Shown here: positions 1 through 57,987 of the stretch, piece by piece
Layout: each line of letters begins with the position of its first letter
Numbering within the stretch: position 1 is the first letter of the stretch
IMG/VR virus record: IMGVR_UViG_3300006805_000031
Location: 1-57,987 of that record
Source of the DNA: a virus
Length of the DNA stretch: 57,987 nt
Reading direction: 5' to 3' (one strand)
Program-made: the position numbers and the translations under genes
The notes under the pieces: model-generated
The model's database searches: none
Seen by the model: only the letters and a program-made list of their open reading frames with translations
What the model was told of the DNA's origin: nothing

Positions 1-1167
1 AATGTTGTTCTTCGGCATCTTGTCGTAGTAAAGATGAGGGTATCCAAGCTTTACAAGATCTAGGTTCGTTTGAAAGCCAAACGTATTTGACTCAACAGCA
101 ACAAATGCCTTATTGTATTTCAGACCATACTCGTTGATCAGCAAAGCGAATTTGTCTGGCCTGAGCTTTCCAGAATACTCTGCAACAATCTCCCCGCTAT
201 CAATCTCAACAATCTGGAATGTGGATGAGTCGGCGGCATCACCTCTAGCAACGTCACCAGCCAACAAGTATTTTTTACCTGCATCTGGACTCTTCCAGCA
301 CCAGACGTTGTTCCGTGGACCCTCATAGGATGGTGTCACCTGATCGCCAAGCAACTGTGTCATTGTTTCGTCGGGCAGAAATGTGTCTCCGCTTGACAAA
401 AACTCGCAAAGAAGCTCTTGTGCGACCTTCTTCTTGTTTCCGAGCTGACGAACCTGATCCTCATACCAAAACTGGTCGTGCTCTGGGTGCACTTGCCACG
501 GGAGCTTGATTGTGTTAAAGTTGTTTTCCTTTTTCTCTCCTCTTGTCCAAAGCTCGTAATATTGCCCTCCGACACCGTTTGGTGTCGAAATGATAATGGC
601 CTCACCACCTGTGCTCAGTGTGGGGTAGATTGCCGTCCAAATCGTATCGAAATTACGAATGAAGGCGGCCTCGTCAACGATCAACAATGACAAGGTCTCA
701 GAACGGCCGGCGTCCTCTGTGGTCGGAATAGACTTCACAACAGAGCCATTGCCAAAGCGAAGCTCGTCTTGCACGGGCTCGCTATCCGTAATCTTCAGCC
801 ACTCAGGCAGCCCAAGCATCATCTTCTTGACTTTATTCAAGAAGCTTCGGGCTGTTTCTTTTTTCGTGGCGATGGCCAGGATCACCTGGTCTCGACGGAA
901 CAAAGCTTTCCAAAGGCTATATGCGGCGGTCACCGTCGACAGACCAAGCTGCCTGCTCTTCAGAACAATGTTAAATCTGTGTCGGATGAAATCACGAATG
1001 CAGTCGTTTTGAAACGGGTACGTCTTGAAAAGAATCGTGCCCTTCTCCGTTGTCCGGATCTTGCAGTACGTGTTGATGAAATAAATTGGGTCCTTGGCAC
1101 ACTTAAGGATCTCTTCCTTCTGCGTGCTCCTAAGAACGATCCCTTTGCTTTTGGTCGGCAATGACAT
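1..1167 (-). CDS. Terminase large subunit (T4 gp17-like), C-terminus beyond window
   Basis: This is the packaging motor ATPase and nuclease that cuts concatemeric DNA and pumps it into the prohead. Reading the minus strand from ATG at 1167 gives 389 residues with no stop, so the gene runs off the left edge. The ATPase domain shows an adenine/Walker A segment KSRQLGLST (residues 70-78), Walker B LLIVDEAAF (161-169) and the coupling motif ISTPNG (193-198). An RNase H-like nuclease domain begins at LLAGDVARGD (301-310; acidic residue D305), and VESN (E359) fits its second acidic position. This order is typical of gp17-type terminases. The gene ends a left-reading operon, 9 bases after the preceding gene. 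The Walker A form (GLST) is the deviant type common in T4-like terminases. Identification is firm; only the last part of the nuclease domain is missing. Confidence 0.95.
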   Translation of the reverse strand, partial: MSLPTKSKGIVLRSTQKEEILKCAKDPIYFINTYCKIRTTEKGTILFKTYPFQNDCIRDFIRHRFNIVLKSRQLGLSTVTAAYSLWKALFRRDQVILAIATKKETARSFLNKVKKMMLGLPEWLKITDSEPVQDELRFGNGSVVKSIPTTEDAGRSETLSLLIVDEAAFIRNFDTIWTAIYPTLSTGGEAIIISTPNGVGGQYYELWTRGEKKENNFNTIKLPWQVHPEHDQFWYEDQVRQLGNKKKVAQELLCEFLSSGDTFLPDETMTQLLGDQVTPSYEGPRNNVWCWKSPDAGKKYLLAGDVARGDAADSSTFQIVEIDSGEIVAEYSGKLRPDKFALLINEYGLKYNKAFVAVESNTFGFQTNLDLVKLGYPHLYYDKMPKNNI

Positions 1168-1176
1168 GTTGCCAAC

Positions 1177-1557
1177 TCAGATCTTGAAATAGAAGAATTT
1201 ACGGTAGAGGCATGTACGCTTGACATTCACGTTGCTTGCATTAAGGGCCTGCAAGTCATCTTGTGTGTGCGTCTGCTTGAGAGTTAGCTTCTTGCCAGTG
1301 ATCTCCTTATACTCATCAACAGCCTTTTTCATGGCTGCTTGAACAAAAGCGTCCGCCTCATTACCCGCAGAACGCTTAAGGAGGTCGAGCGGGAGAATGC
1401 GTTGGAAGTTGGCCACAGACGTAAAGGTCACCTTCACAACGTCGCCAGAAATTGTCGCCTTAAGACCAACAACAGAGTCAACAGGACCAGACGTGGCGCC
1501 ACTACGAGTAAAGCTTGAATCGAGGACGGTCCCCAATGCATTAAGATCTGTTTCCAT
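1177..1557 (-). CDS. Hypothetical protein upstream of terminase, 126 aa
   Basis: I do not recognise this protein. The N-terminal half is beta-like (ISGDVVKVTFTSV). The middle is helical and charged (EADAFVQAAMKKAVDEYKEITGKKL, about residues 67-92). The C-terminus is basic and aromatic (YRKFFYFKI). It lies just before the terminase large-subunit gene, a position often held by the small terminase. However, the helical core and Asn/Leu pattern of gp16-type proteins are not evident, so I leave it unassigned. The start ATG at 1557 follows an AT-rich stretch (TATTTAAGATCAA) with no clear Shine-Dalgarno sequence. Tight packing with its neighbours and good codon structure support a real gene. Confidence 0.75.
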   Translation of the reverse strand: METDLNALGTVLDSSFTRSGATSGPVDSVVGLKATISGDVVKVTFTSVANFQRILPLDLLKRSAGNEADAFVQAAMKKAVDEYKEITGKKLTLKQTHTQDDLQALNASNVNVKRTCLYRKFFYFKI

Positions 1558-1587
1558 TTGATCTTAAATACGTTGGGGACCGTTTTT

Positions 1588-1770
1588 TCACTCAATGAAA
1601 GTGATGTCTCTAAGCGGGATAGCTTCTGAAGGCTCAACTCCGCTAGAACACTTCATGCATTGCCTCTTATTCTTGATGTCGAATTCGTCATCCGGGTACA
1701 AAAGCCTTTCGCATTTCGGGCAGTAAAGATGGCCTTCGTTTTCCTCCCCAATCAGATTGATTTTGATCAT
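1588..1770 (-). CDS. Small zinc-ribbon protein, 60 aa
   Basis: This 60-residue protein has two cysteine pairs, CPKC near residue 17 and CMKC near residue 38. They are separated by about 17 residues, which is the spacing of a four-cysteine zinc ribbon. An acidic C-terminal tail follows. Its ATG overlaps the stop codon of the Mre11-Rad50 fusion gene (ATGA), indicating translational coupling and co-expression with recombination genes. A role in nucleic-acid or protein binding is plausible for such ribbons but cannot be specified. Confidence 0.75.
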   Translation of the reverse strand: MIKINLIGEENEGHLYCPKCERLLYPDDEFDIKNKRQCMKCSSGVEPSEAIPLRDITFIE

Positions 1771-4700
1771 TGCTGCTGCATGATGCAGGACTTCCCATCC
1801 TGCCCCTTTCCCACCTCGATAATGCCATCAAACGCCTCTTTGATGTTTGGCACGTGTGTGATAACCAAGATGAACCGAAAGTAGCTCCTAAGGGCTCGTA
1901 GAAGCCGCACACAGGGTTCGATCTGGTTCTCGTCGAGCGTCCCAAACCCCTCATCGATAATCATGAAGTCGGGCTTTGGAAGCGTTGAGATCTGGTGCAG
2001 CACACAACGAATTGCGATCGAGGCAATCGTCTTTTCCATTCCAGAACCAAGCTCCAAAGGCGTGCTGCCGTCGGGATAAATGAGGCGAATCTCCACACCT
2101 CCCTTGTCCTCATCCGTGGATAGCTCAATGTCAAAATCTACGACACCAGCAAGAAGCATTTTTAGATTTGCATTGAGATCAGGCATGAGGGAGCCCAGAA
2201 AGATGTTCTGAACGCCTCTCTTGCTAAGACCGGCCGAGACAAGGGAGTGAATCTTGATCTGCTCTTTTAGGTCGTAGGCTCTTGACAGCTTCTTGCTATT
2301 CTCATCGAGCTTGAGCGCCGAAACGGCATTGTCTCTCTTTAATGCCTCTAGCGAGTCTCGACATACATCCCGGCTGCTCTCCATCTGAAAAAGAGCCCGC
2401 TTGGCGGCGTCGACCCGCTCCCTGACCCTCTTTGCCGAGAAAAGGGCCTCAGCAATCTTTTCAGCCTCCAAGTTTCTTTCGCATGCATCGATGAAACCTC
2501 GCTTCTTGTGGATGGCAATTTCCAATTCAGAAATCTCCGAAAGGACCCCCTTATGTTCACTCTCAATTTTCTTGAGCCGGAGGCGACCTTTAGAAACTTT
2601 GCTCTCAAGCTCCTCCAGCTCAAGAGTCCCGAGAGTGGATAGTTCAGTTTCGTAAGAGGCTACGTTTTCATCTGATTGCTCCAGGGATGCTTGTAGGGCG
2701 GGTAACTTCTTGTTTGCCTCAACGGCATCGTGGATGTAGTGGCAGCTTGGGAACTGGTCGCCACATGGGACAAGCTGCAGCTTCTTCGTTTCCTTTTTGA
2801 GGGCCAAGATTTCCTTGTGAAGCTGAGCATTCTTGGCCCTCTCCTGCGTGAGGCTTGACCGAACTTCTGCGGCGTTTTTCAGTTTGCTTTTAAGCTCTTC
2901 CTCATCAACACCCTTCACGAAAGAAAGGATGCTTTCTTTTTCTTTCACCCAGTCCATCGAGCACTTCTTTGTAAGAGAGGCCTGTAGCTCTTGCATTTGG
3001 CTCTGCAGAGCCAAGAGTTCGCTGGCTAGTTTCTTGACGTTAAATGTCTTGTCTTCCGAGCGAATGCGATCCAGTTCTGCCCGAGCAGAAAGACAGTCGG
3101 CATTCAGCTTCAAAAGTTCAGCTTCAGCAGCTGAAATCTTAAGCTCAAGCTCTTGAAGCTGAGCCTTGTTGGATGCCACAAGCTCCGCCTGAGTTTCAAG
3201 CGGCGAAGAGTTCAGCAGGAACTTTGATTCCGTTTCTAGTGCAGTGAGACGTCGGCGGGCATCGGCGTACATGCGCTCAATAAGATCCAAACCGACCACC
3301 CTTGAAAGAAAATGCTTGCGTGCAGGAGCGTCATGATTTACAAACTTCATGACATTAAACTGCGTAGAGACAGCTGTCATGAGAAAGTCATCGGAACCAC
3401 CTACGACTCGCTGAATGCTCCTGTCTGTTTGGTTGCGTTGTTCCCCCGTGAAGTCTTCATTGTCGGTTACGAACTTGACAGTCGTTAGGGACGTTTCCTG
3501 CAGCTTGTTTTTGACACGCTGCGTCTTTCGAAAGACGTAGTGTCGTTGGCCATTGACAATGAATTGAACCTCTGCAGAACCAGCTGAGGCATTCTTGTTG
3601 ATCATGTGATGCATCTTCTGGCTATCACGATCTGATACGTTGTGGAGGCCATACATCAATGATGCGACCAGCGATGACTTGCCAGTTCGATTTGGGCCCA
3701 TGATCCCAACAATACCTTGCAGGGGATCAAACTTGATGCTATTATCCTCTCCAAACGCAAAAAGGTTTGAGAAGTTCATGCATGACAAAGTCCAGACATT
3801 TCCTCTCTGCAGGTCCTCCTCATGGGCGTTTGCATGGTACAAGGCAGCTGTCAGATCCTCCATTCCGGCCCATGTGCTTTTCGCAAAGCGCTGATCGTTG
3901 TAGAATTTCTGCAATGCATTGAAAATGCTTGCTGCTCCGAACTTAAGTCCCTTTCCGCTGACGGCACCTTGAATACGCTCTTGTAGATTTTTGTCGTCGA
4001 TCTTGGGAACAATCTCAAGAGGCGAGCACTGCCTCACCAAAGCGTCGGAGAGCTTCTGAAAGTCTACGGCGGGGACAGGGACATCCGAGCGGACCCTCAC
4101 TCGACCACCAGAAACCAAATTGGCGGCTGCCTTCATGGTGTTCTTGACGCTGCCCGCCCAATCAATGGTTTGGAATGGGCATGGATTTACGAGCTTAACC
4201 CAAGCGTAATCACGGACGCTTTTATTTGCGGCATCAAGGTCCCAAACAATGAATCCGTGCTCTAGGTCCTCTGCGTAAGTGTTTTGTAGGGCTGAGCCTG
4301 GATATGCAATCCAGGGCATGTTCTTGCCATTTGGGAAGTCTTTGGTTCCGAGAGTTTGGTACTTGTGGATGTCCCCCAGGAAAACAACGTCATAGCCAAG
4401 AGCCGTAAAGTCTCCGACCTTGACATGTCCCTCAATGTTCCATTCCGCCTCAGATACGCTACCTGCGACTGGGCCATGGTAGCACCCCACCAGCATCGCT
4501 TCTTCACCCGCCTCTTGGCGTGGAGAGGAATCCCAGCCACCCTCATCAAAAATGGAGTGCACATAGAATTTGATCGTCTCATCAGACGATGTCGTGTGCG
4601 AATAAAGACCGCTGTGCTTCCAAACCTGAATTCTTGGATGGTTAACCGCAGAGACAATCGGCGAGACAGCGTCTTGGCGGGTCAGGTTTGTGAGTGCCCC

Positions 4701-4946
4701 ATCGTGGTTTCCAAGGATGAGGCGGGTTTCTGCAGCGTCCCCCAATAGCTTCAACCACCAAGACATCAACTCGATGTACTCTGGGGTGATGCCGGTAGTC
4801 TTGGTATGAAAGATGTCGCCGCCGACAAAGATCATATCCACATTGTGACTGCGCACCTTGTCAACGAAATCCTCGAAGACCTTACGAATCTCCTCGTGCC
4901 TGGAGATTCCACGGATATGAATGTCGGAAATGTGAGCGATTCTCAT
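1767..4946 (-). CDS. Mre11-Rad50 (gp47-gp46 / SbcD-SbcC) fusion nuclease-ATPase
   Basis: One 1059-residue chain combines the two subunits of the double-strand-end processing complex used in phage recombination-dependent replication. The N-terminal part is a calcineurin-like phosphoesterase with all expected metal ligands: D8 and H10 (SDIH), D44 (GGD), N80/H81 (GNHD), H157 (CYHG) and H194 (GDIH). From about residue 395 an SMC/Rad50-type ATPase follows. It has Walker A GPNRTGKSS (around 420), two long coiled-coil arms flanking a cysteine pair (CGDQFPSC) in zinc-hook position, a signature-like LGSGMEK and Walker B FMIIDEGFGTLDE (about 994-1006). T4 and bacteria encode these as two proteins. No stop or frameshift separates the halves here. 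The preceding primase gene ends 12 bases upstream. Confidence 0.93.
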   Translation of the reverse strand: MRIAHISDIHIRGISRHEEIRKVFEDFVDKVRSHNVDMIFVGGDIFHTKTTGITPEYIELMSWWLKLLGDAAETRLILGNHDGALTNLTRQDAVSPIVSAVNHPRIQVWKHSGLYSHTTSSDETIKFYVHSIFDEGGWDSSPRQEAGEEAMLVGCYHGPVAGSVSEAEWNIEGHVKVGDFTALGYDVVFLGDIHKYQTLGTKDFPNGKNMPWIAYPGSALQNTYAEDLEHGFIVWDLDAANKSVRDYAWVKLVNPCPFQTIDWAGSVKNTMKAAANLVSGGRVRVRSDVPVPAVDFQKLSDALVRQCSPLEIVPKIDDKNLQERIQGAVSGKGLKFGAASIFNALQKFYNDQRFAKSTWAGMEDLTAALYHANAHEEDLQRGNVWTLSCMNFSNLFAFGEDNSIKFDPLQGIVGIMGPNRTGKSSLVASLMYGLHNVSDRDSQKMHHMINKNASAGSAEVQFIVNGQRHYVFRKTQRVKNKLQETSLTTVKFVTDNEDFTGEQRNQTDRSIQRVVGGSDDFLMTAVSTQFNVMKFVNHDAPARKHFLSRVVGLDLIERMYADARRRLTALETESKFLLNSSPLETQAELVASNKAQLQELELKISAAEAELLKLNADCLSARAELDRIRSEDKTFNVKKLASELLALQSQMQELQASLTKKCSMDWVKEKESILSFVKGVDEEELKSKLKNAAEVRSSLTQERAKNAQLHKEILALKKETKKLQLVPCGDQFPSCHYIHDAVEANKKLPALQASLEQSDENVASYETELSTLGTLELEELESKVSKGRLRLKKIESEHKGVLSEISELEIAIHKKRGFIDACERNLEAEKIAEALFSAKRVRERVDAAKRALFQMESSRDVCRDSLEALKRDNAVSALKLDENSKKLSRAYDLKEQIKIHSLVSAGLSKRGVQNIFLGSLMPDLNANLKMLLAGVVDFDIELSTDEDKGGVEIRLIYPDGSTPLELGSGMEKTIASIAIRCVLHQISTLPKPDFMIIDEGFGTLDENQIEPCVRLLRALRSYFRFILVITHVPNIKEAFDGIIEVGKGQDGKSCIMQQQ

Positions 4947-4958
4947 GCGTGTTATATT

Positions 4959-5951
4959 CTACCTCAAAAGACGTGGCATGGCAAGATCAAAGATGCGTGT
5001 TTTCAGATCGAATTCTTGTTGGCCTGAGCCATAAATCTCTTTCATCGCTTTGTTGCCAAGGGAGGCCGGATCAGTTCCGGCTGGAAACGTCAAAAACCGA
5101 ACTTCAACCCCAAAAGCCTGGAAGGCACTGGCCACTCGGTTTCGCTTACGGTTGGCATCTGGATCAAAGCCAAGGACGACTCTTGGCGTGGGAGCTGAGA
5201 TGATCCTGTGAAATAGAAGGCTGTCCTCGTGCACCGTTGAGCCCAACATGGAAACGGTATTGATCCCTTGGCAGGCAGCCCAGTCAAATGGACCCTCCAC
5301 CAATAAAAGCTCTTTGTTGAAGTCAACATCCAGCTCGTTGAATACAATAAGATTCCGACGGGTGCTGGCGTTCATGTACTTGAAGTTGGAGCCAATCGCA
5401 CTTCTGCCCGTAAAATAGTTTACATTTCCGTCGGGGCCGAAGCTAGGCATGATGACACGGCCATAAAACTCAGGGTCCGAAGAAATCCCAAGGCGGCACC
5501 TCTTGAAGTCCGCCAGAGTCAAGCCACGCCCTTGCAGATAGCTGATACACTTCTGGACAATACTTGACTGGCTATCCAAGAGCCGATCCAGCAACTGAAA
5601 TCCTGCAGGGAGCGCCATTCCGGCAGCTGCCTCCTCAGCAACCTGCTGCAACAGCGCCTTGGGTGGGGTGTAATGGGCTCTGGCAGGCCCGTAGACCGAT
5701 TCGCACTCCTGTAAGGCCTGTCCACCCATACCTGCGGCAATAAAGGCCCTGTGGGGCGCCCCGGAGCGCCAATCGCACACCCAGCAATGATTTGCCCCGT
5801 CGGAAGTCCGAAAGGTCAACTTTTTCTTCTTGTAGTCTTTGCTGTCGCAAAATGGGCAGTAAACAGAAAGGTTTTGGCCGTCCGCAGAAGCCGAGATCTT
5901 ACCGAAATATTTTGCGATCAGCTTGTACTTTTCCGAATCAGTGCCGAGCAT
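4959..5951 (-). CDS. DnaG-type primase (zinc finger plus TOPRIM)
   Basis: The protein is predicted to make RNA primers for phage replication. From ATG 5951 the 330 residues begin with a zinc-binding domain (C32-x2-C35 in YCPFC, C56-x2-C59 in CWVC). A TOPRIM domain follows with ELLLVEGPFDWAA (acidic residue of motif 1) and VVLGFDPDA (D263, D265). No helicase domain is fused, unlike T7 gp4. The open frame extends upstream to 6008, but that would overlap the RuvC gene by 44 bases. ATG 5951, 13 bases after the RuvC stop, also fits the usual N-terminal distance to the zinc finger. The family is clear from the combined motifs. Confidence 0.9.
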   Translation of the reverse strand: MLGTDSEKYKLIAKYFGKISASADGQNLSVYCPFCDSKDYKKKKLTFRTSDGANHCWVCDWRSGAPHRAFIAAGMGGQALQECESVYGPARAHYTPPKALLQQVAEEAAAGMALPAGFQLLDRLLDSQSSIVQKCISYLQGRGLTLADFKRCRLGISSDPEFYGRVIMPSFGPDGNVNYFTGRSAIGSNFKYMNASTRRNLIVFNELDVDFNKELLLVEGPFDWAACQGINTVSMLGSTVHEDSLLFHRIISAPTPRVVLGFDPDANRKRNRVASAFQAFGVEVRFLTFPAGTDPASLGNKAMKEIYGSGQQEFDLKTRIFDLAMPRLLR

Positions 5952-5964
5952 GTGGCTCAGTCTA

Positions 5965-6528
5965 TCACTTCTTCTTCCTGGTTTCAAGCAGCTGTAGAGA
6001 TTTCGCAATTACGAAAGCATCAGCCCTGTCATAGCAGAAGTCTTTAGGAGTGCCAGTCCGCTTCGTTGGGTAAGGCATCCCGGACAAAAACCCAGATTGA
6101 GAATAGAGGATCTCGAACGTTTGAGTTTTTTGGTTTTTGCCGCACTTCTTTGCAGGCAAAAGCTTGATCCCCAACGCTTTTCTGGAGTTGTTTGCTGAGA
6201 TCATTCGGCTGTGGAGGCCATACTTCTCCCTCAAAAAGTTACGGATGAGTACGTTGAACTCAATGAGCGTTACAATTGTATTGATGCTCGACTTACCTGG
6301 GGTGAACATCCGCAGCGGTTCCTCTACCTGGCAAAGCATTGGCACATCCGGAAGTTGCGCCATCAGCTCGGCAAAGCGCAACTTAAAGTGCTCAAGCTTG
6401 TTGAAAGCCCCTTCGATATCTTCTGTCTCAATGTGGTCAAACAGTAAGATGGTGCCGGCGGCATCAAGGGCCACAACTCCCGTGTATTTTGTGGAGATAT
6501 CGAGCCCTAGATAGATTTCACCAGTCAT
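5965..6528 (-). CDS. RuvC-like Holliday junction resolvase
   Basis: This 187-residue protein has the RNase H-like fold of RuvC resolvases, which cut four-way DNA junctions and debranch replicating phage DNA before packaging. Visible acidic positions are D10 in YLGLDISTKYTG, E69/E70 in VEEP, and D167/D170 in CYDRADAFVIA, the usual C-terminal catalytic cluster. The C-terminus is lysine-rich. T4 uses the unrelated endonuclease VII (gp49) for this step, so this phage has a non-homologous replacement. The start overlaps the end of the upstream structural gene by 11 bases, and the primase follows after 13 bases. Confidence 0.88.
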   Translation of the reverse strand: MTGEIYLGLDISTKYTGVVALDAAGTILLFDHIETEDIEGAFNKLEHFKLRFAELMAQLPDVPMLCQVEEPLRMFTPGKSSINTIVTLIEFNVLIRNFLREKYGLHSRMISANNSRKALGIKLLPAKKCGKNQKTQTFEILYSQSGFLSGMPYPTKRTGTPKDFCYDRADAFVIAKSLQLLETRKKK

Positions 6529-8851
6529 ACGAAAGTTTGATCACCATTTTGTCGCCTGTGTACTTCTTGATTGGTTTTGCCAACCTCGCACGCATGACGA
6601 CATCGTATTCGTCATCATGGATGTTGACTTCCGAAATATACACATACCCACTATGGTCGGCGTCAAGCGTGACGTCTTCTGATTTTGGCGCATTTGCGAA
6701 TGTGGGATTTACTGAGAAGTTAGATTGATCCACATTCAACTCGGCATCGAACTTGGTTGTGTGAATCCTCTTCTCTCCCTTGAACTCTAGTCTGAATTGG
6801 GTCTTCCCAAAGTGGTTAATCGTTGGGTCCAGAACCACAATCTGTCCTTCGTCATACAAAACGAACCCTACATTGGCCCATGGTGCTGGTGAGCCAGTAG
6901 TGTCTGCTCTGTAAAGCCCACCGGTGCCATTGTCACACAACGTAATTTGCGTTCCAGTGGCGCTTCCAGACAAACCAACATCTCGAATCTTAAGCGTGCC
7001 AGGCCGAATCCTTGTGCTGTAGAACAAGGAACTTACGTCAAACAAGGACACTTCATTGGAGGATGCGTCGCCAGTTCTGCGATAAATTGTTGGGGAGTTA
7101 TGGGCTGATTGAGTTGGATTCTCAGGAGTTGGGTAATACATCTCCTGGAGTGGATCCGACCCAACGCTTCCGCTGATTAAATTTCCAAGATAAATCAAGC
7201 TAGGGTCTGGTGCGCCTGACCAATCTCGGAGCACCCCAAATGTAGAGCCGCTTGTGTAGCTGCCAATATCACTGTAGTCGGGGACCCAATTCCCGTCATC
7301 GCATGGTCGAATCAACCCATTTCTTGCGACAACGGACTTTTGACCATACAGAATTGAATTTGCGGTTTCAGGCCCTGAATACCCTTCAATGATGCTGCAC
7401 GAAAGTTCCAGTAGGCGTGGGTCGAGCCCGCCAACGGGATCACGCACGTAGTTTTCCAAATTCGACAAAAACCCGTCGACCGAAAATGACATATCGATGT
7501 TGAACGGAGTGCTCGTCGTATCATCTTGGGTCTGAAAAGGTGTGACAGGGACCCCACCATATGTGCCCACAAACTTACGAAACGGGGCTTCTTCTCGGAA
7601 CTTTGGACCCACCTTGAAAACAAGACCAGCCTCCCCGAGCGAAGTTTCCTTTACCTTATCCCCAATGTAGGTTGAACTGATATAAGATAGAGGTTTGTAC
7701 GCATGAAAAACCTCAAAACCATGCATATCTGCAGATAGCTGCTCTTGCACGCTTGAGGACGCAGGGTAATCCACCCCGATTGTTGAATTCAGAACCTGCA
7801 GGCCTTCACGTTCACCAACATCTCCAGAGAAATACAGAGAGTGTGAGCTTGTCCCAAAATTGGGCCCAATAATTGAGGCGCCAAGAGACAGAACCTGTGG
7901 GGCCTCTTTTGACCCAAGTTGAGGGCGCATTGATGAAAACGGCAATGGGATACTTCCAACAACCTGGTTATCTACAAGGATTGTTCCCGTACCTGCATTT
8001 TGATTTGCGCCCCAACGAAACACAACATCGTGCCAGTCACCCCTTGATAGAGCATTGTCGTCACTCAAAACAGCATAGATGCCGGTTCCTGAGCCAGGCG
8101 TTACTGTTGCTGCTGGAATATCCGCAGACGAAGAAAATTGGGCCAAGATTCGGAACCCAAGCGGCATGCCGTCTTCCCCAATGGAGCTTCCGGACACCAA
8201 AGAAAACTTGTAGGTCGAAGAAAGGTGTGCGATAGTGCCTGCAGGGTATGAGATTGATGACACCCTAGGGTTAATCTGGAATCTCAGAGTTAGAGCATCA
8301 TTTGGGATCAGAGCACCAACTGCAGTTCCGGACACATTTGATGAACTCAAAACAGGATACAGCAATGCGCTTCCCGTCGGGAGACTAGACCCTCGACGAA
8401 AAGACAAGCAGTGGTAGTTCCTCACTGCCCATTGGTATGCGAAATTATTTACAGCATACCACGGACAATATGTCTCCCTAATCACCCTCTTCTTCAGAAA
8501 TGTTTCTGTGAGGTCAGTACCTGGCCGGTATCGGTCAATCTCCACATTGCTTACCGTAGACAGGGGCTCTACGGCCGAAACTGCAGCCAGGTAGTTCTGT
8601 ACATGGCTTGTCAGATTTGTGGTTGTTTGAGGTTTCTGGAGCGCCTGCAGGGCGGCTGAGTATCCGGCTTCTTGGGCTGGAGTTCCCAGGTAAGAACTCC
8701 CCTGCAGGGCTTTGCGGATGCGTGAATTGTTCGCATAGAATGAGAACCCACCAGAGCTGCCAGAAAAGCTGGAGGACACGAATACTGTTTTCGGTGAAAC
8801 AACAATCGTGAAATTCTCCTGATTTTCTGGCTTTAGGCGTTTTAGCGACAT
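6518..8851 (-). CDS. Large virion structural protein with lectin-like domain, 777 aa
   Basis: Probably a tail or virion-surface protein. The central part (about residues 185-330) resembles a concanavalin/LamG-like sandwich: DALTLRFQI, a GDWHDVVFRWG strand and ILVDNQVVGSIPL. The last about 150 residues match the end of the next gene: both have a LYDEG/FYDRG-x-VLD segment, an NPTF motif, an ISEVNIHD/ITSVGLYD strand, and a closing LAKPIKK/LSRPVEK with a short beta tail. This C-terminal pattern recurs in virion proteins of large phages. The protein is rich in Ser, Gly and Thr, as fibre-like proteins are. It lies 4 bases downstream of its partner gene. The exact virion location cannot be told from sequence. 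Confidence 0.8.
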   Translation of the reverse strand: MSLKRLKPENQENFTIVVSPKTVFVSSSFSGSSGGFSFYANNSRIRKALQGSSYLGTPAQEAGYSAALQALQKPQTTTNLTSHVQNYLAAVSAVEPLSTVSNVEIDRYRPGTDLTETFLKKRVIRETYCPWYAVNNFAYQWAVRNYHCLSFRRGSSLPTGSALLYPVLSSSNVSGTAVGALIPNDALTLRFQINPRVSSISYPAGTIAHLSSTYKFSLVSGSSIGEDGMPLGFRILAQFSSSADIPAATVTPGSGTGIYAVLSDDNALSRGDWHDVVFRWGANQNAGTGTILVDNQVVGSIPLPFSSMRPQLGSKEAPQVLSLGASIIGPNFGTSSHSLYFSGDVGEREGLQVLNSTIGVDYPASSSVQEQLSADMHGFEVFHAYKPLSYISSTYIGDKVKETSLGEAGLVFKVGPKFREEAPFRKFVGTYGGVPVTPFQTQDDTTSTPFNIDMSFSVDGFLSNLENYVRDPVGGLDPRLLELSCSIIEGYSGPETANSILYGQKSVVARNGLIRPCDDGNWVPDYSDIGSYTSGSTFGVLRDWSGAPDPSLIYLGNLISGSVGSDPLQEMYYPTPENPTQSAHNSPTIYRRTGDASSNEVSLFDVSSLFYSTRIRPGTLKIRDVGLSGSATGTQITLCDNGTGGLYRADTTGSPAPWANVGFVLYDEGQIVVLDPTINHFGKTQFRLEFKGEKRIHTTKFDAELNVDQSNFSVNPTFANAPKSEDVTLDADHSGYVYISEVNIHDDEYDVVMRARLAKPIKKYTGDKMVIKLSYDW

Positions 8852-8855
8852 GGGC

Positions 8856-10118
8856 TCAAAAGTCGATGCGGAGACGAATGGTGAACTCTTTCTCTGGGTT
8901 CTTTTCCACTGGCCGGCTTAGCTTGGCCACCGCAAGCAAGTTGTCGCTTGCGTCATACAAGCCCACAGACGTAATGAATGTGAATGTTTGCTGAGTTAGC
9001 TCTTGTCCTGGATCCACAACAACGATCCTGTCATTTGCGTCTCGGAAAGTTGGATTAGATGAGTAGTTTGCGTCATCTGGGTCCACACGGCAGTACACGA
9101 GCGTCGAGTTGATCGTTGTGACATTCGAAAACGTCAATGCGCTTGTTGAGCCCGAATGGAATCGCACAGACCCAATATGGTCGATGATGTCATCCATAGA
9201 GCCCGAAACCATGAAGTCAGGAATAAAAGACTGCGGAGATGGTGAGCCTGTGGTTCCGCCAGTGGTACCAAGTTGGCCAATGGCCATGTACCCAGGAACC
9301 AACCCAAAGGTCCCGCTAACAACTGTCCCGGCGGCATGGATAACGCCAGAAACATGCTGTGAGCCGCTCATTACCTTAGCGAGATCGAGAACCGCAACTC
9401 CACGATCGTAAAACAGAAGCCCGATCGACTTTGTGGTGTCTGATGCATCTACAATAGACCCAACCTCGCCAGCAACCGTGGTAAATCGATTTGTGCTAGA
9501 GCCAGCATCTGTGTACAATTTGTTACCCGTGCTCAGTGCGGTCCCGCTCACAACCGTGTTGAGGTTGCCCGGAAAGTTTGAGCCACTGGCATCGTTCGCA
9601 AGCTTCAGGAAGCGTGTGCTGAATGTTTCAGGCTTGATTTTATCACGAGCAAAGAGACGCTTGAAACTCAGAAACAGAACGGGGTCCATTTTGTCGCTCA
9701 GGGACGTTGAGTCGAATGGCGCCTGAAATTGTCCATCGGGGTCCCCCAGGAGGGAAGACGCCATCATTCGATACATGTCAATCTTCTCTCGCATCATGAG
9801 AGAGGAAGATAGAAACAATGGCTTGCCCGCAGTGTCCGTGCCGCTCTTTACAGCGTTCACAATTGAGCCTGTGTAGAACAAGCCAACTGTCATGTCCATG
9901 AACGCATTTGCGGAGGACGTCGTAAAATCCTGATCGAAAACAGTCTGATAGATCGAGGATGTCACGCCTGGTCCAGCATCCGTACCAGAAGCGTAATGCT
10001 GGTACTTTTGACGAGAGGCGCTGCTTGAAATGTCGTTAGACAGTACGTCTACGATCTGATTCAAAAACGAGCGGGATGTCTTGATATCCTTGGCTTCTAG
10101 CGGTTTGTAAATGGACAT
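8856..10118 (-). CDS. Virion structural protein sharing C-terminal domain with its neighbour, 420 aa
   Basis: This 420-residue protein is probably part of the same virion substructure as the 777-residue product just downstream. They share a C-terminal block: a FYDRGVAVLDLAK segment, YCRVDPDDANYSSNPTF, a strand reading FITSVGLYDASDNLLAVAKLSRPVEK, and a short FTIRLRIDF end. The N-terminal third differs and is mostly helical, with a Ser-rich linker. No enzymatic motif is visible. It starts 3 bases after the preceding gene. The shared domain suggests common attachment or oligomerisation, but that is inference. Confidence 0.8.
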   Translation of the reverse strand: MSIYKPLEAKDIKTSRSFLNQIVDVLSNDISSSASRQKYQHYASGTDAGPGVTSSIYQTVFDQDFTTSSANAFMDMTVGLFYTGSIVNAVKSGTDTAGKPLFLSSSLMMREKIDMYRMMASSLLGDPDGQFQAPFDSTSLSDKMDPVLFLSFKRLFARDKIKPETFSTRFLKLANDASGSNFPGNLNTVVSGTALSTGNKLYTDAGSSTNRFTTVAGEVGSIVDASDTTKSIGLLFYDRGVAVLDLAKVMSGSQHVSGVIHAAGTVVSGTFGLVPGYMAIGQLGTTGGTTGSPSPQSFIPDFMVSGSMDDIIDHIGSVRFHSGSTSALTFSNVTTINSTLVYCRVDPDDANYSSNPTFRDANDRIVVVDPGQELTQQTFTFITSVGLYDASDNLLAVAKLSRPVEKNPEKEFTIRLRIDF

Positions 10119-10121
10119 TTC

Positions 10122-10838
10122 TCAGAGACTCTTGTTGATGTTTACACGGAATTCTCGTACAGATCCGGACTGCTTTCCGAAAACCCGAACATACGAACTG
10201 ATGATGTTTTTGCTGGTCGACGTGCCGTACACATCGAACTGAGCGTCACTAATGGATTTAGCATTGATCGTCATAGACACAACGCTGCCGCCCTGGGCAT
10301 TCTGAATGGAGTTTCGTGGGATAATGTATAGCGCTCTGCGGTTCCCGTCGACAGAATCAGGAGTAGTGTTTGCCACGCTCAAGAAAAGGTCATTAAGCTC
10401 TACAACAAAAACAGAATCCTGTAGCTCAACATCAATCGATGTCTCTCCAGCAATGTTCTGCTCAAGTGTGATGTTTGCGCTGCGCTGGGAGGTCTTCCCG
10501 AGAGTGATAACGCCAGTGGAGCTATCAAAGGTGCTGTCGCCGCTGAGGCGTAGACTTGGTAGCCGCACAAGATTTGGGTTTGAAACCGTGATGAGCTTGT
10601 ACTTCTGAGCATATGCCTGATTGGTGACAGCCTCAAAAACTGGCGTAAGGCGCTCGATCTTCTCCTTTCCAAGGGCACGACCGTACTGCTTAATGAGGCC
10701 GTAGTTGACCTCATCATCAGCGAACGCAACCTTCACAAAGGAAAATGTGCCGTCATTTCGGCTCAAAAGCTGACGACCAAGATCCGTAAGGACAGTGTCA
10801 ACAATTGGAAGATTTGTGGTATTAGGTAGGAATCCCAT
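10122..10838 (-). CDS. Virion protein with VLTxxGR N-terminal module, 238 aa
   Basis: The N-terminus (GFLPNTTNLPIVDTVLTDLG then RQLLSRNDGTFSFVKVAFADDEVNY) has the same pattern as the 290-residue product encoded at 17955-18827. Both read GFL, then V-D/I-D-x-VLT-x-x-GR-x-x-x-S, an F-x-F-V/S-F-V strand, a D-D/S-x-V-x-Y element, and diverge afterwards. The rest is beta-rich and Thr/Ser-rich with no catalytic motif. I read it as a small virion subunit. The module recurs in structural proteins of large tailed phages, but its function is not established to my knowledge. A GAGAC element lies just before the ATG at 10838. Confidence 0.78.
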   Translation of the reverse strand: MGFLPNTTNLPIVDTVLTDLGRQLLSRNDGTFSFVKVAFADDEVNYGLIKQYGRALGKEKIERLTPVFEAVTNQAYAQKYKLITVSNPNLVRLPSLRLSGDSTFDSSTGVITLGKTSQRSANITLEQNIAGETSIDVELQDSVFVVELNDLFLSVANTTPDSVDGNRRALYIIPRNSIQNAQGGSVVSMTINAKSISDAQFDVYGTSTSKNIISSYVRVFGKQSGSVREFRVNINKSL

Positions 10839-10856
10839 GCTTGTCTCTGTTCTTAA

Positions 10857-12539
10857 CTAGCTCAATTTCGAAATAGAGTCCCCATAGTCAGGGAAGAAAT
10901 TGGCAATCTCGGGCTTTTTTGGTTCGACGGGCGGCGTTTCGATGGTAATTTCGCATGTGCTAGATGAGCCCGAATTAGGGTCAAGGATTGAGATATTGTA
11001 GCTCCCAAATTCACTTGTTGTGATGCCCGAAATGACCTTGCCAGAGATATTGACGAATTTGATTGCATCTGGGGCCGTAATAACTTCCATGCTGGCGCCA
11101 GCTGGAACGGTAAACGAATCCCTAAATGACACTTTGTCTTCCCAAAAGATATTGGGGAACTGCTTAGGTGCACCAGCTGGAGAAGCTTGCTTGATATCCA
11201 GGCGGTTTTTGAGTGAGTTAAATCGAACCAAGAACTGCTCTGAGTATCCAGAGGTCATGCCGTGAGCATCCACCGATGCCACTGCGTAGATCACAGTTTC
11301 GCCAATCCTATACTCTTCATCCCAGAAGACGGTATCTCGCCTCTTTGTGACAAGCCTTGCGTCTGGCTGCTCGGCAATGAAATTTCCTGGGTCATCGAAC
11401 GAATACTGACGAACCAGCTGAAATGGCTCATACTCTGTGCGGCGCTTAAAGCACTGAAAGTGCTTGATGTCACGTTGAAGGTTTGGCGGGAATGTCCATA
11501 CGAGCAACGGCATATTTTTCTCGTAATCCCATACAACCGAGAAATCGGCAGGGGAAGGAGGCGGAACAAACTCCTCACACTGAACGTCTTCTGCGTATGA
11601 TGGTCTTGATGAGACCAGCATGGTTGCATCAAAAACTTCGCCAGTCGCCGAGTCAATTGCAGGAACTGTAATTGTTGCAACCACTCTAACGACATACCTT
11701 TGAACGCACCCGTAAAGCACATCGAGGTCGATAATGGACGTCTGATTGACGTCATCAACGAAGATAGTCGATAGCCGCTGCAGACTATCGGATCCCTTCA
11801 CGGATCGATACCTGTCAATTGCGTAGCCTACGATTGCTGCTGATGTTGTACTTGAGCCGGCCTTTTTGAGCTCAATTGGCTCGAAAGAGAAGTTTGGGTT
11901 TTGAAAATCATCCTTCGAGCGAGCGGCCGAGACTCGTTTCCCGGTTGCATCGGCAGGCTCTTTAAGCTCGAAGCTCAGAGAGTGGCTAGGATTAAGCGCT
12001 GCCTTTCTCAATACAGATGCTGCAACCTTGTTTGAGATCTGAACGTCAATAGCGGCGTTTTTCAGCAGCGCCCTTATATCTTCCCTGTTCTCTGTGATGG
12101 ATTGCACGAAGTTGTACCCAGAACTGGCATCGTTAGCGGCCAGTTCCTTTGATACGGAGGCGGAAGGGTTTGCAACAAGTTCTTGCTCATGTAGCTTGTC
12201 AAGAACTGCAGTGTCTGCCAAAGTAATGCTTGTGTACGAATCACCAGCAAAGAACTCCTCCGAAAGGATATCCTTGGCGTGATTTCTCAAGAACCCATTG
12301 GCGATTTTCTGGGTTGGACCAGTGGGGATCTGCCAGGACAGCGAGACGTACCTCGCTAGCCTTTTCAAGGCGCTACTTTGGCTGCGGCCGTCCTTTTGGG
12401 TGAGAATCGGATCGCTGGCGACGGCGACTGCAGTCTCATCCTTATCGTAGAAGTTGTATACGAATTTCGAGGAAATGAAGCGTGTCTCTGGAATATCCAG
12501 TACGAGCACGTTTTGGGACGGCTTTGTGTTTGTGCTCAT
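10857..12539 (-). CDS. Virion protein with fibronectin/Ig-like domains, 560 aa
   Basis: This protein is probably structural. Around residues 330-430 lies a fibronectin-III-like sandwich (FSVVWDYEKNMPLLVWTFPP, then HFQCFKRRTEYEPFQLVRQY). The last about 100 residues look like an Ig-like/PKD-type domain (ISGKVISGITTSEFGSYNISILD) ending in a Pro-rich tail. Such domains are common add-ons on tail and baseplate proteins, where they contact partners or host surfaces. Its ATG overlaps the stop of the preceding 1098-residue gene by four bases. No enzyme motif is seen, and I cannot place it in the virion with confidence. Confidence 0.78.
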   Translation of the reverse strand: MSTNTKPSQNVLVLDIPETRFISSKFVYNFYDKDETAVAVASDPILTQKDGRSQSSALKRLARYVSLSWQIPTGPTQKIANGFLRNHAKDILSEEFFAGDSYTSITLADTAVLDKLHEQELVANPSASVSKELAANDASSGYNFVQSITENREDIRALLKNAAIDVQISNKVAASVLRKAALNPSHSLSFELKEPADATGKRVSAARSKDDFQNPNFSFEPIELKKAGSSTTSAAIVGYAIDRYRSVKGSDSLQRLSTIFVDDVNQTSIIDLDVLYGCVQRYVVRVVATITVPAIDSATGEVFDATMLVSSRPSYAEDVQCEEFVPPPSPADFSVVWDYEKNMPLLVWTFPPNLQRDIKHFQCFKRRTEYEPFQLVRQYSFDDPGNFIAEQPDARLVTKRRDTVFWDEEYRIGETVIYAVASVDAHGMTSGYSEQFLVRFNSLKNRLDIKQASPAGAPKQFPNIFWEDKVSFRDSFTVPAGASMEVITAPDAIKFVNISGKVISGITTSEFGSYNISILDPNSGSSSTCEITIETPPVEPKKPEIANFFPDYGDSISKLS

Positions 12540-15500
12540 CGTGTTTCCATTTCTACAGCGTAAGAGTCCATATACACAAAGTTCTGATCCGCATTCAAGT
12601 ATAGTCTTCCAGTGCCATCATCATAGACCCCCCGAGACGCCACAAGGCCAGATAGGGTGGCAGCTCCAGTGGGGGTGGCCTTGGTAAGAGGGATATCGAT
12701 TTCGAAAAAATCCGGATCGAGCAATACACAAAACACACGCTCGTAAATGGGCGAGGCAACCTCTTTGAGATAGCCAGTGTTGAAGGCAATCATCTGTGGG
12801 GCGGCAGGAATATTCCTCGCCAGGCTTACAAGCGACGTGATCTTGGATTGCAATCGTGGAATGCCAATTTTCGCAGAAATGCTCTTGCCAGCACTTCCTG
12901 TAGTGGCCGCTGGAGCTTGAAGGGAAATCAGGCTGCTGATTGCCTGCTGTAGGAAGTTTGTGTTTTCGGGCGGCGGGGTGGGGAGCTGGAATTCCTCTTT
13001 GAAGGCGTCGTCGTCGAATGAAAGTCCAGAGATTGCCTTTACGTGCTCTTTCAGGATGCATGATTCGTAATGGTTGCTCAAAATCTCAAACTGCTCTTTC
13101 GCTGAAAGATTTGAGTACCTTTCGGCGACAAATGCAGAGAACCCAACCTCTTTTGCTACTGTGATACCTGAGAAGTCGAGCGTAACAAGCTCTGACATGT
13201 TGGCCTCTCGACTCTTTCGTGAGTCGTAGTTGAGTCTATTTTCGCCAACGAATGTTACGAACCTAGAATACTCGAACATTTTCTTGATTGGCTTGAATAC
13301 GAGCCCTGGCAAAAGCTCATTCTTTCGAGTGAAAGACAGGTTGACAATATCATTGTCACTACCTGCAATCCGCACTTGCTCATCAAGAGCCTCTGCCACA
13401 CCATATGGAATCCCAATTGCAAACACACGAGCATTCATCCTAGCAAAAGGGGACAACTCTGGTTGATTTAGGTACGAATGCACTGCGTTAATGCCATCCA
13501 GCAGTGCATTCTCTTTGTACCCAATAGTGGCTTTTTGGGCTCCGTCAGCTGCAGAGACAATTGATGTCATGCTAGCTTTGGCGTCCACAAGGGTCTTTTG
13601 AAGCAACCGCAATGCACCGGCCTGGAATAGGCTAGAAATCGCCTTTTCGTTTTGAAGCAGACCTCCGAGCTTCGAGATCTGCAAGGCTGTCTTGGTGTCT
13701 TTTAGGAGCCCTGCGTGGGCTTCTGCGGAAGCGGCGATGTTGTCCAGAAACGACTGAATTCGAACGAGGTTGGTGCAGAGTTGGCGTTCCGAATCTTTGG
13801 CTAGTTTTTTTGCCGCCGAAAGACTTGCTGAGCTAGAATTTGCACCAAAGAGGAACCCATTCTTCCCGTTAAGAGCTGCTGTTTGTCGAGAATTAATTGA
13901 CGCATTAGCAACCTGACAAATAAGCCTCAGGTAGGTAACGAGAATGGTTGTCTCTGCGCAACCAGAGTATCTTGTTCGTCCATTGAAATTGAGCGTATTG
14001 TTGAGGTACCTGCAGATTGTCGACACGTGCGCAAGGTTTGCCTTCAGCTGCAAAAAGAAGTCTGTATTTTGATTGAGCTGAACAATGAACTGAGTTCTTG
14101 TTGTGAGGGCTGGGCCAGCTGCATTCTTCCCTGAGCCCAAACCAAGGATGGTCTGTGTTGTATTTGGTGATTTGGTGTCAAAATACTGGTCGACAACTCG
14201 CAAAAAGGAGTCATCGAGAACGGCCTTGCTTGCGTTAACTCCAAAACATCGTGTGAGCAAATAAAAGACCAGCTCACCGAAAAGCTTTTGGTTGTCATCT
14301 GCAGCAGACAGCAGCTTCACAAATGGATCTGCATCACGGCCCGAAATCAGCTCATCGTTTCCGTACAGAAACAACTTTTGCGCCAAAGAGATAGCGCCGT
14401 CCGGAGACGCAAATTCAATCTGATCATTCACGTACTCTGGGATCTGTCCAAGTTCATAGCAGCTAAAGAGATCGGTCAGCAGAGTAGTGATCTGTTTGGA
14501 GTGTTTTTTGCTTTGCTCTCTAATGGGGTCTAGTTTTTCAGGCTGAAATTTTCCTGCAGAGACCACACATGTTTCTGCAACCAGCTGCACACCCGTTCGA
14601 AAAAGTGTTCCATTCTGTTTGCTGGGTACACTATCGACATAAGCAATCCCCTGGCTCGCATCAATGATGGCCGAGGTAATGCCTGGTGAGGCGAATGAAG
14701 TGTATGGGGATGCTACGTCAGCAGCGCCAATGACCTTTTCGTATAGGTCGTAGCCGAACGTATTTGCAGAGAAAAAGTCAAATTTGCTTGTGACAGAGCT
14801 GCGGGCAAGCGCTGCGCTAACTGCGATCTCTCGCTTCAGGAATGCACTTAGCTTTGCGAGCTTTTCATTCTTGGAACCCCCTGCTTCTTGTTCAACAAAC
14901 TTGTTGATTCCGACAATCGAGTTGACAAAAGCTCGATAGGAATTCATGTCCATGTTCAGCGCTTCATACTTCGGGAGATCAAACCCCGCCAAGCTTTGAT
15001 TGAGGTCAATCTGTTTTCCGCTTAGCCCACGCAACGTCTTTTTGGCATCGGCGGCGAGACGAACAAAGATCTCTGTGCCAGTGCCCGATTCCACCTTTGG
15101 GGGTTGCGAAAACTCATCCGAAACTGCAGCACTGTAGTTCTTTGCGATGTATGCAGCGATGTTTGGTTGCCATTCTGAAAACCTAAACGCCCCTTCGGTT
15201 ACTTTTTTCGATGTCTCAATGGATACCCCGAAGTTAACAACATCTTCAAAATTCGAAACCTGACGTGAGCACTCAGTAGCGTATTTTGCTTTATCGGCGG
15301 ATGACTCAAGGCAGCTAGCAAGAAAAGCAATATTGCTTCGATTGCTTTCGTATAGCAGCTTTTGATAAACTCCCACACTAGAGAGGGCCGTACTTGCTTC
15401 TTCTCTGAATGGGGACTCATACGAAAAAACAGATAGTATCTCCGGCTGGAATTTCGAGATCAAATTTCCGGTCTGGGTTTCTGTAATGGGGATTTTGGCT

Positions 15501-15832
15501 GCTTGGTTCTCGGAAATGGTTGTGTCGCCCACTGGAAGAAAACTCAATGGCGATGGCATGAGTTGGTACCCCGGAAGAATTGCAATCGCCTCCATAGACG
15601 GAAGCTTGAAACGTGTTTCACCTGCAGGGGCTGGAGGGAAAAGGTTGGCAATGGGCACCAATGACACAGAATCAGCGCCAAGAGCGGCTGCAGCGGGGGC
15701 TGGCAGTATCGTCACCTTTGATGGCGAAAGAGGCTGCAGGGCTTCTGCAGAGGGCTTTACGGCGCTCGGAACGGCTTGCGTTGTAAGCCCTCCGATGGAT
15801 ACGGAACCCAATCGTGTTTTAAGTCCAGACAT
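12536..15832 (-). CDS. Very large structural protein, 1098 aa, unknown
   Basis: I do not recognise a family. The first about 110 residues are low-complexity, rich in Ala, Pro and Ser (LPAPAAAALGADS, FPPAPAGE). A long, mostly helical region follows (about 150-1000) with many Ala/Lys/Glu-rich segments. A short beta-rich end finishes with DADQ/NLNADQNFVYMDSYAVEMETR-like strands. No Walker, protease or nuclease motif is visible, and the length and composition suggest a virion scaffold, tape-like or internal protein. It overlaps both neighbours at their ends (TAATG upstream, ATGA downstream), so it is translated as part of the structural operon. Confidence 0.75.
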   Translation of the reverse strand: MSGLKTRLGSVSIGGLTTQAVPSAVKPSAEALQPLSPSKVTILPAPAAAALGADSVSLVPIANLFPPAPAGETRFKLPSMEAIAILPGYQLMPSPLSFLPVGDTTISENQAAKIPITETQTGNLISKFQPEILSVFSYESPFREEASTALSSVGVYQKLLYESNRSNIAFLASCLESSADKAKYATECSRQVSNFEDVVNFGVSIETSKKVTEGAFRFSEWQPNIAAYIAKNYSAAVSDEFSQPPKVESGTGTEIFVRLAADAKKTLRGLSGKQIDLNQSLAGFDLPKYEALNMDMNSYRAFVNSIVGINKFVEQEAGGSKNEKLAKLSAFLKREIAVSAALARSSVTSKFDFFSANTFGYDLYEKVIGAADVASPYTSFASPGITSAIIDASQGIAYVDSVPSKQNGTLFRTGVQLVAETCVVSAGKFQPEKLDPIREQSKKHSKQITTLLTDLFSCYELGQIPEYVNDQIEFASPDGAISLAQKLFLYGNDELISGRDADPFVKLLSAADDNQKLFGELVFYLLTRCFGVNASKAVLDDSFLRVVDQYFDTKSPNTTQTILGLGSGKNAAGPALTTRTQFIVQLNQNTDFFLQLKANLAHVSTICRYLNNTLNFNGRTRYSGCAETTILVTYLRLICQVANASINSRQTAALNGKNGFLFGANSSSASLSAAKKLAKDSERQLCTNLVRIQSFLDNIAASAEAHAGLLKDTKTALQISKLGGLLQNEKAISSLFQAGALRLLQKTLVDAKASMTSIVSAADGAQKATIGYKENALLDGINAVHSYLNQPELSPFARMNARVFAIGIPYGVAEALDEQVRIAGSDNDIVNLSFTRKNELLPGLVFKPIKKMFEYSRFVTFVGENRLNYDSRKSREANMSELVTLDFSGITVAKEVGFSAFVAERYSNLSAKEQFEILSNHYESCILKEHVKAISGLSFDDDAFKEEFQLPTPPPENTNFLQQAISSLISLQAPAATTGSAGKSISAKIGIPRLQSKITSLVSLARNIPAAPQMIAFNTGYLKEVASPIYERVFCVLLDPDFFEIDIPLTKATPTGAATLSGLVASRGVYDDGTGRLYLNADQNFVYMDSYAVEMETR

Positions 15833-17955
15833 TATTTCTTCTCGAATCGAATGTTTTCGCCAATCCCCGAGTCTGTGACCGCAGAGATGTAGAAGTCGGA
15901 ATTGCTCGCCTTCTTTTTAACCGTAATTGCGTAGCTGTTTTGACCAGACACTGGAAAAAGCCTACCAACAGAAGTGATGCCATCTTCCGTATTTTCAAGA
16001 ATCTGATAGTGATCTACACCCAGGGCTCCGTCCAAAATGGACAGCTTCAACAAAGCTTGTGTCTTAGAGATTTCCGTTTGCGTTGCGCCAGTGAGTCGGG
16101 CTGACGCTTTCGGGATTGTAACATCAATATCCGTCACAACACCAATTGCGGCTGCGTCAATTTCGGAATAAGATGTCAACCTCTGCCTGGAATTTACAGA
16201 CGCTTTCACTCCACCCTTTAGTGCCAGCGGACTCAAGGAAATGGATGGATTCCATTGGTAATTTCGACCTGTTCCTGTGTCTTTGGATGTCTTTACGTAA
16301 TCACTAAAGAGGGTCTCTGGTGAACGGACACATGAAAAAATCTGATATTTGTACCCCCCTTCGGAGCGCACAGGTGGAGCGCCAACAAGCTCTGAACGGG
16401 TTGCATCATCAAAATTGTCTGCAACAAGACCGAAATCAACAACGGCGCCCGAAAATGTGTCGATCCGAAATACCTTATGCGAGATAACCTTGTTCAGCTT
16501 TTCTCGCTCATTGATCGACTCCTGGATGAATAGTTCATCATACCCATTTGACTTCAAAAGCTGCCTTAGAATTTCGCTCTGGTTCTTCTCTAGCTCCGTG
16601 CTTAGGGAAAATGACACCGTGTCGGAAGACACCTGCAGATTTTCAACCTTAATAGCGCCCACGCCAACCTTCTTTCGTACGCACTTCTCAGTATCAGAGA
16701 AATGTGTTGTGGATAGGCCATTCTGGTGTTGAATCACAAGCTTGTAACTTCGATACAGGCCATCCTTGGAGGATGGGTCTAGAAAAAACCTTCTTGTTAG
16801 CCCGAGAATGTACTCTGAGCCAACGAGCCTAAAGTCACCAGATAGCCTGGCCTGCCCCTCTTGGGCGTAAAGTGTGCAGGATACAGCTGTGCTAGGGATG
16901 TTCTCAACGAAGATATTCGTTCCGTCTACGGCCTCAGCGCAGTAAAGAGATGCCGTGCTATGCGTTTTGTTGGGCCGATCAGCATCGACAACAACAGAAG
17001 AAAAGTCGCTCGAAATGTTGCCAAAGTTATCACACGCCAAAAACCTGTAGATGACATGCGAGCCAAAGTGCGAATCAATCCTCAACCTTGTCTCTTTTCC
17101 GGCTGCCAAAGGAAGATCTCTTGCTAGGGAAAATTCAGATCTGAGAGCCTTATCCATCGACTGCACCTTCCGAAAAACAAGTACACGATTTGCGCTCATG
17201 TCCACTTGCTTCAGGTTTGCGAAGCCATAACCATCCCCACGAAGCGCTTGATAGGATACTTCTGGTGGAGAAATGGAATTCCGGAAAAACTCGGCGAGAT
17301 CCTCTTTAGAGAACTGAACTTGTTGAATCTGCACTGGCACGCCAGATGAATTAAGCACCGCAAATGTGAAGAAGCCGCCTGTTAGTTCAACATCAGAAGG
17401 AAGAACGAACGTGAATTCATCAGTCACATAAGCAACCTCTTGCTCTGCTGGGGCGACTGCAGTAAGCACTAGACCTGCAGGGTTCTGAACTTTCGGGTTG
17501 TTGATTTTCTGCTGCAGAAGATCTGCATAGTCAATGCCGGCGCCAGCACTTTGAGCAACTTCAATTTTCGTATTCAGCTGGGCAAGTGGCGGACGGTGCA
17601 CTGCCGGCGGCCGGGGGGGAATCTTGAGGGGAGACCGTTGGGGCAGCTGAGCTTTTTGAGGTGAGGTGGTCGCTCCAAGATCTTTTGTTGCAAGCACAAG
17701 CTTGGGCGGTGATGGGATGTCTGCCGATGATAGACTTGGCTTACCCAGCGAAATCTTGGCCAAGTAGCTCTCAACATCAGCGATTGTCTTGCCAACATAC
17801 ACGGATGCTTGCAAGGGGAGGTTATTCTGCAACAAGGCGTGATCCGCCGTGTAAGAGAATTTGAATTCGTATCCGCCATCAACACGGCGAACCGAAGATG
17901 GGATGGATGAAACCTTGATGAAGGAGTCTTTGAGTTTTCTTTTGGCAATGAACAT
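15832..17955 (-). CDS. Virion protein with Pro-rich linker and fibronectin-like domains, 707 aa
   Basis: A basic start (MFIAKRKLKDSF) precedes a beta domain. A Pro-rich linker follows around residues 95-135 (SPLKIPPRPPAVHRPPL). The central region has fibronectin/Ig-like strands (VIYRFLACDNFGNISSDFSSVVVD, about 300-330), and the rest is beta-rich. No catalytic motif is visible. Flexible proline linkers between sandwich domains are typical of tail appendage proteins, and I infer a structural role. The start overlaps the stop of the 290-residue upstream gene (TGATG), and the stop overlaps the next ATG (TAATG), showing tight coupling. Confidence 0.77.
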   Translation of the reverse strand: MFIAKRKLKDSFIKVSSIPSSVRRVDGGYEFKFSYTADHALLQNNLPLQASVYVGKTIADVESYLAKISLGKPSLSSADIPSPPKLVLATKDLGATTSPQKAQLPQRSPLKIPPRPPAVHRPPLAQLNTKIEVAQSAGAGIDYADLLQQKINNPKVQNPAGLVLTAVAPAEQEVAYVTDEFTFVLPSDVELTGGFFTFAVLNSSGVPVQIQQVQFSKEDLAEFFRNSISPPEVSYQALRGDGYGFANLKQVDMSANRVLVFRKVQSMDKALRSEFSLARDLPLAAGKETRLRIDSHFGSHVIYRFLACDNFGNISSDFSSVVVDADRPNKTHSTASLYCAEAVDGTNIFVENIPSTAVSCTLYAQEGQARLSGDFRLVGSEYILGLTRRFFLDPSSKDGLYRSYKLVIQHQNGLSTTHFSDTEKCVRKKVGVGAIKVENLQVSSDTVSFSLSTELEKNQSEILRQLLKSNGYDELFIQESINEREKLNKVISHKVFRIDTFSGAVVDFGLVADNFDDATRSELVGAPPVRSEGGYKYQIFSCVRSPETLFSDYVKTSKDTGTGRNYQWNPSISLSPLALKGGVKASVNSRQRLTSYSEIDAAAIGVVTDIDVTIPKASARLTGATQTEISKTQALLKLSILDGALGVDHYQILENTEDGITSVGRLFPVSGQNSYAITVKKKASNSDFYISAVTDSGIGENIRFEKK

Positions 17956-18827
17956 CAGGTCACCAAGAAGTAGAAGACACCAAGGAAAGTCGAAACGTTT
18001 TTGCTGTCTCGCTCTTCGTACCCTGCAACATACACACGTTTGCGACCGTCAATTTCAAGAAACCCCAGGTTGTAAACATCCATTTTTCGAATGGACTTGT
18101 TGTTCTCAAGCTCATACACTTGAACCAAAAGGTCTGACTGCTGTCTGGCCTGCAGTGTGTCTTTGTATCCGAACTCGACACTTTTGGACTTTCCTTCCTG
18201 GCGTGCCTTGCTGACAACTTGCTGCAAAGATTTCGAACCAAGATCTTCAATGCTGTCCGGGTAATTCCCAAGCGGCAAAGATTGCTGGTCTGGTGTCAGC
18301 TTGTTGACTGGCGGCAGATACATAAAGTTCTTCATTCCCCTGAAGCGTTTGTCCTCAAACATCCCTGGGAATGAGTCGATGTTGATTGCGCCAGAAGCGG
18401 TTTCATTTTGGCCCAAAACAAACTTGAGATTTGTTGGTGAGACTTTGAATTGACCATCAGCTGCATCCACTGTCTGCAGAATGGATAGCTTGCCAAATGC
18501 TTGGGTTTGAGTCTCCTGCAACTTATCAAATGCAGTTGTGGCGTCTAGTTCTTCACCGCTCGGGAGAATCTGCATACCTCCAGTGGAGTCAAGCCCATTC
18601 CCGGATGTCAAAAGGTATCCGTTCTCAGAGGCCTCAACAGTAAGTACATCAGCCGGGTTCGAAGCCGCCTCTGTTCCAAAGTTCAATCCCGAACTCTCGT
18701 AATCCACTCCACTATCCGAAAAAGAAACAAAAGAAGGTCGGAATAGTCCTTGGGAGACTTTTCGGCGACCTTCTTTTGTGAGGACAATGTCGATGATTCG
18801 AGATTTGCCGTCCAGAAAACCTGCCAT
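17955..18827 (-). CDS. Virion protein with VLTxxGR N-terminal module, 290 aa; first of structural block
   Basis: The N-terminus (AGFLDGKSRIIDIVLTKEGR then RKVSQGLFRPSFVSFSDSGVDYE) matches the 238-residue product at 10122-10838 in pattern and spacing. The two proteins therefore share a module although their remaining parts differ. The C-terminal third is beta-rich (VDYKDTLQ/LLVQVYELENN-like strands and GFLEIDGRKRVYVAGYEER). It heads seven consecutive genes that look structural. Its ATG is preceded, 5 bases upstream, by CTATATT and has no Shine-Dalgarno sequence. This suggests a promoter immediately before the gene rather than read-through translation from phoH. Confidence 0.8.
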   Translation of the reverse strand: MAGFLDGKSRIIDIVLTKEGRRKVSQGLFRPSFVSFSDSGVDYESSGLNFGTEAASNPADVLTVEASENGYLLTSGNGLDSTGGMQILPSGEELDATTAFDKLQETQTQAFGKLSILQTVDAADGQFKVSPTNLKFVLGQNETASGAINIDSFPGMFEDKRFRGMKNFMYLPPVNKLTPDQQSLPLGNYPDSIEDLGSKSLQQVVSKARQEGKSKSVEFGYKDTLQARQQSDLLVQVYELENNKSIRKMDVYNLGFLEIDGRKRVYVAGYEERDSKNVSTFLGVFYFLVT

Positions 18828-18840
18828 ATTGAAATATAGG
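18828..18840 (-). promoter_or_regulatory. Candidate late-type -10 box before structural block
   Basis: On the minus strand the sequence reads CCTATATTTCAAT directly before the ATG at 18827. CTATATT ends 5 bases from the start codon. No ribosome-binding site is present. The arrangement matches several other strand-switch or block-start genes in this window and resembles a T4-late -10 element (consensus TATAAATA). It is inferred from position and composition only. Confidence 0.35.
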
Positions 18841-18857
18841 GCAGGCTCTGCAGTCGG

Positions 18858-20426
18858 CTATAGCAAATCAGCAGCCAACGTAGCTAGCTCTGAACGCTCA
18901 CCCTTGAGCAAAGTGATGTGTCCGGCAATCGGATAATCCTTAAACTTCTCAATAGCGTGAGTGAATCCAGAGCTAAGAGCGTCCATACTGGAAACGTCAA
19001 TCTGAGAGAGGTCTCCTGTGAGTACGATTTTCGAACCCTCTCCGGAGCGAGTGATGATTGTCTTCAGCTGGTGTAGGGTAAGATTCTGCGCCTCATCAAC
19101 AATGATGAAGCACTTCGGGAACGAACGGCCACGAATGAACGTAACGGCTTCGACCTCAATCTGCCCCTTGAGCACCATGGTGTTAACGAATGCATTCCTG
19201 GAGAAATCCTCGCTGTCGGGCTGCTGAAGGGGCTTATTTGCTGAACCCTTCTTGTCCTTGTCGCCCTTCTCCTTCTTTTCGCTTGCCAAACCTTTTGAGT
19301 TTGGGGCACACAAGAATTCAAGGTTGTCTCGAATTGGAGCCACCCAGGGCGACATTTTTTGCGCTGCGGTCCCCGGGAGGAAGCCAACGTCTCTGCCCAC
19401 TGGTTCAATTGGGCGAGTGATGATCATTTTGGTGTAGATGTTTGACTCAAGAACCTGTTGCAGGCCAGCCGCAATAGCGATCAAAGTCTTGCCCGTTCCC
19501 GCCGTTCCCGCAAGAGTCACCAAAGAGACATTTGGGTCCAAGAGCAGATCGAGCGCAAACCCCTGCTCCTTGTTTTTCTGCGAAAGACCAAAGACCACGT
19601 TTTGGTTTTTGCGCTCGATGATGATCTTGTAGGTCCCAAGTTCGGGGTCCAACACACGGACCATTGCCGACTGGCTGGCGTGAGTTACAGCATCCTCATA
19701 CTTCACAACGCAGATCTCATTGGGTCTGAGATCGTATTCAGGGTTCTGGAAGAGCGAGTGACAAGCACTCTGGGACTTCTTGACATTGAAGTACAGCTGA
19801 TCAATGATCGCTGGGTCATCGACACTGATCCTGGTCACGCCAGAATACAGGGAGTCATTCTTGACAGTAACGTGCGATGCCTTGTAGTCTTCAGCAGGAA
19901 TGCCCACTGAGTCGCATTTGAGGCGGACGTTAATGTCTTGAGAGATCAGCGTAACATCAGCACTTTCCTCCGTCTGTTGAACAGCTTCGAGTAGCGCCGC
20001 ATCCTTGTCCATCCCTGTTGCAACTAGGCAAAGAACCCGATCCCGAATTTTGGGATTAGATTCCCGATCCCACTGGGCAATCTCCCGCTTCAGGTAGAAA
20101 GCACAGCCAATAATCTTGTTGTCTACCTTTGTGGGGTCGAGTCCTTCAGGAACGTAGGTCTCAAAGTCGCAGGAGACGACCCGAAGCGTCCCTCCCGAGG
20201 GCAAGGTAATACCCTCGGCGAGCGAGCCCTCTTTGCGATACCCGTCAATTTTCCGGGCAATTGCACGAGCATTTTTGCCGACTTCGTCTGGCCGAGACTT
20301 GTGACGATCCAGCTCTTCCAGGCAAACAATCGGGATGTGAACGAGATTACCTCCTGTGCACAATTTGTCGAGGCAGTCATCATCCGAGAGTAGGACATTT
20401 GTGTCCAGCACGTAATTCTTGTTCAT
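18858..20426 (-). CDS. phoH: PIN-PhoH protein (PhoH2/YlaK type)
   Basis: The protein fuses an N-terminal PIN nuclease-like domain to a PhoH ATPase. The PIN part starts NYVLDTNVLLSDD (acidic residues in the first strand) with LEELDRHK further on. The ATPase part has Walker A GTAGTGKT, the PhoH-typical TRPIEPVGRDVGFLPG stretch and Walker B FIIVDEAQN, ending with LTGDLSQID and a TLLKGERSELA segment. Proteins of this type are linked to RNA unwinding and cleavage. PhoH genes are common in large phages, but their role there is unsettled. An insertion of Lys/Glu/Asp-rich sequence (SEKKEKGDKDKKG) lies between the ATPase motifs. It is followed by the structural block after 30 bases. Confidence 0.93.
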   Translation of the reverse strand: MNKNYVLDTNVLLSDDDCLDKLCTGGNLVHIPIVCLEELDRHKSRPDEVGKNARAIARKIDGYRKEGSLAEGITLPSGGTLRVVSCDFETYVPEGLDPTKVDNKIIGCAFYLKREIAQWDRESNPKIRDRVLCLVATGMDKDAALLEAVQQTEESADVTLISQDINVRLKCDSVGIPAEDYKASHVTVKNDSLYSGVTRISVDDPAIIDQLYFNVKKSQSACHSLFQNPEYDLRPNEICVVKYEDAVTHASQSAMVRVLDPELGTYKIIIERKNQNVVFGLSQKNKEQGFALDLLLDPNVSLVTLAGTAGTGKTLIAIAAGLQQVLESNIYTKMIITRPIEPVGRDVGFLPGTAAQKMSPWVAPIRDNLEFLCAPNSKGLASEKKEKGDKDKKGSANKPLQQPDSEDFSRNAFVNTMVLKGQIEVEAVTFIRGRSFPKCFIIVDEAQNLTLHQLKTIITRSGEGSKIVLTGDLSQIDVSSMDALSSGFTHAIEKFKDYPIAGHITLLKGERSELATLAADLL

Positions 20427-20440
20427 GAATTTGCTCAGGT

Positions 20441-20740
20441 TCAGCTTTTCTTGGCAGGCTTCTTCTTCGGGGTTTCCGTGGGGGTAACCACTTCGGGCTC
20501 AGACTGAGCCTCTCCCTCGGTCTCGGTCTCGGAGGCTACTTCCGGCTCGGGCAGTGGCGCCTCAGTGGGCGGCTCTTCGGGTGGAGCGGGCGGCGACTCA
20601 ACAGGAAACACTTCCTGCTTGGGTGCCAGAGCGGGGCCGGCTTCTAGCTCGGCACGCTTAGAGGTCAATGCGGCTACATCATGCGGCGCATTGGGGTCAA
20701 GCCCAAGTTCCTCTACTTCAAAACGTGTTCGGTTCGACAT
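20441..20740 (-). CDS. Small acidic Pro/Glu-rich protein
   Basis: From ATG 20740 the product is about 99 residues. A short ordered start (MSNRTRFEVEELGLDPNAPHD) is followed by a long low-complexity tail of Pro, Glu, Thr and Ala, ending in KKKPAKKS. It is almost certainly disordered. The frame is open further upstream to 20800, but a GAGAAAGAG purine stretch just before 20740 and the overlap with the preceding gene favour the shorter form, which overlaps that gene by 23 bases. Function is unknown; such tails often mediate binding to partners. Confidence 0.6.
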   Translation of the reverse strand: MSNRTRFEVEELGLDPNAPHDVAALTSKRAELEAGPALAPKQEVFPVESPPAPPEEPPTEAPLPEPEVASETETEGEAQSEPEVVTPTETPKKKPAKKS

Positions 20741-21023
20741 TGTTCTCTTTCTCTCGTTTCTTTCTCTCTTCTTGTTTGCGGGCTCTTTCGGATTTCTCAA
20801 AGGCTTCGATTTCTTTCTGAACCGCCTTATCCATCTGTTTTTGTCTGGATAGCTTCAGCAAGAGGCGCCGCAACAGCAGCGCCTGCTTCGAAATCTGGGA
20901 AAGGGCCTTGCGAAAATCAATAGAGGTTCGAAGCGTTGGTCTTTTCTGCAGCTTCTTCACGAGAAGGTTACAGATCTTGACCTGGTTTTTTAGCTCCTCA
21001 AATTCCTCTAGGATTTTCGCCAT
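20718..21023 (-). CDS. Small helical, highly basic protein, 101 aa
   Basis: This is an almost wholly helical, Lys/Arg-rich protein. Coiled-coil-like repeats (LEEFEELKNQVKICNLLVKKL, then KALSQISKQALLLRRLLLKL) lead to a strongly charged tail (ERARKQEERKKREKEN). I do not recognise a family. It begins 3 bases after the ClpP-like gene and overlaps the next gene. The basic helix could bind nucleic acid or act as a scaffold partner of the neighbouring protease, but neither is shown by sequence. Confidence 0.65.
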   Translation of the reverse strand: MAKILEEFEELKNQVKICNLLVKKLQKRPTLRTSIDFRKALSQISKQALLLRRLLLKLSRQKQMDKAVQKEIEAFEKSERARKQEERKKREKENNVEPNTF

Positions 21024-21026
21024 GGC

Positions 21027-21632
21027 TCAGCGTCCGTCTTTCGTCGAGATCAGTGTGTCGGCAATGCCGAATTTAATGCACTCATTTGCATCGAAGTAAT
21101 GGTCGTGACCCTTGCGCATAGCGGCATGAACAGCCGATTGAGTCTGTCCGGTTTCTTGAGCAAGCAGCTTCTCAAGCTGCAGCTGCATCCGCACAAGCTC
21201 CTTGGTCTCGGCTTCGATCTGGAAAACAGTCCCCTGGGCACCAGAGCTGATGGGGTGCATCATCACTCGTGTGTTTTGCCCAACAGAACGGGTTCCCTTT
21301 TTGCCGCTGGCAACAATAAGCACACCTGCAGACATGACCTTTCCGAGGCCGACGGTGTGCACGTCACACGGCAAGTACTTGATGACATCGTACAGCGAAA
21401 GCATCTCGTCAACGGAACCGCCGTACGTAGAAACAATCAGCGTGATTGGGGCAGTGGGATCCTGATTTGCAAGCTCGACAAGAGTCGCAATCACTTGACT
21501 AATAGAGTCTTCCGAGACCGCTCCCGAAAGATAGACAATTCGGTGGCTAAGTTGCATCACGCTGCCGGCGGGAGGGCCATCATGGTCGTGATCGTGGGAC
21601 TTGGACTGGAGTTTTTTAGAGTTGAGAGCCAT
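21027..21632 (-). CDS. ClpP-like serine protease, possible head-maturation protease
   Basis: The 201 residues follow the ClpP fold. Strand VYLSGAVSEDSI precedes the glycine-rich LIVSTYGGSVDEM. The nucleophile is S101 in GKVMSAGVLI, the histidine is H126 in MMHPISSG, and D177 in GHDHYFDANE fills the usual aspartate position, followed by KFGIADTLI. Phage ClpP relatives often process prohead proteins, although T4 itself uses the unrelated gp21. It could instead act with a host Clp ATPase. The N-terminus carries a metal-binding-like HDHDHD stretch (residues 13-18) not usual for ClpP. It is encoded between small proteins of unknown function. Confidence 0.88.
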   Translation of the reverse strand: MALNSKKLQSKSHDHDHDGPPAGSVMQLSHRIVYLSGAVSEDSISQVIATLVELANQDPTAPITLIVSTYGGSVDEMLSLYDVIKYLPCDVHTVGLGKVMSAGVLIVASGKKGTRSVGQNTRVMMHPISSGAQGTVFQIEAETKELVRMQLQLEKLLAQETGQTQSAVHAAMRKGHDHYFDANECIKFGIADTLISTKDGR

Positions 21633-21640
21633 TTGTTCCT

Positions 21641-21919
21641 TTATTCTAGGTTACCGAGAACCGTGCTGTTGAGGGCTTCTTCAGTGACACCCTTAGCCAC
21701 CGAAAAATTCTTTTTGTCAAGGTATTCTTTTGTCAACTCGGTGACTGCTCGACTGAGCTGAAGGTTGACAAAAGACGTGGCTAAGCACTCCACGACAAAC
21801 ACCACCTCGTCATCAGACAGCTGCATTTTGCTGACAACGCTGTTTGCGATATCTCGACAATACGTGCGGCGCTTGGCCAGCTTCTCTTGCGGTGTTTCGC
21901 CAAAAATACTCGTGCTCAT
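21641..21919 (-). CDS. Hypothetical small helical protein
   Basis: From ATG 21919 the product has 92 residues, mostly helical (KLAKRRTYCRDIANSVVSKM, DDEVVFVVECLATSF, AVTELTKEYLD). I recognise no family. The frame is open to 21955, but the upstream gene ends at 21922 with GAGGAGATGTAAGA, which places a strong Shine-Dalgarno sequence correctly for 21919. The gene lies directly before the ClpP-like protease and may act with it. That is context only. Confidence 0.7.
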   Translation of the reverse strand: MSTSIFGETPQEKLAKRRTYCRDIANSVVSKMQLSDDEVVFVVECLATSFVNLQLSRAVTELTKEYLDKKNFSVAKGVTEEALNSTVLGNLE

Positions 21920-21921
21920 TC

Positions 21922-22398
21922 TTACATCTCCTCTAGAAACGGAACCACTTTGCAAAGATTCGACGACAAAATCACTAGCCGCTTACCTTCAATTTTTGAA
22001 GCCTGTCGGTTCTTGGTCATGATCACGCTTTCTCCCCATCGAGAGTTCTCAATGATCCAAGCTACATGCTCGTATGTTGCGACATCACACTTGTGGCGGT
22101 CAAGTGCCTCTTTGATGCCTGCACCAAGACCGAGCGAGACGTCCTCTTTCGTAACGGCAGACCAGCTATCTGTCATGCCGCCCTTCATGGGCTCAGAAAC
22201 ACCGACCTCCAAAACCTTGTGAACCAAGTCGCAGTTGTCGCATTTCACATACTTTTCAACACAACTGCCACTGTCGTCAATAACGCTAAAGACAGGAAAG
22301 CGATGAAAAAGCTTTGTTTTACGGTCGTCGGTGTCTTCCAGCTGACGAGTCCAAGCAGGCTGGCAAAGACACTCAACGAAATGACGGACTCCCTCCAT
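21922..22398 (-). CDS. Hypothetical protein with cysteine pairs, 158 aa
   Basis: The family is not recognised. Cysteines occur as ECLCQ near residue 10 and CDNC near residues 53-56, a spacing that could bind a metal ion. The remainder is mixed alpha/beta, with a hydrophobic C-terminal strand (GKRLVILSSNLCKVVPFL). It is the second gene of the left-reading small-gene series, 15 bases after the first. Nothing else can be said about function. Confidence 0.72.
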   Translation of the reverse strand: MEGVRHFVECLCQPAWTRQLEDTDDRKTKLFHRFPVFSVIDDSGSCVEKYVKCDNCDLVHKVLEVGVSEPMKGGMTDSWSAVTKEDVSLGLGAGIKEALDRHKCDVATYEHVAWIIENSRWGESVIMTKNRQASKIEGKRLVILSSNLCKVVPFLEEM

Positions 22399-22413
22399 GT
22401 CAATTCCGCCTTT

Positions 22414-22653
22414 TCAAGAGGCGCTGCTTTTGGTGGCATCTTGTTGAGCCACCTCCTGAGCGAAACTGGTGATACGATTATCCAGGCTTGTGTACATGCG
22501 GTCCGCAGTCTCAAGCAGACACTTTTGGAGTGTCGAGTAAAGTTCGGCCTGCTGCTCAACAGGGAGCGTGGACTCCTTCATCTTGTTCGAAAATTCGGTC
22601 AAAACAAGCTCAGAGAAGTCGAACGGAAAACGAGAGATGTCATTGCGGCTCAT
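22414..22653 (-). CDS. Hypothetical small helical protein, 79 aa
   Basis: A 79-residue, mainly helical protein (FSELVLTEFSNKM, VEQQAELYSTLQKCLLETADRMY). No family is recognised. It is the first gene of the long left-reading set and diverges from the plus-strand gene at 22703, sharing a 49-base intergenic region. The AT-rich CTACAATAATTCC element lies just upstream on the minus strand, with no evident Shine-Dalgarno sequence. Confidence 0.7.
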   Translation of the reverse strand: MSRNDISRFPFDFSELVLTEFSNKMKESTLPVEQQAELYSTLQKCLLETADRMYTSLDNRITSFAQEVAQQDATKSSAS

Positions 22654-22702
22654 AGGTGCAGGAATTATTGTAGTGCAGGCCTGTGGCGCCTACGTAAACA
22701 AT
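22654..22702. promoter_or_regulatory. Short divergent promoter region
   Basis: This 49-base space separates two divergent genes. On the plus strand CCTACGTAAACAAT abuts ATG 22703, with CTACGTA ending 6 bases before it. On the minus strand CTACAATAATTCC lies 13 or fewer bases before ATG 22653. A GGCGCC palindrome (22685-22690) sits between. Neither gene has a clear ribosome-binding site here. Promoter assignment is by position and composition only. Confidence 0.35.
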
Positions 22703-24007
22703 ATGAGAACTGGCGCCAAAAAAGCTCTCTTTGAGCAAAAATACGTATCCGATGGACTTCTTCTTGAGGCCATCAAGCCTGAAATCGCCCGGCAGGCTTC
22801 TGCGCTAATTGAGAAACTCAATGAGTTCGAGGATCGAATTCCTGCCGAAAAAAGCCAAAATATTGTCAAGGCAATCAACAAGGCCCAGGCGGATATTCAA
22901 GGGTTCATTGGTTCGTCCTCGATCGCTCGCTGGATCAAAAAGAACCTTTCGCTATCAACAACTCGCAACCCACTCGAAGAAGGGTTGGAGCTTGTGACGC
23001 AGCTGGCGTCTTTCTTCAATCTCATGAAATCCATGAAAGGGCTACTGGAGAAAAAGAGCAAACTTCAAGATGGCCAAAAGACCATCTCGGATCTTCTTGG
23101 TGGGCGAGGTTCGAAAAATTACCAATCGTTCCGGAAGATGCTTGTGCAGGCGCTAAAGCCATCCACCAAACAAATTTCCTCAGGCGGTGTTGCAGGCGGC
23201 ATTTCGAAGCTGCTGCACTACGCAACAGGCGGCAACGATTCATTCTTTGGGGTTGCTATCTCATCCATGGTTGATGAAGTTTGCGACAAATACAGCGTTG
23301 AAGACGTTGCAACTCTTGGTGAATCAAAAGTCGATGTGAATCTTCAGTATTACAAGGGTCTCGCTAAAGTCAGCGACTTCTTTGGGAAGACAGCAGCTGC
23401 GCCAGATCCACAAGCGGCCGTGGACAAACTTGCGGCCGCTGGAGAAGCGCAAGCTCAGTCTGGTGTGGGCGACGCCAAGGGCACAACTCAAAAAATGGGT
23501 TCTGAAGTGGGTGCAAAGCCCACAAGGGGCCCAAGGTCACAGGTTCGTGACTACGCCTCTAAGCTTCCCACTGCCGAAAAGATCTTTCCGGAAAGCCTGC
23601 AGGAGCTTGCAAACATCAAGAAACAGATTGATGGGAAGTCAGCTGCGGAGTACCTCAAAGATTTCATCTACGCAGATCGGCAAAAGTGGAACGCCTTTTT
23701 GAACAACCAAGTCCAGAAAGCTCTGGCTTCAAAAGCAGCATTGCCAGAACTCAAAAAGGTCATCAAAAGCGCAATGATGGATCGTGTAAAAGCAGAAAAG
23801 TCATTGGCAGCTTTTTTGACGAAAACGTGGAAAGAGGGCAAAGAGGGTAACCCTGCGGCTCGGGCAATTCAGGTGAAAAACGCCGTGGAAGCGACAGCGT
23901 CCAAGAAATTTGCGGCGCTTGTGGTCCCTCCAGGAAAGCCGCAAGCTCCAGTCGCACAAGCCGAAGGTCTTGTCCAGACACTGAAAGCTCTAGGCTTACT
24001 TTCCTAG
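22703..24007 (+). CDS. Lone plus-strand helical protein, about 434 aa, unknown
   Basis: I do not recognise this protein. It is Ala/Lys-rich and mostly helical. It has an EIARQASALIEKLNEFEDR coiled segment, a Gly-rich middle (SSGGVAGGISKLLHYATGG), a low-complexity linker of Ala, Gly and Gln (about residues 235-285) and a basic helical C-terminus. The frame is open from 22568, but any start before 22654 would overlap the divergent gene; ATG 22703 follows a CTACGTA box. It is the only plus-strand gene within the left arm and its 3' end overlaps the GroEL-like gene by 12 bases. An internal virion or DNA-associated protein is possible, without proof. Confidence 0.7.
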   Translation: MRTGAKKALFEQKYVSDGLLLEAIKPEIARQASALIEKLNEFEDRIPAEKSQNIVKAINKAQADIQGFIGSSSIARWIKKNLSLSTTRNPLEEGLELVTQLASFFNLMKSMKGLLEKKSKLQDGQKTISDLLGGRGSKNYQSFRKMLVQALKPSTKQISSGGVAGGISKLLHYATGGNDSFFGVAISSMVDEVCDKYSVEDVATLGESKVDVNLQYYKGLAKVSDFFGKTAAAPDPQAAVDKLAAAGEAQAQSGVGDAKGTTQKMGSEVGAKPTRGPRSQVRDYASKLPTAEKIFPESLQELANIKKQIDGKSAAEYLKDFIYADRQKWNAFLNNQVQKALASKAALPELKKVIKSAMMDRVKAEKSLAAFLTKTWKEGKEGNPAARAIQVKNAVEATASKKFAALVVPPGKPQAPVAQAEGLVQTLKALGLLS

Positions 24008-25231
24008 GTCCTCAACAATAACACCTGAAAGTGATGTCAGGTGTCGCACCAAGGCCGCACTCATGTCGAATGCGGCTTTGTACGTTGACGCAGGAACAAT
24101 TTCAGCGCCAAACATCACTCGCTCAGCCTCGGAAAGCACCACGGCGCCACTGTTTTTGTAAGCCAGGATCACTTTGAAGGCCCTATCCAAGTTTTGCTGC
24201 AGCATTTTGTTGCGTGAATTTTCCGGAATCAAAATGTCCCAGCGTGATGGACTTAGGCTGAAAATCCTATCACGATAGATCTTTGCCTCTTCTGGAGTTG
24301 CCGATGAAGCTTTTTCTTCCAGCTCGTCGAGTTTAGCTTTTGTGCGGAAGCTACTGCCGTTGACGAATACCACAAGGCCGAACTTGCTAATCTCAACTCG
24401 CTGCAACATAGGAAAGTCTTCGAACTTCAGAGACGGCAAGGTAAGGCCTCCCTGCAAATCAATGACTTGACATCCTGTAATTGTCGACATGTCAAAGAAT
24501 GTGTTTACCGTTGGATTATCCAGCGGGAACTCACACAGAAGAAGTTTCAGTGTGCCACGATAAAAGTTCACCGAAGATGTATTCTTGATATCGTCTCCAA
24601 ATGACCTGGCGCAAACCAAAAATGGTGTGTTGGTTTTTGAGGCCTCTTGGAGCTGAACATCGAGCTGTGAAACGTCCTGAATGTGGCCGTCGTAGCACAA
24701 GATCCTGCAATTGCTTAGATTCACATCGCCAGGACTGTATTGGCGGGGGTGAAAGACGTGCCCAGATGTCTTCGCAATGTAGATTTCGGAAAGGTCGGGG
24801 CGGGCATTTTGAATGCTGACACGGGATAGGCCCTTAGACGCATCCAGGAACTGTTTGGCTACCACCCCCGCATCGGCACCGCACAAATCGATTAGAGAGG
24901 CTTCCAGGGGCCCTCGTGAGGGTCTAATTGCCTGGGTCGTCTTCGTGATGGCGGGCTTTCCCAAAAGTGCATGTCTGGCAAGCTTGAGTGTCGCTCGAAG
25001 GGCGCCTGGGCCTGCTTTCTCGGCATTCATTGCATGCTCAAGGCACGCTGTCACCACCAAAGCCTCTTGATTATTGGTGTTGTTGATGTTGTAGCTACTG
25101 GCCAGAGGGCCGCCAGCAGCCCAACTCCCAGCCTTACCCACAATAGGGCTATTAAGATCTGTCACAGAAATAGCCGCATTGATTGCCTGAATCAGATCTT
25201 GTGGTTCGATAGCTGAGTATTTTGTGGCCAT
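23996..25231 (-). CDS. Divergent, compact GroEL-like chaperonin
   Basis: From ATG 25231 the protein has 411 residues (host GroEL about 548). The middle follows the GroEL apical domain: ILCYDGHIQDVSQLDVQL, then TPFLVCARSFGDDI, then a LKLLLCEFPLDNPTVNTFFDMS segment and ITGCQVIDLQGG. These parallel the GroEL series ILLADKKISNI, KPLLIIAED, VAAVKAPGFGDRRKAML and ATLTGGTVI. Further on, a VVFVNGSSF/KLDELEEKASS/EEAKIYRDRIFSLSPS run mirrors the return to the equatorial domain, ending with RAFKVILAYKNSGAVVLSEAERV. The ATP-binding GDGTT motif is not visible in the shortened N-terminus. It may be a chaperonin with altered ATPase or a structural derivative. A TTG at 25249 overlapping the upstream stop is an alternative start. 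Confidence 0.72.
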   Translation of the reverse strand: MATKYSAIEPQDLIQAINAAISVTDLNSPIVGKAGSWAAGGPLASSYNINNTNNQEALVVTACLEHAMNAEKAGPGALRATLKLARHALLGKPAITKTTQAIRPSRGPLEASLIDLCGADAGVVAKQFLDASKGLSRVSIQNARPDLSEIYIAKTSGHVFHPRQYSPGDVNLSNCRILCYDGHIQDVSQLDVQLQEASKTNTPFLVCARSFGDDIKNTSSVNFYRGTLKLLLCEFPLDNPTVNTFFDMSTITGCQVIDLQGGLTLPSLKFEDFPMLQRVEISKFGLVVFVNGSSFRTKAKLDELEEKASSATPEEAKIYRDRIFSLSPSRWDILIPENSRNKMLQQNLDRAFKVILAYKNSGAVVLSEAERVMFGAEIVPASTYKAAFDMSAALVRHLTSLSGVIVEDLGK

Positions 25232-25245
25232 CCCAAAATGGTAGC

Positions 25246-25812
25246 TCAATGACCAGCTTTTGTCGTCAGCTCGTAGATTGTCTTGATCAAAACGCCAAAC
25301 AAGCTAAGGATGCCTAGCAAAAGCGACCAAAAGATCTTGCCGCCCCATTCCCGAGCTAGGTTTGCTGATTTGTGATCGTGCCTAGCATTGGTAAGAGCAC
25401 CAGAGTCCGACTCAAGTTCTGCTTTCCATTTCCGGAGATCTTCAAGATCTTCTTCGATCACTTCAAGCTTCCTTGCGATGTTATTGGCTCCTTCTGTCTG
25501 AACCTTCTCAACGTCTTTGATTCGTGAAAACACTCCACGATCAGGTTCATACAAGATATTACTAAGATCTTCCATTTTCTGGAGGACTGTTGAGTGAGAT
25601 TTCTCAATATTGCTGATCTTCTGAAGCAATGAGTCAAATCCCCCATCAAACACAGGTGAACTGAGTTTTTGATGTAGGAATTTCAGCAATGCATTTAGCT
25701 CTTTCTGCTTTTCCCCCTCAGAGTGCTTAGAGGTGATTAGCGCTGAGGGCAGCTTAGGGGCAGCTGCAGAGTCCTGAGCTGAAGGTGGGTTGTTCTTGCG
25801 GTACTTTCTCAT
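25246..25812 (-). CDS. Coiled-coil protein with C-terminal membrane segment, 188 aa
   Basis: This is a predicted tail-anchored protein. A basic, Pro/Ser-rich start is followed by long helical coiled coil (LLKFLHQKLSS to KLEVIEEDLEDLRKWKAELES). One hydrophobic segment near the C-terminus (IFWSLLLGILSLFGVLIKTIY, about residues 162-182) ends six residues from the terminus. The layout resembles small phage membrane proteins such as spanin-, holin- or exclusion-type factors, but no signature decides. It lies just upstream of the GroEL-like gene (overlapping stop and possible start) and begins at the edge of the large intergenic region. Confidence 0.75.
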   Translation of the reverse strand: MRKYRKNNPPSAQDSAAAPKLPSALITSKHSEGEKQKELNALLKFLHQKLSSPVFDGGFDSLLQKISNIEKSHSTVLQKMEDLSNILYEPDRGVFSRIKDVEKVQTEGANNIARKLEVIEEDLEDLRKWKAELESDSGALTNARHDHKSANLAREWGGKIFWSLLLGILSLFGVLIKTIYELTTKAGH

Positions 25813-25914
25813 GTTGTTTTGGGTAAATAGAGAAAAGATCAGATCGGTGCATTTTTTGGTTAACAGCCGGCTGAAGGGATCCTACACTAAAAATAAGCAA
25901 TTTCGTATCTCTGT

Positions 25915-25961
25915 TCTCTGCAAGAGAGGTACGAACGAAGTGAGTACCGAACAAGCAGAGA
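25915..25961 (+). repeat. Hairpin A (nested stems, core GAACGAAGTGA)
   Basis: The outer stem TCTCTGC (25915-25921) pairs with GCAGAGA (25955-25961). Inside are the spacer AAGAGA, an inner stem GGTAC (25928-25932) with GTACC (25944-25948), the 11-base core GAACGAAGTGA (25933-25943) and a GAACAA spacer. The core can fold further as AC-GAA-GT. The same layout, with different stem bases, recurs in hairpin C. Confidence 0.85.
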
Positions 25962-25974
25962 GTATTTCTTCTCT

Positions 25975-26012
25975 ATAAATTGCGAGCGAGCGTCAGCGAG
26001 CAAGCAATTTAT
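25975..26012 (+). repeat. Hairpin B (core GAGCGTCAGCGA)
   Basis: The stem ATAAATTGC (25975-25983) pairs perfectly with GCAATTTAT (26004-26012). The 20-base loop reads GAGC, core GAGCGTCAGCGA (25988-25999), GCAA. The core has a four-base GTCA turn closed by GC/GC. Another GCAATTT at 25897-25903 could compete for the left arm. Confidence 0.85.
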
Positions 26013-26040
26013 TTCTCTATCTGATCTAAGCTAGATCAAG

Positions 26041-26113
26041 ATCAAATCCCATTTCTCTACGAGAGAGTTCCGAGCGAAGCGAGGAGCGAACAAGTAGAGA
26101 AATGGGATTTGAT
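26041..26113 (+). repeat. Hairpin C (20-bp perfect stem, nested, core GAGCGAAGCGA)
   Basis: The left arm 26041-26060 and right arm 26094-26113 are perfect reverse complements over 20 bases. The 33-base interior repeats the hairpin A layout: spacer GAGAGA, inner stem GTTCC (26067-26071) with GGAGC (26083-26087, one G-T pair), core GAGCGAAGCGA (26072-26082), then GAACAA. The core contains GCGAAGC, a sequence known to form an exceptionally stable DNA mini-hairpin. Confidence 0.9.
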
Positions 26114-26148
26114 TTGTGTCTGAGGGCACTGCAGCAGATCTAGAGCTA

Positions 26149-26193
26149 ATCCCAAATTTGGTCACTCACTTCGTTCGTTCCCAAATTTGGGAT
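26149..26193 (-). repeat. Hairpin D (minus-oriented core GAACGAAGTGA)
   Basis: ATCCCAAATTTGG (26149-26161) pairs with CCAAATTTGGGAT (26181-26193), 13 bp. Read on the minus strand, the 19-base loop is GAAC, core GAACGAAGTGA (complement of 26166-26176), GTGA. The core is identical to that of hairpin A but inverted in orientation. Each arm is nearly palindromic itself (CCCAAATTTGGG in the right half). Confidence 0.85.
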
Positions 26194-26211
26194 CCATGGG
26201 GCAGCTGGAGC

Positions 26212-26266
26212 TTGATCTAGGTTTGATCTAGGATTGATCTAGGTTTGATCTAGGTTTGATCTAGGA
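26212..26266 (+). repeat. Five 11-bp tandem repeats TTGATCTAGG(T/A)
   Basis: Units at 26212, 26223, 26234, 26245 and 26256 read TTGATCTAGGT, TTGATCTAGGA, TTGATCTAGGT, TTGATCTAGGT and TTGATCTAGGA, varying only at the last base. The 11-bp period puts sites on nearly the same helix face. Each unit holds one GATC (potential adenine-methylation site) and one CTAG. The arrangement resembles iterons or a multi-site operator. Confidence 0.93.
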
Positions 26267-26327
26267 TTCTAATTTGTATTGGGTAAAGTGATCTAGTCTT
26301 AACCTAGCACTATCATGCTCAGTCTTT

Positions 26328-26356
26328 CCCAAGATCTCGCTGCGCTCGATCTTGGG
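26328..26356 (-). repeat. Hairpin E (minus-oriented core GAGCGCAGCGA)
   Basis: CCCAAGATC (26328-26336) pairs with GATCTTGGG (26348-26356). The loop is exactly the 11-base core, GAGCGCAGCGA on the minus strand, with a GCA turn closed by GC/GC. The stem bases next to the loop are GATC, as in hairpin F. Confidence 0.88.
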
Positions 26357-26413
26357 GACTCAGTGGTGGCTAAATAGATCTAGATATTACTGATCTAGCT
26401 TGATAGATCTGAT

Positions 26414-26441
26414 CCAGGATCTCGCTAGCGCTCGATCCTGG
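26414..26441 (-). repeat. Hairpin F (minus-oriented core GAGCGCTAGCGA)
   Basis: CCAGGATC (26414-26421) pairs with GATCCTGG (26434-26441). The loop is exactly the 12-base core, GAGCGCTAGCGA on the minus strand, with a GCTA turn closed by GC/GC. Length and turn type match hairpin B, but the orientation is opposite. Confidence 0.88.
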
Positions 26442-26478
26442 GGCTTCAGAACTTTGTTGATGAGCAGAGCTTGGTGAG

Positions 26479-26491
26479 CTAAAATGCCCCT
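26479..26491 (+). promoter_or_regulatory. Candidate late-type -10 box before first right-arm gene
   Basis: CTAAAAT (26479-26485) ends 6 bases before ATG 26492 (CTAAAATGCCCCT-ATG). There is no well-placed ribosome-binding site, the nearest purine run (GGTGAG) being about 13 bases away. The position and composition match boxes before other strand-switch genes. It is inferred, not proven. Confidence 0.4.
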
Positions 26492-28396
26492 ATGTCGAAG
26501 CAGATCGTATTTGTCTCTGATTACTTCTCAGATCAGTTGACTGGAGGTGCAGAGCTTAGTCTTGGAACCCTGATGGATTCAGCGTCTGAGTTTGGCGCTA
26601 AAATCCTTAGGTTGAACTCCAAGGATGTGACTGCTGATCTCATTAACCTGCACAAGAATTCCTATTGGGTATTCGGTAACTACGCTGGGGTACTTCCTGA
26701 GTTGCTTCAGAAAATCTCTGGCGCTATTCGGTATTCAGTAATCGAATTTGACTACAAGTATTGCAAACACCGACTCCCTCAGGCTCATACAGACTCCGTG
26801 TGCGACTGTGAAAATGGATTCCTTGGTAAGTTCATTTCTGGCTTCATGTACGGAGCTGAAACACTTTGGTTTATGTCTCAAGGTCAGCTTGAGCACTATG
26901 CCCAGAAATTTCCGAGCCTTGTCGACCGCCCTATGCGGGTCTTGGGTAGCACTTTTTCTAAGCAGGATCTTGAAAAGATTGTGCTGCTTTCGCATACACC
27001 CAAGAAGGATCATTACCTTGTCCTTCAGTCGGACTCTTGGGTGAAAGGTACCGATAAGTCGGTTGAGTATTGCAAGGAAAACAATCTCCCGTACAAGCTT
27101 GTTGGTGGTGTGAGTTACGATGAAATGCTCAGTGAGCTGGCACAAGCAAAGGGTCTTGTCTATATGCCTCAGGGCTATGACACGTGCCCACGGCTTGTGA
27201 TCGAGGCGAAAATCCTTGGGGCTGAAATTCGCACGAACTCTTTTGTTCAGCACATCAGCGAGCCCTGGTTCTATAACCTCGAATCCATTTTCGAATGGCT
27301 CCTGAAAAGCCCCGCAATGTTTTGGGCGGACACTCTTCGCCGGGCCGAGAAAAAATACACGATCTCTTCGTACTTCACGACCCGCAATTGCGTGCAGCAG
27401 GAATACCCATTCGAGCAATCCATTGAGTCGTGTTTTGCATTTTCGGATGAAATTGTTGTCGTCGATGGCGGCAGCACAGATGGAACGCTAGACCGTCTAG
27501 AAGCCCTCAGGAAGCGTTTTGAGGCGCAGGCTGACAAAGTATTCATTGTGCACTCAAACGACGTTTATACGGGCCGCCAAGTGGATGCATCGATGGCTCT
27601 AGCCGATGGCCAGCAGAAAGCTCTTGCTCGTTCCTTGTGCACTAGTGATTTCTGCTGGCAAATGGATGTCGACGAAATTGTGCACGAAGATGACTGCGCT
27701 AAGATTCTTGAACTCGCCAAGAACTTCCCGAAGGCTCCAATGATTGCTCTGCCAGTCACGGAATACTGGGGTGGATTCAGCAAGATTCGAATGGATATCA
27801 CTCCATGGAAGTGGCGTATGGGCTACAATAGTCCTCGGATCACGCATGGGGTTCCCGCAGATTTGCGGACAGCCACAGGGGCTGTGGGTGGAACGGATGG
27901 CTGCGATCCTATTGATGCGCAGACTGGTGATAGGATTCCCCACATTACGTTCTGGGATCAAAACGCCGCACACGCTAGGGAGCATGCACTTCTTGCAAAT
28001 CCGGAAGCTGTGCATGATTACTCGGATTGGTTCGCCAGAGTAACAGCTGAACTTCCCGGCGTGCATCACCTTAGTTGGCTAGACATCAATCGAAAGATTC
28101 GGTTGTACAGGGATTATTGGTCCAAGCACTGGGATGCACTGTTCGGCTCAGATGAGCCAAGCAATCACTTTTTCCCAGGTAAGAAGTGGACGGACGTCAC
28201 AAATCAGGACATTGAGGAGTTGGCAAAGAAGCTCACCTCACAGACTGGTGGTCATATCTTTCATGCTCCGTGGGCCGGCCAAAGAACTCCATGGATTGAC
28301 GCAAATGCGTACAATTTCAAACAACCACCAGCTTGCCTTAATGTTCAACGGGAAGCTACACATGAAACGCAAAAGGATGTAGAAAATGATTGGTAA
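26492..28396 (+). CDS. Bifunctional glycosyltransferase: GT-B-like plus GT2 (GT-A) domains
   Basis: The 634 residues hold two sugar-transfer units. Residues 1-285 resemble a GT4/GT-B enzyme: IVFVSDYFSDQLTGGAELSL at the start, LVLQSDSWVKGTDKS at 177-190, and YMPQGYDTCPRLVIEAKILG (224-243) like the donor-binding region. From about 290 a GT2 domain follows with VVVDGGSTDGT (322-332) and the metal-binding QMDVDEI (390-396). The two parts may build consecutive linkages on a cell-surface or virion glycan, or modify DNA. It opens the right-reading operon after the hairpin region and its end overlaps the next gene by 11 bases. Confidence 0.87.
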   Translation: MSKQIVFVSDYFSDQLTGGAELSLGTLMDSASEFGAKILRLNSKDVTADLINLHKNSYWVFGNYAGVLPELLQKISGAIRYSVIEFDYKYCKHRLPQAHTDSVCDCENGFLGKFISGFMYGAETLWFMSQGQLEHYAQKFPSLVDRPMRVLGSTFSKQDLEKIVLLSHTPKKDHYLVLQSDSWVKGTDKSVEYCKENNLPYKLVGGVSYDEMLSELAQAKGLVYMPQGYDTCPRLVIEAKILGAEIRTNSFVQHISEPWFYNLESIFEWLLKSPAMFWADTLRRAEKKYTISSYFTTRNCVQQEYPFEQSIESCFAFSDEIVVVDGGSTDGTLDRLEALRKRFEAQADKVFIVHSNDVYTGRQVDASMALADGQQKALARSLCTSDFCWQMDVDEIVHEDDCAKILELAKNFPKAPMIALPVTEYWGGFSKIRMDITPWKWRMGYNSPRITHGVPADLRTATGAVGGTDGCDPIDAQTGDRIPHITFWDQNAAHAREHALLANPEAVHDYSDWFARVTAELPGVHHLSWLDINRKIRLYRDYWSKHWDALFGSDEPSNHFFPGKKWTDVTNQDIEELAKKLTSQTGGHIFHAPWAGQRTPWIDANAYNFKQPPACLNVQREATHETQKDVENDW

Positions 28397-28856
28397 AACA
28401 CCCACAGATAAGAACGGTAACCCTGTTCACATTCCGATCCCCAAAGACCTTGGGAAGCCTGGCGGTCCTCGGTTTATGGACCTCCTGTATTACCACCTAA
28501 ACCTCAAGGTTTCTGGTTTCGCTGGCCAACATGCAACAAAAGAAACGCTTGAGGATATCTACGACACAATTCTGCAGACCATTGGCGAGACCATGAATCG
28601 CACTGGTATCTCACGGAAAACATGTGAGTTCTTGGCGCAACGCATCTACGAATCTATCAAGATTTCATCTAATGTAGTGCAGCTTCCGGCCCCAGAGGAT
28701 TGGGAGCATTCTACAAGAGGTAAGCATGTTTATGACCGAGTCCTTGTGGATCAGCTTCCTCCAGCCGAGCTGCGCCTTGTGGCAGGGCTGTTTTCGGATT
28801 CCGTATTCGCTGAAGAGCTTCGGCAAGGAATTGCCAAATTGAGCGTGCGGGCGTAA
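28386..28856 (+). CDS. Hypothetical protein, 156 aa
   Basis: The family is not recognised. The protein is mostly helical after a Pro/Gly-rich N-terminus (IPIPKDLGKPGGPRF), with amphipathic helices (KETLEDIYDTILQTIGETM and RKTCEFLAQRIYESIKI). It overlaps the end of the glycosyltransferase gene by 11 bases and has AAGGA placed before its ATG, so it is probably translated from the same mRNA. A regulatory or partner role in the sugar cluster is only contextual. Confidence 0.72.
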   Translation: MIGKTPTDKNGNPVHIPIPKDLGKPGGPRFMDLLYYHLNLKVSGFAGQHATKETLEDIYDTILQTIGETMNRTGISRKTCEFLAQRIYESIKISSNVVQLPAPEDWEHSTRGKHVYDRVLVDQLPPAELRLVAGLFSDSVFAEELRQGIAKLSVRA

Positions 28857-28857
28857 C

Positions 28858-29400
28858 ATGAAGGTATTTTACAAATCTTGTGACTTCTCCGGCCTAGACA
28901 CAACAACGCCAGCTGGCGCAAGATTTGTAAAGCTGGTTACCCTTCTTGATATGATGGGATACCAGCCAGTTGATTTCCCGTGCGAAGCTGACATCATCAC
29001 TCATCTGAGCCCAACAAAAGACCTTTGGTCATTTGCGGATAAAATGATCGATGAGTGGCCTGAAGACTGCAGTGAAGAATCGCAGCTCATTCTTGTAGAT
29101 GAGCCAGACTATTCCATTGAAGACATTCAGCTGATCCGATCGCAAAACCCAGAGGCCCAGATTTGCCTGCTAAGCGCCAGCAAGATCCCATCAGGTAAAA
29201 AAAAGAAGAACGAGGTGTTCATGGAGGAGGCTTCCGTAGAGCATGTTGTGAACCTTCTTCGTTACGCCGATTCGTTTTTTTCCCAAACAACTCCCATTGA
29301 GCAATTTATGGGATTTGGAGTTGAGTTTCGGTCGGAGCCTGGTTGCACGCCGTACCGCAAAATTAAACCTAGGGACTTTGCCGTTTCTGTGCTGATTTGA
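28858..29400 (+). CDS. Hypothetical protein in sugar cluster, 180 aa
   Basis: I cannot assign a family. It is an alpha/beta protein, with strands such as SQLILVDEPDYS and EAQICLLSASKIPS alternating with helices. A short poly-lysine stretch follows (KKKKN, about residues 118-122). There is no clear nucleotide-sugar or catalytic motif. It begins 1 base after the preceding stop, so it is part of the same operon. The next gene has its own candidate promoter. Confidence 0.72.
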   Translation: MKVFYKSCDFSGLDTTTPAGARFVKLVTLLDMMGYQPVDFPCEADIITHLSPTKDLWSFADKMIDEWPEDCSEESQLILVDEPDYSIEDIQLIRSQNPEAQICLLSASKIPSGKKKKNEVFMEEASVEHVVNLLRYADSFFSQTTPIEQFMGFGVEFRSEPGCTPYRKIKPRDFAVSVLI

Positions 29401-29423
29401 CTAGAAGCCACCATAGCTGCATG

Positions 29424-29437
29424 CTAATATTCCACAA
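29424..29437 (+). promoter_or_regulatory. Candidate late-type -10 box before dehydrogenase gene
   Basis: CTAATAT (29424-29430) ends 7 bases before ATG 29438, within a 37-base gap. TCCACAA in between holds no ribosome-binding site. It fits the repeated CTA-rich box seen at other unit starts. Confidence 0.4.
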
Positions 29438-30352
29438 ATGGCAAAATTCGGCGTTATCGGTCTTGGGTTTGTAGGATCTTCGTGGGCTACGGTGCTGGCG
29501 GAGCGGTCTAAGAGCAGCTACGATGTCATCGTAATGGACACCGCACTCGGCGTCGCACAACGTCTTGGCCACAAGCTGGGGTGCCACTCACTAAGTGACC
29601 CAATGAGCACTCAAGGTAAGCTCGCCCCGGCCATCAATTTCATTGCTGTCCCCACCCCAATGAACCCCGATGGCAGCTGCAACCTGTCGTATGTGCACAG
29701 CGCCCTAGAGGGCCTATCGGCAGGCAGCATTGCCGTTATCAAATCCACAATGCCCCCAGGAACAACGGCTAGGCTCTCTCAGGAGTTCCCAAGTCTACAG
29801 ATCGTTTTCAGCCCAGAGTTCCTCACAGAAGCGAACGCATTGAAGGATGTTCGAGAACAAAAACGTATCATCCTGGGCGGCCCTCGCCAGGCTGTTAATC
29901 GTGTTCAGGCGCAACTACGTGGCATCTTCCCAGATGCAGCTTTCGTGAAGACCTCTGCCGCAAATGCAGAAATGACAAAGTATGTCACGAACTGCTTTCT
30001 TGCAACGAAAGTTTCGTTTGCAAATGAGATCTTCCAAATCTGCTCAAAGCTAGCTGCCGGCGGCGTCGACATTGACTACGACCGGGTCATTGAGTGCGTT
30101 AAGCTCGATCCTCGTGTCGGCGGATCGCACTGGAGCGTGCCTTCGTTTGAGTGCGATGCTAAGGGTGACCCCCTGTTTGGTTTTTCGCTTTCATGTTTCC
30201 CGAAAGACATCAACGCCCTGATCTCGCTAGCGAAAGCACTTGACGTCAACCCACTTGTTCTTAAAGCCGCTTGGGAAAAGAATGTAGAGGTCCGCCCCTC
30301 CAAAGACTGGGAAGCCTTAGAGGGGCGAGCCGTTACCAAGAAAACTAGCTGA
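29438..30352 (+). CDS. Short UDP-sugar 6-dehydrogenase-like enzyme
   Basis: This is a member of the UDP-glucose/GDP-mannose dehydrogenase family, which oxidises a nucleotide sugar to its uronic acid with NAD. The Rossmann motif is GLGFVG (8-13). VPTPMNPDG, KSTMPPGTT and FSPEFLTEANALKDV are the usual landmarks. The catalytic cysteine is C253 in FSLSCFPKDINAL, where most relatives have GGxCLPKD. At 304 residues it ends soon after, lacking the C-terminal UDP-binding domain of the roughly 400-450-residue enzymes. Activity or substrate may therefore differ. It stands with three glycosyltransferase genes and converges, with an 8-base overlap, on a minus-strand gene. Confidence 0.86.
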   Translation: MAKFGVIGLGFVGSSWATVLAERSKSSYDVIVMDTALGVAQRLGHKLGCHSLSDPMSTQGKLAPAINFIAVPTPMNPDGSCNLSYVHSALEGLSAGSIAVIKSTMPPGTTARLSQEFPSLQIVFSPEFLTEANALKDVREQKRIILGGPRQAVNRVQAQLRGIFPDAAFVKTSAANAEMTKYVTNCFLATKVSFANEIFQICSKLAAGGVDIDYDRVIECVKLDPRVGGSHWSVPSFECDAKGDPLFGFSLSCFPKDINALISLAKALDVNPLVLKAAWEKNVEVRPSKDWEALEGRAVTKKTS

Positions 30353-30704
30353 AGAACTCTTCGGCAAACTCAGCCGCCATTTCGTGAGGTGACTTCAGAA
30401 ATGCCTGAACAGGATCTGTGTCGGCAACCCAGCCGGGGAGCATGCTTGTGATTGTACGCATCTGCTCCCTGGTTTGGCCATAACCAAGCTTCCGAAGTTC
30501 GTCTTTGACAAGCTTCATTTTTGTTTCCGCTGGGAATTTCGCACGAGCATCTGGGCTAGCCGTAATCTTCCCCTTCAGTTCTTTTTCCACTTCTTTTTCG
30601 GAATCACTTGCCCACGCCGGAACAGTTTCCCGCTCCTCGTACGCCTTCGAGAGTTCCTCCCGAATCAGTTTCCGAAGCTCATTGTAGGTGACGTTCTTAG
30701 CCAT
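30345..30704 (-). CDS. Hypothetical small helical protein, minus strand
   Basis: From ATG 30704 the product has 119 residues, helical and charged (NVTYNELRKLIREELSKAYEERE, then KMKLVKDELRKLG), with FAEEFFS at the end. No family is recognised. The frame is open to 30749, but that would pass the start of the divergent methylase gene, and a CTAATTG box lies 5 bases before 30704. Its 3' end overlaps the dehydrogenase gene, so the two transcripts are antisense there. Confidence 0.65.
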   Translation of the reverse strand: MAKNVTYNELRKLIREELSKAYEERETVPAWASDSEKEVEKELKGKITASPDARAKFPAETKMKLVKDELRKLGYGQTREQMRTITSMLPGWVADTDPVQAFLKSPHEMAAEFAEEFFS

Positions 30705-30725
30705 ACTAACAATTAGATAGGCAGC
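30705..30725. promoter_or_regulatory. Divergent 21-base control region
   Basis: ACTAACAATTAGATAGGCAGC separates two divergent starts. On the minus strand CTAATTG ends 5 bases before ATG 30704; the plus side holds AGGCAGC before ATG 30726. CTAA and TTAG occur as a near-symmetrical pair, which could also be an operator. The region is too short for two full sigma70 promoters. Confidence 0.35.
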
Positions 30726-31163
30726 ATGAAAAACAGAAATCTCACCCACTCCGATTGTTGGGCAACACCACCTGAATTCTACAACTCCCTTGACAAAGAA
30801 TTTGGTTTCGACTTTGATCCGTGCCCGCTACGTGACCCCGAAACCATCACGCCAGAAACAGATGGCCTCCTCATCGACTGGGGGAACATGAATTTCGTGA
30901 ATCCCCCCTACAAGTTGCCCCTAAAGACGGCATTTGTGAAAAAGGCAATTGAAGAGCAGAAGAAGGGCCGGACTTCGGTTATGCTACTGCCTGTCTCCAC
31001 GAGCACTGTCCTCTTCCACGACTACATCAAACCCAATGCAGAGGAGATTCGATTTGTCAGAGGGCGAATCAAGTTCATTGGAACGAACACATTCGGCGAA
31101 ACTGTAAACAAAAATGCAGGAATGCACGACTCGATGGTCGTTGTGCTCCGAGGACACAAATGA
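30726..31163 (+). CDS. Dam-like DNA N6-adenine methyltransferase
   Basis: This 145-residue protein resembles the phage DNA N6-adenine methyltransferase family (Dam, as in phage T1-type enzymes). It has WATPPEFYNSLDKEFGFDFDPCP at the start, the catalytic MNFVNPPY (N-P-P-Y, about residues 55-62), VMLLPVSTST and a C-terminal MHDSMVVVLRG strand. These enzymes methylate adenine, often in GATC, though the site here is not proven. The gene is short but has the usual family length. Its stop overlaps the next start (ATGA). The GATC-rich region at 25813-26491 is a natural candidate target. Confidence 0.85.
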   Translation: MKNRNLTHSDCWATPPEFYNSLDKEFGFDFDPCPLRDPETITPETDGLLIDWGNMNFVNPPYKLPLKTAFVKKAIEEQKKGRTSVMLLPVSTSTVLFHDYIKPNAEEIRFVRGRIKFIGTNTFGETVNKNAGMHDSMVVVLRGHK

Positions 31164-32098
31164 GCCAGAACCTCCCCGTTCTCAAAAACGGAAAACCACA
31201 CGTTTCCTATTCTGAATTCTCCACATGGATGAAGTGTTCCTACCGCCATCTCCTCTCGTACGTCCTCAAGGTCGGCAAACAGCTTCCGTCCTTCGCATTG
31301 ATTTACGGGAACGCTCAGCATGATTACCTGGAGAGCTTTGTTACAAAACGAGACGACTCTGTTGCTCGGGAGATCTGCCGACAGCGGCTCCAAGCCTGGC
31401 GCACTGAAAATGATGCGTGGTTCATGGAGAATGTAGAGAAGGTGCCAGAACTTCAGAAATTCGACATTGAGGCTCTGGTGGAAAAAATCTCTGAGATTGG
31501 TCAGCTATCCATTGAGTTCCTGGATAGGACATTCAAGAACTGGCAGATCCTACGGGCCGAGGATGAACTGTATGAGCCGGCGCACTCCAATGGTGGAAAG
31601 GAGTTCCGCTTTAAGGGCTTTGTTGATCTTGTGATCGTAGCAGATAGCAAGAAAAAGCCCAGCAAAAAGAACCCTGAGCAAAAAAAAGAAGTTTGGCTCT
31701 TGGACTGGAAGACTACATCGAGGCCTTGGGATGCAAAAAAGCTTCGTGATCCAATCGTCACATATCAGCTAGTACTTTACAAGAAGTTCTGGCTGCAAAA
31801 AGTAGTAGATCTCGGTATTGACGCAAAAGAAATTCGCTGCGGATATATCACCATTCTTCGAGAGAGCAAGAAGAAGAACTTCTATACCTTCATTCCCGTG
31901 TCGGTTGGCCCAGTTCCTACAACCAGGGCGCAGAAGCAGATTGGTGACTTTATTGCATCGATGGAGCGTGGTATGGCGATTAAGCGTCGCTCTGAATCCA
32001 ATTGTAAGTTCTGTGAGTTCGCAGAAACGCCCGCTTGTCCGAGTGTACTACAATTGAACGGTGGTCGCCCCAAAGACAAAAGTCCTCCTCATCTCTGA
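31160..32098 (+). CDS. Cas4/RecB-like Fe-S PD-(D/E)XK nuclease
   Basis: The protein is of the PD-(D/E)XK family with an iron-sulfur-type cysteine set. Visible are the first cysteine, C26 (WMKCSYRHLL), motif GNAQHDYLE with the histidine, FKGFVDLVI (Asp), VWLLDWKTT (Asp, Lys) and TYQLVLYK (Gln, Tyr). Three C-terminal cysteines (NCKFCEFAETPAC) complete the likely cluster, as in Cas4 and AddB. These act as exonucleases or end-processing nucleases. There are no other CRISPR genes, so a role in phage recombination is more likely. It follows the methylase with a 4-base overlap. Confidence 0.85.
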   Translation: MSQNLPVLKNGKPHVSYSEFSTWMKCSYRHLLSYVLKVGKQLPSFALIYGNAQHDYLESFVTKRDDSVAREICRQRLQAWRTENDAWFMENVEKVPELQKFDIEALVEKISEIGQLSIEFLDRTFKNWQILRAEDELYEPAHSNGGKEFRFKGFVDLVIVADSKKKPSKKNPEQKKEVWLLDWKTTSRPWDAKKLRDPIVTYQLVLYKKFWLQKVVDLGIDAKEIRCGYITILRESKKKNFYTFIPVSVGPVPTTRAQKQIGDFIASMERGMAIKRRSESNCKFCEFAETPACPSVLQLNGGRPKDKSPPHL

Positions 32099-33317
32099 TA
32101 ACATGACAGGAGCATCGGGTGTTGGGATTCAGTCTCGATACCTGGCTCAAGGCCTCGCTGCGACTGGAAGCTACAAGATCTTTCAGCTTGGCGCTGCAAT
32201 CAAGCACCAAAACTACGATATCATCAATCTCGGCCCGGACATTTCCGTGAAGCCGATGGATGGTTTCAACAATATTGACCTTTACCGCAAGGCTCTTGCT
32301 GAACTGAAGCCAGATATCACCATCCTGTTTACGGATCCTCGCTTTTTCGAAAGCGTGTTCCTGAATCACGATGAGTTTCACCAGCACGGGCCTGTTGCGT
32401 ACTGGCATCTTTGGGATCAATGTGAGATTCCGCCAGACTTCAATGCGCAGCTGTATAAGTCTGTTGACCTGTTCAATTGCATCAACTACCCAACATACCA
32501 GTTTGTAAAGAGCCTTCATCCGGATTCGACAAACTATATCCCCCACGCCATTCCGGACGGGCTTTATAGACCGCTAGCGCCAGAATTCAAGCTTGAGGTC
32601 CGCCGACATCTTCTTCCGCCTGGACGGGAAGAGGACTTTGTCGTTTTGTTCGTCAACCGCAATGCACACCGAAAACGCCCCGGGGACGTTGTTTGGGCAT
32701 TCAAAATGTTCCTTGATAAGCTGGAGGCCCAACATGGCCACCGCAAAGCTACGCTTGTAATGCATTGTGACCCCCTTGACCACGAAGGTCAGCGCATTGA
32801 TCTTTTGGCGGAGCGCTTTGGTCTACAAAACAACATCGTTTTCCAAGTCTCCACTCCAGACGACGCCGGGATGTGCCAGATCTACAACTCGGCAGATGTT
32901 GTTGTAAACATCTCTTACGCCGAAGGATTTGGTCTTGGCACACTCAATGCGATGTATTGTGGTGTGCCAATCATTTCGAACACCACAGGCGGCCTAACAA
33001 GGCAAGTGATCAACCCATATGACGGAACCGTAAATGGCGTTGCCCTGAAGCCCGTGGTGAAGAACCTTATCGGAAACATCAAGTGTCCTCATATTGTGCA
33101 GGACATGGTTTCTCTCGATGATGTATCTGACGCCTTCTTGGAGATGTACAACAAATCGCCAGCCGAACGAGCTAAAATTGGTGAGGTGGCGATGAAATAC
33201 GCAAAGAGCGAATACGGATTTGGCAAAATGATCTCTGATTGGGATAAATCCATTCAGAAGACCTTGCAGGGCTGGAAGAGTCGTCGCCCAAACTGGACGG
33301 TGGAGGATATTCAATGA
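32061..33317 (+). CDS. GT4-family glycosyltransferase
   Basis: A GT-B fold enzyme of 418 residues. The N-terminal domain is KVLLISDNMTGASGVGIQSRYLA. The donor domain has FVVLFVNRNAHRKRPGDVVWAF and the typical YAEGFGLGTLNAMYCGVPIISN, with the Glu-x7-type motif. It transfers a sugar from a nucleotide donor, possibly to host-surface-like or virion glycans, or modified DNA. The likely start is GTG 32061, which overlaps the nuclease gene by 38 bases. The next glycosyltransferase overlaps its end by 4 bases. Confidence 0.88.
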   Translation: MVAPKTKVLLISDNMTGASGVGIQSRYLAQGLAATGSYKIFQLGAAIKHQNYDIINLGPDISVKPMDGFNNIDLYRKALAELKPDITILFTDPRFFESVFLNHDEFHQHGPVAYWHLWDQCEIPPDFNAQLYKSVDLFNCINYPTYQFVKSLHPDSTNYIPHAIPDGLYRPLAPEFKLEVRRHLLPPGREEDFVVLFVNRNAHRKRPGDVVWAFKMFLDKLEAQHGHRKATLVMHCDPLDHEGQRIDLLAERFGLQNNIVFQVSTPDDAGMCQIYNSADVVVNISYAEGFGLGTLNAMYCGVPIISNTTGGLTRQVINPYDGTVNGVALKPVVKNLIGNIKCPHIVQDMVSLDDVSDAFLEMYNKSPAERAKIGEVAMKYAKSEYGFGKMISDWDKSIQKTLQGWKSRRPNWTVEDIQ

Positions 33318-34450
33318 AAAATGTTCAGCTCGTCGCACCAGTGCTTACTCGCTCTGGGTATGGCGTTCATGCTCGCCAAATCGCCTCCTATCTCGTGGAG
33401 AAACACAAGGAGGGGAAGATTCAACTGTCTATTCACTCCACGAATTGGGGTATCACGCCATGGATCATTTCAGGGCCAGACTTCCAGAAGTTTACGCCAT
33501 TCCTTGGCCCTCAAAAGAATACAGATGTCAGCATTCAGCTTACCGTCCCAAGCGAGTGGCAAAAGCGCTGTGCAATCAATGTTGGGATGACCGCAGGGAA
33601 CGAGTCAGATCGCTGGTCAGAATCCTGGCTTAAGGCCGCTGATGACATGGATCGGATCATCACACCAAGCGCACACGCATCAATGCCGCTTCTGATGGCT
33701 AAGCCACACCTCTCGGAAAGAACAAGGCTGGTGCCCGAATCTTTCTCAGGGGCATTTTTGGAGCCAGCCCCAATCGATCTACGGCTTGAGCGGGATTTTA
33801 ATTTCCTGATTGTCGGGCAGATCACTGGAGACATTACGTCTGATCGCAAGAACATCATTCGGACTATTCGCTGGATGGCTAGGCATTTTTCCGCCCGAAA
33901 AGATGTTGGACTTGTCGTAAAGCTTAATAGCGGTCGAGACACCGTCTTCGACAAGAGAGACACAGTGGACACTATTAAGTTGGCGCTTAAGGATATCCCG
34001 AAAGGGTTGCCAATCAAACTTGTGCACGGTCGACTATCCGATCAAGAAATGTCTGGACTTTATCGCCACCCACAAATCAAAGCGCTTGTCACAACAACCC
34101 ACGGAGAGGGTTTCGGTTTGCCCATCCTTGAGGCAGCTGTTTGTGGTCTGCCCGTTATTGCCACAAACTGGAGCGCCCATTGTGAGTTTTTGCGGCTGGG
34201 TAAGTTTGTGGATGTCCCGTACGAACTCAAGCATGTCCCGAAGTCGAAGATCGACAACGTCATTCAGCCCCCGGGCGCTCGATGGGCGGATGTTGACCCC
34301 AGCCAGTTCTTGAAGCGCTGCGAAAAGGTAATTGATAAGTACGAAACCCCAAAGCTTTGGGCAACCGAACTCTCTGAAAAACTGCAAGCGAAGTACTCCT
34401 CAACTGCGATCTTTCAGGCATACGACCAGGCGTTCGAGGGTATTCTATGA
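33314..34450 (+). CDS. GT4-family glycosyltransferase
   Basis: This 378-residue GT-B enzyme is a partner of the preceding gene. The N-terminal unit begins VQLVAPVLTRSGYGVHARQIA. The donor domain has FNFLIVGQITGDITSDRKN, VVKLNSGRD and THGEGFGLPILEAAVCGLPVIATNW, the classic GT4 signature. GGAGG in GGTGGAGGATATTCA precedes its ATG. It is followed by a membrane protein with a 4-base overlap. Sugar donor and acceptor cannot be read from sequence. Confidence 0.88.
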   Translation: MKNVQLVAPVLTRSGYGVHARQIASYLVEKHKEGKIQLSIHSTNWGITPWIISGPDFQKFTPFLGPQKNTDVSIQLTVPSEWQKRCAINVGMTAGNESDRWSESWLKAADDMDRIITPSAHASMPLLMAKPHLSERTRLVPESFSGAFLEPAPIDLRLERDFNFLIVGQITGDITSDRKNIIRTIRWMARHFSARKDVGLVVKLNSGRDTVFDKRDTVDTIKLALKDIPKGLPIKLVHGRLSDQEMSGLYRHPQIKALVTTTHGEGFGLPILEAAVCGLPVIATNWSAHCEFLRLGKFVDVPYELKHVPKSKIDNVIQPPGARWADVDPSQFLKRCEKVIDKYETPKLWATELSEKLQAKYSSTAIFQAYDQAFEGIL

Positions 34451-34770
34451 TTACACTGTTCGTCCTCGGCTTTCTCCTTTTGGTGTCAATTGCAGCTAAT
34501 GTATTTTGCGTCATTGCCTTGTTGAGATTCACCAAAAAGATTACTAGCATAGAGCTTGCAGTTGAAAATGCTCTAGTGGAGTTCGATCGCTCCTACAACT
34601 TCATTTGGAAGCTCCTGCAGACCCCTCTCGTGACGGATGATCCTGTGGTCAGATCCGTCCACCGCCAAATGAAAAATGTACTTGCGTCTATCCACGGTGT
34701 TGCTGAGAAGCTGGCCATTGAGTTTGACGCACTCGAAAGTGAAAAGGACGGCAACAATGGCCAGCAGTGA
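34447..34770 (+). CDS. Small membrane protein, 107 aa
   Basis: One N-terminal hydrophobic segment (LFVLGFLLLVSIAANVFCVIALL, about residues 4-26) is followed by a helical cytoplasmic or periplasmic part with acidic residues. No known family. It overlaps the glycosyltransferase before it (ATGA) and the sigma factor after it (14 bases), so it is co-translated with them. It could be a small inner-membrane factor. Confidence 0.7.
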   Translation: MITLFVLGFLLLVSIAANVFCVIALLRFTKKITSIELAVENALVEFDRSYNFIWKLLQTPLVTDDPVVRSVHRQMKNVLASIHGVAEKLAIEFDALESEKDGNNGQQ

Positions 34771-35503
34771 CCCGACATACCAAAAAAGAATCCTGAAGCG
34801 CAAAAAGGGCAAGACAGACCCTTCAAAGATGTACTTCAATGCCGATACGCAAGATGCGATTGTGGCATACGCAAAGACAACAACGAATGATACTCGGGAG
34901 CGGCGGACCCTTTACGCCACTCGAATCATGCCAGCATTCAAGACTCTTGTAGACAATCTTGTCAATGTACATAAGTTCAACCCAATTGGGGAAACTGCTG
35001 ACGAGATGAAAAGCGACTGCGTGCATTTTCTTTATGAGACAATCCACAAGTTCGATCCCACAAAGGGGACGGCCGCTTTTTCGTACTTCAATGTTGTGGC
35101 CAAAAACTGGCTGATCATTCGAACCAAGCAAAGGCTCCAAAGGGCCAGAAAAACGGTTTCGCTAAGCTCACCCGATCTCATGAACCCAGCGGACCTACAG
35201 ACGCTTGAGGAAGCTTCCGTGGATGAGGATGTGCCCCGTCAGCAAGAGGGCGTAATTACCAGTGGTGTTGTTCAACTGCTTCGGGGTTTTCTCGCCACAT
35301 TCACAGACGCACAAGAGGTTGCTGCTGTGAACGCAATGATCCAACTCTTTGAGACATCTGAGAATCTTGAGCTCATCAACAAGAGCGCTACCTTTCTTTA
35401 TGTCCGTGAAATCTCAGGCTGCTCACAAAAGCAGCTAAGCGGCATCCTCCAGAAGATTCGAAAGACATACAAGCAAAAAAGAGCAGAGATTCTAGAGCTA
35501 TGA
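34757..35503 (+). CDS. gp55-like late sigma factor
   Basis: The protein resembles T4 gp55, the sigma factor that directs host RNA polymerase to late promoters with a TATAAATA-type box. The conserved region-2-like core reads TIHKFDPTKGTAAFSYFNVVAKNWLI (about residues 92-117), followed by a basic KQRLQRARKTV stretch, as in gp55. The last 40 residues form a helix-turn-helix-like unit (SGCSQKQLSGILQKIRK). From ATG 34757 it has 248 residues, longer than T4 gp55 (about 185). Assignment rests on the core motif and position before baseplate genes. Confidence 0.78.
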   Translation: MASSDPTYQKRILKRKKGKTDPSKMYFNADTQDAIVAYAKTTTNDTRERRTLYATRIMPAFKTLVDNLVNVHKFNPIGETADEMKSDCVHFLYETIHKFDPTKGTAAFSYFNVVAKNWLIIRTKQRLQRARKTVSLSSPDLMNPADLQTLEEASVDEDVPRQQEGVITSGVVQLLRGFLATFTDAQEVAAVNAMIQLFETSENLELINKSATFLYVREISGCSQKQLSGILQKIRKTYKQKRAEILEL

Positions 35504-35904
35504 CAACACTGATTAACAAAACAGAGGACTATCTCGATATCGAAGACAAGATCCTGTCCTTCCATAGACTTGTGGATTCTATGGCAACGGTCAAAGACCA
35601 AAAGAAAACCCTTTGGAAGGACATCTATTCGAATGCCGTTCGAGACAGAAAACTTGCTTTCATGATGTACCAAAGCATCACCGAGAACCTAGATGACCCA
35701 GCTGGGCACTCTATTCACGGCCCAACAATTGCGAAATACATCGAGCGCCTAACAAAATCAAACGACCAAGTGATGCGTCTATGTGAGATCGTCTCCAGCG
35801 CCCTTGAGGCGAATGAGGAGACTCCAGAGAACATTAACGCAGATGACTTCTACAACATGTTGGATCGAGATCGGGATCGAGACCGTCGACGAGAGTCAAA
35901 ATGA
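35500..35904 (+). CDS. Hypothetical helical protein after the sigma factor, 134 aa
   Basis: The family is not certain. The protein is acidic and helical (WKDIYSNAVRDRKLAFMMYQSI, then KYIERLTKSNDQVMRLCEIVSSALEA) with a charged tail (DRDRDRDRRRESK). The central Asn-x-x-Val-x-x-Leu pattern recalls the small terminase gp16 core. The position, just after the gp55-like gene, suggests gp33-like late co-activator as another option. Both are weak. It overlaps its neighbours by 4 bases at each end. Confidence 0.6.
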   Translation: MTTLINKTEDYLDIEDKILSFHRLVDSMATVKDQKKTLWKDIYSNAVRDRKLAFMMYQSITENLDDPAGHSIHGPTIAKYIERLTKSNDQVMRLCEIVSSALEANEETPENINADDFYNMLDRDRDRDRRRESK

Positions 35905-37253
35905 GCAACTTGAGTTCACCTGGCAGCTCTATTGCGGAGAATAGAGTTGGGCAGGATTTTGCGCAGCACATTGCACAGAAATCCACTCAGATCAATTCTG
36001 GCGGGGGTTCCCCATACGAAAGGTATGTGGTTCTTGAGGTCATTTCCGACCCGGTTGCCCAGGTGGACTCTCTTCAGGAACTGTCTGAGAAGTACGGCAT
36101 CAACATCGATCTCGTAAAGTCTTGCCCTTTCGATTCCGTGATTGCCCAACCAACTAGTGTGGCTGGATATGGTTTTGAGAAGCCGATGCTCCTCTATCCA
36201 TTCCATCAGCCACACTTGCGGCTTCCGATCAAGCCAGGGGAGCAGATCTGGGTATTTTTCGAGCGCTCCTCTAATGTTGACTTTGGGTATTGGGTGGGGC
36301 GCATCACTGAACCTCGTCACGCCGATGACCTTTCACATACGCACGCTGACCGAAAGCACCATGAGTCCTCAAAGGCGATTCGTGCTGGTGATGTTGACCG
36401 CAAGCAGCTCACCTCTCCCACTTTTTCCTCTGGCACCGAATCAAGAGAAGGTTCTATCAACCGTTCCACATCCAGCTTGAACTCTCAATATGGGAAGATT
36501 TCGTATGAAGAACTGATTCGCTCAAATCCGCTCGTTAAGCGCCGAGTGTTTGCCAGGATGAGGAAGCGCCCCGGGGACTTTTTGTTGGGTGGCAGTGAGG
36601 GCTCTTTTGTGTTGGTGGGCTCAGACCGAAGCAAACTCGGCGAGGTCACTTCTGGAAAATTCACAGAGCGGCCAAGTAAAGATCGACCAAATGGCTCAAT
36701 TGTGGAGCTTGTCGCTGGATTTGGGACAAATTCAAACGCTTCAAATGCGCCAGCGCAAATCACCAACTCCATGGGTGAGCCGGAACTGGATAAGAGGCAG
36801 GGTAAAGAGCGTGCCGGAGAGGGCCTGCCAGACTACGAGAACGATGTTTCTAGGCTTCTTTTGAGTGAGGACGCCGAACTAGACACTCGCTTCTCGATCA
36901 GCCCTCCTGGGGTCTCTCCTGTGGATTCCGGCGGCTCCATTGTTTTGAAAACCGACCACGCCAGGATCATCGCCAGAAAGACACTCACGCTCATGGTGAA
37001 GCTGTCAGCTGACACACCAGACGAGGATGCATCCTACATTGTTCTCGATGGCAATGATATTACGTTCATCCCTTCGAGAACTGGATATGTCAAACTTGGA
37101 GGAACTGAAGCAAATAAAGCGATCCTTGTGTCCCCAGTGGCTATTGCGGCGGCGGGCGTCGTGACCTCCCCGCCGCTTGTTGATACTCTTGGGGCATCTA
37201 TGGGCGCCGGCGGCGTAAATGGTGAATTCAGCAAGAAAGTTTTGATTGTTTGA
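35901..37253 (+). CDS. Baseplate hub protein with gp5-type OB fold
   Basis: The 450-residue protein shows the OB-fold signature of T4 gp5-like hub proteins. HLRLPIKPGEQIWVFFER and GYWVGRITEPRHADDLSHTHADR lie at about residues 105-150. After this come a Ser/Thr-rich linker, a charged part and a C-terminal beta segment (SYIVLDGNDITFIPSRTGYVKLGG) that resembles the spike-like strands. The lysozyme domain of T4 gp5 is not seen. GAG and overlap with the previous gene fit the operon. It heads the baseplate set of the plus strand. Confidence 0.82.
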   Translation: MSNLSSPGSSIAENRVGQDFAQHIAQKSTQINSGGGSPYERYVVLEVISDPVAQVDSLQELSEKYGINIDLVKSCPFDSVIAQPTSVAGYGFEKPMLLYPFHQPHLRLPIKPGEQIWVFFERSSNVDFGYWVGRITEPRHADDLSHTHADRKHHESSKAIRAGDVDRKQLTSPTFSSGTESREGSINRSTSSLNSQYGKISYEELIRSNPLVKRRVFARMRKRPGDFLLGGSEGSFVLVGSDRSKLGEVTSGKFTERPSKDRPNGSIVELVAGFGTNSNASNAPAQITNSMGEPELDKRQGKERAGEGLPDYENDVSRLLLSEDAELDTRFSISPPGVSPVDSGGSIVLKTDHARIIARKTLTLMVKLSADTPDEDASYIVLDGNDITFIPSRTGYVKLGGTEANKAILVSPVAIAAAGVVTSPPLVDTLGASMGAGGVNGEFSKKVLIV

Positions 37254-37256
37254 GCC

Positions 37257-38174
37257 ATGGCGCTGTCGTCTCCTATTCATGGTCCAGCTGGAACCGGCCT
37301 TCTTGATTCATCGGGTAAAATCACAGATGAGCAGATGAAGCGATATGCAGAGGGAATCATCCAGCTTACAGAGGCTGGATATAGAGCCTCGAAGCTTTCA
37401 AGTGTGTTGGGAGTGCCGTTGCCTGGGGCTCCTTTTTTCGAGGCCGGACAAGCGCTAAGTGACGCCGAGAAGGAGCGAATTCTGGATCCCACTGGGAGGT
37501 TCCAAAGCGTTCTTCTTCGTCCTGTGCTGCAAGCAATCACGGATTCATGCAATGTTCAAGGACAGCTTCTGTTGTTCCCGGCATTTGATCCGCTCTCTGT
37601 TGCACCCAGTCTAAGTCTTCAAGATATCCCATCTTTCACGCTGGAGCTAACGCTTGCTTTGTCACTGCCAGCCCCAGCGTTGGCGATCAAGCTCGAAGAG
37701 CTTTCGAAAAAATATGGTATTGACTTACCAGACCTTCTTGAATTCGGAAAGGGGATCGTGACGCTGGCAATTCCTCCGCCTCTTCCGCAGCTGCCTTTGC
37801 CGTCTATTCCATCTGTTCCCACAATAGAGTTATCGTTTTCAGTTGTTCCGGAACTATTTCTTGAGATCCCAAAAATCCTATTGCAGATTCTCAGTCTTGA
37901 CTCTATCACGGGTCTTGTCTCTGGACTTCTGCCAGTTCCGTCGCCGCCATCAATCGGGAAGGCTATCCTTGACCTGCTTAGCCTCCCTGTGCTGAATCTG
38001 TTTTTGTCACTTGGGCTTGGCGGAAACCCATGTGCATTTCAAACGGCATATATCACTTTCTTGTTGGAATATGTGGTGGGCCTAAGCGCATCCACAGCTG
38101 TTGCGATTTGTATTGGCTCTGGCCCCATATCTCGGGCGGTCGTGGAGACGTTGGTGACTGGCGCCGCTAGTTAA
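37257..38174 (+). CDS. Pro/Leu-rich hydrophobic protein in baseplate operon, 305 aa
   Basis: This protein is not recognised. It sits between the hub and gp25, and is unusually rich in Leu, Pro, Ile and Ser (LAIPPPLPQLPLPSIPSVPTIEL, about residues 168-190). Hydrophobic segments follow (IGKAILDLLSLPVLNLFLSLGLG and FQTAYITFLLEYVVGLSASTAVAIC). Such a composition suggests a membrane-interacting or buried hub/tail-tip part, possibly a wedge adapter. It does not resemble T4 gp53. It starts 3 bases after the hub gene. Confidence 0.72.
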   Translation: MALSSPIHGPAGTGLLDSSGKITDEQMKRYAEGIIQLTEAGYRASKLSSVLGVPLPGAPFFEAGQALSDAEKERILDPTGRFQSVLLRPVLQAITDSCNVQGQLLLFPAFDPLSVAPSLSLQDIPSFTLELTLALSLPAPALAIKLEELSKKYGIDLPDLLEFGKGIVTLAIPPPLPQLPLPSIPSVPTIELSFSVVPELFLEIPKILLQILSLDSITGLVSGLLPVPSPPSIGKAILDLLSLPVLNLFLSLGLGGNPCAFQTAYITFLLEYVVGLSASTAVAICIGSGPISRAVVETLVTGAAS

Positions 38175-38180
38175 TGCGGC

Positions 38181-38660
38181 ATGACGTCAAGCAATTTTAG
38201 CTTCAAAAGCTCCGGAAAAAAGACGGCAGACATCCTTCAGAAAAGGAAAGAATCTGCCGTCAACCTTCCATTTGTCGGCGTGAAAATGCCATTGGCTCTT
38301 GGTAACGAGTCTTTTCTTGCCATGAACCGAACATCCAAGGATCAGATCTCCGACAACCTAAAGAACCTCTTGATGACTAACCACGGAGAGAGGCTTGGTA
38401 GCTTCAACTATGGTTGCAATCTACGAGAACTTCTCGCAGAAAGCAACTTGTCGGATGAAGAATTTCAACGGGCAGCCGCTGCCAGGATCGCTGAAGGTGT
38501 CAGCCAGTGGATGAGCTTTGTTCAGCTGGAGGCTTTTTCGTGGAGCGCCTCAAAGCAGCACGGACCATATGTCCTAAAGCGGCTACTGCTGTCTTATAGT
38601 GCTCCGGATCTTGGCATTAGAGAAGAGATGGTTGAAGTGTATTTCGAGGTGGTCTCATGA
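38181..38660 (+). CDS. Baseplate wedge protein gp25 (GPW/gp25 family)
   Basis: The 159 residues include the family core: KDQISDNLKNLLMTNHGERLGSFNYGCNLRELL (about 52-84), then a helical part and a beta-strand end (RLLLSYSAPDLGIREEMVEVYFEV). gp25-like proteins join the wedge to the tail tube/sheath and are nearly universal in contractile-tailed phages. The end overlaps the gp6-like start (ATGA), the usual order in T4-like clusters. Confidence 0.92.
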   Translation: MTSSNFSFKSSGKKTADILQKRKESAVNLPFVGVKMPLALGNESFLAMNRTSKDQISDNLKNLLMTNHGERLGSFNYGCNLRELLAESNLSDEEFQRAAAARIAEGVSQWMSFVQLEAFSWSASKQHGPYVLKRLLLSYSAPDLGIREEMVEVYFEVVS

Positions 38661-40489
38661 CAACAAAAAACAAAAAAAACAGCCTGAGGCTGCGCAGCTA
38701 CCTCAACAAAGATTTCAATTCGTTCCGCCAAGACCTTGAGGCGTATGCCCGAGAGTATTTTGGAGATCAGAACCTTGACTTTTCTGAAAACTCGTTTGGC
38801 GGCATGCTTGTTGAGCTTCCCGCATACATTGGCGACAACCTGTCATTCTATTTGGATCATCAGTTCTCCGAGTTGGACCCAGAGAGGGCTGTAGAGACCA
38901 CAAACATTGAGCGCCACTTGCGTCGTTCTGGCGTAAAGATTGTTGGCTCAGCGCCTTCAATTGCCAGTATCACATTTTACGCAAAGATTCCAGCTGCGCT
39001 GTATTCAGGTGTCTATTACCCAGATTTGACCCTTTTGCCAATTATTGGACAGGGCACCAAGGTAGAGGCCCGCAATGGCACCACCTTTGAGCTTACAGAA
39101 GATGTGGATTTCACGCTTCTTGACAACTTTGGCGCACCAAAATGCAACTACACCATCTTTGAGCGAGATGGCCAAAATAACCCTCTTACGTTTCTTGTTC
39201 GCAAAGAAGGTGTTTGCATCTCAGGAAACACGTTCACGGACACATTCAGCATTGGCACCTTTGAGCCTTTCCGTCGCATCATCCTGAGTTCCCCCAATGT
39301 GACGGCAATTGAATCCGTTTACGACTCCGATGGCAACGTCTATTACGAAGTTGGAAGCTTGACGCAAAACACAGTCTTCAAAAGCGCAACAAACACTCAA
39401 TACGATTCTGATATCTGTCCGGCAACCCTCAAGATCGTTAATGCGCCATATCGTTTTGTCTCAGACACGTCGCTCGAAGGAAGGTATACGACTCTTATCT
39501 TTGGCGGTTCAAGTGATACGCAATCAGAGGCAGGCTTGCCAGATCCTTCTGATTTTGCAATTCCGCTCTACGGTAAAAAAACCTTCAGCCGAACAAGGCT
39601 AGATCCTCAAAAACTAACAAGTGCTTCGACACTTGGCATCTCCAATGAGAATTGCGTTCTCACTGTGAGGTATCGAGCTGGAGGTGGTTTGTCGCACAAT
39701 GTTGAGCCGAATGCTATCGATACCATCAGTCTACTGAATCTAAGGTTTGCTGGCGCTGTCGATGTCCTCAAGGGAGCTGCTGTTCGTGTTTCCATGGACG
39801 TCAACAACCTATCACGATCTGAGGGCGGCGAGGATGCCCCAACCATTGACGAGCTTCGCTCAGTGGTTCTGCAGGCCCGAAATGGCCAAGAGCGCATTGT
39901 CTCGAAAGCAGACCTGATTGCTCGGGTGTACTCCCTGCCAGCATCTTTTGGGCGAGTGTATCGAGCAGCCGCAAGGAGTAATCCCAACAGCCCTCTATCT
40001 GTGCAGGTCCACATTGTGTCCCGTGACGCAACTGGAAAGCTTGTCACAAGCTCAGACACGCTCAAAAACAACCTTGCCAAGTACCTTTCAGCATATAGGC
40101 TGAGCAACGATGGCATCGATATTGTTGACGGCCAAATCGTCGATATTGGGATTGAGTTCGATATCGTATCTGATCCATCCATGAACAAAAAGCTTGTTCT
40201 GCAGGAGTGTGTCGTCAAGCTCAAGGAGTTTTTCGACCAAAAAAACTTCCAAATCGATCAGCCGATTGTCGTTGATGAAGTAAGAGACCAACTCCGCACA
40301 GTAACCGGAGTCATCTCTGTGCCACGAATTGAGTTTGCCAATAATGTCAACACGAAGCTTGGCCTTCAGTATTCTCAAACGTATCACGACCCAAAGACAA
40401 ACACAATCAGGGGAATGTATATGCCACCTCCCGGCGGCATTTTTCAAGTCAGATACCTAGACAACGATATTGCCGGAAGGGCCATCTGA
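38657..40489 (+). CDS. Baseplate wedge protein gp6
   Basis: The 610 residues follow the T4 gp6 wedge. The N-terminal part has RSYLNKDFNSFRQDLEAYAREYFGD, then DFSENSFGGMLVELPAYIGDNLSFYLDHQFSELD and TTNIERHLRRSGVKIVGSAPS. The rest is a beta-rich middle with a C-terminal part like the baseplate J-type region (SAYRLSNDGIDIVDGQIVDIGIEFDIV). gp6 forms the inner ring of the baseplate. GAGG precedes the start. Confidence 0.92.
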   Translation: MTTKNKKNSLRLRSYLNKDFNSFRQDLEAYAREYFGDQNLDFSENSFGGMLVELPAYIGDNLSFYLDHQFSELDPERAVETTNIERHLRRSGVKIVGSAPSIASITFYAKIPAALYSGVYYPDLTLLPIIGQGTKVEARNGTTFELTEDVDFTLLDNFGAPKCNYTIFERDGQNNPLTFLVRKEGVCISGNTFTDTFSIGTFEPFRRIILSSPNVTAIESVYDSDGNVYYEVGSLTQNTVFKSATNTQYDSDICPATLKIVNAPYRFVSDTSLEGRYTTLIFGGSSDTQSEAGLPDPSDFAIPLYGKKTFSRTRLDPQKLTSASTLGISNENCVLTVRYRAGGGLSHNVEPNAIDTISLLNLRFAGAVDVLKGAAVRVSMDVNNLSRSEGGEDAPTIDELRSVVLQARNGQERIVSKADLIARVYSLPASFGRVYRAAARSNPNSPLSVQVHIVSRDATGKLVTSSDTLKNNLAKYLSAYRLSNDGIDIVDGQIVDIGIEFDIVSDPSMNKKLVLQECVVKLKEFFDQKNFQIDQPIVVDEVRDQLRTVTGVISVPRIEFANNVNTKLGLQYSQTYHDPKTNTIRGMYMPPPGGIFQVRYLDNDIAGRAI

Positions 40490-40490
40490 A

Positions 40491-41975
40491 ATGTTTCGAA
40501 AACTACCAATCCTGAAAGACACATACGTCACCAACAAGTACATTGATGGGGTGCCGCAAACAGGATCAAATGTTGGTTTGGCGGGCACCCTGGATCTGTA
40601 CAAGCTCTATGGCCAAAATGGGCTTACGGGCTCCGCTGGCATTGAGCTGACTCGGATTCTCCTGGGCCCAGACTACTCTGCCATTTTTCAGCACATTGAT
40701 GATGGAGATATTGACGTCAACTCACCAAATTTCAAATGCTTTTTGAGTTTGCAAGATGTGTATGGGGGACAAACAACTCCTCGTAATTTCACAATCGTCG
40801 CCGCACCTCTTTCTCATTCTTGGGACGAGGGGACTGGGCTAGACACCATCTACTACAGCCATTCCGATGCATCAAATTACCTGACGGCGTCAACAGATGA
40901 AAGCGGCACGCCCGTACCTTGGTTTGGGGAGGGCGCTTCCGTCAGAGGTGCCGCTGGTGCACCGGGCATCGACGTTATTACTTCCGCCGCTTTTGGCAAC
41001 ACAGAGTGCAAACAGACTTTTCGGATTGGTGATGAGGATCTAAAAATCGACATCACAAAGCTTGTCAGCGGAACATACACAGGTAATTTGCCTGATCATG
41101 GAATTGCACTATATCTCTCTTCTAGCCATGAGACAGATGACCATTCGTATTTTGTAAAGCGTTTTGGGAGTGCTCAGTCGCTCGACCCGCAAAAACGCCC
41201 AACAATCAACATGCATTACGACACATCGGATGTTGTTGATTCCCAGTTCTACTTCGGTACCCCATTCTCACTTCAGCTGAAAAACTACCGTCAAGGAGCC
41301 CCTGTCAACCTTGTAGGGGCTTCAGGCAGCTACCTTACGGGATCTGCTTGCCTGTCTCTTGAGCTGTCTGCTCGACTTTCCTCTGGTGCGTTCTCCACAA
41401 GCTTTTCTGGGTCGCAATTTACGACTGGGGGGTACATGGCCTCCGGAACCGTCTTGCTCACCAACACCAACCTTCTGGGCGAAGCGAATGCCAGTGGATC
41501 GATCACGTTTGACTACTCCTGGAAAGAGGCCAACTCCACGCTTGTGTTTTCTTCGGGCACTCTAGATGTTCAATCTCAAGCTGCCAGCAATGCAACATTC
41601 CCTCGCAGAATTTCTGTGAATATTGCAAACATCACAAAAGAATACCAATGGGGGAACGTCATCAGGCCTTTGGTGTTCTTGCAGGACATGCAGAAGCCAT
41701 ATGTTCGGTCTTTGAGGGTGCCTTTGGTCTCAAAAACCCTTAACGTTGAGACTCATTTTAGTGTCCGAAATGCCCACAACAACGAAGTTGTGATTCCGTT
41801 TGATACGGAGTTTAACTCGACTAGGCTTTCTTGCGACGGTGAGTTCCTATATTTTGACCTCTGGGTAGATTCTCTCCCCCCGGTGCAGTCATATGTGATT
41901 GATATCATGGTGATTGACGGGGGCCGTCAGCAGGTCTTCCGGAATGCATCAGCGAAGTTCAGGGTTGTCACATGA
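40491..41975 (+). CDS. Baseplate/tail structural protein, DNRLRE-like, 494 aa
   Basis: From ATG 40491, two bases past the gp6-like stop, the 494 residues start with FRKLPILKDTYVTNKYI. SSNVG-like and LDLYKLYGQNG segments follow, and ELTRILLGPDYSAI may belong to a DNRLRE-type beta domain. The rest is a beta-sheet-rich structure (ITFDYSWKEANSTLVFSSGTLD, then SVNIANITKEYQWGN). It is a baseplate peripheral or tail part, inferred from position after gp6. No enzymatic motif is present. Confidence 0.75.
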   Translation: MFRKLPILKDTYVTNKYIDGVPQTGSNVGLAGTLDLYKLYGQNGLTGSAGIELTRILLGPDYSAIFQHIDDGDIDVNSPNFKCFLSLQDVYGGQTTPRNFTIVAAPLSHSWDEGTGLDTIYYSHSDASNYLTASTDESGTPVPWFGEGASVRGAAGAPGIDVITSAAFGNTECKQTFRIGDEDLKIDITKLVSGTYTGNLPDHGIALYLSSSHETDDHSYFVKRFGSAQSLDPQKRPTINMHYDTSDVVDSQFYFGTPFSLQLKNYRQGAPVNLVGASGSYLTGSACLSLELSARLSSGAFSTSFSGSQFTTGGYMASGTVLLTNTNLLGEANASGSITFDYSWKEANSTLVFSSGTLDVQSQAASNATFPRRISVNIANITKEYQWGNVIRPLVFLQDMQKPYVRSLRVPLVSKTLNVETHFSVRNAHNNEVVIPFDTEFNSTRLSCDGEFLYFDLWVDSLPPVQSYVIDIMVIDGGRQQVFRNASAKFRVVT

Positions 41976-44900
41976 GAAAAAGCTCTTTTTTGCCAAGTCA
42001 GATCAACTCTGACGACATCATTCGTCTCAAACTTGAAGGTGGGAAGATTGTGTCCACTTCAGGCGCAGAGTTGGCGGCGAGCACAGATGACAACGATGCC
42101 ATTAGTTTTCGCTATAGCCCAGAAAGCACTGGGCTGAAAAGCACACAACAGCTTGATATCGATTGGTCGAAATTCGAGAACCACACGTTCTTCAATTCAG
42201 CTGCAGCCAAGACAAGCGTTGCCTTCGATAAGATCATAAACAAGTTCCCATTTGATGGGACTGAACAAGAAGTAAATGCATTTCTTGATGCACTAACTGG
42301 CTTCGAGAAGCACGTGCTTGATTCTTTTCCGACATCCACTGGTGCTTTGCTTTTTGATGGCACAAATTTCGTCTCGGTTCGTGATTTCACAGGAGGCGAT
42401 CATGATGCTATCTTCTCAAAGGATTCTGGTGCACCGGCCCTAAATCCAACAGGGTCGTTTGCCCTTGAGTTCCATATCAATGTGCCAGCATCCGCAAACA
42501 CAACGCAGATCATTGCACAAAAGTCAAAAGCGTCAGACTCACTTACGTGTTTTTTGTCGGCTAGTTCTTCGCCATCCATTGCGACTATTGGCCTTGAGTA
42601 CGTTGCAGGCGGAAAAACAGGAAGAGTCTATGGTCAAATCCCTAAGGGGTCTGACGAACATGTTGGGCTTATTCGTAATGCGTCTGGGGTTCTAGGCTTT
42701 TACCACAGCGGACAAATTGTCACAGGTTCGCTCGTCGAATCAGGCCTTGACACATCAGGGGCGCCCCTCTTGATTGGCTCGGGGACCACCTTTTCGGTCA
42801 ATGGCGTGGCATCTACGCCAACCGCCACACTCTCTGGTGTCGTAGATGAATTTCGCCTTTGGCATGAACCTCGGACAGCAGAGCAGCTGAGCCTGACAGC
42901 AGAGAGGGGCGTCTATGGCACCCCCGCCCTTGCCCTTAATTTCAGATTCAATGAGCCGTCTGACTATTTCGTTTCGCAAGACTCGGTGGCCCCAAACTCG
43001 CTCCTGTTGGATTATTCAGGTAAAGGTCATCACTCAAATGTAAGCAACTTTGCTTTTTCGCAGCGTGTAAGTGGGACACTTGCAAACGAATCAAGCAGGT
43101 CAAACCCTGTTTTGTTTCCTGCGTTCAGCGGAGTATCTTCATTGAATGCGTCACTGCTTGGAGCTGCAACGCTGTTTGATGAAGTAAACCCAAACCTTAT
43201 CACAAAGCTTGTTCCCCCGCACATGTTGGCCCTGGGTAAGCTACAAGATGGGCAGTCTGGCGAGTTCGGAGCAATCACAGATCCTTTCACTGGAGAGGGC
43301 CCACGCAAGTCGAGGCTTGGAAGTACACAAATTTTGCTTAGCATTTTGTTCTTCTGGGCCAAATACTTTGATGAAATCAAGCTTTTTACGGACGCATTTT
43401 CGGCTGTTCGCAATACAGAGTTGGGGGCGGATGCGCCTACACCATCTGTTTTTCTTGTTGATGCGCTCAATGATCTTGGCTTCAACATCAACGACTTTTT
43501 TGCGGACGCAAATCTATCTCAATATGTGGACGGTCTTGGGGTGCTTGATGACGGCTCCGTAGCTGAAAAGTCGCTGCAAAGTATCAAGACCGAGCTTTTG
43601 CGAAGACTCCTTTTCAATATTGATGACATCATCTCAAGCAAGGGGACGATCCATTCCATTAAGGCGTATTTCAGAAGCATCGGAATTGACCCCGACACCT
43701 CGTTTCGGGTTCGTGAGTATGGTGGCGCCACAGAAAAGAGCCTCGATGGCCGCCGGTCCACTCACGTTAAAGAGATCAAGGAATTGCAGCTGTTGGGCGG
43801 ACAAGTCACATCACAATTTTTGAGCGAGTCTCGCACTCAGCCCGGTGCGCCGCTAATTGCTGGAAGCTTTGTTCCATTTGGGAGTGGCTTCATTTCGAAC
43901 AACGTGAATGATGGGTTGTCTCTGAGTGGCTCTTGGACTGTCGAAGCGAATGTAAGGTTTGCAAGTGGCTCTTCGCAAAACAGCGTCGCCAGGCTTTACA
44001 GCACAGGTAGCAATGGCAGAATCCTACTCGCAAATCTTGTATCGTCTGGTTCGCAGCTACACTTGTTTGTGAGTCCACAATCCGGCTCCATCATTCAGCA
44101 AACTCTCGACGTGAACATTAACGATGGCCAGCTTTGGAATTTGTCGTTCGGGCGCCGAAGAGACGACCTTACGCTTTCAGACTACGCTGCAGTATCTAGT
44201 TCGTTTTTCGTTCGAGCAGCGCAGTATAGCGAGGGCGATCTGACAGTACAGAAGGAAGCCTTCCAGATCTACAGTCGCACCCCCTCTGCAGACTTCTTCT
44301 CGAACAAGTCTAGCGCCAATAATGCGAGCGGTTGTTTCCTGCAGGTCGGAACGGACACGGCCGTTATTTCGAACACAATGGGCCTAGGAACGCCCGCTGC
44401 GCTGCCGATGGCAAAGTACGTGTCGACAACCGGAAGTCTCGCCAGAGTGGCCGTCTGGGGCCGGGAATTGAGTGCCGAGGAGTGGTCAGAACACTCTAAA
44501 AACATCTTCTCTTATGGAAGCTCAAACCCGCTCACCGGATTTGTCAATGGCGACCAAAGCGGGAGCTTCCAAAACTTGAAATTTGAGTTGACGTCAGATC
44601 AAGATGAAGTGGCCGCCGACGGCGGAGGAAATGTAAGCCTGTATCGATTTCCGCAGGCTGTCACCACGGGGACTGGCTTCGCCCCGTCAACAACAGTGTT
44701 CTCCAGCCATATCGTGCACGATTCGCTTTTGGAGCACTCCTATGACGAATCTGTGGACGAAAATAAGGTTCGTGTGCGCAGCTATGAAGATGCCGAAAAC
44801 CTTGCATCAGCAAAGTTTGTAGCTGCGTCGCTCGCTCCAGTTTATAGCATCCCTAAATCAGAGTCGCCAGTAGATGACTCTAGATTGTCAATCGATATTA

Positions 44901-45301
44901 GCATTTCGGATGGCGTAGATAAAGACATCTTCAAGATGTTTGGGGGGCTAACTAGCCTGGATGACTCGCTTGGCCACAGGATCTCCTCACAAGAAGAGAG
45001 CTATCCGGCCCTTGACCAACTTCGAAAAATCCACGCATCAAGGTTTGTGAGCGATCTTGATTTGCAGGCTTTTTTCTACTTCTACCGGTGGCTTGACGGA
45101 AACATTGGCCACTTTGTTGACCAGTTGATCCCTGCAAAGACTCGATACCTTGGGATGAGGTATGTCATTCGAAGCCATGCGCTTGAGAGGTTCAGGATGA
45201 AATACTATGATGAAGAGGCGTTCTTGCCCGCAGAACGACGTCAGAACCTTGATGGCTCCATTCTCCTGGAAAGCGTTGCTGGTATTGTGAGGCGCTACTA
45301 A
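41972..45301 (+). CDS. Large baseplate protein with two lectin-like domains, 1109 aa
   Basis: Probably the large wedge protein, in the position of T4 gp7. The N-terminus has WSKFENHTFFNSAAAKTSVAFDKIINKFPFDG (about 62-95) with coiled and extended parts. Two concanavalin/LamG-like domains are visible: ALEFHINVPASAN to SGVVDEFRLWHEPRTAEQLS (about 155-305), and SWTVEANVRFASGSS to LARVAVWGRELSAEEWSEHSKNI (about 650-850). The end is helical (FYFYRWLDGNIGHFVDQLIPAKTRYLGM). Sugar-binding domains in a baseplate would favour host contact. The gene overlaps its neighbour by 4 bases. Confidence 0.8.
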   Translation: MRKSSFLPSQINSDDIIRLKLEGGKIVSTSGAELAASTDDNDAISFRYSPESTGLKSTQQLDIDWSKFENHTFFNSAAAKTSVAFDKIINKFPFDGTEQEVNAFLDALTGFEKHVLDSFPTSTGALLFDGTNFVSVRDFTGGDHDAIFSKDSGAPALNPTGSFALEFHINVPASANTTQIIAQKSKASDSLTCFLSASSSPSIATIGLEYVAGGKTGRVYGQIPKGSDEHVGLIRNASGVLGFYHSGQIVTGSLVESGLDTSGAPLLIGSGTTFSVNGVASTPTATLSGVVDEFRLWHEPRTAEQLSLTAERGVYGTPALALNFRFNEPSDYFVSQDSVAPNSLLLDYSGKGHHSNVSNFAFSQRVSGTLANESSRSNPVLFPAFSGVSSLNASLLGAATLFDEVNPNLITKLVPPHMLALGKLQDGQSGEFGAITDPFTGEGPRKSRLGSTQILLSILFFWAKYFDEIKLFTDAFSAVRNTELGADAPTPSVFLVDALNDLGFNINDFFADANLSQYVDGLGVLDDGSVAEKSLQSIKTELLRRLLFNIDDIISSKGTIHSIKAYFRSIGIDPDTSFRVREYGGATEKSLDGRRSTHVKEIKELQLLGGQVTSQFLSESRTQPGAPLIAGSFVPFGSGFISNNVNDGLSLSGSWTVEANVRFASGSSQNSVARLYSTGSNGRILLANLVSSGSQLHLFVSPQSGSIIQQTLDVNINDGQLWNLSFGRRRDDLTLSDYAAVSSSFFVRAAQYSEGDLTVQKEAFQIYSRTPSADFFSNKSSANNASGCFLQVGTDTAVISNTMGLGTPAALPMAKYVSTTGSLARVAVWGRELSAEEWSEHSKNIFSYGSSNPLTGFVNGDQSGSFQNLKFELTSDQDEVAADGGGNVSLYRFPQAVTTGTGFAPSTTVFSSHIVHDSLLEHSYDESVDENKVRVRSYEDAENLASAKFVAASLAPVYSIPKSESPVDDSRLSIDISISDGVDKDIFKMFGGLTSLDDSLGHRISSQEESYPALDQLRKIHASRFVSDLDLQAFFYFYRWLDGNIGHFVDQLIPAKTRYLGMRYVIRSHALERFRMKYYDEEAFLPAERRQNLDGSILLESVAGIVRRY

Positions 45302-45876
45302 TGAAACCATTTTACGACACAGTGGCCGTTAGGTCTCCTGCTGTGCAAGGTCGCCAAGATCTAAGCGCATACAACTCCCGCCGCCAAGGTGTTGAGATCA
45401 CAGATGACAAATATCTCTCGGAAGGTATCGGGAAAACAACACAAGGGTATTTCCCAAACTCCCAAGAGTCCCCGCCGCTAAATCTGGGCCAGGATTCTCA
45501 TTGGGCGATTGACACTATTGGCTTTTCGGAAGATATGCCGGCGACACCACAACAAGAATACTATCAGGCAATCCACGAATCGTCCGTTCAGGGAGGCATT
45601 CAAAGTGCCGATCTTGTGAACTCCAGCCAGCTGCCAACAATCGACCCTGTTCGGTTCTCTGAATTCTTGCAACCGGGCTTTGCCTTTTCAGAGGAGGGGA
45701 CCGGAACTGCACCAGTTTGTGGTCCATTCCATGAACAAACCACAGGACATGGTGAACTAATGACAAGCGACATGGACACAGACTACATTTCAGCTAGAAA
45801 AACACTTCGCCCCTCAGATGACAATGCAGTACCTTTTGGTTTTTTTGTTTTTGGCTCAAATGGAGTGCCGTATTGA
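45301..45876 (+). CDS. Small structural protein after wedge, 191 aa
   Basis: This 191-residue protein is likely disordered or extended. It is rich in Pro, Gln, Ser and Asp, without clear helices or catalytic motifs (QQEYYQAIHESSVQGGIQSADL near the middle). It overlaps the wedge stop by one base (TAATG) and is followed by the esterase spike after one base. An adapter linking the baseplate to the tail spike is suggested only by position. Confidence 0.68.
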   Translation: MKPFYDTVAVRSPAVQGRQDLSAYNSRRQGVEITDDKYLSEGIGKTTQGYFPNSQESPPLNLGQDSHWAIDTIGFSEDMPATPQQEYYQAIHESSVQGGIQSADLVNSSQLPTIDPVRFSEFLQPGFAFSEEGTGTAPVCGPFHEQTTGHGELMTSDMDTDYISARKTLRPSDDNAVPFGFFVFGSNGVPY

Positions 45877-45877
45877 T

Positions 45878-47809
45878 ATGAGAATAAGCCTTATTTACAC
45901 CGGTCTACAGTTCATCCGCCAGCGCTTGAGTCGAATCCCTGTTGCGTTTGTTTTTGCTGCATTTGCCTGGACTCTTGATCTGGAAGGCGACAAACTTTTG
46001 GCTGCAAGCATTCCAGGAACTGAAAGCGCTGGCACATCAGAGACTCATCCGCTCACCAGCACGGCAGCAAACGCTTTTTCCAATGGCGCACCCATTGGGA
46101 CACATGAGACATTTGATAACACATCGGATGAAGCATATACGTTCGGAACAGCTGTGTTGTCAGATATCGTTTCAGCTGATGCATTCACTCTCTTTCTTGT
46201 AGTGCGGCTGAATGCATATGGAACCACAAGCGGCTCTAATTTCTACGAAACTCCAGCCATTCTGCAGACTAACGGTGGTCAATATTGGGGCCTAGGGACC
46301 ACCGAGACGGGTATCCGAGCCGGCATTTTCGATGGAGGCTTTAAGAATCTTGACGTAGATGTTCCGCTCGACACCCCTGTCATTATCACGGTTCGGCTCA
46401 GGTCGGGTGTTTTTTCAATCCGAAAAAACATTGATGATTGGCAAAGTGTACCTGCGGGAAATATCACATCCCTGGGCAACTTTCTGTCAAATTACACTGC
46501 GGCTGGCCGAGCCGATGTGGATTATGCGAGGCTGTCTATTTCGAAACAGGCTTTTTCGGATTCACAAGTGGATTCTTTGCTGGAGAATATTGCCCCCATT
46601 TATGGAATCACACTTGTTCCACCCGAAACAGTATTTGGGTTTTTGGAAACAGGACAGTCACTTTCCATTGGGGCGAGAACGGGTAATATTGAACTACCAG
46701 CTGTAACGAATGGCGCCATCACAAATCACCAGATGATCGGCAATCTATATGGAGTGGCTGTAAACCCAAGCTCCTCATGGATCCTATCAGCCCTGCAAAA
46801 CCCTATGCGTGAAATAGGAGCCACAAACAATCTTGGGTGGCCCCTAAATGCCTGGGATGAATCACCAGCACCAGCCTTTGGGGTTCGCTTGAATAGCAAT
46901 ATTGCACCACAAATCAAGGGTTTCCACTCTCAGGTCGGTCAAGATGGGGCTGACATTTCTGTTATTGAGAAGGGCGGGTCCGGAAATGCTTATCAGGCAG
47001 GGCTTGATGAGGCCACCAGAGCAAAGCAGCTGTACCTAGCGCAGTCAAAGACACTAAAATACTCTGCAATTTTGTTTACGCACGGGGAGTCCGACTACTC
47101 AAGCGCAACATATACAACATCAGTAGCTCAACTCATCACAGACTACAATGTGGATCTCAAGGCCATTACGGGCCAAATCGACAACATCCCGATGATTGCA
47201 ACACAGCCATCTGCTGGTTGGCCAACATATGGTGTCGGGTCACAAATGCAACATCAGGCTATGTTGGATCTTGCGCTGACAGATGCTCGATTTGTTCTGG
47301 CTGGACCCAAATATCAATTCCAATACCACACAGCTGATTTTCACCTAGCCCCAGCTGGCACCCGAGATATGGCGTATCTCTACGCAGATGTGTACACGTT
47401 ACTGCGTCAGAATGGCACCTTCCTGCCGCTTTACCCCACGGGGCAGTCCACTTCCACCGTATCTGGCAAAACAGTCGTTAAAGTCGATTTTGGCCTACCC
47501 AGTGGGTCTTTGGTGTTTGACACAGTGACTGTCTCTGAGCCCCACCAAGCCAGTAACACAGCGTGGGCAAATGGGAAGGGGTTCGAGGTCGAAGTGGCTT
47601 CTTCCCCAGTGACCATCGAGTCGGTCTCTATTGGGATTGATGGCGTGTCGGTGTCGATCTACCTTGACTCTTTGATTGATCCGCTAGATCCGATCATTGT
47701 GTCTTATGCATACACCATCGACGCAGACAACTCAAAGCGCCGAGGAAATCTAAAGACCACCACGGGTCATTGGTGTGTACACTTCAACGACCCATTCAAA
47801 TTGCTGTGA
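45878..47809 (+). CDS. Tail spike with SGNH/acetyl-esterase domain
   Basis: From ATG 45878 the 643 residues start with a short hydrophobic part. A lectin-like domain follows (about 100-245), ending with ISKQAFSDSQVDSLLENIAP. The SGNH part has the SASA-like motifs: FLETGQSLS (nucleophile S261), LFTHGESDYS (402-408) and ADFHLAPAG (D487, H489), so the catalytic triad is complete. This class removes O-acetyl groups from sugars. The C-terminal part (about 525-643) is a beta domain. A tail-borne enzyme acting on capsule or O-antigen is the simplest reading. Confidence 0.85.
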   Translation: MRISLIYTGLQFIRQRLSRIPVAFVFAAFAWTLDLEGDKLLAASIPGTESAGTSETHPLTSTAANAFSNGAPIGTHETFDNTSDEAYTFGTAVLSDIVSADAFTLFLVVRLNAYGTTSGSNFYETPAILQTNGGQYWGLGTTETGIRAGIFDGGFKNLDVDVPLDTPVIITVRLRSGVFSIRKNIDDWQSVPAGNITSLGNFLSNYTAAGRADVDYARLSISKQAFSDSQVDSLLENIAPIYGITLVPPETVFGFLETGQSLSIGARTGNIELPAVTNGAITNHQMIGNLYGVAVNPSSSWILSALQNPMREIGATNNLGWPLNAWDESPAPAFGVRLNSNIAPQIKGFHSQVGQDGADISVIEKGGSGNAYQAGLDEATRAKQLYLAQSKTLKYSAILFTHGESDYSSATYTTSVAQLITDYNVDLKAITGQIDNIPMIATQPSAGWPTYGVGSQMQHQAMLDLALTDARFVLAGPKYQFQYHTADFHLAPAGTRDMAYLYADVYTLLRQNGTFLPLYPTGQSTSTVSGKTVVKVDFGLPSGSLVFDTVTVSEPHQASNTAWANGKGFEVEVASSPVTIESVSIGIDGVSVSIYLDSLIDPLDPIIVSYAYTIDADNSKRRGNLKTTTGHWCVHFNDPFKLL

Positions 47810-47846
47810 GTGTTGACCGTCGTTGACTAAGCTCTAATTAACGGAG
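47810..47846 (+). promoter_or_regulatory. Candidate promoter and strong RBS before large fibre gene
   Basis: This 37-base gap in a packed operon has TTGACC, a TTGACT repeat, CTAATTA ending 6 bases before ATG 47847, and ACGGAG as Shine-Dalgarno sequence. Either a late-type box alone or a sigma70-like TTGAC element could act. Assignment is tentative. Confidence 0.4.
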
Positions 47847-50800
47847 ATGATTAGACGCACCAGGGACATTCTCCCACGGCTAGAGCTAAGAAAACAGGAT
47901 CGCCGAGCTGGCAGCTACCCAAATGTGGCTCGTAACGGCTCGGCCGATTCTGGTCGTGCGCCTATCACATATGTGGATCAGCCCGTCATTTTCAATGACG
48001 GCGTGCAAGTCAGCATGCCAACAACGCTGCAGTCAGGCACAATCCACCTGCCTGATGACTTGGCTACAGACATTTTTGTTTCTTCACATGTCGACAAAAA
48101 CGCCATTGAGAACTTTGTTGCCCAAGTATCGCACCATAGCGAATACCTGCCATACAAAGAAGTGGCTATCCACGAAGATCAGATTCTGGACTCAGACTTC
48201 TCTCTTGGCAGCAAGCGAATTCCCGGCTTCTCTGAAAAACTAAGGGATAAGTCTGTTTACCGCTTCGAGCTTCCCATTTCAAGCTCAACAGTTATCCCTG
48301 GCAACTCTGGGTCTGCGCTTTACTACAACTTCACAGACAAGAAGTTTGATGTAAAAAGCACATATGATCAAACCGTTGATAGCGGTGCTGCGGTTGCGGA
48401 TTTGTCATTTTTTGGACCATGGGCGTCCACAACATATGCCGGAGATAGATTTTTGGCTTTTGACCCTATGGGTCTACCAAACATCCCTGGAAAGTCAAGC
48501 TATCTTCTTGGGCTTGAAGATAAATTGACGGATGGCTCTGGCGATAGCGTCTTTGAGGAATACACAGGCGTACCCGCAGGATTTGGCGAATATCGAAGGT
48601 TCAATGCTGAGTCTATCTACGGCCAACTTTATCGTAATCCAATCAAGGGCGAATACCAAAGACTATCACTCGCCCAGCCAAATGGAGACTTTTTGGCAAA
48701 GCTTGGTTACACCGACACCTACCAAATTCGACGTGCTGTAGGCACCGTAGACTTCTCAGGTAGTTTTGTAAAGACCTCAGGTGCCCCAACTGCACACCAG
48801 CAACTAGCAGCAAAAAGCTTTCTTGGGCTTGACCAATTTTTGATTGAAAAGATCATTGTTGAATTCCCAATTGAGGCGGGCCCCAGCTGGAACAACGATA
48901 GGTTCTCGGTGACCGCAAGTTGTCTGTCTGATGCATCAGCCTACCCACCAAGCTCTTACAGTAACCAGCTGATTCCGGCTGGAAATGTGGTTGCGATGGG
49001 TGGCCCAGCCGTGACTTTTGCTGTGCTCATGGATGTTCCAGGCTTTGGTCGAGAGATTATTGGCTCCGCCTCTTTCGCCCCATTGGCGGAGAAGACCAAA
49101 AGCCTAAAATACATGCCCCATTTCTATTATGGCGCTGCAGTTGATTTGGGCGTCCCGCCTGCGCCTTTAACATTCCCTCTTCCAGTGCAGGCAAATGCAG
49201 ACATCCTTTTTGAGGAGGGGTTGTCAGATCCAACCAGGACATCAGGCGATGTCGTTAATTTTAGCTTCTACCCGACACCAAACGAAAGTGGATTTTTCTC
49301 CGGCACTGTCAGGCTTGAAATTGAACCCGGAATCCTTAGGGGGCACACAAGTATTCACACACACCTCACGGCCTCCACGGTCAGTGGATATCCTGTGGAT
49401 TTTGATCGTCGAATCAACGGAGATCATATCATCGGCTTCTTTGACGCTGGGAGAACAACATACAATAGCAACAGTCCACACGACTTGATCGGGAGCACCC
49501 CCGGCTTGCCGGTGTCCGATAGCTATAAGTCCGATCTGGCATTGTGTACTGGCACAATCGGCGGATTGATGTCGCTGCAGGTGCAAAGGAATTTTGACCC
49601 GGTGCCTTATATTCTCGATATTGCAAACAATCTAACGTTTGCGATCTTCAAGAATGCTCCTTGTCCGGATGATGTTTTGAGTGAATACAACACAATGCTT
49701 GGCACCACCACATTCAAGGCGCTTGTGTCTGATGCGAAATCGCACGACATCAAAATCGCAAAAGGGGCCATGCGGATCTCCATTTACGGCTCTGACGTGT
49801 CTGGAGGACGAGAGCGGCACAACTCACTCAACCAGAGTCTGACAAGTAACGAAATTCATGAAGTTATTGGCGGCGAAACTATCATTGATAGATTCGAGAC
49901 CTCTTATCCGTATCAGCTGAAAGACGGGTACACGTCCCGTCATGTAACTGGCGTGTTTGAGGTTCAGCCCTTCACTGTTGGCCCAGACAATATTCGTCGC
50001 CGGCAAGAATATACCACCAATGTCTTCTTCGAAGATGCTGGCCAGTGCTTTGATAAAACATACACCGATCAGGACGTTGAAGGTCATCCAGAGCTTGGAA
50101 ATTATCGATGGTCTGAATCCGGGTACAGCTTAAGCACTGGGATGGCTGCAAATGTTGATGACCGACGTGGTGTCGGAAAGTATGTTTCTGATTTCCTGCC
50201 ACAGGACAAAGTTTATTGGGACTCTTTGCGACCTAATCTCGGAGAGCAGTCAGAGTACTACAAAGCTGGCATGATTGGGCTTTACTACCCAATTCATATG
50301 AATCTTCACTCGGCAACAATTCGAAGATTCCCATTCGAGAATGACGCCAGCGACAATAGAACATATGACAACTCGTATGTTTATGGCGGAACAACCCTAG
50401 GAGGCAGAATCGTCAACATTGACAAGGATGGCATTTCTGGCTCATTCACAAGAACTTTGACTGATGATGGGTGGCTACTGGATCCTTACCGGTCTTCATA
50501 CGACACTGAAGGCAATCCCTTGGCTTACGAGCGCTCATTCGTTGATGCAATTTACAAACACGGGGATGCATTCAACCCCAAGACGGCCACAACCTCAAAT
50601 CTGTCGCCATCTGACTCTGTAAAGCTGCTTTGGGGGTTTGGAGATGCGGTGTTGATTGACAAAGACAATGTCTCTAATCCGAATTTCCCGGCACCAAAAA
50701 TCTATTACAAGAGTACCGGCATCGGCCCTCGTTCACCGGGCGTTGGCTATGGCGTTGCGGTTCGTGGCTGGAAGTATGGCCTCTATTCTGGGTTCCCTAC

Positions 50801-51089
50801 ATCTGGAAAAACAGTTTTGTCTTCTCGGCATCACGGTTTCATTCGTGATGTCTTTGAGCAACCATACGAAACAAAGTGGTACGACAAAACAACCGGGCGG
50901 CCACTTGAAGCTGCAATCCAATGTCGGTTCTATGATCAACTGGGGAATCTTACGTCGGCTGAGAAAACCTGGTCATCGAACCTGAGCTACGAGTGCACGT
51001 GTTCTGTTCCGTATGACGATGGAAAAGTCAGAAATCGTGAAGAAAACATTGATATCACTCAGCTGAATATCTTCTCTATTTTGGTGTAA
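47847..51089 (+). CDS. Large tail/fibre structural protein, 1080 aa
   Basis: I do not recognise a named family. The N-terminus is basic and extended ([24 protein letters not shown]). The remainder is beta-rich with many Tyr, Gly, Ser and Asp residues ([37 protein letters not shown]). This composition suits a long tail fibre or baseplate appendage. No enzyme motif is seen. It follows the esterase gene and precedes the collagen-like fibre by 1 base, which supports a tail-fibre complex. Confidence 0.78.
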
Positions 51090-51090
51090 C

Positions 51091-53319
51091 ATGAGCGACA
51101 AAGACGGCGGAAGGAAGCTTAGAAAGTCTGGCGCTGGCGTTGTCATCAACGTAGTGGAGACAAAAGACGTTGAGGTTGGAACCCCCACTCAACCGAAAGA
51201 TCTGACGGTTTGGGGCGATCTAATTGTCAAGGGTTCTCTTTCGGCAACAGGGATCACTGGTGCGCCTGGTGGCATCACTGGTGGTATTACTGGTCCGAGA
51301 GGAGCAACTGGAGCAGCCGGGCCTCAAGGCGCCACTGGACCTCAAGGCGCCACTGGACCTGCAGGTTCCGGAGGTGGAGGAACAACTGGTCCTACTGGCC
51401 CAAGAGGCGCAACAGGGGCACAAGGCACAACAGGACTTCAGGGTCCAGCTGGGCCCACTGGATCTCCTGGACCCGCCGGACCAGCTGGAGCTACAGGCGC
51501 TGGTGTAACCGGACCAGCTGGCCCAACGGGCATTCAAGGGCCGACTGGCATTCAAGGGCCGACTGGCGCTCGGGGAGCAACTGGAACACAAGGCCCAACT
51601 GGGCCGCAAGGCATCACAGGATCTACTGGACCAGCCGGAGTGGGCTCCACTGGACCTCAAGGTGCCACGGGAGTACAAGGCGTCACAGGAGCAGTTGGCC
51701 CCACAGGTCCACAAGGAGTTACAGGCTCTGGCGTCACAGGTGCACAAGGTCCAACTGGGGCAGCCGGACCAACCGGTGCTCGGGGGGCAACTGGAGCGGG
51801 TGTCACTGGCCCACAAGGCGCAACTGGAACACAAGGCCCAACTGGCCCAAGAGGCGCAACAGGGGCACAAGGCGCAACAGGTGTTCAGGGCCCCACGGGC
51901 TCACAGGGTGCCGCTGGCCCAACCGGGGTAGCTGGGGCAACTGGACCTCAAGGCGCCACAGGTTCTGGTGTAACGGGCCCACAAGGGCCAACCGGCACTG
52001 TTGGCCCAGCTGGTCCTACAGGCGCCAGAGGTGCCACAGGGACAGGTGTTACAGGCGCCCAGGGCCCAACTGGGGCAGCCGGTGCAACTGGGCCCCAAGG
52101 AGTAACTGGAGTGGGCGTTACAGGCCCGCAAGGAGCTACAGGGTTGCAAGGCGCCACTGGCCCCCAAGGCGCAACGGGACCTGCAGGTTCTGGAGGGGGA
52201 TCCAGTACACCAAATTATTCTATTGAGGAGGAAAGGTATTTGCTGCAGGCTCCTGCAGCAGTCACTGTTGGAACTTACCAGCGAGTTGGAGTCAAGACGA
52301 TTCATGCTGGCATGTGGCCTCTTTCTCAAAGCTCTTATTTGCTGAAAGCGGATCTATCTGTCATTGTCGAATCCCCAACAAGTGACATTAGCTATTTTGA
52401 ATTTCGCAGTATTGAGGATTCTGCTTTGGTTGCAACAATGTCGGACTCCTCATCGGCAAATAGGAATGTCCCACACGAGCTTATTAAGCAATTGTCACTA
52501 GGCGCCACCTATGGGACTCTCAGAACTGACGCTAAGCGAACATATGAGCTTTACGCAAAAAACAACACTTCGCCCAACGCAAGCCTCATCTCTTCGGGGC
52601 TGGTAAGGTTTTCTTACTACCAACCCACAGACCCAAGCCTGCTTCCTCTTTCCTCATTTTTTCTGGGCGAGGATTATAGTGCCTTGACAGGAGCTTGGGC
52701 CGGCCGCCCTTCTGCGGGCAATTCTGGTTTACTGTCTTTCTCCTATTATGCTGGCGGAGGAGTTCCCGCAACAGACACCACGGTTTCTGGGAAAATTGTG
52801 CCCCGCCCTGGTTCAATTGCTGCAGCTCAGGGTTTCTACACCAGCGCACTTTCGGACTTCATGTCCGCAACCGCAGGAACCATTGTCTTGGCTCAGAAAA
52901 TCAATTCTGCCCCCCTCGATGCTGGCGACGACACAGATGGAGGAATTGCATATGAGACTTCTGGCTACCTTAAGATCACGGCAAGGACAACCGGGCCAAC
53001 AATTCGCACAGATCTTGATGCTGCAACATCGGCCACAGATAACGTTGGAACTGCTTGGCACATCTACACATTGAGATGGGATGCTTCCGCAAACAAATTC
53101 CAGGTAAGGATAAACCGGGGTGCCTGGCAAGACATATCTAAAACAAATCCATGGGTGACGACTGGAGCCATTTATTTTGGCCTAAATCCCATTAACGCAA
53201 ATTACTTAGACATCACCATGGGCGGCGTTGTCTCCTCTCTTCTGGCTCTCTCAGACTCAAATATCTCAATTATTGAGTCGTACCTAGCCACTTACGTTGG
53301 CGGAATCACATTGGCTTGA
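51091..53319 (+). CDS. Collagen-like tail fibre protein with lectin-like tip, 742 aa
   Basis: The 742 residues have a short head (about 1-50), a long Gly-X-Y region (about 54-370) of GPTGATG/GPQGATG-type repeats with short breaks (GSGGGG), and a C-terminal globular part. In that part [20 protein letters not shown] and [23 protein letters not shown] suggest a LamG/concanavalin-like domain. Collagen-like segments form triple-helical rods in phage fibres. The Thr at many Y positions could be glycosylated. It follows the 1080-residue gene by 1 base, and its stop (TGATATG) abuts the next start. Confidence 0.88.
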
Positions 53320-53320
53320 T

Positions 53321-54301
53321 ATGGCATATTCATACGATATTGGTGGAACATCACCAGCCACTGGTGCAGTGGCAATGTTTAGGTTTAAAGCGACCTTAAA
53401 AGCTGCTGGGTGGACAGTCACAAAATCAAGTGACGGCACAACCTACAATTCCAGTGGCGATCAGATCACCTCTGGGGCAGCCGGCGCCAATGGCATGGCC
53501 AACAACAATGCATGGTTTGTCATCAAATCCCCATCTGTTTCGTTCCCACGCTCCATTTGTGTACAACGAGGCACAACAAATTTGCTTTGGAGGGTCAAGT
53601 ATTCGGGGACAGCTGGGTATGTTGGTGGCTCGCCCGCAGCGGCCGTAACTCCATCTTCAACAGATGATCAGATTCTGTTTGGGGCGGGAACCGACGCCGC
53701 CCCAACATTCACGCAGCTGCTTTCCGCAGACAACACATACAAGATCAATGTGGTGGCTGGCGGCGCCGCAGAATACTACTCATTTATGTTCTTCACAAAC
53801 ATCAATGGTTCAAGCACGATCACATCCTACTTTTTTCTGGACCCAATGCTCCCAGGAACTTACCCAGTTGCTGACGTTGATCCGTGCGTTATTGACCTTG
53901 GCTACAATAACGCCTCAAACCTAAATACAAACCTTACAGCAGTTGCAACATGCCCAAGGGGTTGGTTAAGAAAAGGTTTGGCCGGAGAAGGCTTTGTTCG
54001 AATCCCGTGCTTGTTTTTGTTTGGTAATTCCGCCGTTGTCTATCCAGGAGGCGCTGGTCAGAACTCGTTCACTACAAATGACGAAACGATCCCTGTCTCA
54101 TATGCCCGACCCGCCGGACAGCCAGCACCTGCAGGATGGAAGGGGGTCGGGACACTAATTTACCTAAATGGGGTGTTTCGAGCCAGCGGCGACACCCTTT
54201 CCGCAAACTCGACAAAAGATAGATTGATTTTGTCTGCGTCGCCAACATCCACAGCTGTGTACATTTCCATTCCGTGGAACGGAACCGATCTTTTGGTGTA
54301 A
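53321..54301 (+). CDS. Putative tail-fibre-associated protein, 326 aa
   Basis: The start is ATG 53321, one base after the fibre gene stop. The protein has FRFKATLKAAGWTVTKSSDG, NNNAWFVIKSPSVSFPRSICVQRG, a Gly/Ala/Ser-rich middle and a beta-rich end. A beta-sandwich tail or tip protein is likely, but I do not know its family. It belongs to the fibre region by position. The next small gene starts one base after its TAA. Confidence 0.72.
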   Translation: MAYSYDIGGTSPATGAVAMFRFKATLKAAGWTVTKSSDGTTYNSSGDQITSGAAGANGMANNNAWFVIKSPSVSFPRSICVQRGTTNLLWRVKYSGTAGYVGGSPAAAVTPSSTDDQILFGAGTDAAPTFTQLLSADNTYKINVVAGGAAEYYSFMFFTNINGSSTITSYFFLDPMLPGTYPVADVDPCVIDLGYNNASNLNTNLTAVATCPRGWLRKGLAGEGFVRIPCLFLFGNSAVVYPGGAGQNSFTTNDETIPVSYARPAGQPAPAGWKGVGTLIYLNGVFRASGDTLSANSTKDRLILSASPTSTAVYISIPWNGTDLLV

Positions 54302-54302
54302 C

Positions 54303-54611
54303 GTGGCCACATACACATCCACCATTCTCCCCGCCACAGTTGCATCAGTCTCCGCCAGAACCCCTTTTTACGCAACAAGGCTCCCGGCAAGATTAGCGAG
54401 AAGGATCGAATATGTGGCATGCAGAGCATCATCGCCTTGGTTGAGCTACCGTTCCACTCGAACAATTTACGTGTTTCGTGGCCAAACCGAAAATAACGCA
54501 TATGTCCTGTGGTCTAACTTCACAGGAAGTGCTTTAGACGCAATGCCAAAAACGGCAACAAAAAACATTGTCTCGATTGGGTCTTGGGAGATCGCTGATG
54601 GCAACATATAG
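54303..54611 (+). CDS. Small tail-region protein, 102 aa (paralogue 1)
   Basis: The start is GTG 54303, one base after the previous stop (TAACGTGG). The protein begins ATYTSTILPATVASVSARTPF, Arg-rich in the first half, with IYVFRGQTENNAYVLWSNF in the middle. The N-terminus is similar to that of the following gene (MATYSATILLFPADA). The two overlap by 14 bases, so they may be a diverged duplicate pair. Function is unknown. Confidence 0.65.
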   Translation: MATYTSTILPATVASVSARTPFYATRLPARLARRIEYVACRASSPWLSYRSTRTIYVFRGQTENNAYVLWSNFTGSALDAMPKTATKNIVSIGSWEIADGNI

Positions 54612-54819
54612 TGCTACTATTCTGCTTTTCCCCGCCGACGCCACCGGCCACCTCCCATTCGTGTACACTTTTAGGGCAAGAGATTCTGCGGCCCCACGGG
54701 GCCTCGGGTATATCACCTGGACATCAAGGTACCTTTTGGGCTATGATACAGCCCCAACCCCATATCCATTCGGCGGCCCACTAGAGGATCTAAAAATCAT
54801 CTCGGTAGCAGCTGCCTAA
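54598..54819 (+). CDS. Small tail-region protein, 73 aa (paralogue 2)
   Basis: The ATG at 54598 lies inside the end of the previous gene. Its product starts MATYSATILLFPADATGHLPFVYTF, resembling the previous product in the first 10 residues. It has a Tyr/Thr/Pro-rich end. It is probably beta-rich and structural, but no family is recognised. The frame is open upstream to 54568, but the similarity with the paralogue places the start at 54598. Confidence 0.6.
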   Translation: MATYSATILLFPADATGHLPFVYTFRARDSAAPRGLGYITWTSRYLLGYDTAPTPYPFGGPLEDLKIISVAAA

Positions 54820-54839
54820 CCCTGCAAGAAAGTCGTTAC

Positions 54840-55226
54840 ATGCCACGAGAAAACACTGATTGGGTCGCTATTGCTCGTAGCCTAGGCCACAACAAGCTTA
54901 TTTCAAAACAGCTTGCCTTCGCCTTCTCGGAGACCAAAGGGTGGCATCTGTTAAGAGACCCTAAATTCTTGAACTTTTTCCAGAACGCTCTAGAGCTGGA
55001 GGATGACACGTGTGGTTCTGGCTGCTGCAGCTCACGGAGGGTTGTTGGGCCCAACGGGTGGGTTGAGTTCTACCTTGACCTTGGCGGCAAAGACGGCTCA
55101 TGGCATATTTCACACGGGCATCTTTATGGAGTTCAAGCCGGCTTCCAAAACTACCCAGAGTGGCTTGCTTGCTACCGCCGCCGATGCAAACTCATTCAAG
55201 CTGGTCGAATCCCAAAAAAGGCATAA
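54840..55226 (+). CDS. Hypothetical protein with Cys cluster, 128 aa
   Basis: The family is not recognised. A helical N-terminus (DWVAIARSLGHNKLISKQLAFAFSE) is followed by a cysteine-rich turn, TCGSGCCSSRR (about residues 57-67), then beta/loop parts with Gly and His (GSWHISHGHLYGVQ) and a basic end. The cysteines could bind a metal. The 3' end overlaps the minus-strand SGNH gene by 35 bases, so both genes' transcripts are antisense there. Confidence 0.68.
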   Translation: MPRENTDWVAIARSLGHNKLISKQLAFAFSETKGWHLLRDPKFLNFFQNALELEDDTCGSGCCSSRRVVGPNGWVEFYLDLGGKDGSWHISHGHLYGVQAGFQNYPEWLACYRRRCKLIQAGRIPKKA

Positions 55227-55842
55227 CAGACTCATTCATCCATCGCTTGTAGCCGGAAGGTGTCGAGTGAACCCCATCAGGCTGCGGCAATGACAAATTC
55301 CTGCTGTCAAAATAGCTGCACCGATGAGCGATGGCCGCATTCTGAATCAACCCAGGGACAGAGCTTTCCTTCTTTCGGATGAGCGGCGGCCCAACCCAGA
55401 GACAGTGATTGGTGCGCTCTTTCACTGCGTCCAACAGTGCATCAATTGAAGACTCGCTTGTCTTTTGCTCGTAATCATTGGAGCCAAGCACCAGAATGAT
55501 CGAACCGAATTTACCTTGGGGGATCCCTTTCGCCCAATAAGAGATTCTTGACCCAACTTTACATCTTTGGGAGATCTCAATGCCTTCTTTTTTTGCCAGC
55601 TGGTAAATGGAAGTTCCCATGCCGCATGCTTGAGAGTCACCAATAACAAGTACGTTTTTTAGCACTGGGGCGGGTTCGTCGGCTATTGGCCTGAACGGCT
55701 CCGTGACATACACAACAGAAATGTCTTGATTTGTGTCTGCTGTCTTCACCTCACTGCCTTTAGTTGCTGGTGATTGCGCATTTGTGCACGAGCAGAGCGC
55801 AACCACAAGAAGCATATAGAGTAGCCTCGAAATAAAAGACAT
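55192..55842 (-). CDS. SGNH-family hydrolase lipoprotein
   Basis: The 216-residue product starts with a lipoprotein signal peptide: a hydrophobic segment LLYMLLVVAL and a lipobox-like LCSC (lipid attachment at C19). After a disordered part come SGNH motifs: VLVIGDSQACG (nucleophile S70), LVLGSNDY (N122) and QPDGVHSTPSG (D189, H192). It is likely exported to the cell envelope of the infected host, where it may hydrolyse an ester in glycan or lipid. It could alter receptors, prevent superinfection or aid lysis. It is the only minus-strand gene in the fibre region. Confidence 0.85.
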   Translation of the reverse strand: MSFISRLLYMLLVVALCSCTNAQSPATKGSEVKTADTNQDISVVYVTEPFRPIADEPAPVLKNVLVIGDSQACGMGTSIYQLAKKEGIEISQRCKVGSRISYWAKGIPQGKFGSIILVLGSNDYEQKTSESSIDALLDAVKERTNHCLWVGPPLIRKKESSVPGLIQNAAIAHRCSYFDSRNLSLPQPDGVHSTPSGYKRWMNESVMPFLGFDQLE

Positions 55843-55882
55843 GTCTTTAGCCTAGTGCATTTCGCTATCTAAGCGAAAGCCT
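55843..55882. promoter_or_regulatory. Divergent spacer with hairpin
   Basis: The 40-base spacer holds an inverted repeat TTTCGCT (55860-55866) / AGCGAAA (55872-55878) with a five-base loop ATCTA. CTAAGCG ends 7 bases before ATG 55883, without Shine-Dalgarno sequence. The palindrome could be an operator for both divergent genes or influence translation. Confidence 0.45.
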
Positions 55883-56137
55883 ATGACTGCAAGAAGAGTA
55901 TTTCAGCCTCAGGAAGGCCCCACTGGGCCTGCTGGTCCAACAGGGGCGCAGGGGGCAACAGGAGTCGGAACGCCAGGTCCTGCAGGCCCCACTGGACCTG
56001 CTGGTGCACCTGGCCCACAAGGTCCCACTGGCCCCGCAGGCCCCTCTCAGCTGATCAACTATTTCAGTATTGACGGCGGCGGCGTAAGCTTGGCTGCGAC
56101 CGGCATATTTAAGGTGGATTTTGGGGCCACATCTTAA
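55883..56137 (+). CDS. Small collagen-like protein, 84 aa
   Basis: The product has a 10-residue head, about 14 Gly-X-Y triplets (about residues 12-54, [12 protein letters not shown]-type) and a short tail ([26 protein letters not shown]). It is too short for a full fibre and may be a joint, a cap or a chaperone-like piece for the longer collagen-like fibres. The following collagen-like gene starts directly after its stop. Confidence 0.75.
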
Positions 56138-57987
56138 ATGTCATACGGAATTTTTCAGTTTAGAAGAGGTACAGCGTCTGAATGGTCTGGCGCAAATCCA
56201 ATTCTTCTTTCTGGCGAACTAGGTCTAGAAACAGACACTTCTCTTTTTAAGATTGGTGATGGGGTAACACCCTGGAATTCACTTGCGTATGGTGGGGTAA
56301 GAGGAGTTACTGGCGCCCAAGGTGTTCAGGGGCCAACAGGGGCACAAGGCCCTGCAGGCGCAACTGGATCTCAAGGTGTAACAGGCCCTGCAGGGCCGCA
56401 AGGCTCGACCGGCGCCCAAGGGCCGCAAGGCACTCAAGGTCCAACAGGGCCACAGGGGGCTACTGGCTCTGTTGGCTCCACAGGGGCAATCGGGCTTCAG
56501 GGTTCAACTGGCGTGCAAGGAGCCACAGGTGCACAAGGCGCCCAAGGTGTAACAGGCCCACAAGGAGCCGCTGGGGTGACCGGATCCACTGGGCCAACAG
56601 GTCCTAGGGGTGCAACTGGCGCAACCGGGCCACAAGGTTCAATTGGACCAACAGGCCCACAAGGAAGCACTGGGTCGCAGGGGGCCACAGGCATTCCGGG
56701 CGCAACCGGATCTGATGGTGTAACGGGCCCTGCAGGTCCAACTGGTTTGGTTGGTGCAACCGGGGCACAAGGAGCAACCGGGTCAATCGGCGCAACTGGT
56801 CAACAAGGCGCACAAGGCGCAACTGGCCCTACTGGCCCACGAGGAACGACTGGAGTAGCGGGAGCAACGGGTCCACAAGGTTCTCAAGGCGCCACCGGCC
56901 CTACTGGCCCACGAGGCTCGACCGGGGCACAAGGAGCAACGGGCCCACAAGGCTCAACTGGTGTCCAAGGCTCAACCGGCCCAATTGGGCCCCAAGGAAC
57001 CACTGGGGCTGTAGGACCACAAGGCCAAACCGGAGCACAAGGTGTTACAGGGGTCATTGGCCCAACTGGCTCTCAAGGGCCACAGGGTGCGACCGGCATC
57101 AATGGCGTTACTGGCGTTCAGGGCCCTCAAGGTTCAACGGGAACGCAAGGGGCTACTGGCGCTCCGGGCCCGCAGGGCCCAACAGGCTCAATTGGTACAA
57201 CCGGAATTCAAGGTCACACTGGCTCAATCGGCCCCACAGGACCGCAAGGCGCTCAAGGAACCACAGGACCGCAAGGTAACACGGGCTCAGCTGGGGTTCA
57301 AGGCCCCACAGGCCCCCAGGGAGCTACAGGTACCCAAGGAGCCACCGGCACACAAGGCCCTGCAGGGGCTACAGGCACAACAGGACCTGCCGGCGCACAA
57401 GGTGCAACTGGAATCCAAGGAGTAACAGGAGTCGACGGCCCAACAGGTGCCCGAGGAGCCACAGGTGTTCAGGGGTCCACTGGCGCCCAAGGCCCCACTG
57501 GTGCGCTTGGCCCACAAGGTGTCACCGGCTTTACAGGCTCAATTGGCCCCCAAGGCGCCACTGGAGTAATTGGAGCCACAGGTGCCCGAGGAGCGACAGG
57601 CATTCAAGGTGCTACTGGAACTCAAGGGCCGACCGGGTCAATTGGTCCAACCGGCACTCAGGGTGTCACTGGCTTGCAAGGTCCAACTGGGCCAATTGGC
57701 TCTACAGGGCCACAAGGCCCTCAAGGAGTCACTGGCCCCACTGGAGCCCAAGGGCTGCAAGGAGTGACTGGACCACAGGGTGTAACTGGGGCCACTGGCC
57801 TACAAGGCCCAACTGGCTCGATTGGGGCTACTGGTGCTGCTGGGCCAATTGGCCCAACAGGTAGTCAAGGCCCCGCTGGCATTGATGGAGTTACGGGCGC
57901 AACTGGCCCCGTCGGCCCACAAGGTGTCACCGGCCCTCAGGGCCCAACTGGCTCTCAAGGACTTCAGGGCGCTACTGGCCCAACAGG
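56138..57987 (+). CDS. Collagen-like tail fibre protein, C-terminus beyond window
   Basis: ATG 56138 directly follows the previous stop, and the frame stays open to the right edge (616 codons). The head, [37 protein letters not shown], is a common phage tail-fibre N-terminal module (RRGT...LxxGExGxxxDT...KIGDG). After GGVRG it becomes continuous Gly-X-Y, again rich in GAT, GPT and GPQ triplets. This is probably a long rod-like fibre. Its receptor-binding end is outside the window. The repeats at DNA level (e.g. GGCCCAACTGG variants) favour length changes by recombination. Confidence 0.88.

Follow-up and report, generated by a model that had tools for sequence, protein, structure and literature searches.

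Genomic setting of the intergenic region

The window analysed here, the whole stretch of 57,987 bp, is the complete IMG/VR virus record IMGVR_UViG_3300006805_000031, probably an incomplete contig that represents a fragment of a phage genome. In its ORF maps, a gap of 679 bp between divergent genes (25813-26491) marks the meeting point of a mainly leftward and a mainly rightward gene arm, and this gap holds a complete array of six DNA hairpins. The leftward flanking gene (25246-25812, minus strand) encodes a protein of 188 aa to which no function was assigned, and the rightward flanking gene (26492-28396, plus strand) a protein of 634 aa with a glycosyltransferase family 2 domain. A gene for a Dam-family DNA N6-adenine methyltransferase (PF05869) follows on the plus strand at 30726-31163, a primase gene of the DnaG/T4 type lies on the left arm, and a late-sigma-like gene was found among the window ORFs. 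The ORF at 1767-4946 (1059 aa) matched both SbcD-like profiles, with the N-terminal phosphoesterase, and SbcC-like profiles, and is apparently a fusion of the two subunits.

No DnaA boxes were found in the gap, and GC skew gave no clear switch or origin signal at the array. A search for tRNAs returned none, and no Rfam family was matched. A sigma-70-like promoter match (TTGATG-17-TAAAAT) occurs just 5' of the rightward gene at 26457-26485 on the plus strand, its count being not above chance, and the T4-type late promoter TATAAAT was found at a single site, fewer than expected by chance. Judged by eye, a clear Shine-Dalgarno sequence stands upstream of few predicted genes of the window. A collagen-like repeat protein is encoded at 51091-53319, and more 18-bp repeats of the same type occur at 56500-57400, near the right contig end.

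Six hairpins with a common core

An initial annotation of this DNA had described six hairpins with unrelated stems and a nearly constant core. The pattern GARCGNAGYGA occurs four times and GAGCGNNAGCGA twice in the 57,987 bp, with all six matches located within 25933-26433. Chance expectations are 0.52 and 0.10, respectively, and no dinucleotide-preserving shuffle of the window attained the observed counts, which confirms the shared core in a single gap. A general scan for GA-2bp-GN(N)A-2bp-GA with at least two further pairs returned exactly the six hairpins from the window, compared to a mean of 0.22 and a maximum of 2 in shuffles (n=60).

Hairpins A, B, and C have their core on the plus strand. 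Hairpin A (25915-25961; core GAACGAAGTGA at 25933-25943) consists of an outer 7-bp stem, an internal loop, and an inner 5-bp stem, and hairpin C (26041-26113; core GAGCGAAGCGA at 26072-26082) has the same layout with a perfect 20-bp outer stem. Between them, hairpin B (25975-26012; core GAGCGTCAGCGA at 25988-25999) carries a 9-bp stem below two stacked GA/GC modules. Hairpins D, E, and F have their core on the minus strand. Two modules are likewise stacked in series in hairpin D (26149-26193; core GAACGAAGTGA at 26166-26176), above a stem of 12-13 bp, and hairpins E (26328-26356; core GAGCGCAGCGA at 26337-26347) and F (26414-26441; core GAGCGCTAGCGA at 26422-26433) have stems of 9 and 8 bp.

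In the predicted folds, 2-bp steps are set apart by 2x2 GA/GA loops. All six sequences form hairpins on both strands, as DNA or as RNA, when each strand is folded, as had been suggested. In A and D, the innermost 2-bp step stays open with DNA parameters and closes with RNA parameters. The covariation of the R and Y positions holds, with A-T in A and D and G-C in B, C, E, and F, and the description of variable stems topped by a constant GNA/GNNA core and an adjacent covarying pair is supported. Every GA step adjoining the tip stands in a YGAR context, with a pyrimidine before and a purine after the GA. This context favours sheared tandem G.A pairs, which fits the sheared GA/GA pairs proposed for the flanks.

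The exact strand order (+++---) would arise by chance in 1 of 64 cases and is thus only suggestive. If synthesis ran outward from the middle to the left and to the right, the core strand would be the template at all six hairpins, and the outward RNAs of both flanking genes would bear the complement, with a TNC loop, and not the GNA core.

Duplication and conservation of the fold

Over 64 nt, hairpin A matches hairpin C at 75% identity, and a 22-nt segment is common to E and F at 86%. While the stems are variable, their description as unrelated was therefore right only in part, as C is a diverged duplicate of A and F of E, changed by compensation. Across the 47 nt of hairpin A, nine differences separate it from C. 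Eight of the nine make up four two-sided pair changes (G-C to A-T, A-T to C-G, A-T to G-C, and G-C to a T-G wobble); the remaining difference falls at an unpaired position. In both copies, 14 of 14 pairs are kept. The probability of at least four compensatory pairs from nine randomly placed changes is about 5e-5. E and F differ by one two-sided change from A-T to G-C and by one base inserted in the loop. As the four two-sided changes between A and C preserve pairing, the comparison of the copies shows that the fold is conserved and points to selection on structure. Snap-back copying of the fixed core was considered as a source of the stems; it would explain the perfect arms but not the compensatory changes that separate A from C.

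Tandem GATC repeats

Five iteron-like tandem 11-bp repeats (TTGATCTAGGT) with a GATC in each and the consensus TTGATCTAGG(T/A) lie on the plus strand at 26212-26265. Further copies of TGATCTAG are located at 26031 (reverse), 26289, and 26391. Counting both strands, TGATCTAG occurs eight times in the gap and is absent from the rest of the window. With 22 sites in 679 bp, the gap is also the densest GATC stretch of the window, where about 3.7 sites would be expected from the window's rate (P about 7e-11). The GATC repeats are interleaved with the hairpin array, and a link between the GATC cluster and the Dam-family gene is possible. The 11-bp repeats, the 22 GATC sites, and the Dam-family methylase had not been mentioned in the initial annotation.

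Comparison with related phages

The related set comprised 14 viral loci reached through the glycosyltransferase, each of whose records was scanned for the core pattern. The large contigs of this group contain homologues of many replication, structural, and glycosyltransferase genes of the window. Hairpins of the array kind were found in none of the 14 records, the few core matches being stemless, and the related contigs inspected contained no comparable GATC-repeat or hairpin region. The region is therefore not a conserved origin of the phage group, and as far as these data go, judged against the 14 related records, the array is specific to its own lineage. The absence of the core and its covarying stems from relatives had been named at the outset as evidence against the proposal, and this is in part what was found. 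Blastn of the region against phage records gave no match, hairpins C and E as blastn queries against phages gave short or mostly coding matches, and the peptide patterns of the protein encoded at 23996-25249 had no match in viral contigs. A nested pattern of the A/C type had three matches in viral contigs, none of them a comparable hairpin.

The PhoH and glycosyltransferase genes lie on the same strand in four related contigs (G002, G003, G007, and G010) and on opposite strands in the window (18858-28396). This difference places the array at or near a rearrangement boundary. From the gene order, a gene block appears to have been inverted, with one boundary near the hairpin array.

The same cap in other viruses and cells

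Specificity of the core to the phage group was not supported, as the same core occurs on unrelated stems in viral contigs, bacteria, and haloarchaea. The GTAC-flanked core was found in 18 viral contigs, compared to one for a rearranged core of equal dinucleotides. Pairs of cores 25-55 bp apart, selected without regard to stems, occurred in at least 120 viral stretches in either relative orientation, whereas a control with the same base composition gave 13. Among the matches listed, 73 of 494 distinct cores have stems of at least 5 bp, where 1.1 were expected and the maximum was 5 in 300 rounds of re-pairing the flanks. The same-orientation set accounts for 33 different inner stems among the matches listed. 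The first stem pair is Y.R in 65 of the 73 stems among the matches listed, and in 27 of 33 when each same-orientation stem is counted once, with the second and third pairs balanced in the listed matches of the same-orientation set.

Cores are oriented with respect to co-directional neighbouring genes in a ratio of 22:20, or 11:9 by contig, among the matches listed, where genes are the longest ORFs and the matches include some simple repeats or sequences from one repeated family. This ratio gives no strand bias of the RNA type and favours a role at the level of DNA over RNA. Together with the compensatory changes between A and C, the random gene orientation elsewhere agrees with the initial annotation that a structured single-strand element is the likeliest functional form. 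The array may plausibly be read by a replication or recombination protein of the phage.

In four viral contigs (L022, L030, L032, and L038), the GTAC-flanked core stands a few tens of bases 5' of an ORF, always on the coding strand. Five homologous viral loci (L027, L029, L036, L037, and L039) share a nested hairpin with an outer stem, an internal loop, and an inner GTAC stem on the same core; its outer stem varies among copies with the pairing kept. At least three same-cap hairpins with differing stems are scattered between genes in each of L198 (627-10317), L258 (11192-11968), and L241 (9778-9903). The same cap also occurs at sites unlike origins. Part of the mixed-orientation set (L322) resembles CGTC REPs and bears the same core.

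Of the cellular genomes, Nocardioides szechwanensis has the GTAC form in abundance, and the form also occurs in haloarchaea, Prevotella, and others. Few hairpins were found around non-GTAC cores in 97 cellular loci. Nocardioides szechwanensis (loci within L043-L136) carries dozens of copies of a two-hairpin repeat, in which GGGAGTAC-core-GTACTCCC is followed by a variable stem around GACGAAGTC, likewise with a C(GAA)G tip. In the literature, the core string appears mostly in primers. The one relevant case is the linear Methanosarcina virus MetSV, whose terminal inverted repeat holds GGGGTGAGCGAAGCGAATCCCC, the same core in a G/C stem (PMC10342651).

An origin-like reading of the region

The region most likely marks a start of DNA copying or of transcription. 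We tentatively favour, at less than an even chance, an origin-like control region which would include the array and combine iterons with template-strand hairpins. A phage or host initiator would bind the TTGATCTAGG repeats, possibly in a Dam-dependent manner, and opening of the DNA or negative supercoiling would allow the hairpins to form as DNA. The GNA-tipped strand would remain folded, whereas SSB could open the complementary strand. The folded hairpin on each template strand would then signal a start to a primase (or an RNA polymerase), and synthesis would proceed away from the middle, to the left past A-C and to the right past D-F. Stems would be free to vary, since in this proposal pairing and the tip alone matter. 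The conserved fold, the template-strand position of all six cores, the GATC repeats, the Dam-family gene, and the primase of the left arm are consistent with an origin, and the gene-direction-neutral cap elsewhere (22:20 among the matches listed) fits such a DNA-level role.

Precedents are found in the ssi sites of RSF1010, the GATC iterons of Vibrio oriII, and the hairpins of phage N4. In the oriV of RSF1010 (IncQ), as outlined in passages of two descriptions, iterons are bound, the DNA is opened, and the stem-loops ssiA and ssiB on the two strands are read by the RepB' primase, with primers at ssi extended in leading-strand mode (PMC4434180, PMC4234260). The phage region resembles this arrangement as outlined there, with tandem iterons and, as candidate ssi sites, stem-loops on both strands in the expected order. 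It differs in having three hairpins per strand instead of the one ssi per strand of those passages, in five 11-bp repeats that are shorter than known IncQ iterons, and in the GNA/GA tip, which is absent from the ssi description in the passages (PMC4434180, PMC4234260). Because no RepA helicase, RepB' primase, or RepC initiator was recognised in the window, membership in IncQ does not follow. In the oriII of Vibrio cholerae, according to passages on the RctB 11- and 12-mers, tandem short GATC repeats lie in a GATC-dense region and can require Dam (PMC2865523). The phage region shares with that account the GATC in each repeat and the GATC-dense surroundings. Unlike oriII, it has no recognised RctB homologue, and the oriII passages describe no hairpin array of this kind.

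Several observations weigh against an origin. No initiator, RepB'-type primase, or RctB homologue was recognised in the window, the gap has neither a DnaA box nor a clear switch in GC skew, the related contigs are without the region, and the cap occurs at sites that are not origin-like.

Alternative explanations

The hairpins could instead act as template-strand promoters like those of the N4 virion RNA polymerase and drive transcription leftward (A-C) and rightward (D-F) along the gene arms, which we consider unlikely. N4 promoters have a 3-nt GNA-type hairpin loop with sheared G:A closure on the template strand; their stem bases are variable if paired, and the hairpins are extruded at physiological supercoiling and survive SSB (PMC4496689). 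The loop sequence of A, C, D, and E fits this type, and all six cores lie on the template strand of outward transcription, as in a divergent promoter region. However, N4 promoters have 5-7-bp stems, a conserved block from -17 to +1, and a dedicated polymerase (PMC4496689), whereas the phage hairpins have long or multi-part stems of up to 20 bp, GA/GA steps, and no common flanking block with a start site in the six. By stem and flank, the array is not an N4 promoter. The window ORFs scanned included no recognisable virion RNA polymerase, on a contig that is probably a fragment, and the late-sigma-like gene suggests use of the host RNA polymerase. The missing orientation bias of the cap towards genes elsewhere also speaks against promoters.

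A second system with a fixed loop on a free stem is the target hairpin of diversity-generating retroelements (DGR). In phage BPP-1, the hairpin/cruciform of the target works with an altered stem but not with an altered loop (GRNA), and its structure was demonstrated as DNA in a supercoiled plasmid (PMC3240598); nanoarchaeal DGRs have GRA triloops (PMC4372165). The phage hairpins share the fixed loop and the free stem sequence. In contrast to the array, the DGR hairpin is single, lies after the variable repeat near a reverse transcriptase, and has a stem that pairs directly to the loop. No variable repeat was seen here, no reverse transcriptase was matched among the window ORFs scanned, and the array lies 5' of two divergent genes; by position, it is not a DGR target. 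By analogy with these known systems, the array may work through a fixed tip on a free stem.

It is similarly improbable that the array is a palindromic repeat of the REP or stem-loop-family kind that entered the phage lineage and was multiplied locally by duplication, with no phage-specific function. The duplicates A/C and E/F would fit such a history, as would the frequency of the same cap in bacterial repeat families (Nocardioides) and CGTC REP-like elements, and the related phages without hairpins. Members of the GTAG and CGTC REP superfamilies are short palindromic sequences that use a small number of loop types, show complementary changes in their stems, and often occur as pairs facing in opposite directions (Di Nocera 2013, PMC3733652). 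Unpaired GTAG or CGTC (TGTC, CCTC) tags were found in the flanks of none of the six hairpins. Unlike dispersed REPs, the phage hairpins are six copies confined to one gap of the 58-kb window, with modules nested or stacked; by tag and dispersal, the array is not a REP. The compensatory changes, moreover, indicate selection on the fold, and the strand order and the GATC repeats would be left unexplained.

Improbable to a greater degree is a recombination or inversion site, at which cruciforms, once extruded, would be cleaved by a resolvase or by the SbcC/SbcD-like nuclease of the phage; the cuts would promote rearrangement or recombination-dependent replication. The fused SbcD-SbcC-like gene (1767-4946) and the rearrangement boundary at or near the array, deduced from the PhoH and glycosyltransferase strands, would suit such a site, but a nuclease target would need neither a fixed loop nor an ordered strand. 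To our knowledge, T4-like phages that have no such array commonly encode SbcCD-type proteins.

Equally poor candidates are RNA elements, be it terminators, leader structures, or mRNA-stabilising hairpins: the core strand of all six gives strong RNA folds, but the region lies upstream of both genes, outward transcripts would bear the complement of the GNA core, GTCA and GCTA, as loops of 4 nt, fall outside the GNRA tetraloop class, and the core elsewhere is antisense as often as sense among the matches listed. A T-run was found 3' of none of the six, so that none has the combination of a G+C-rich stem and a T-run that marks an intrinsic terminator; a terminator scan gave a single match, elsewhere in the window.

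Implications

DNA hairpins capped by such a tip are known, and GNA-tipped DNA hairpins have been recognised in few well-studied cases, the N4 promoters and DGR targets. No description of a dense, strand-ordered array with GATC repeats, or of the breadth with which the same cap is found on different stems, was found in the limited literature searched, which is weak evidence of absence. A wider proposal, which we put forward as doubtful, is that the fixed DNA tip (Y)GA-RC-GN(N)A-GY-GA(R) serves as a general single-strand landmark that can top any stem, in viruses, bacteria, and archaea unrelated to one another, and is conserved as DNA, with the phage array as an unusually dense, strand-ordered example that would direct outward synthesis from a GATC-iteron region. 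If the cap is merely a recurrent palindromic repeat, one DNA fold would still be reused very widely. If the tip marks the starts of synthesis, structured single-strand signals could be sought in uncultured viruses by a sequence rule, and this phage would have an origin model open to testing.
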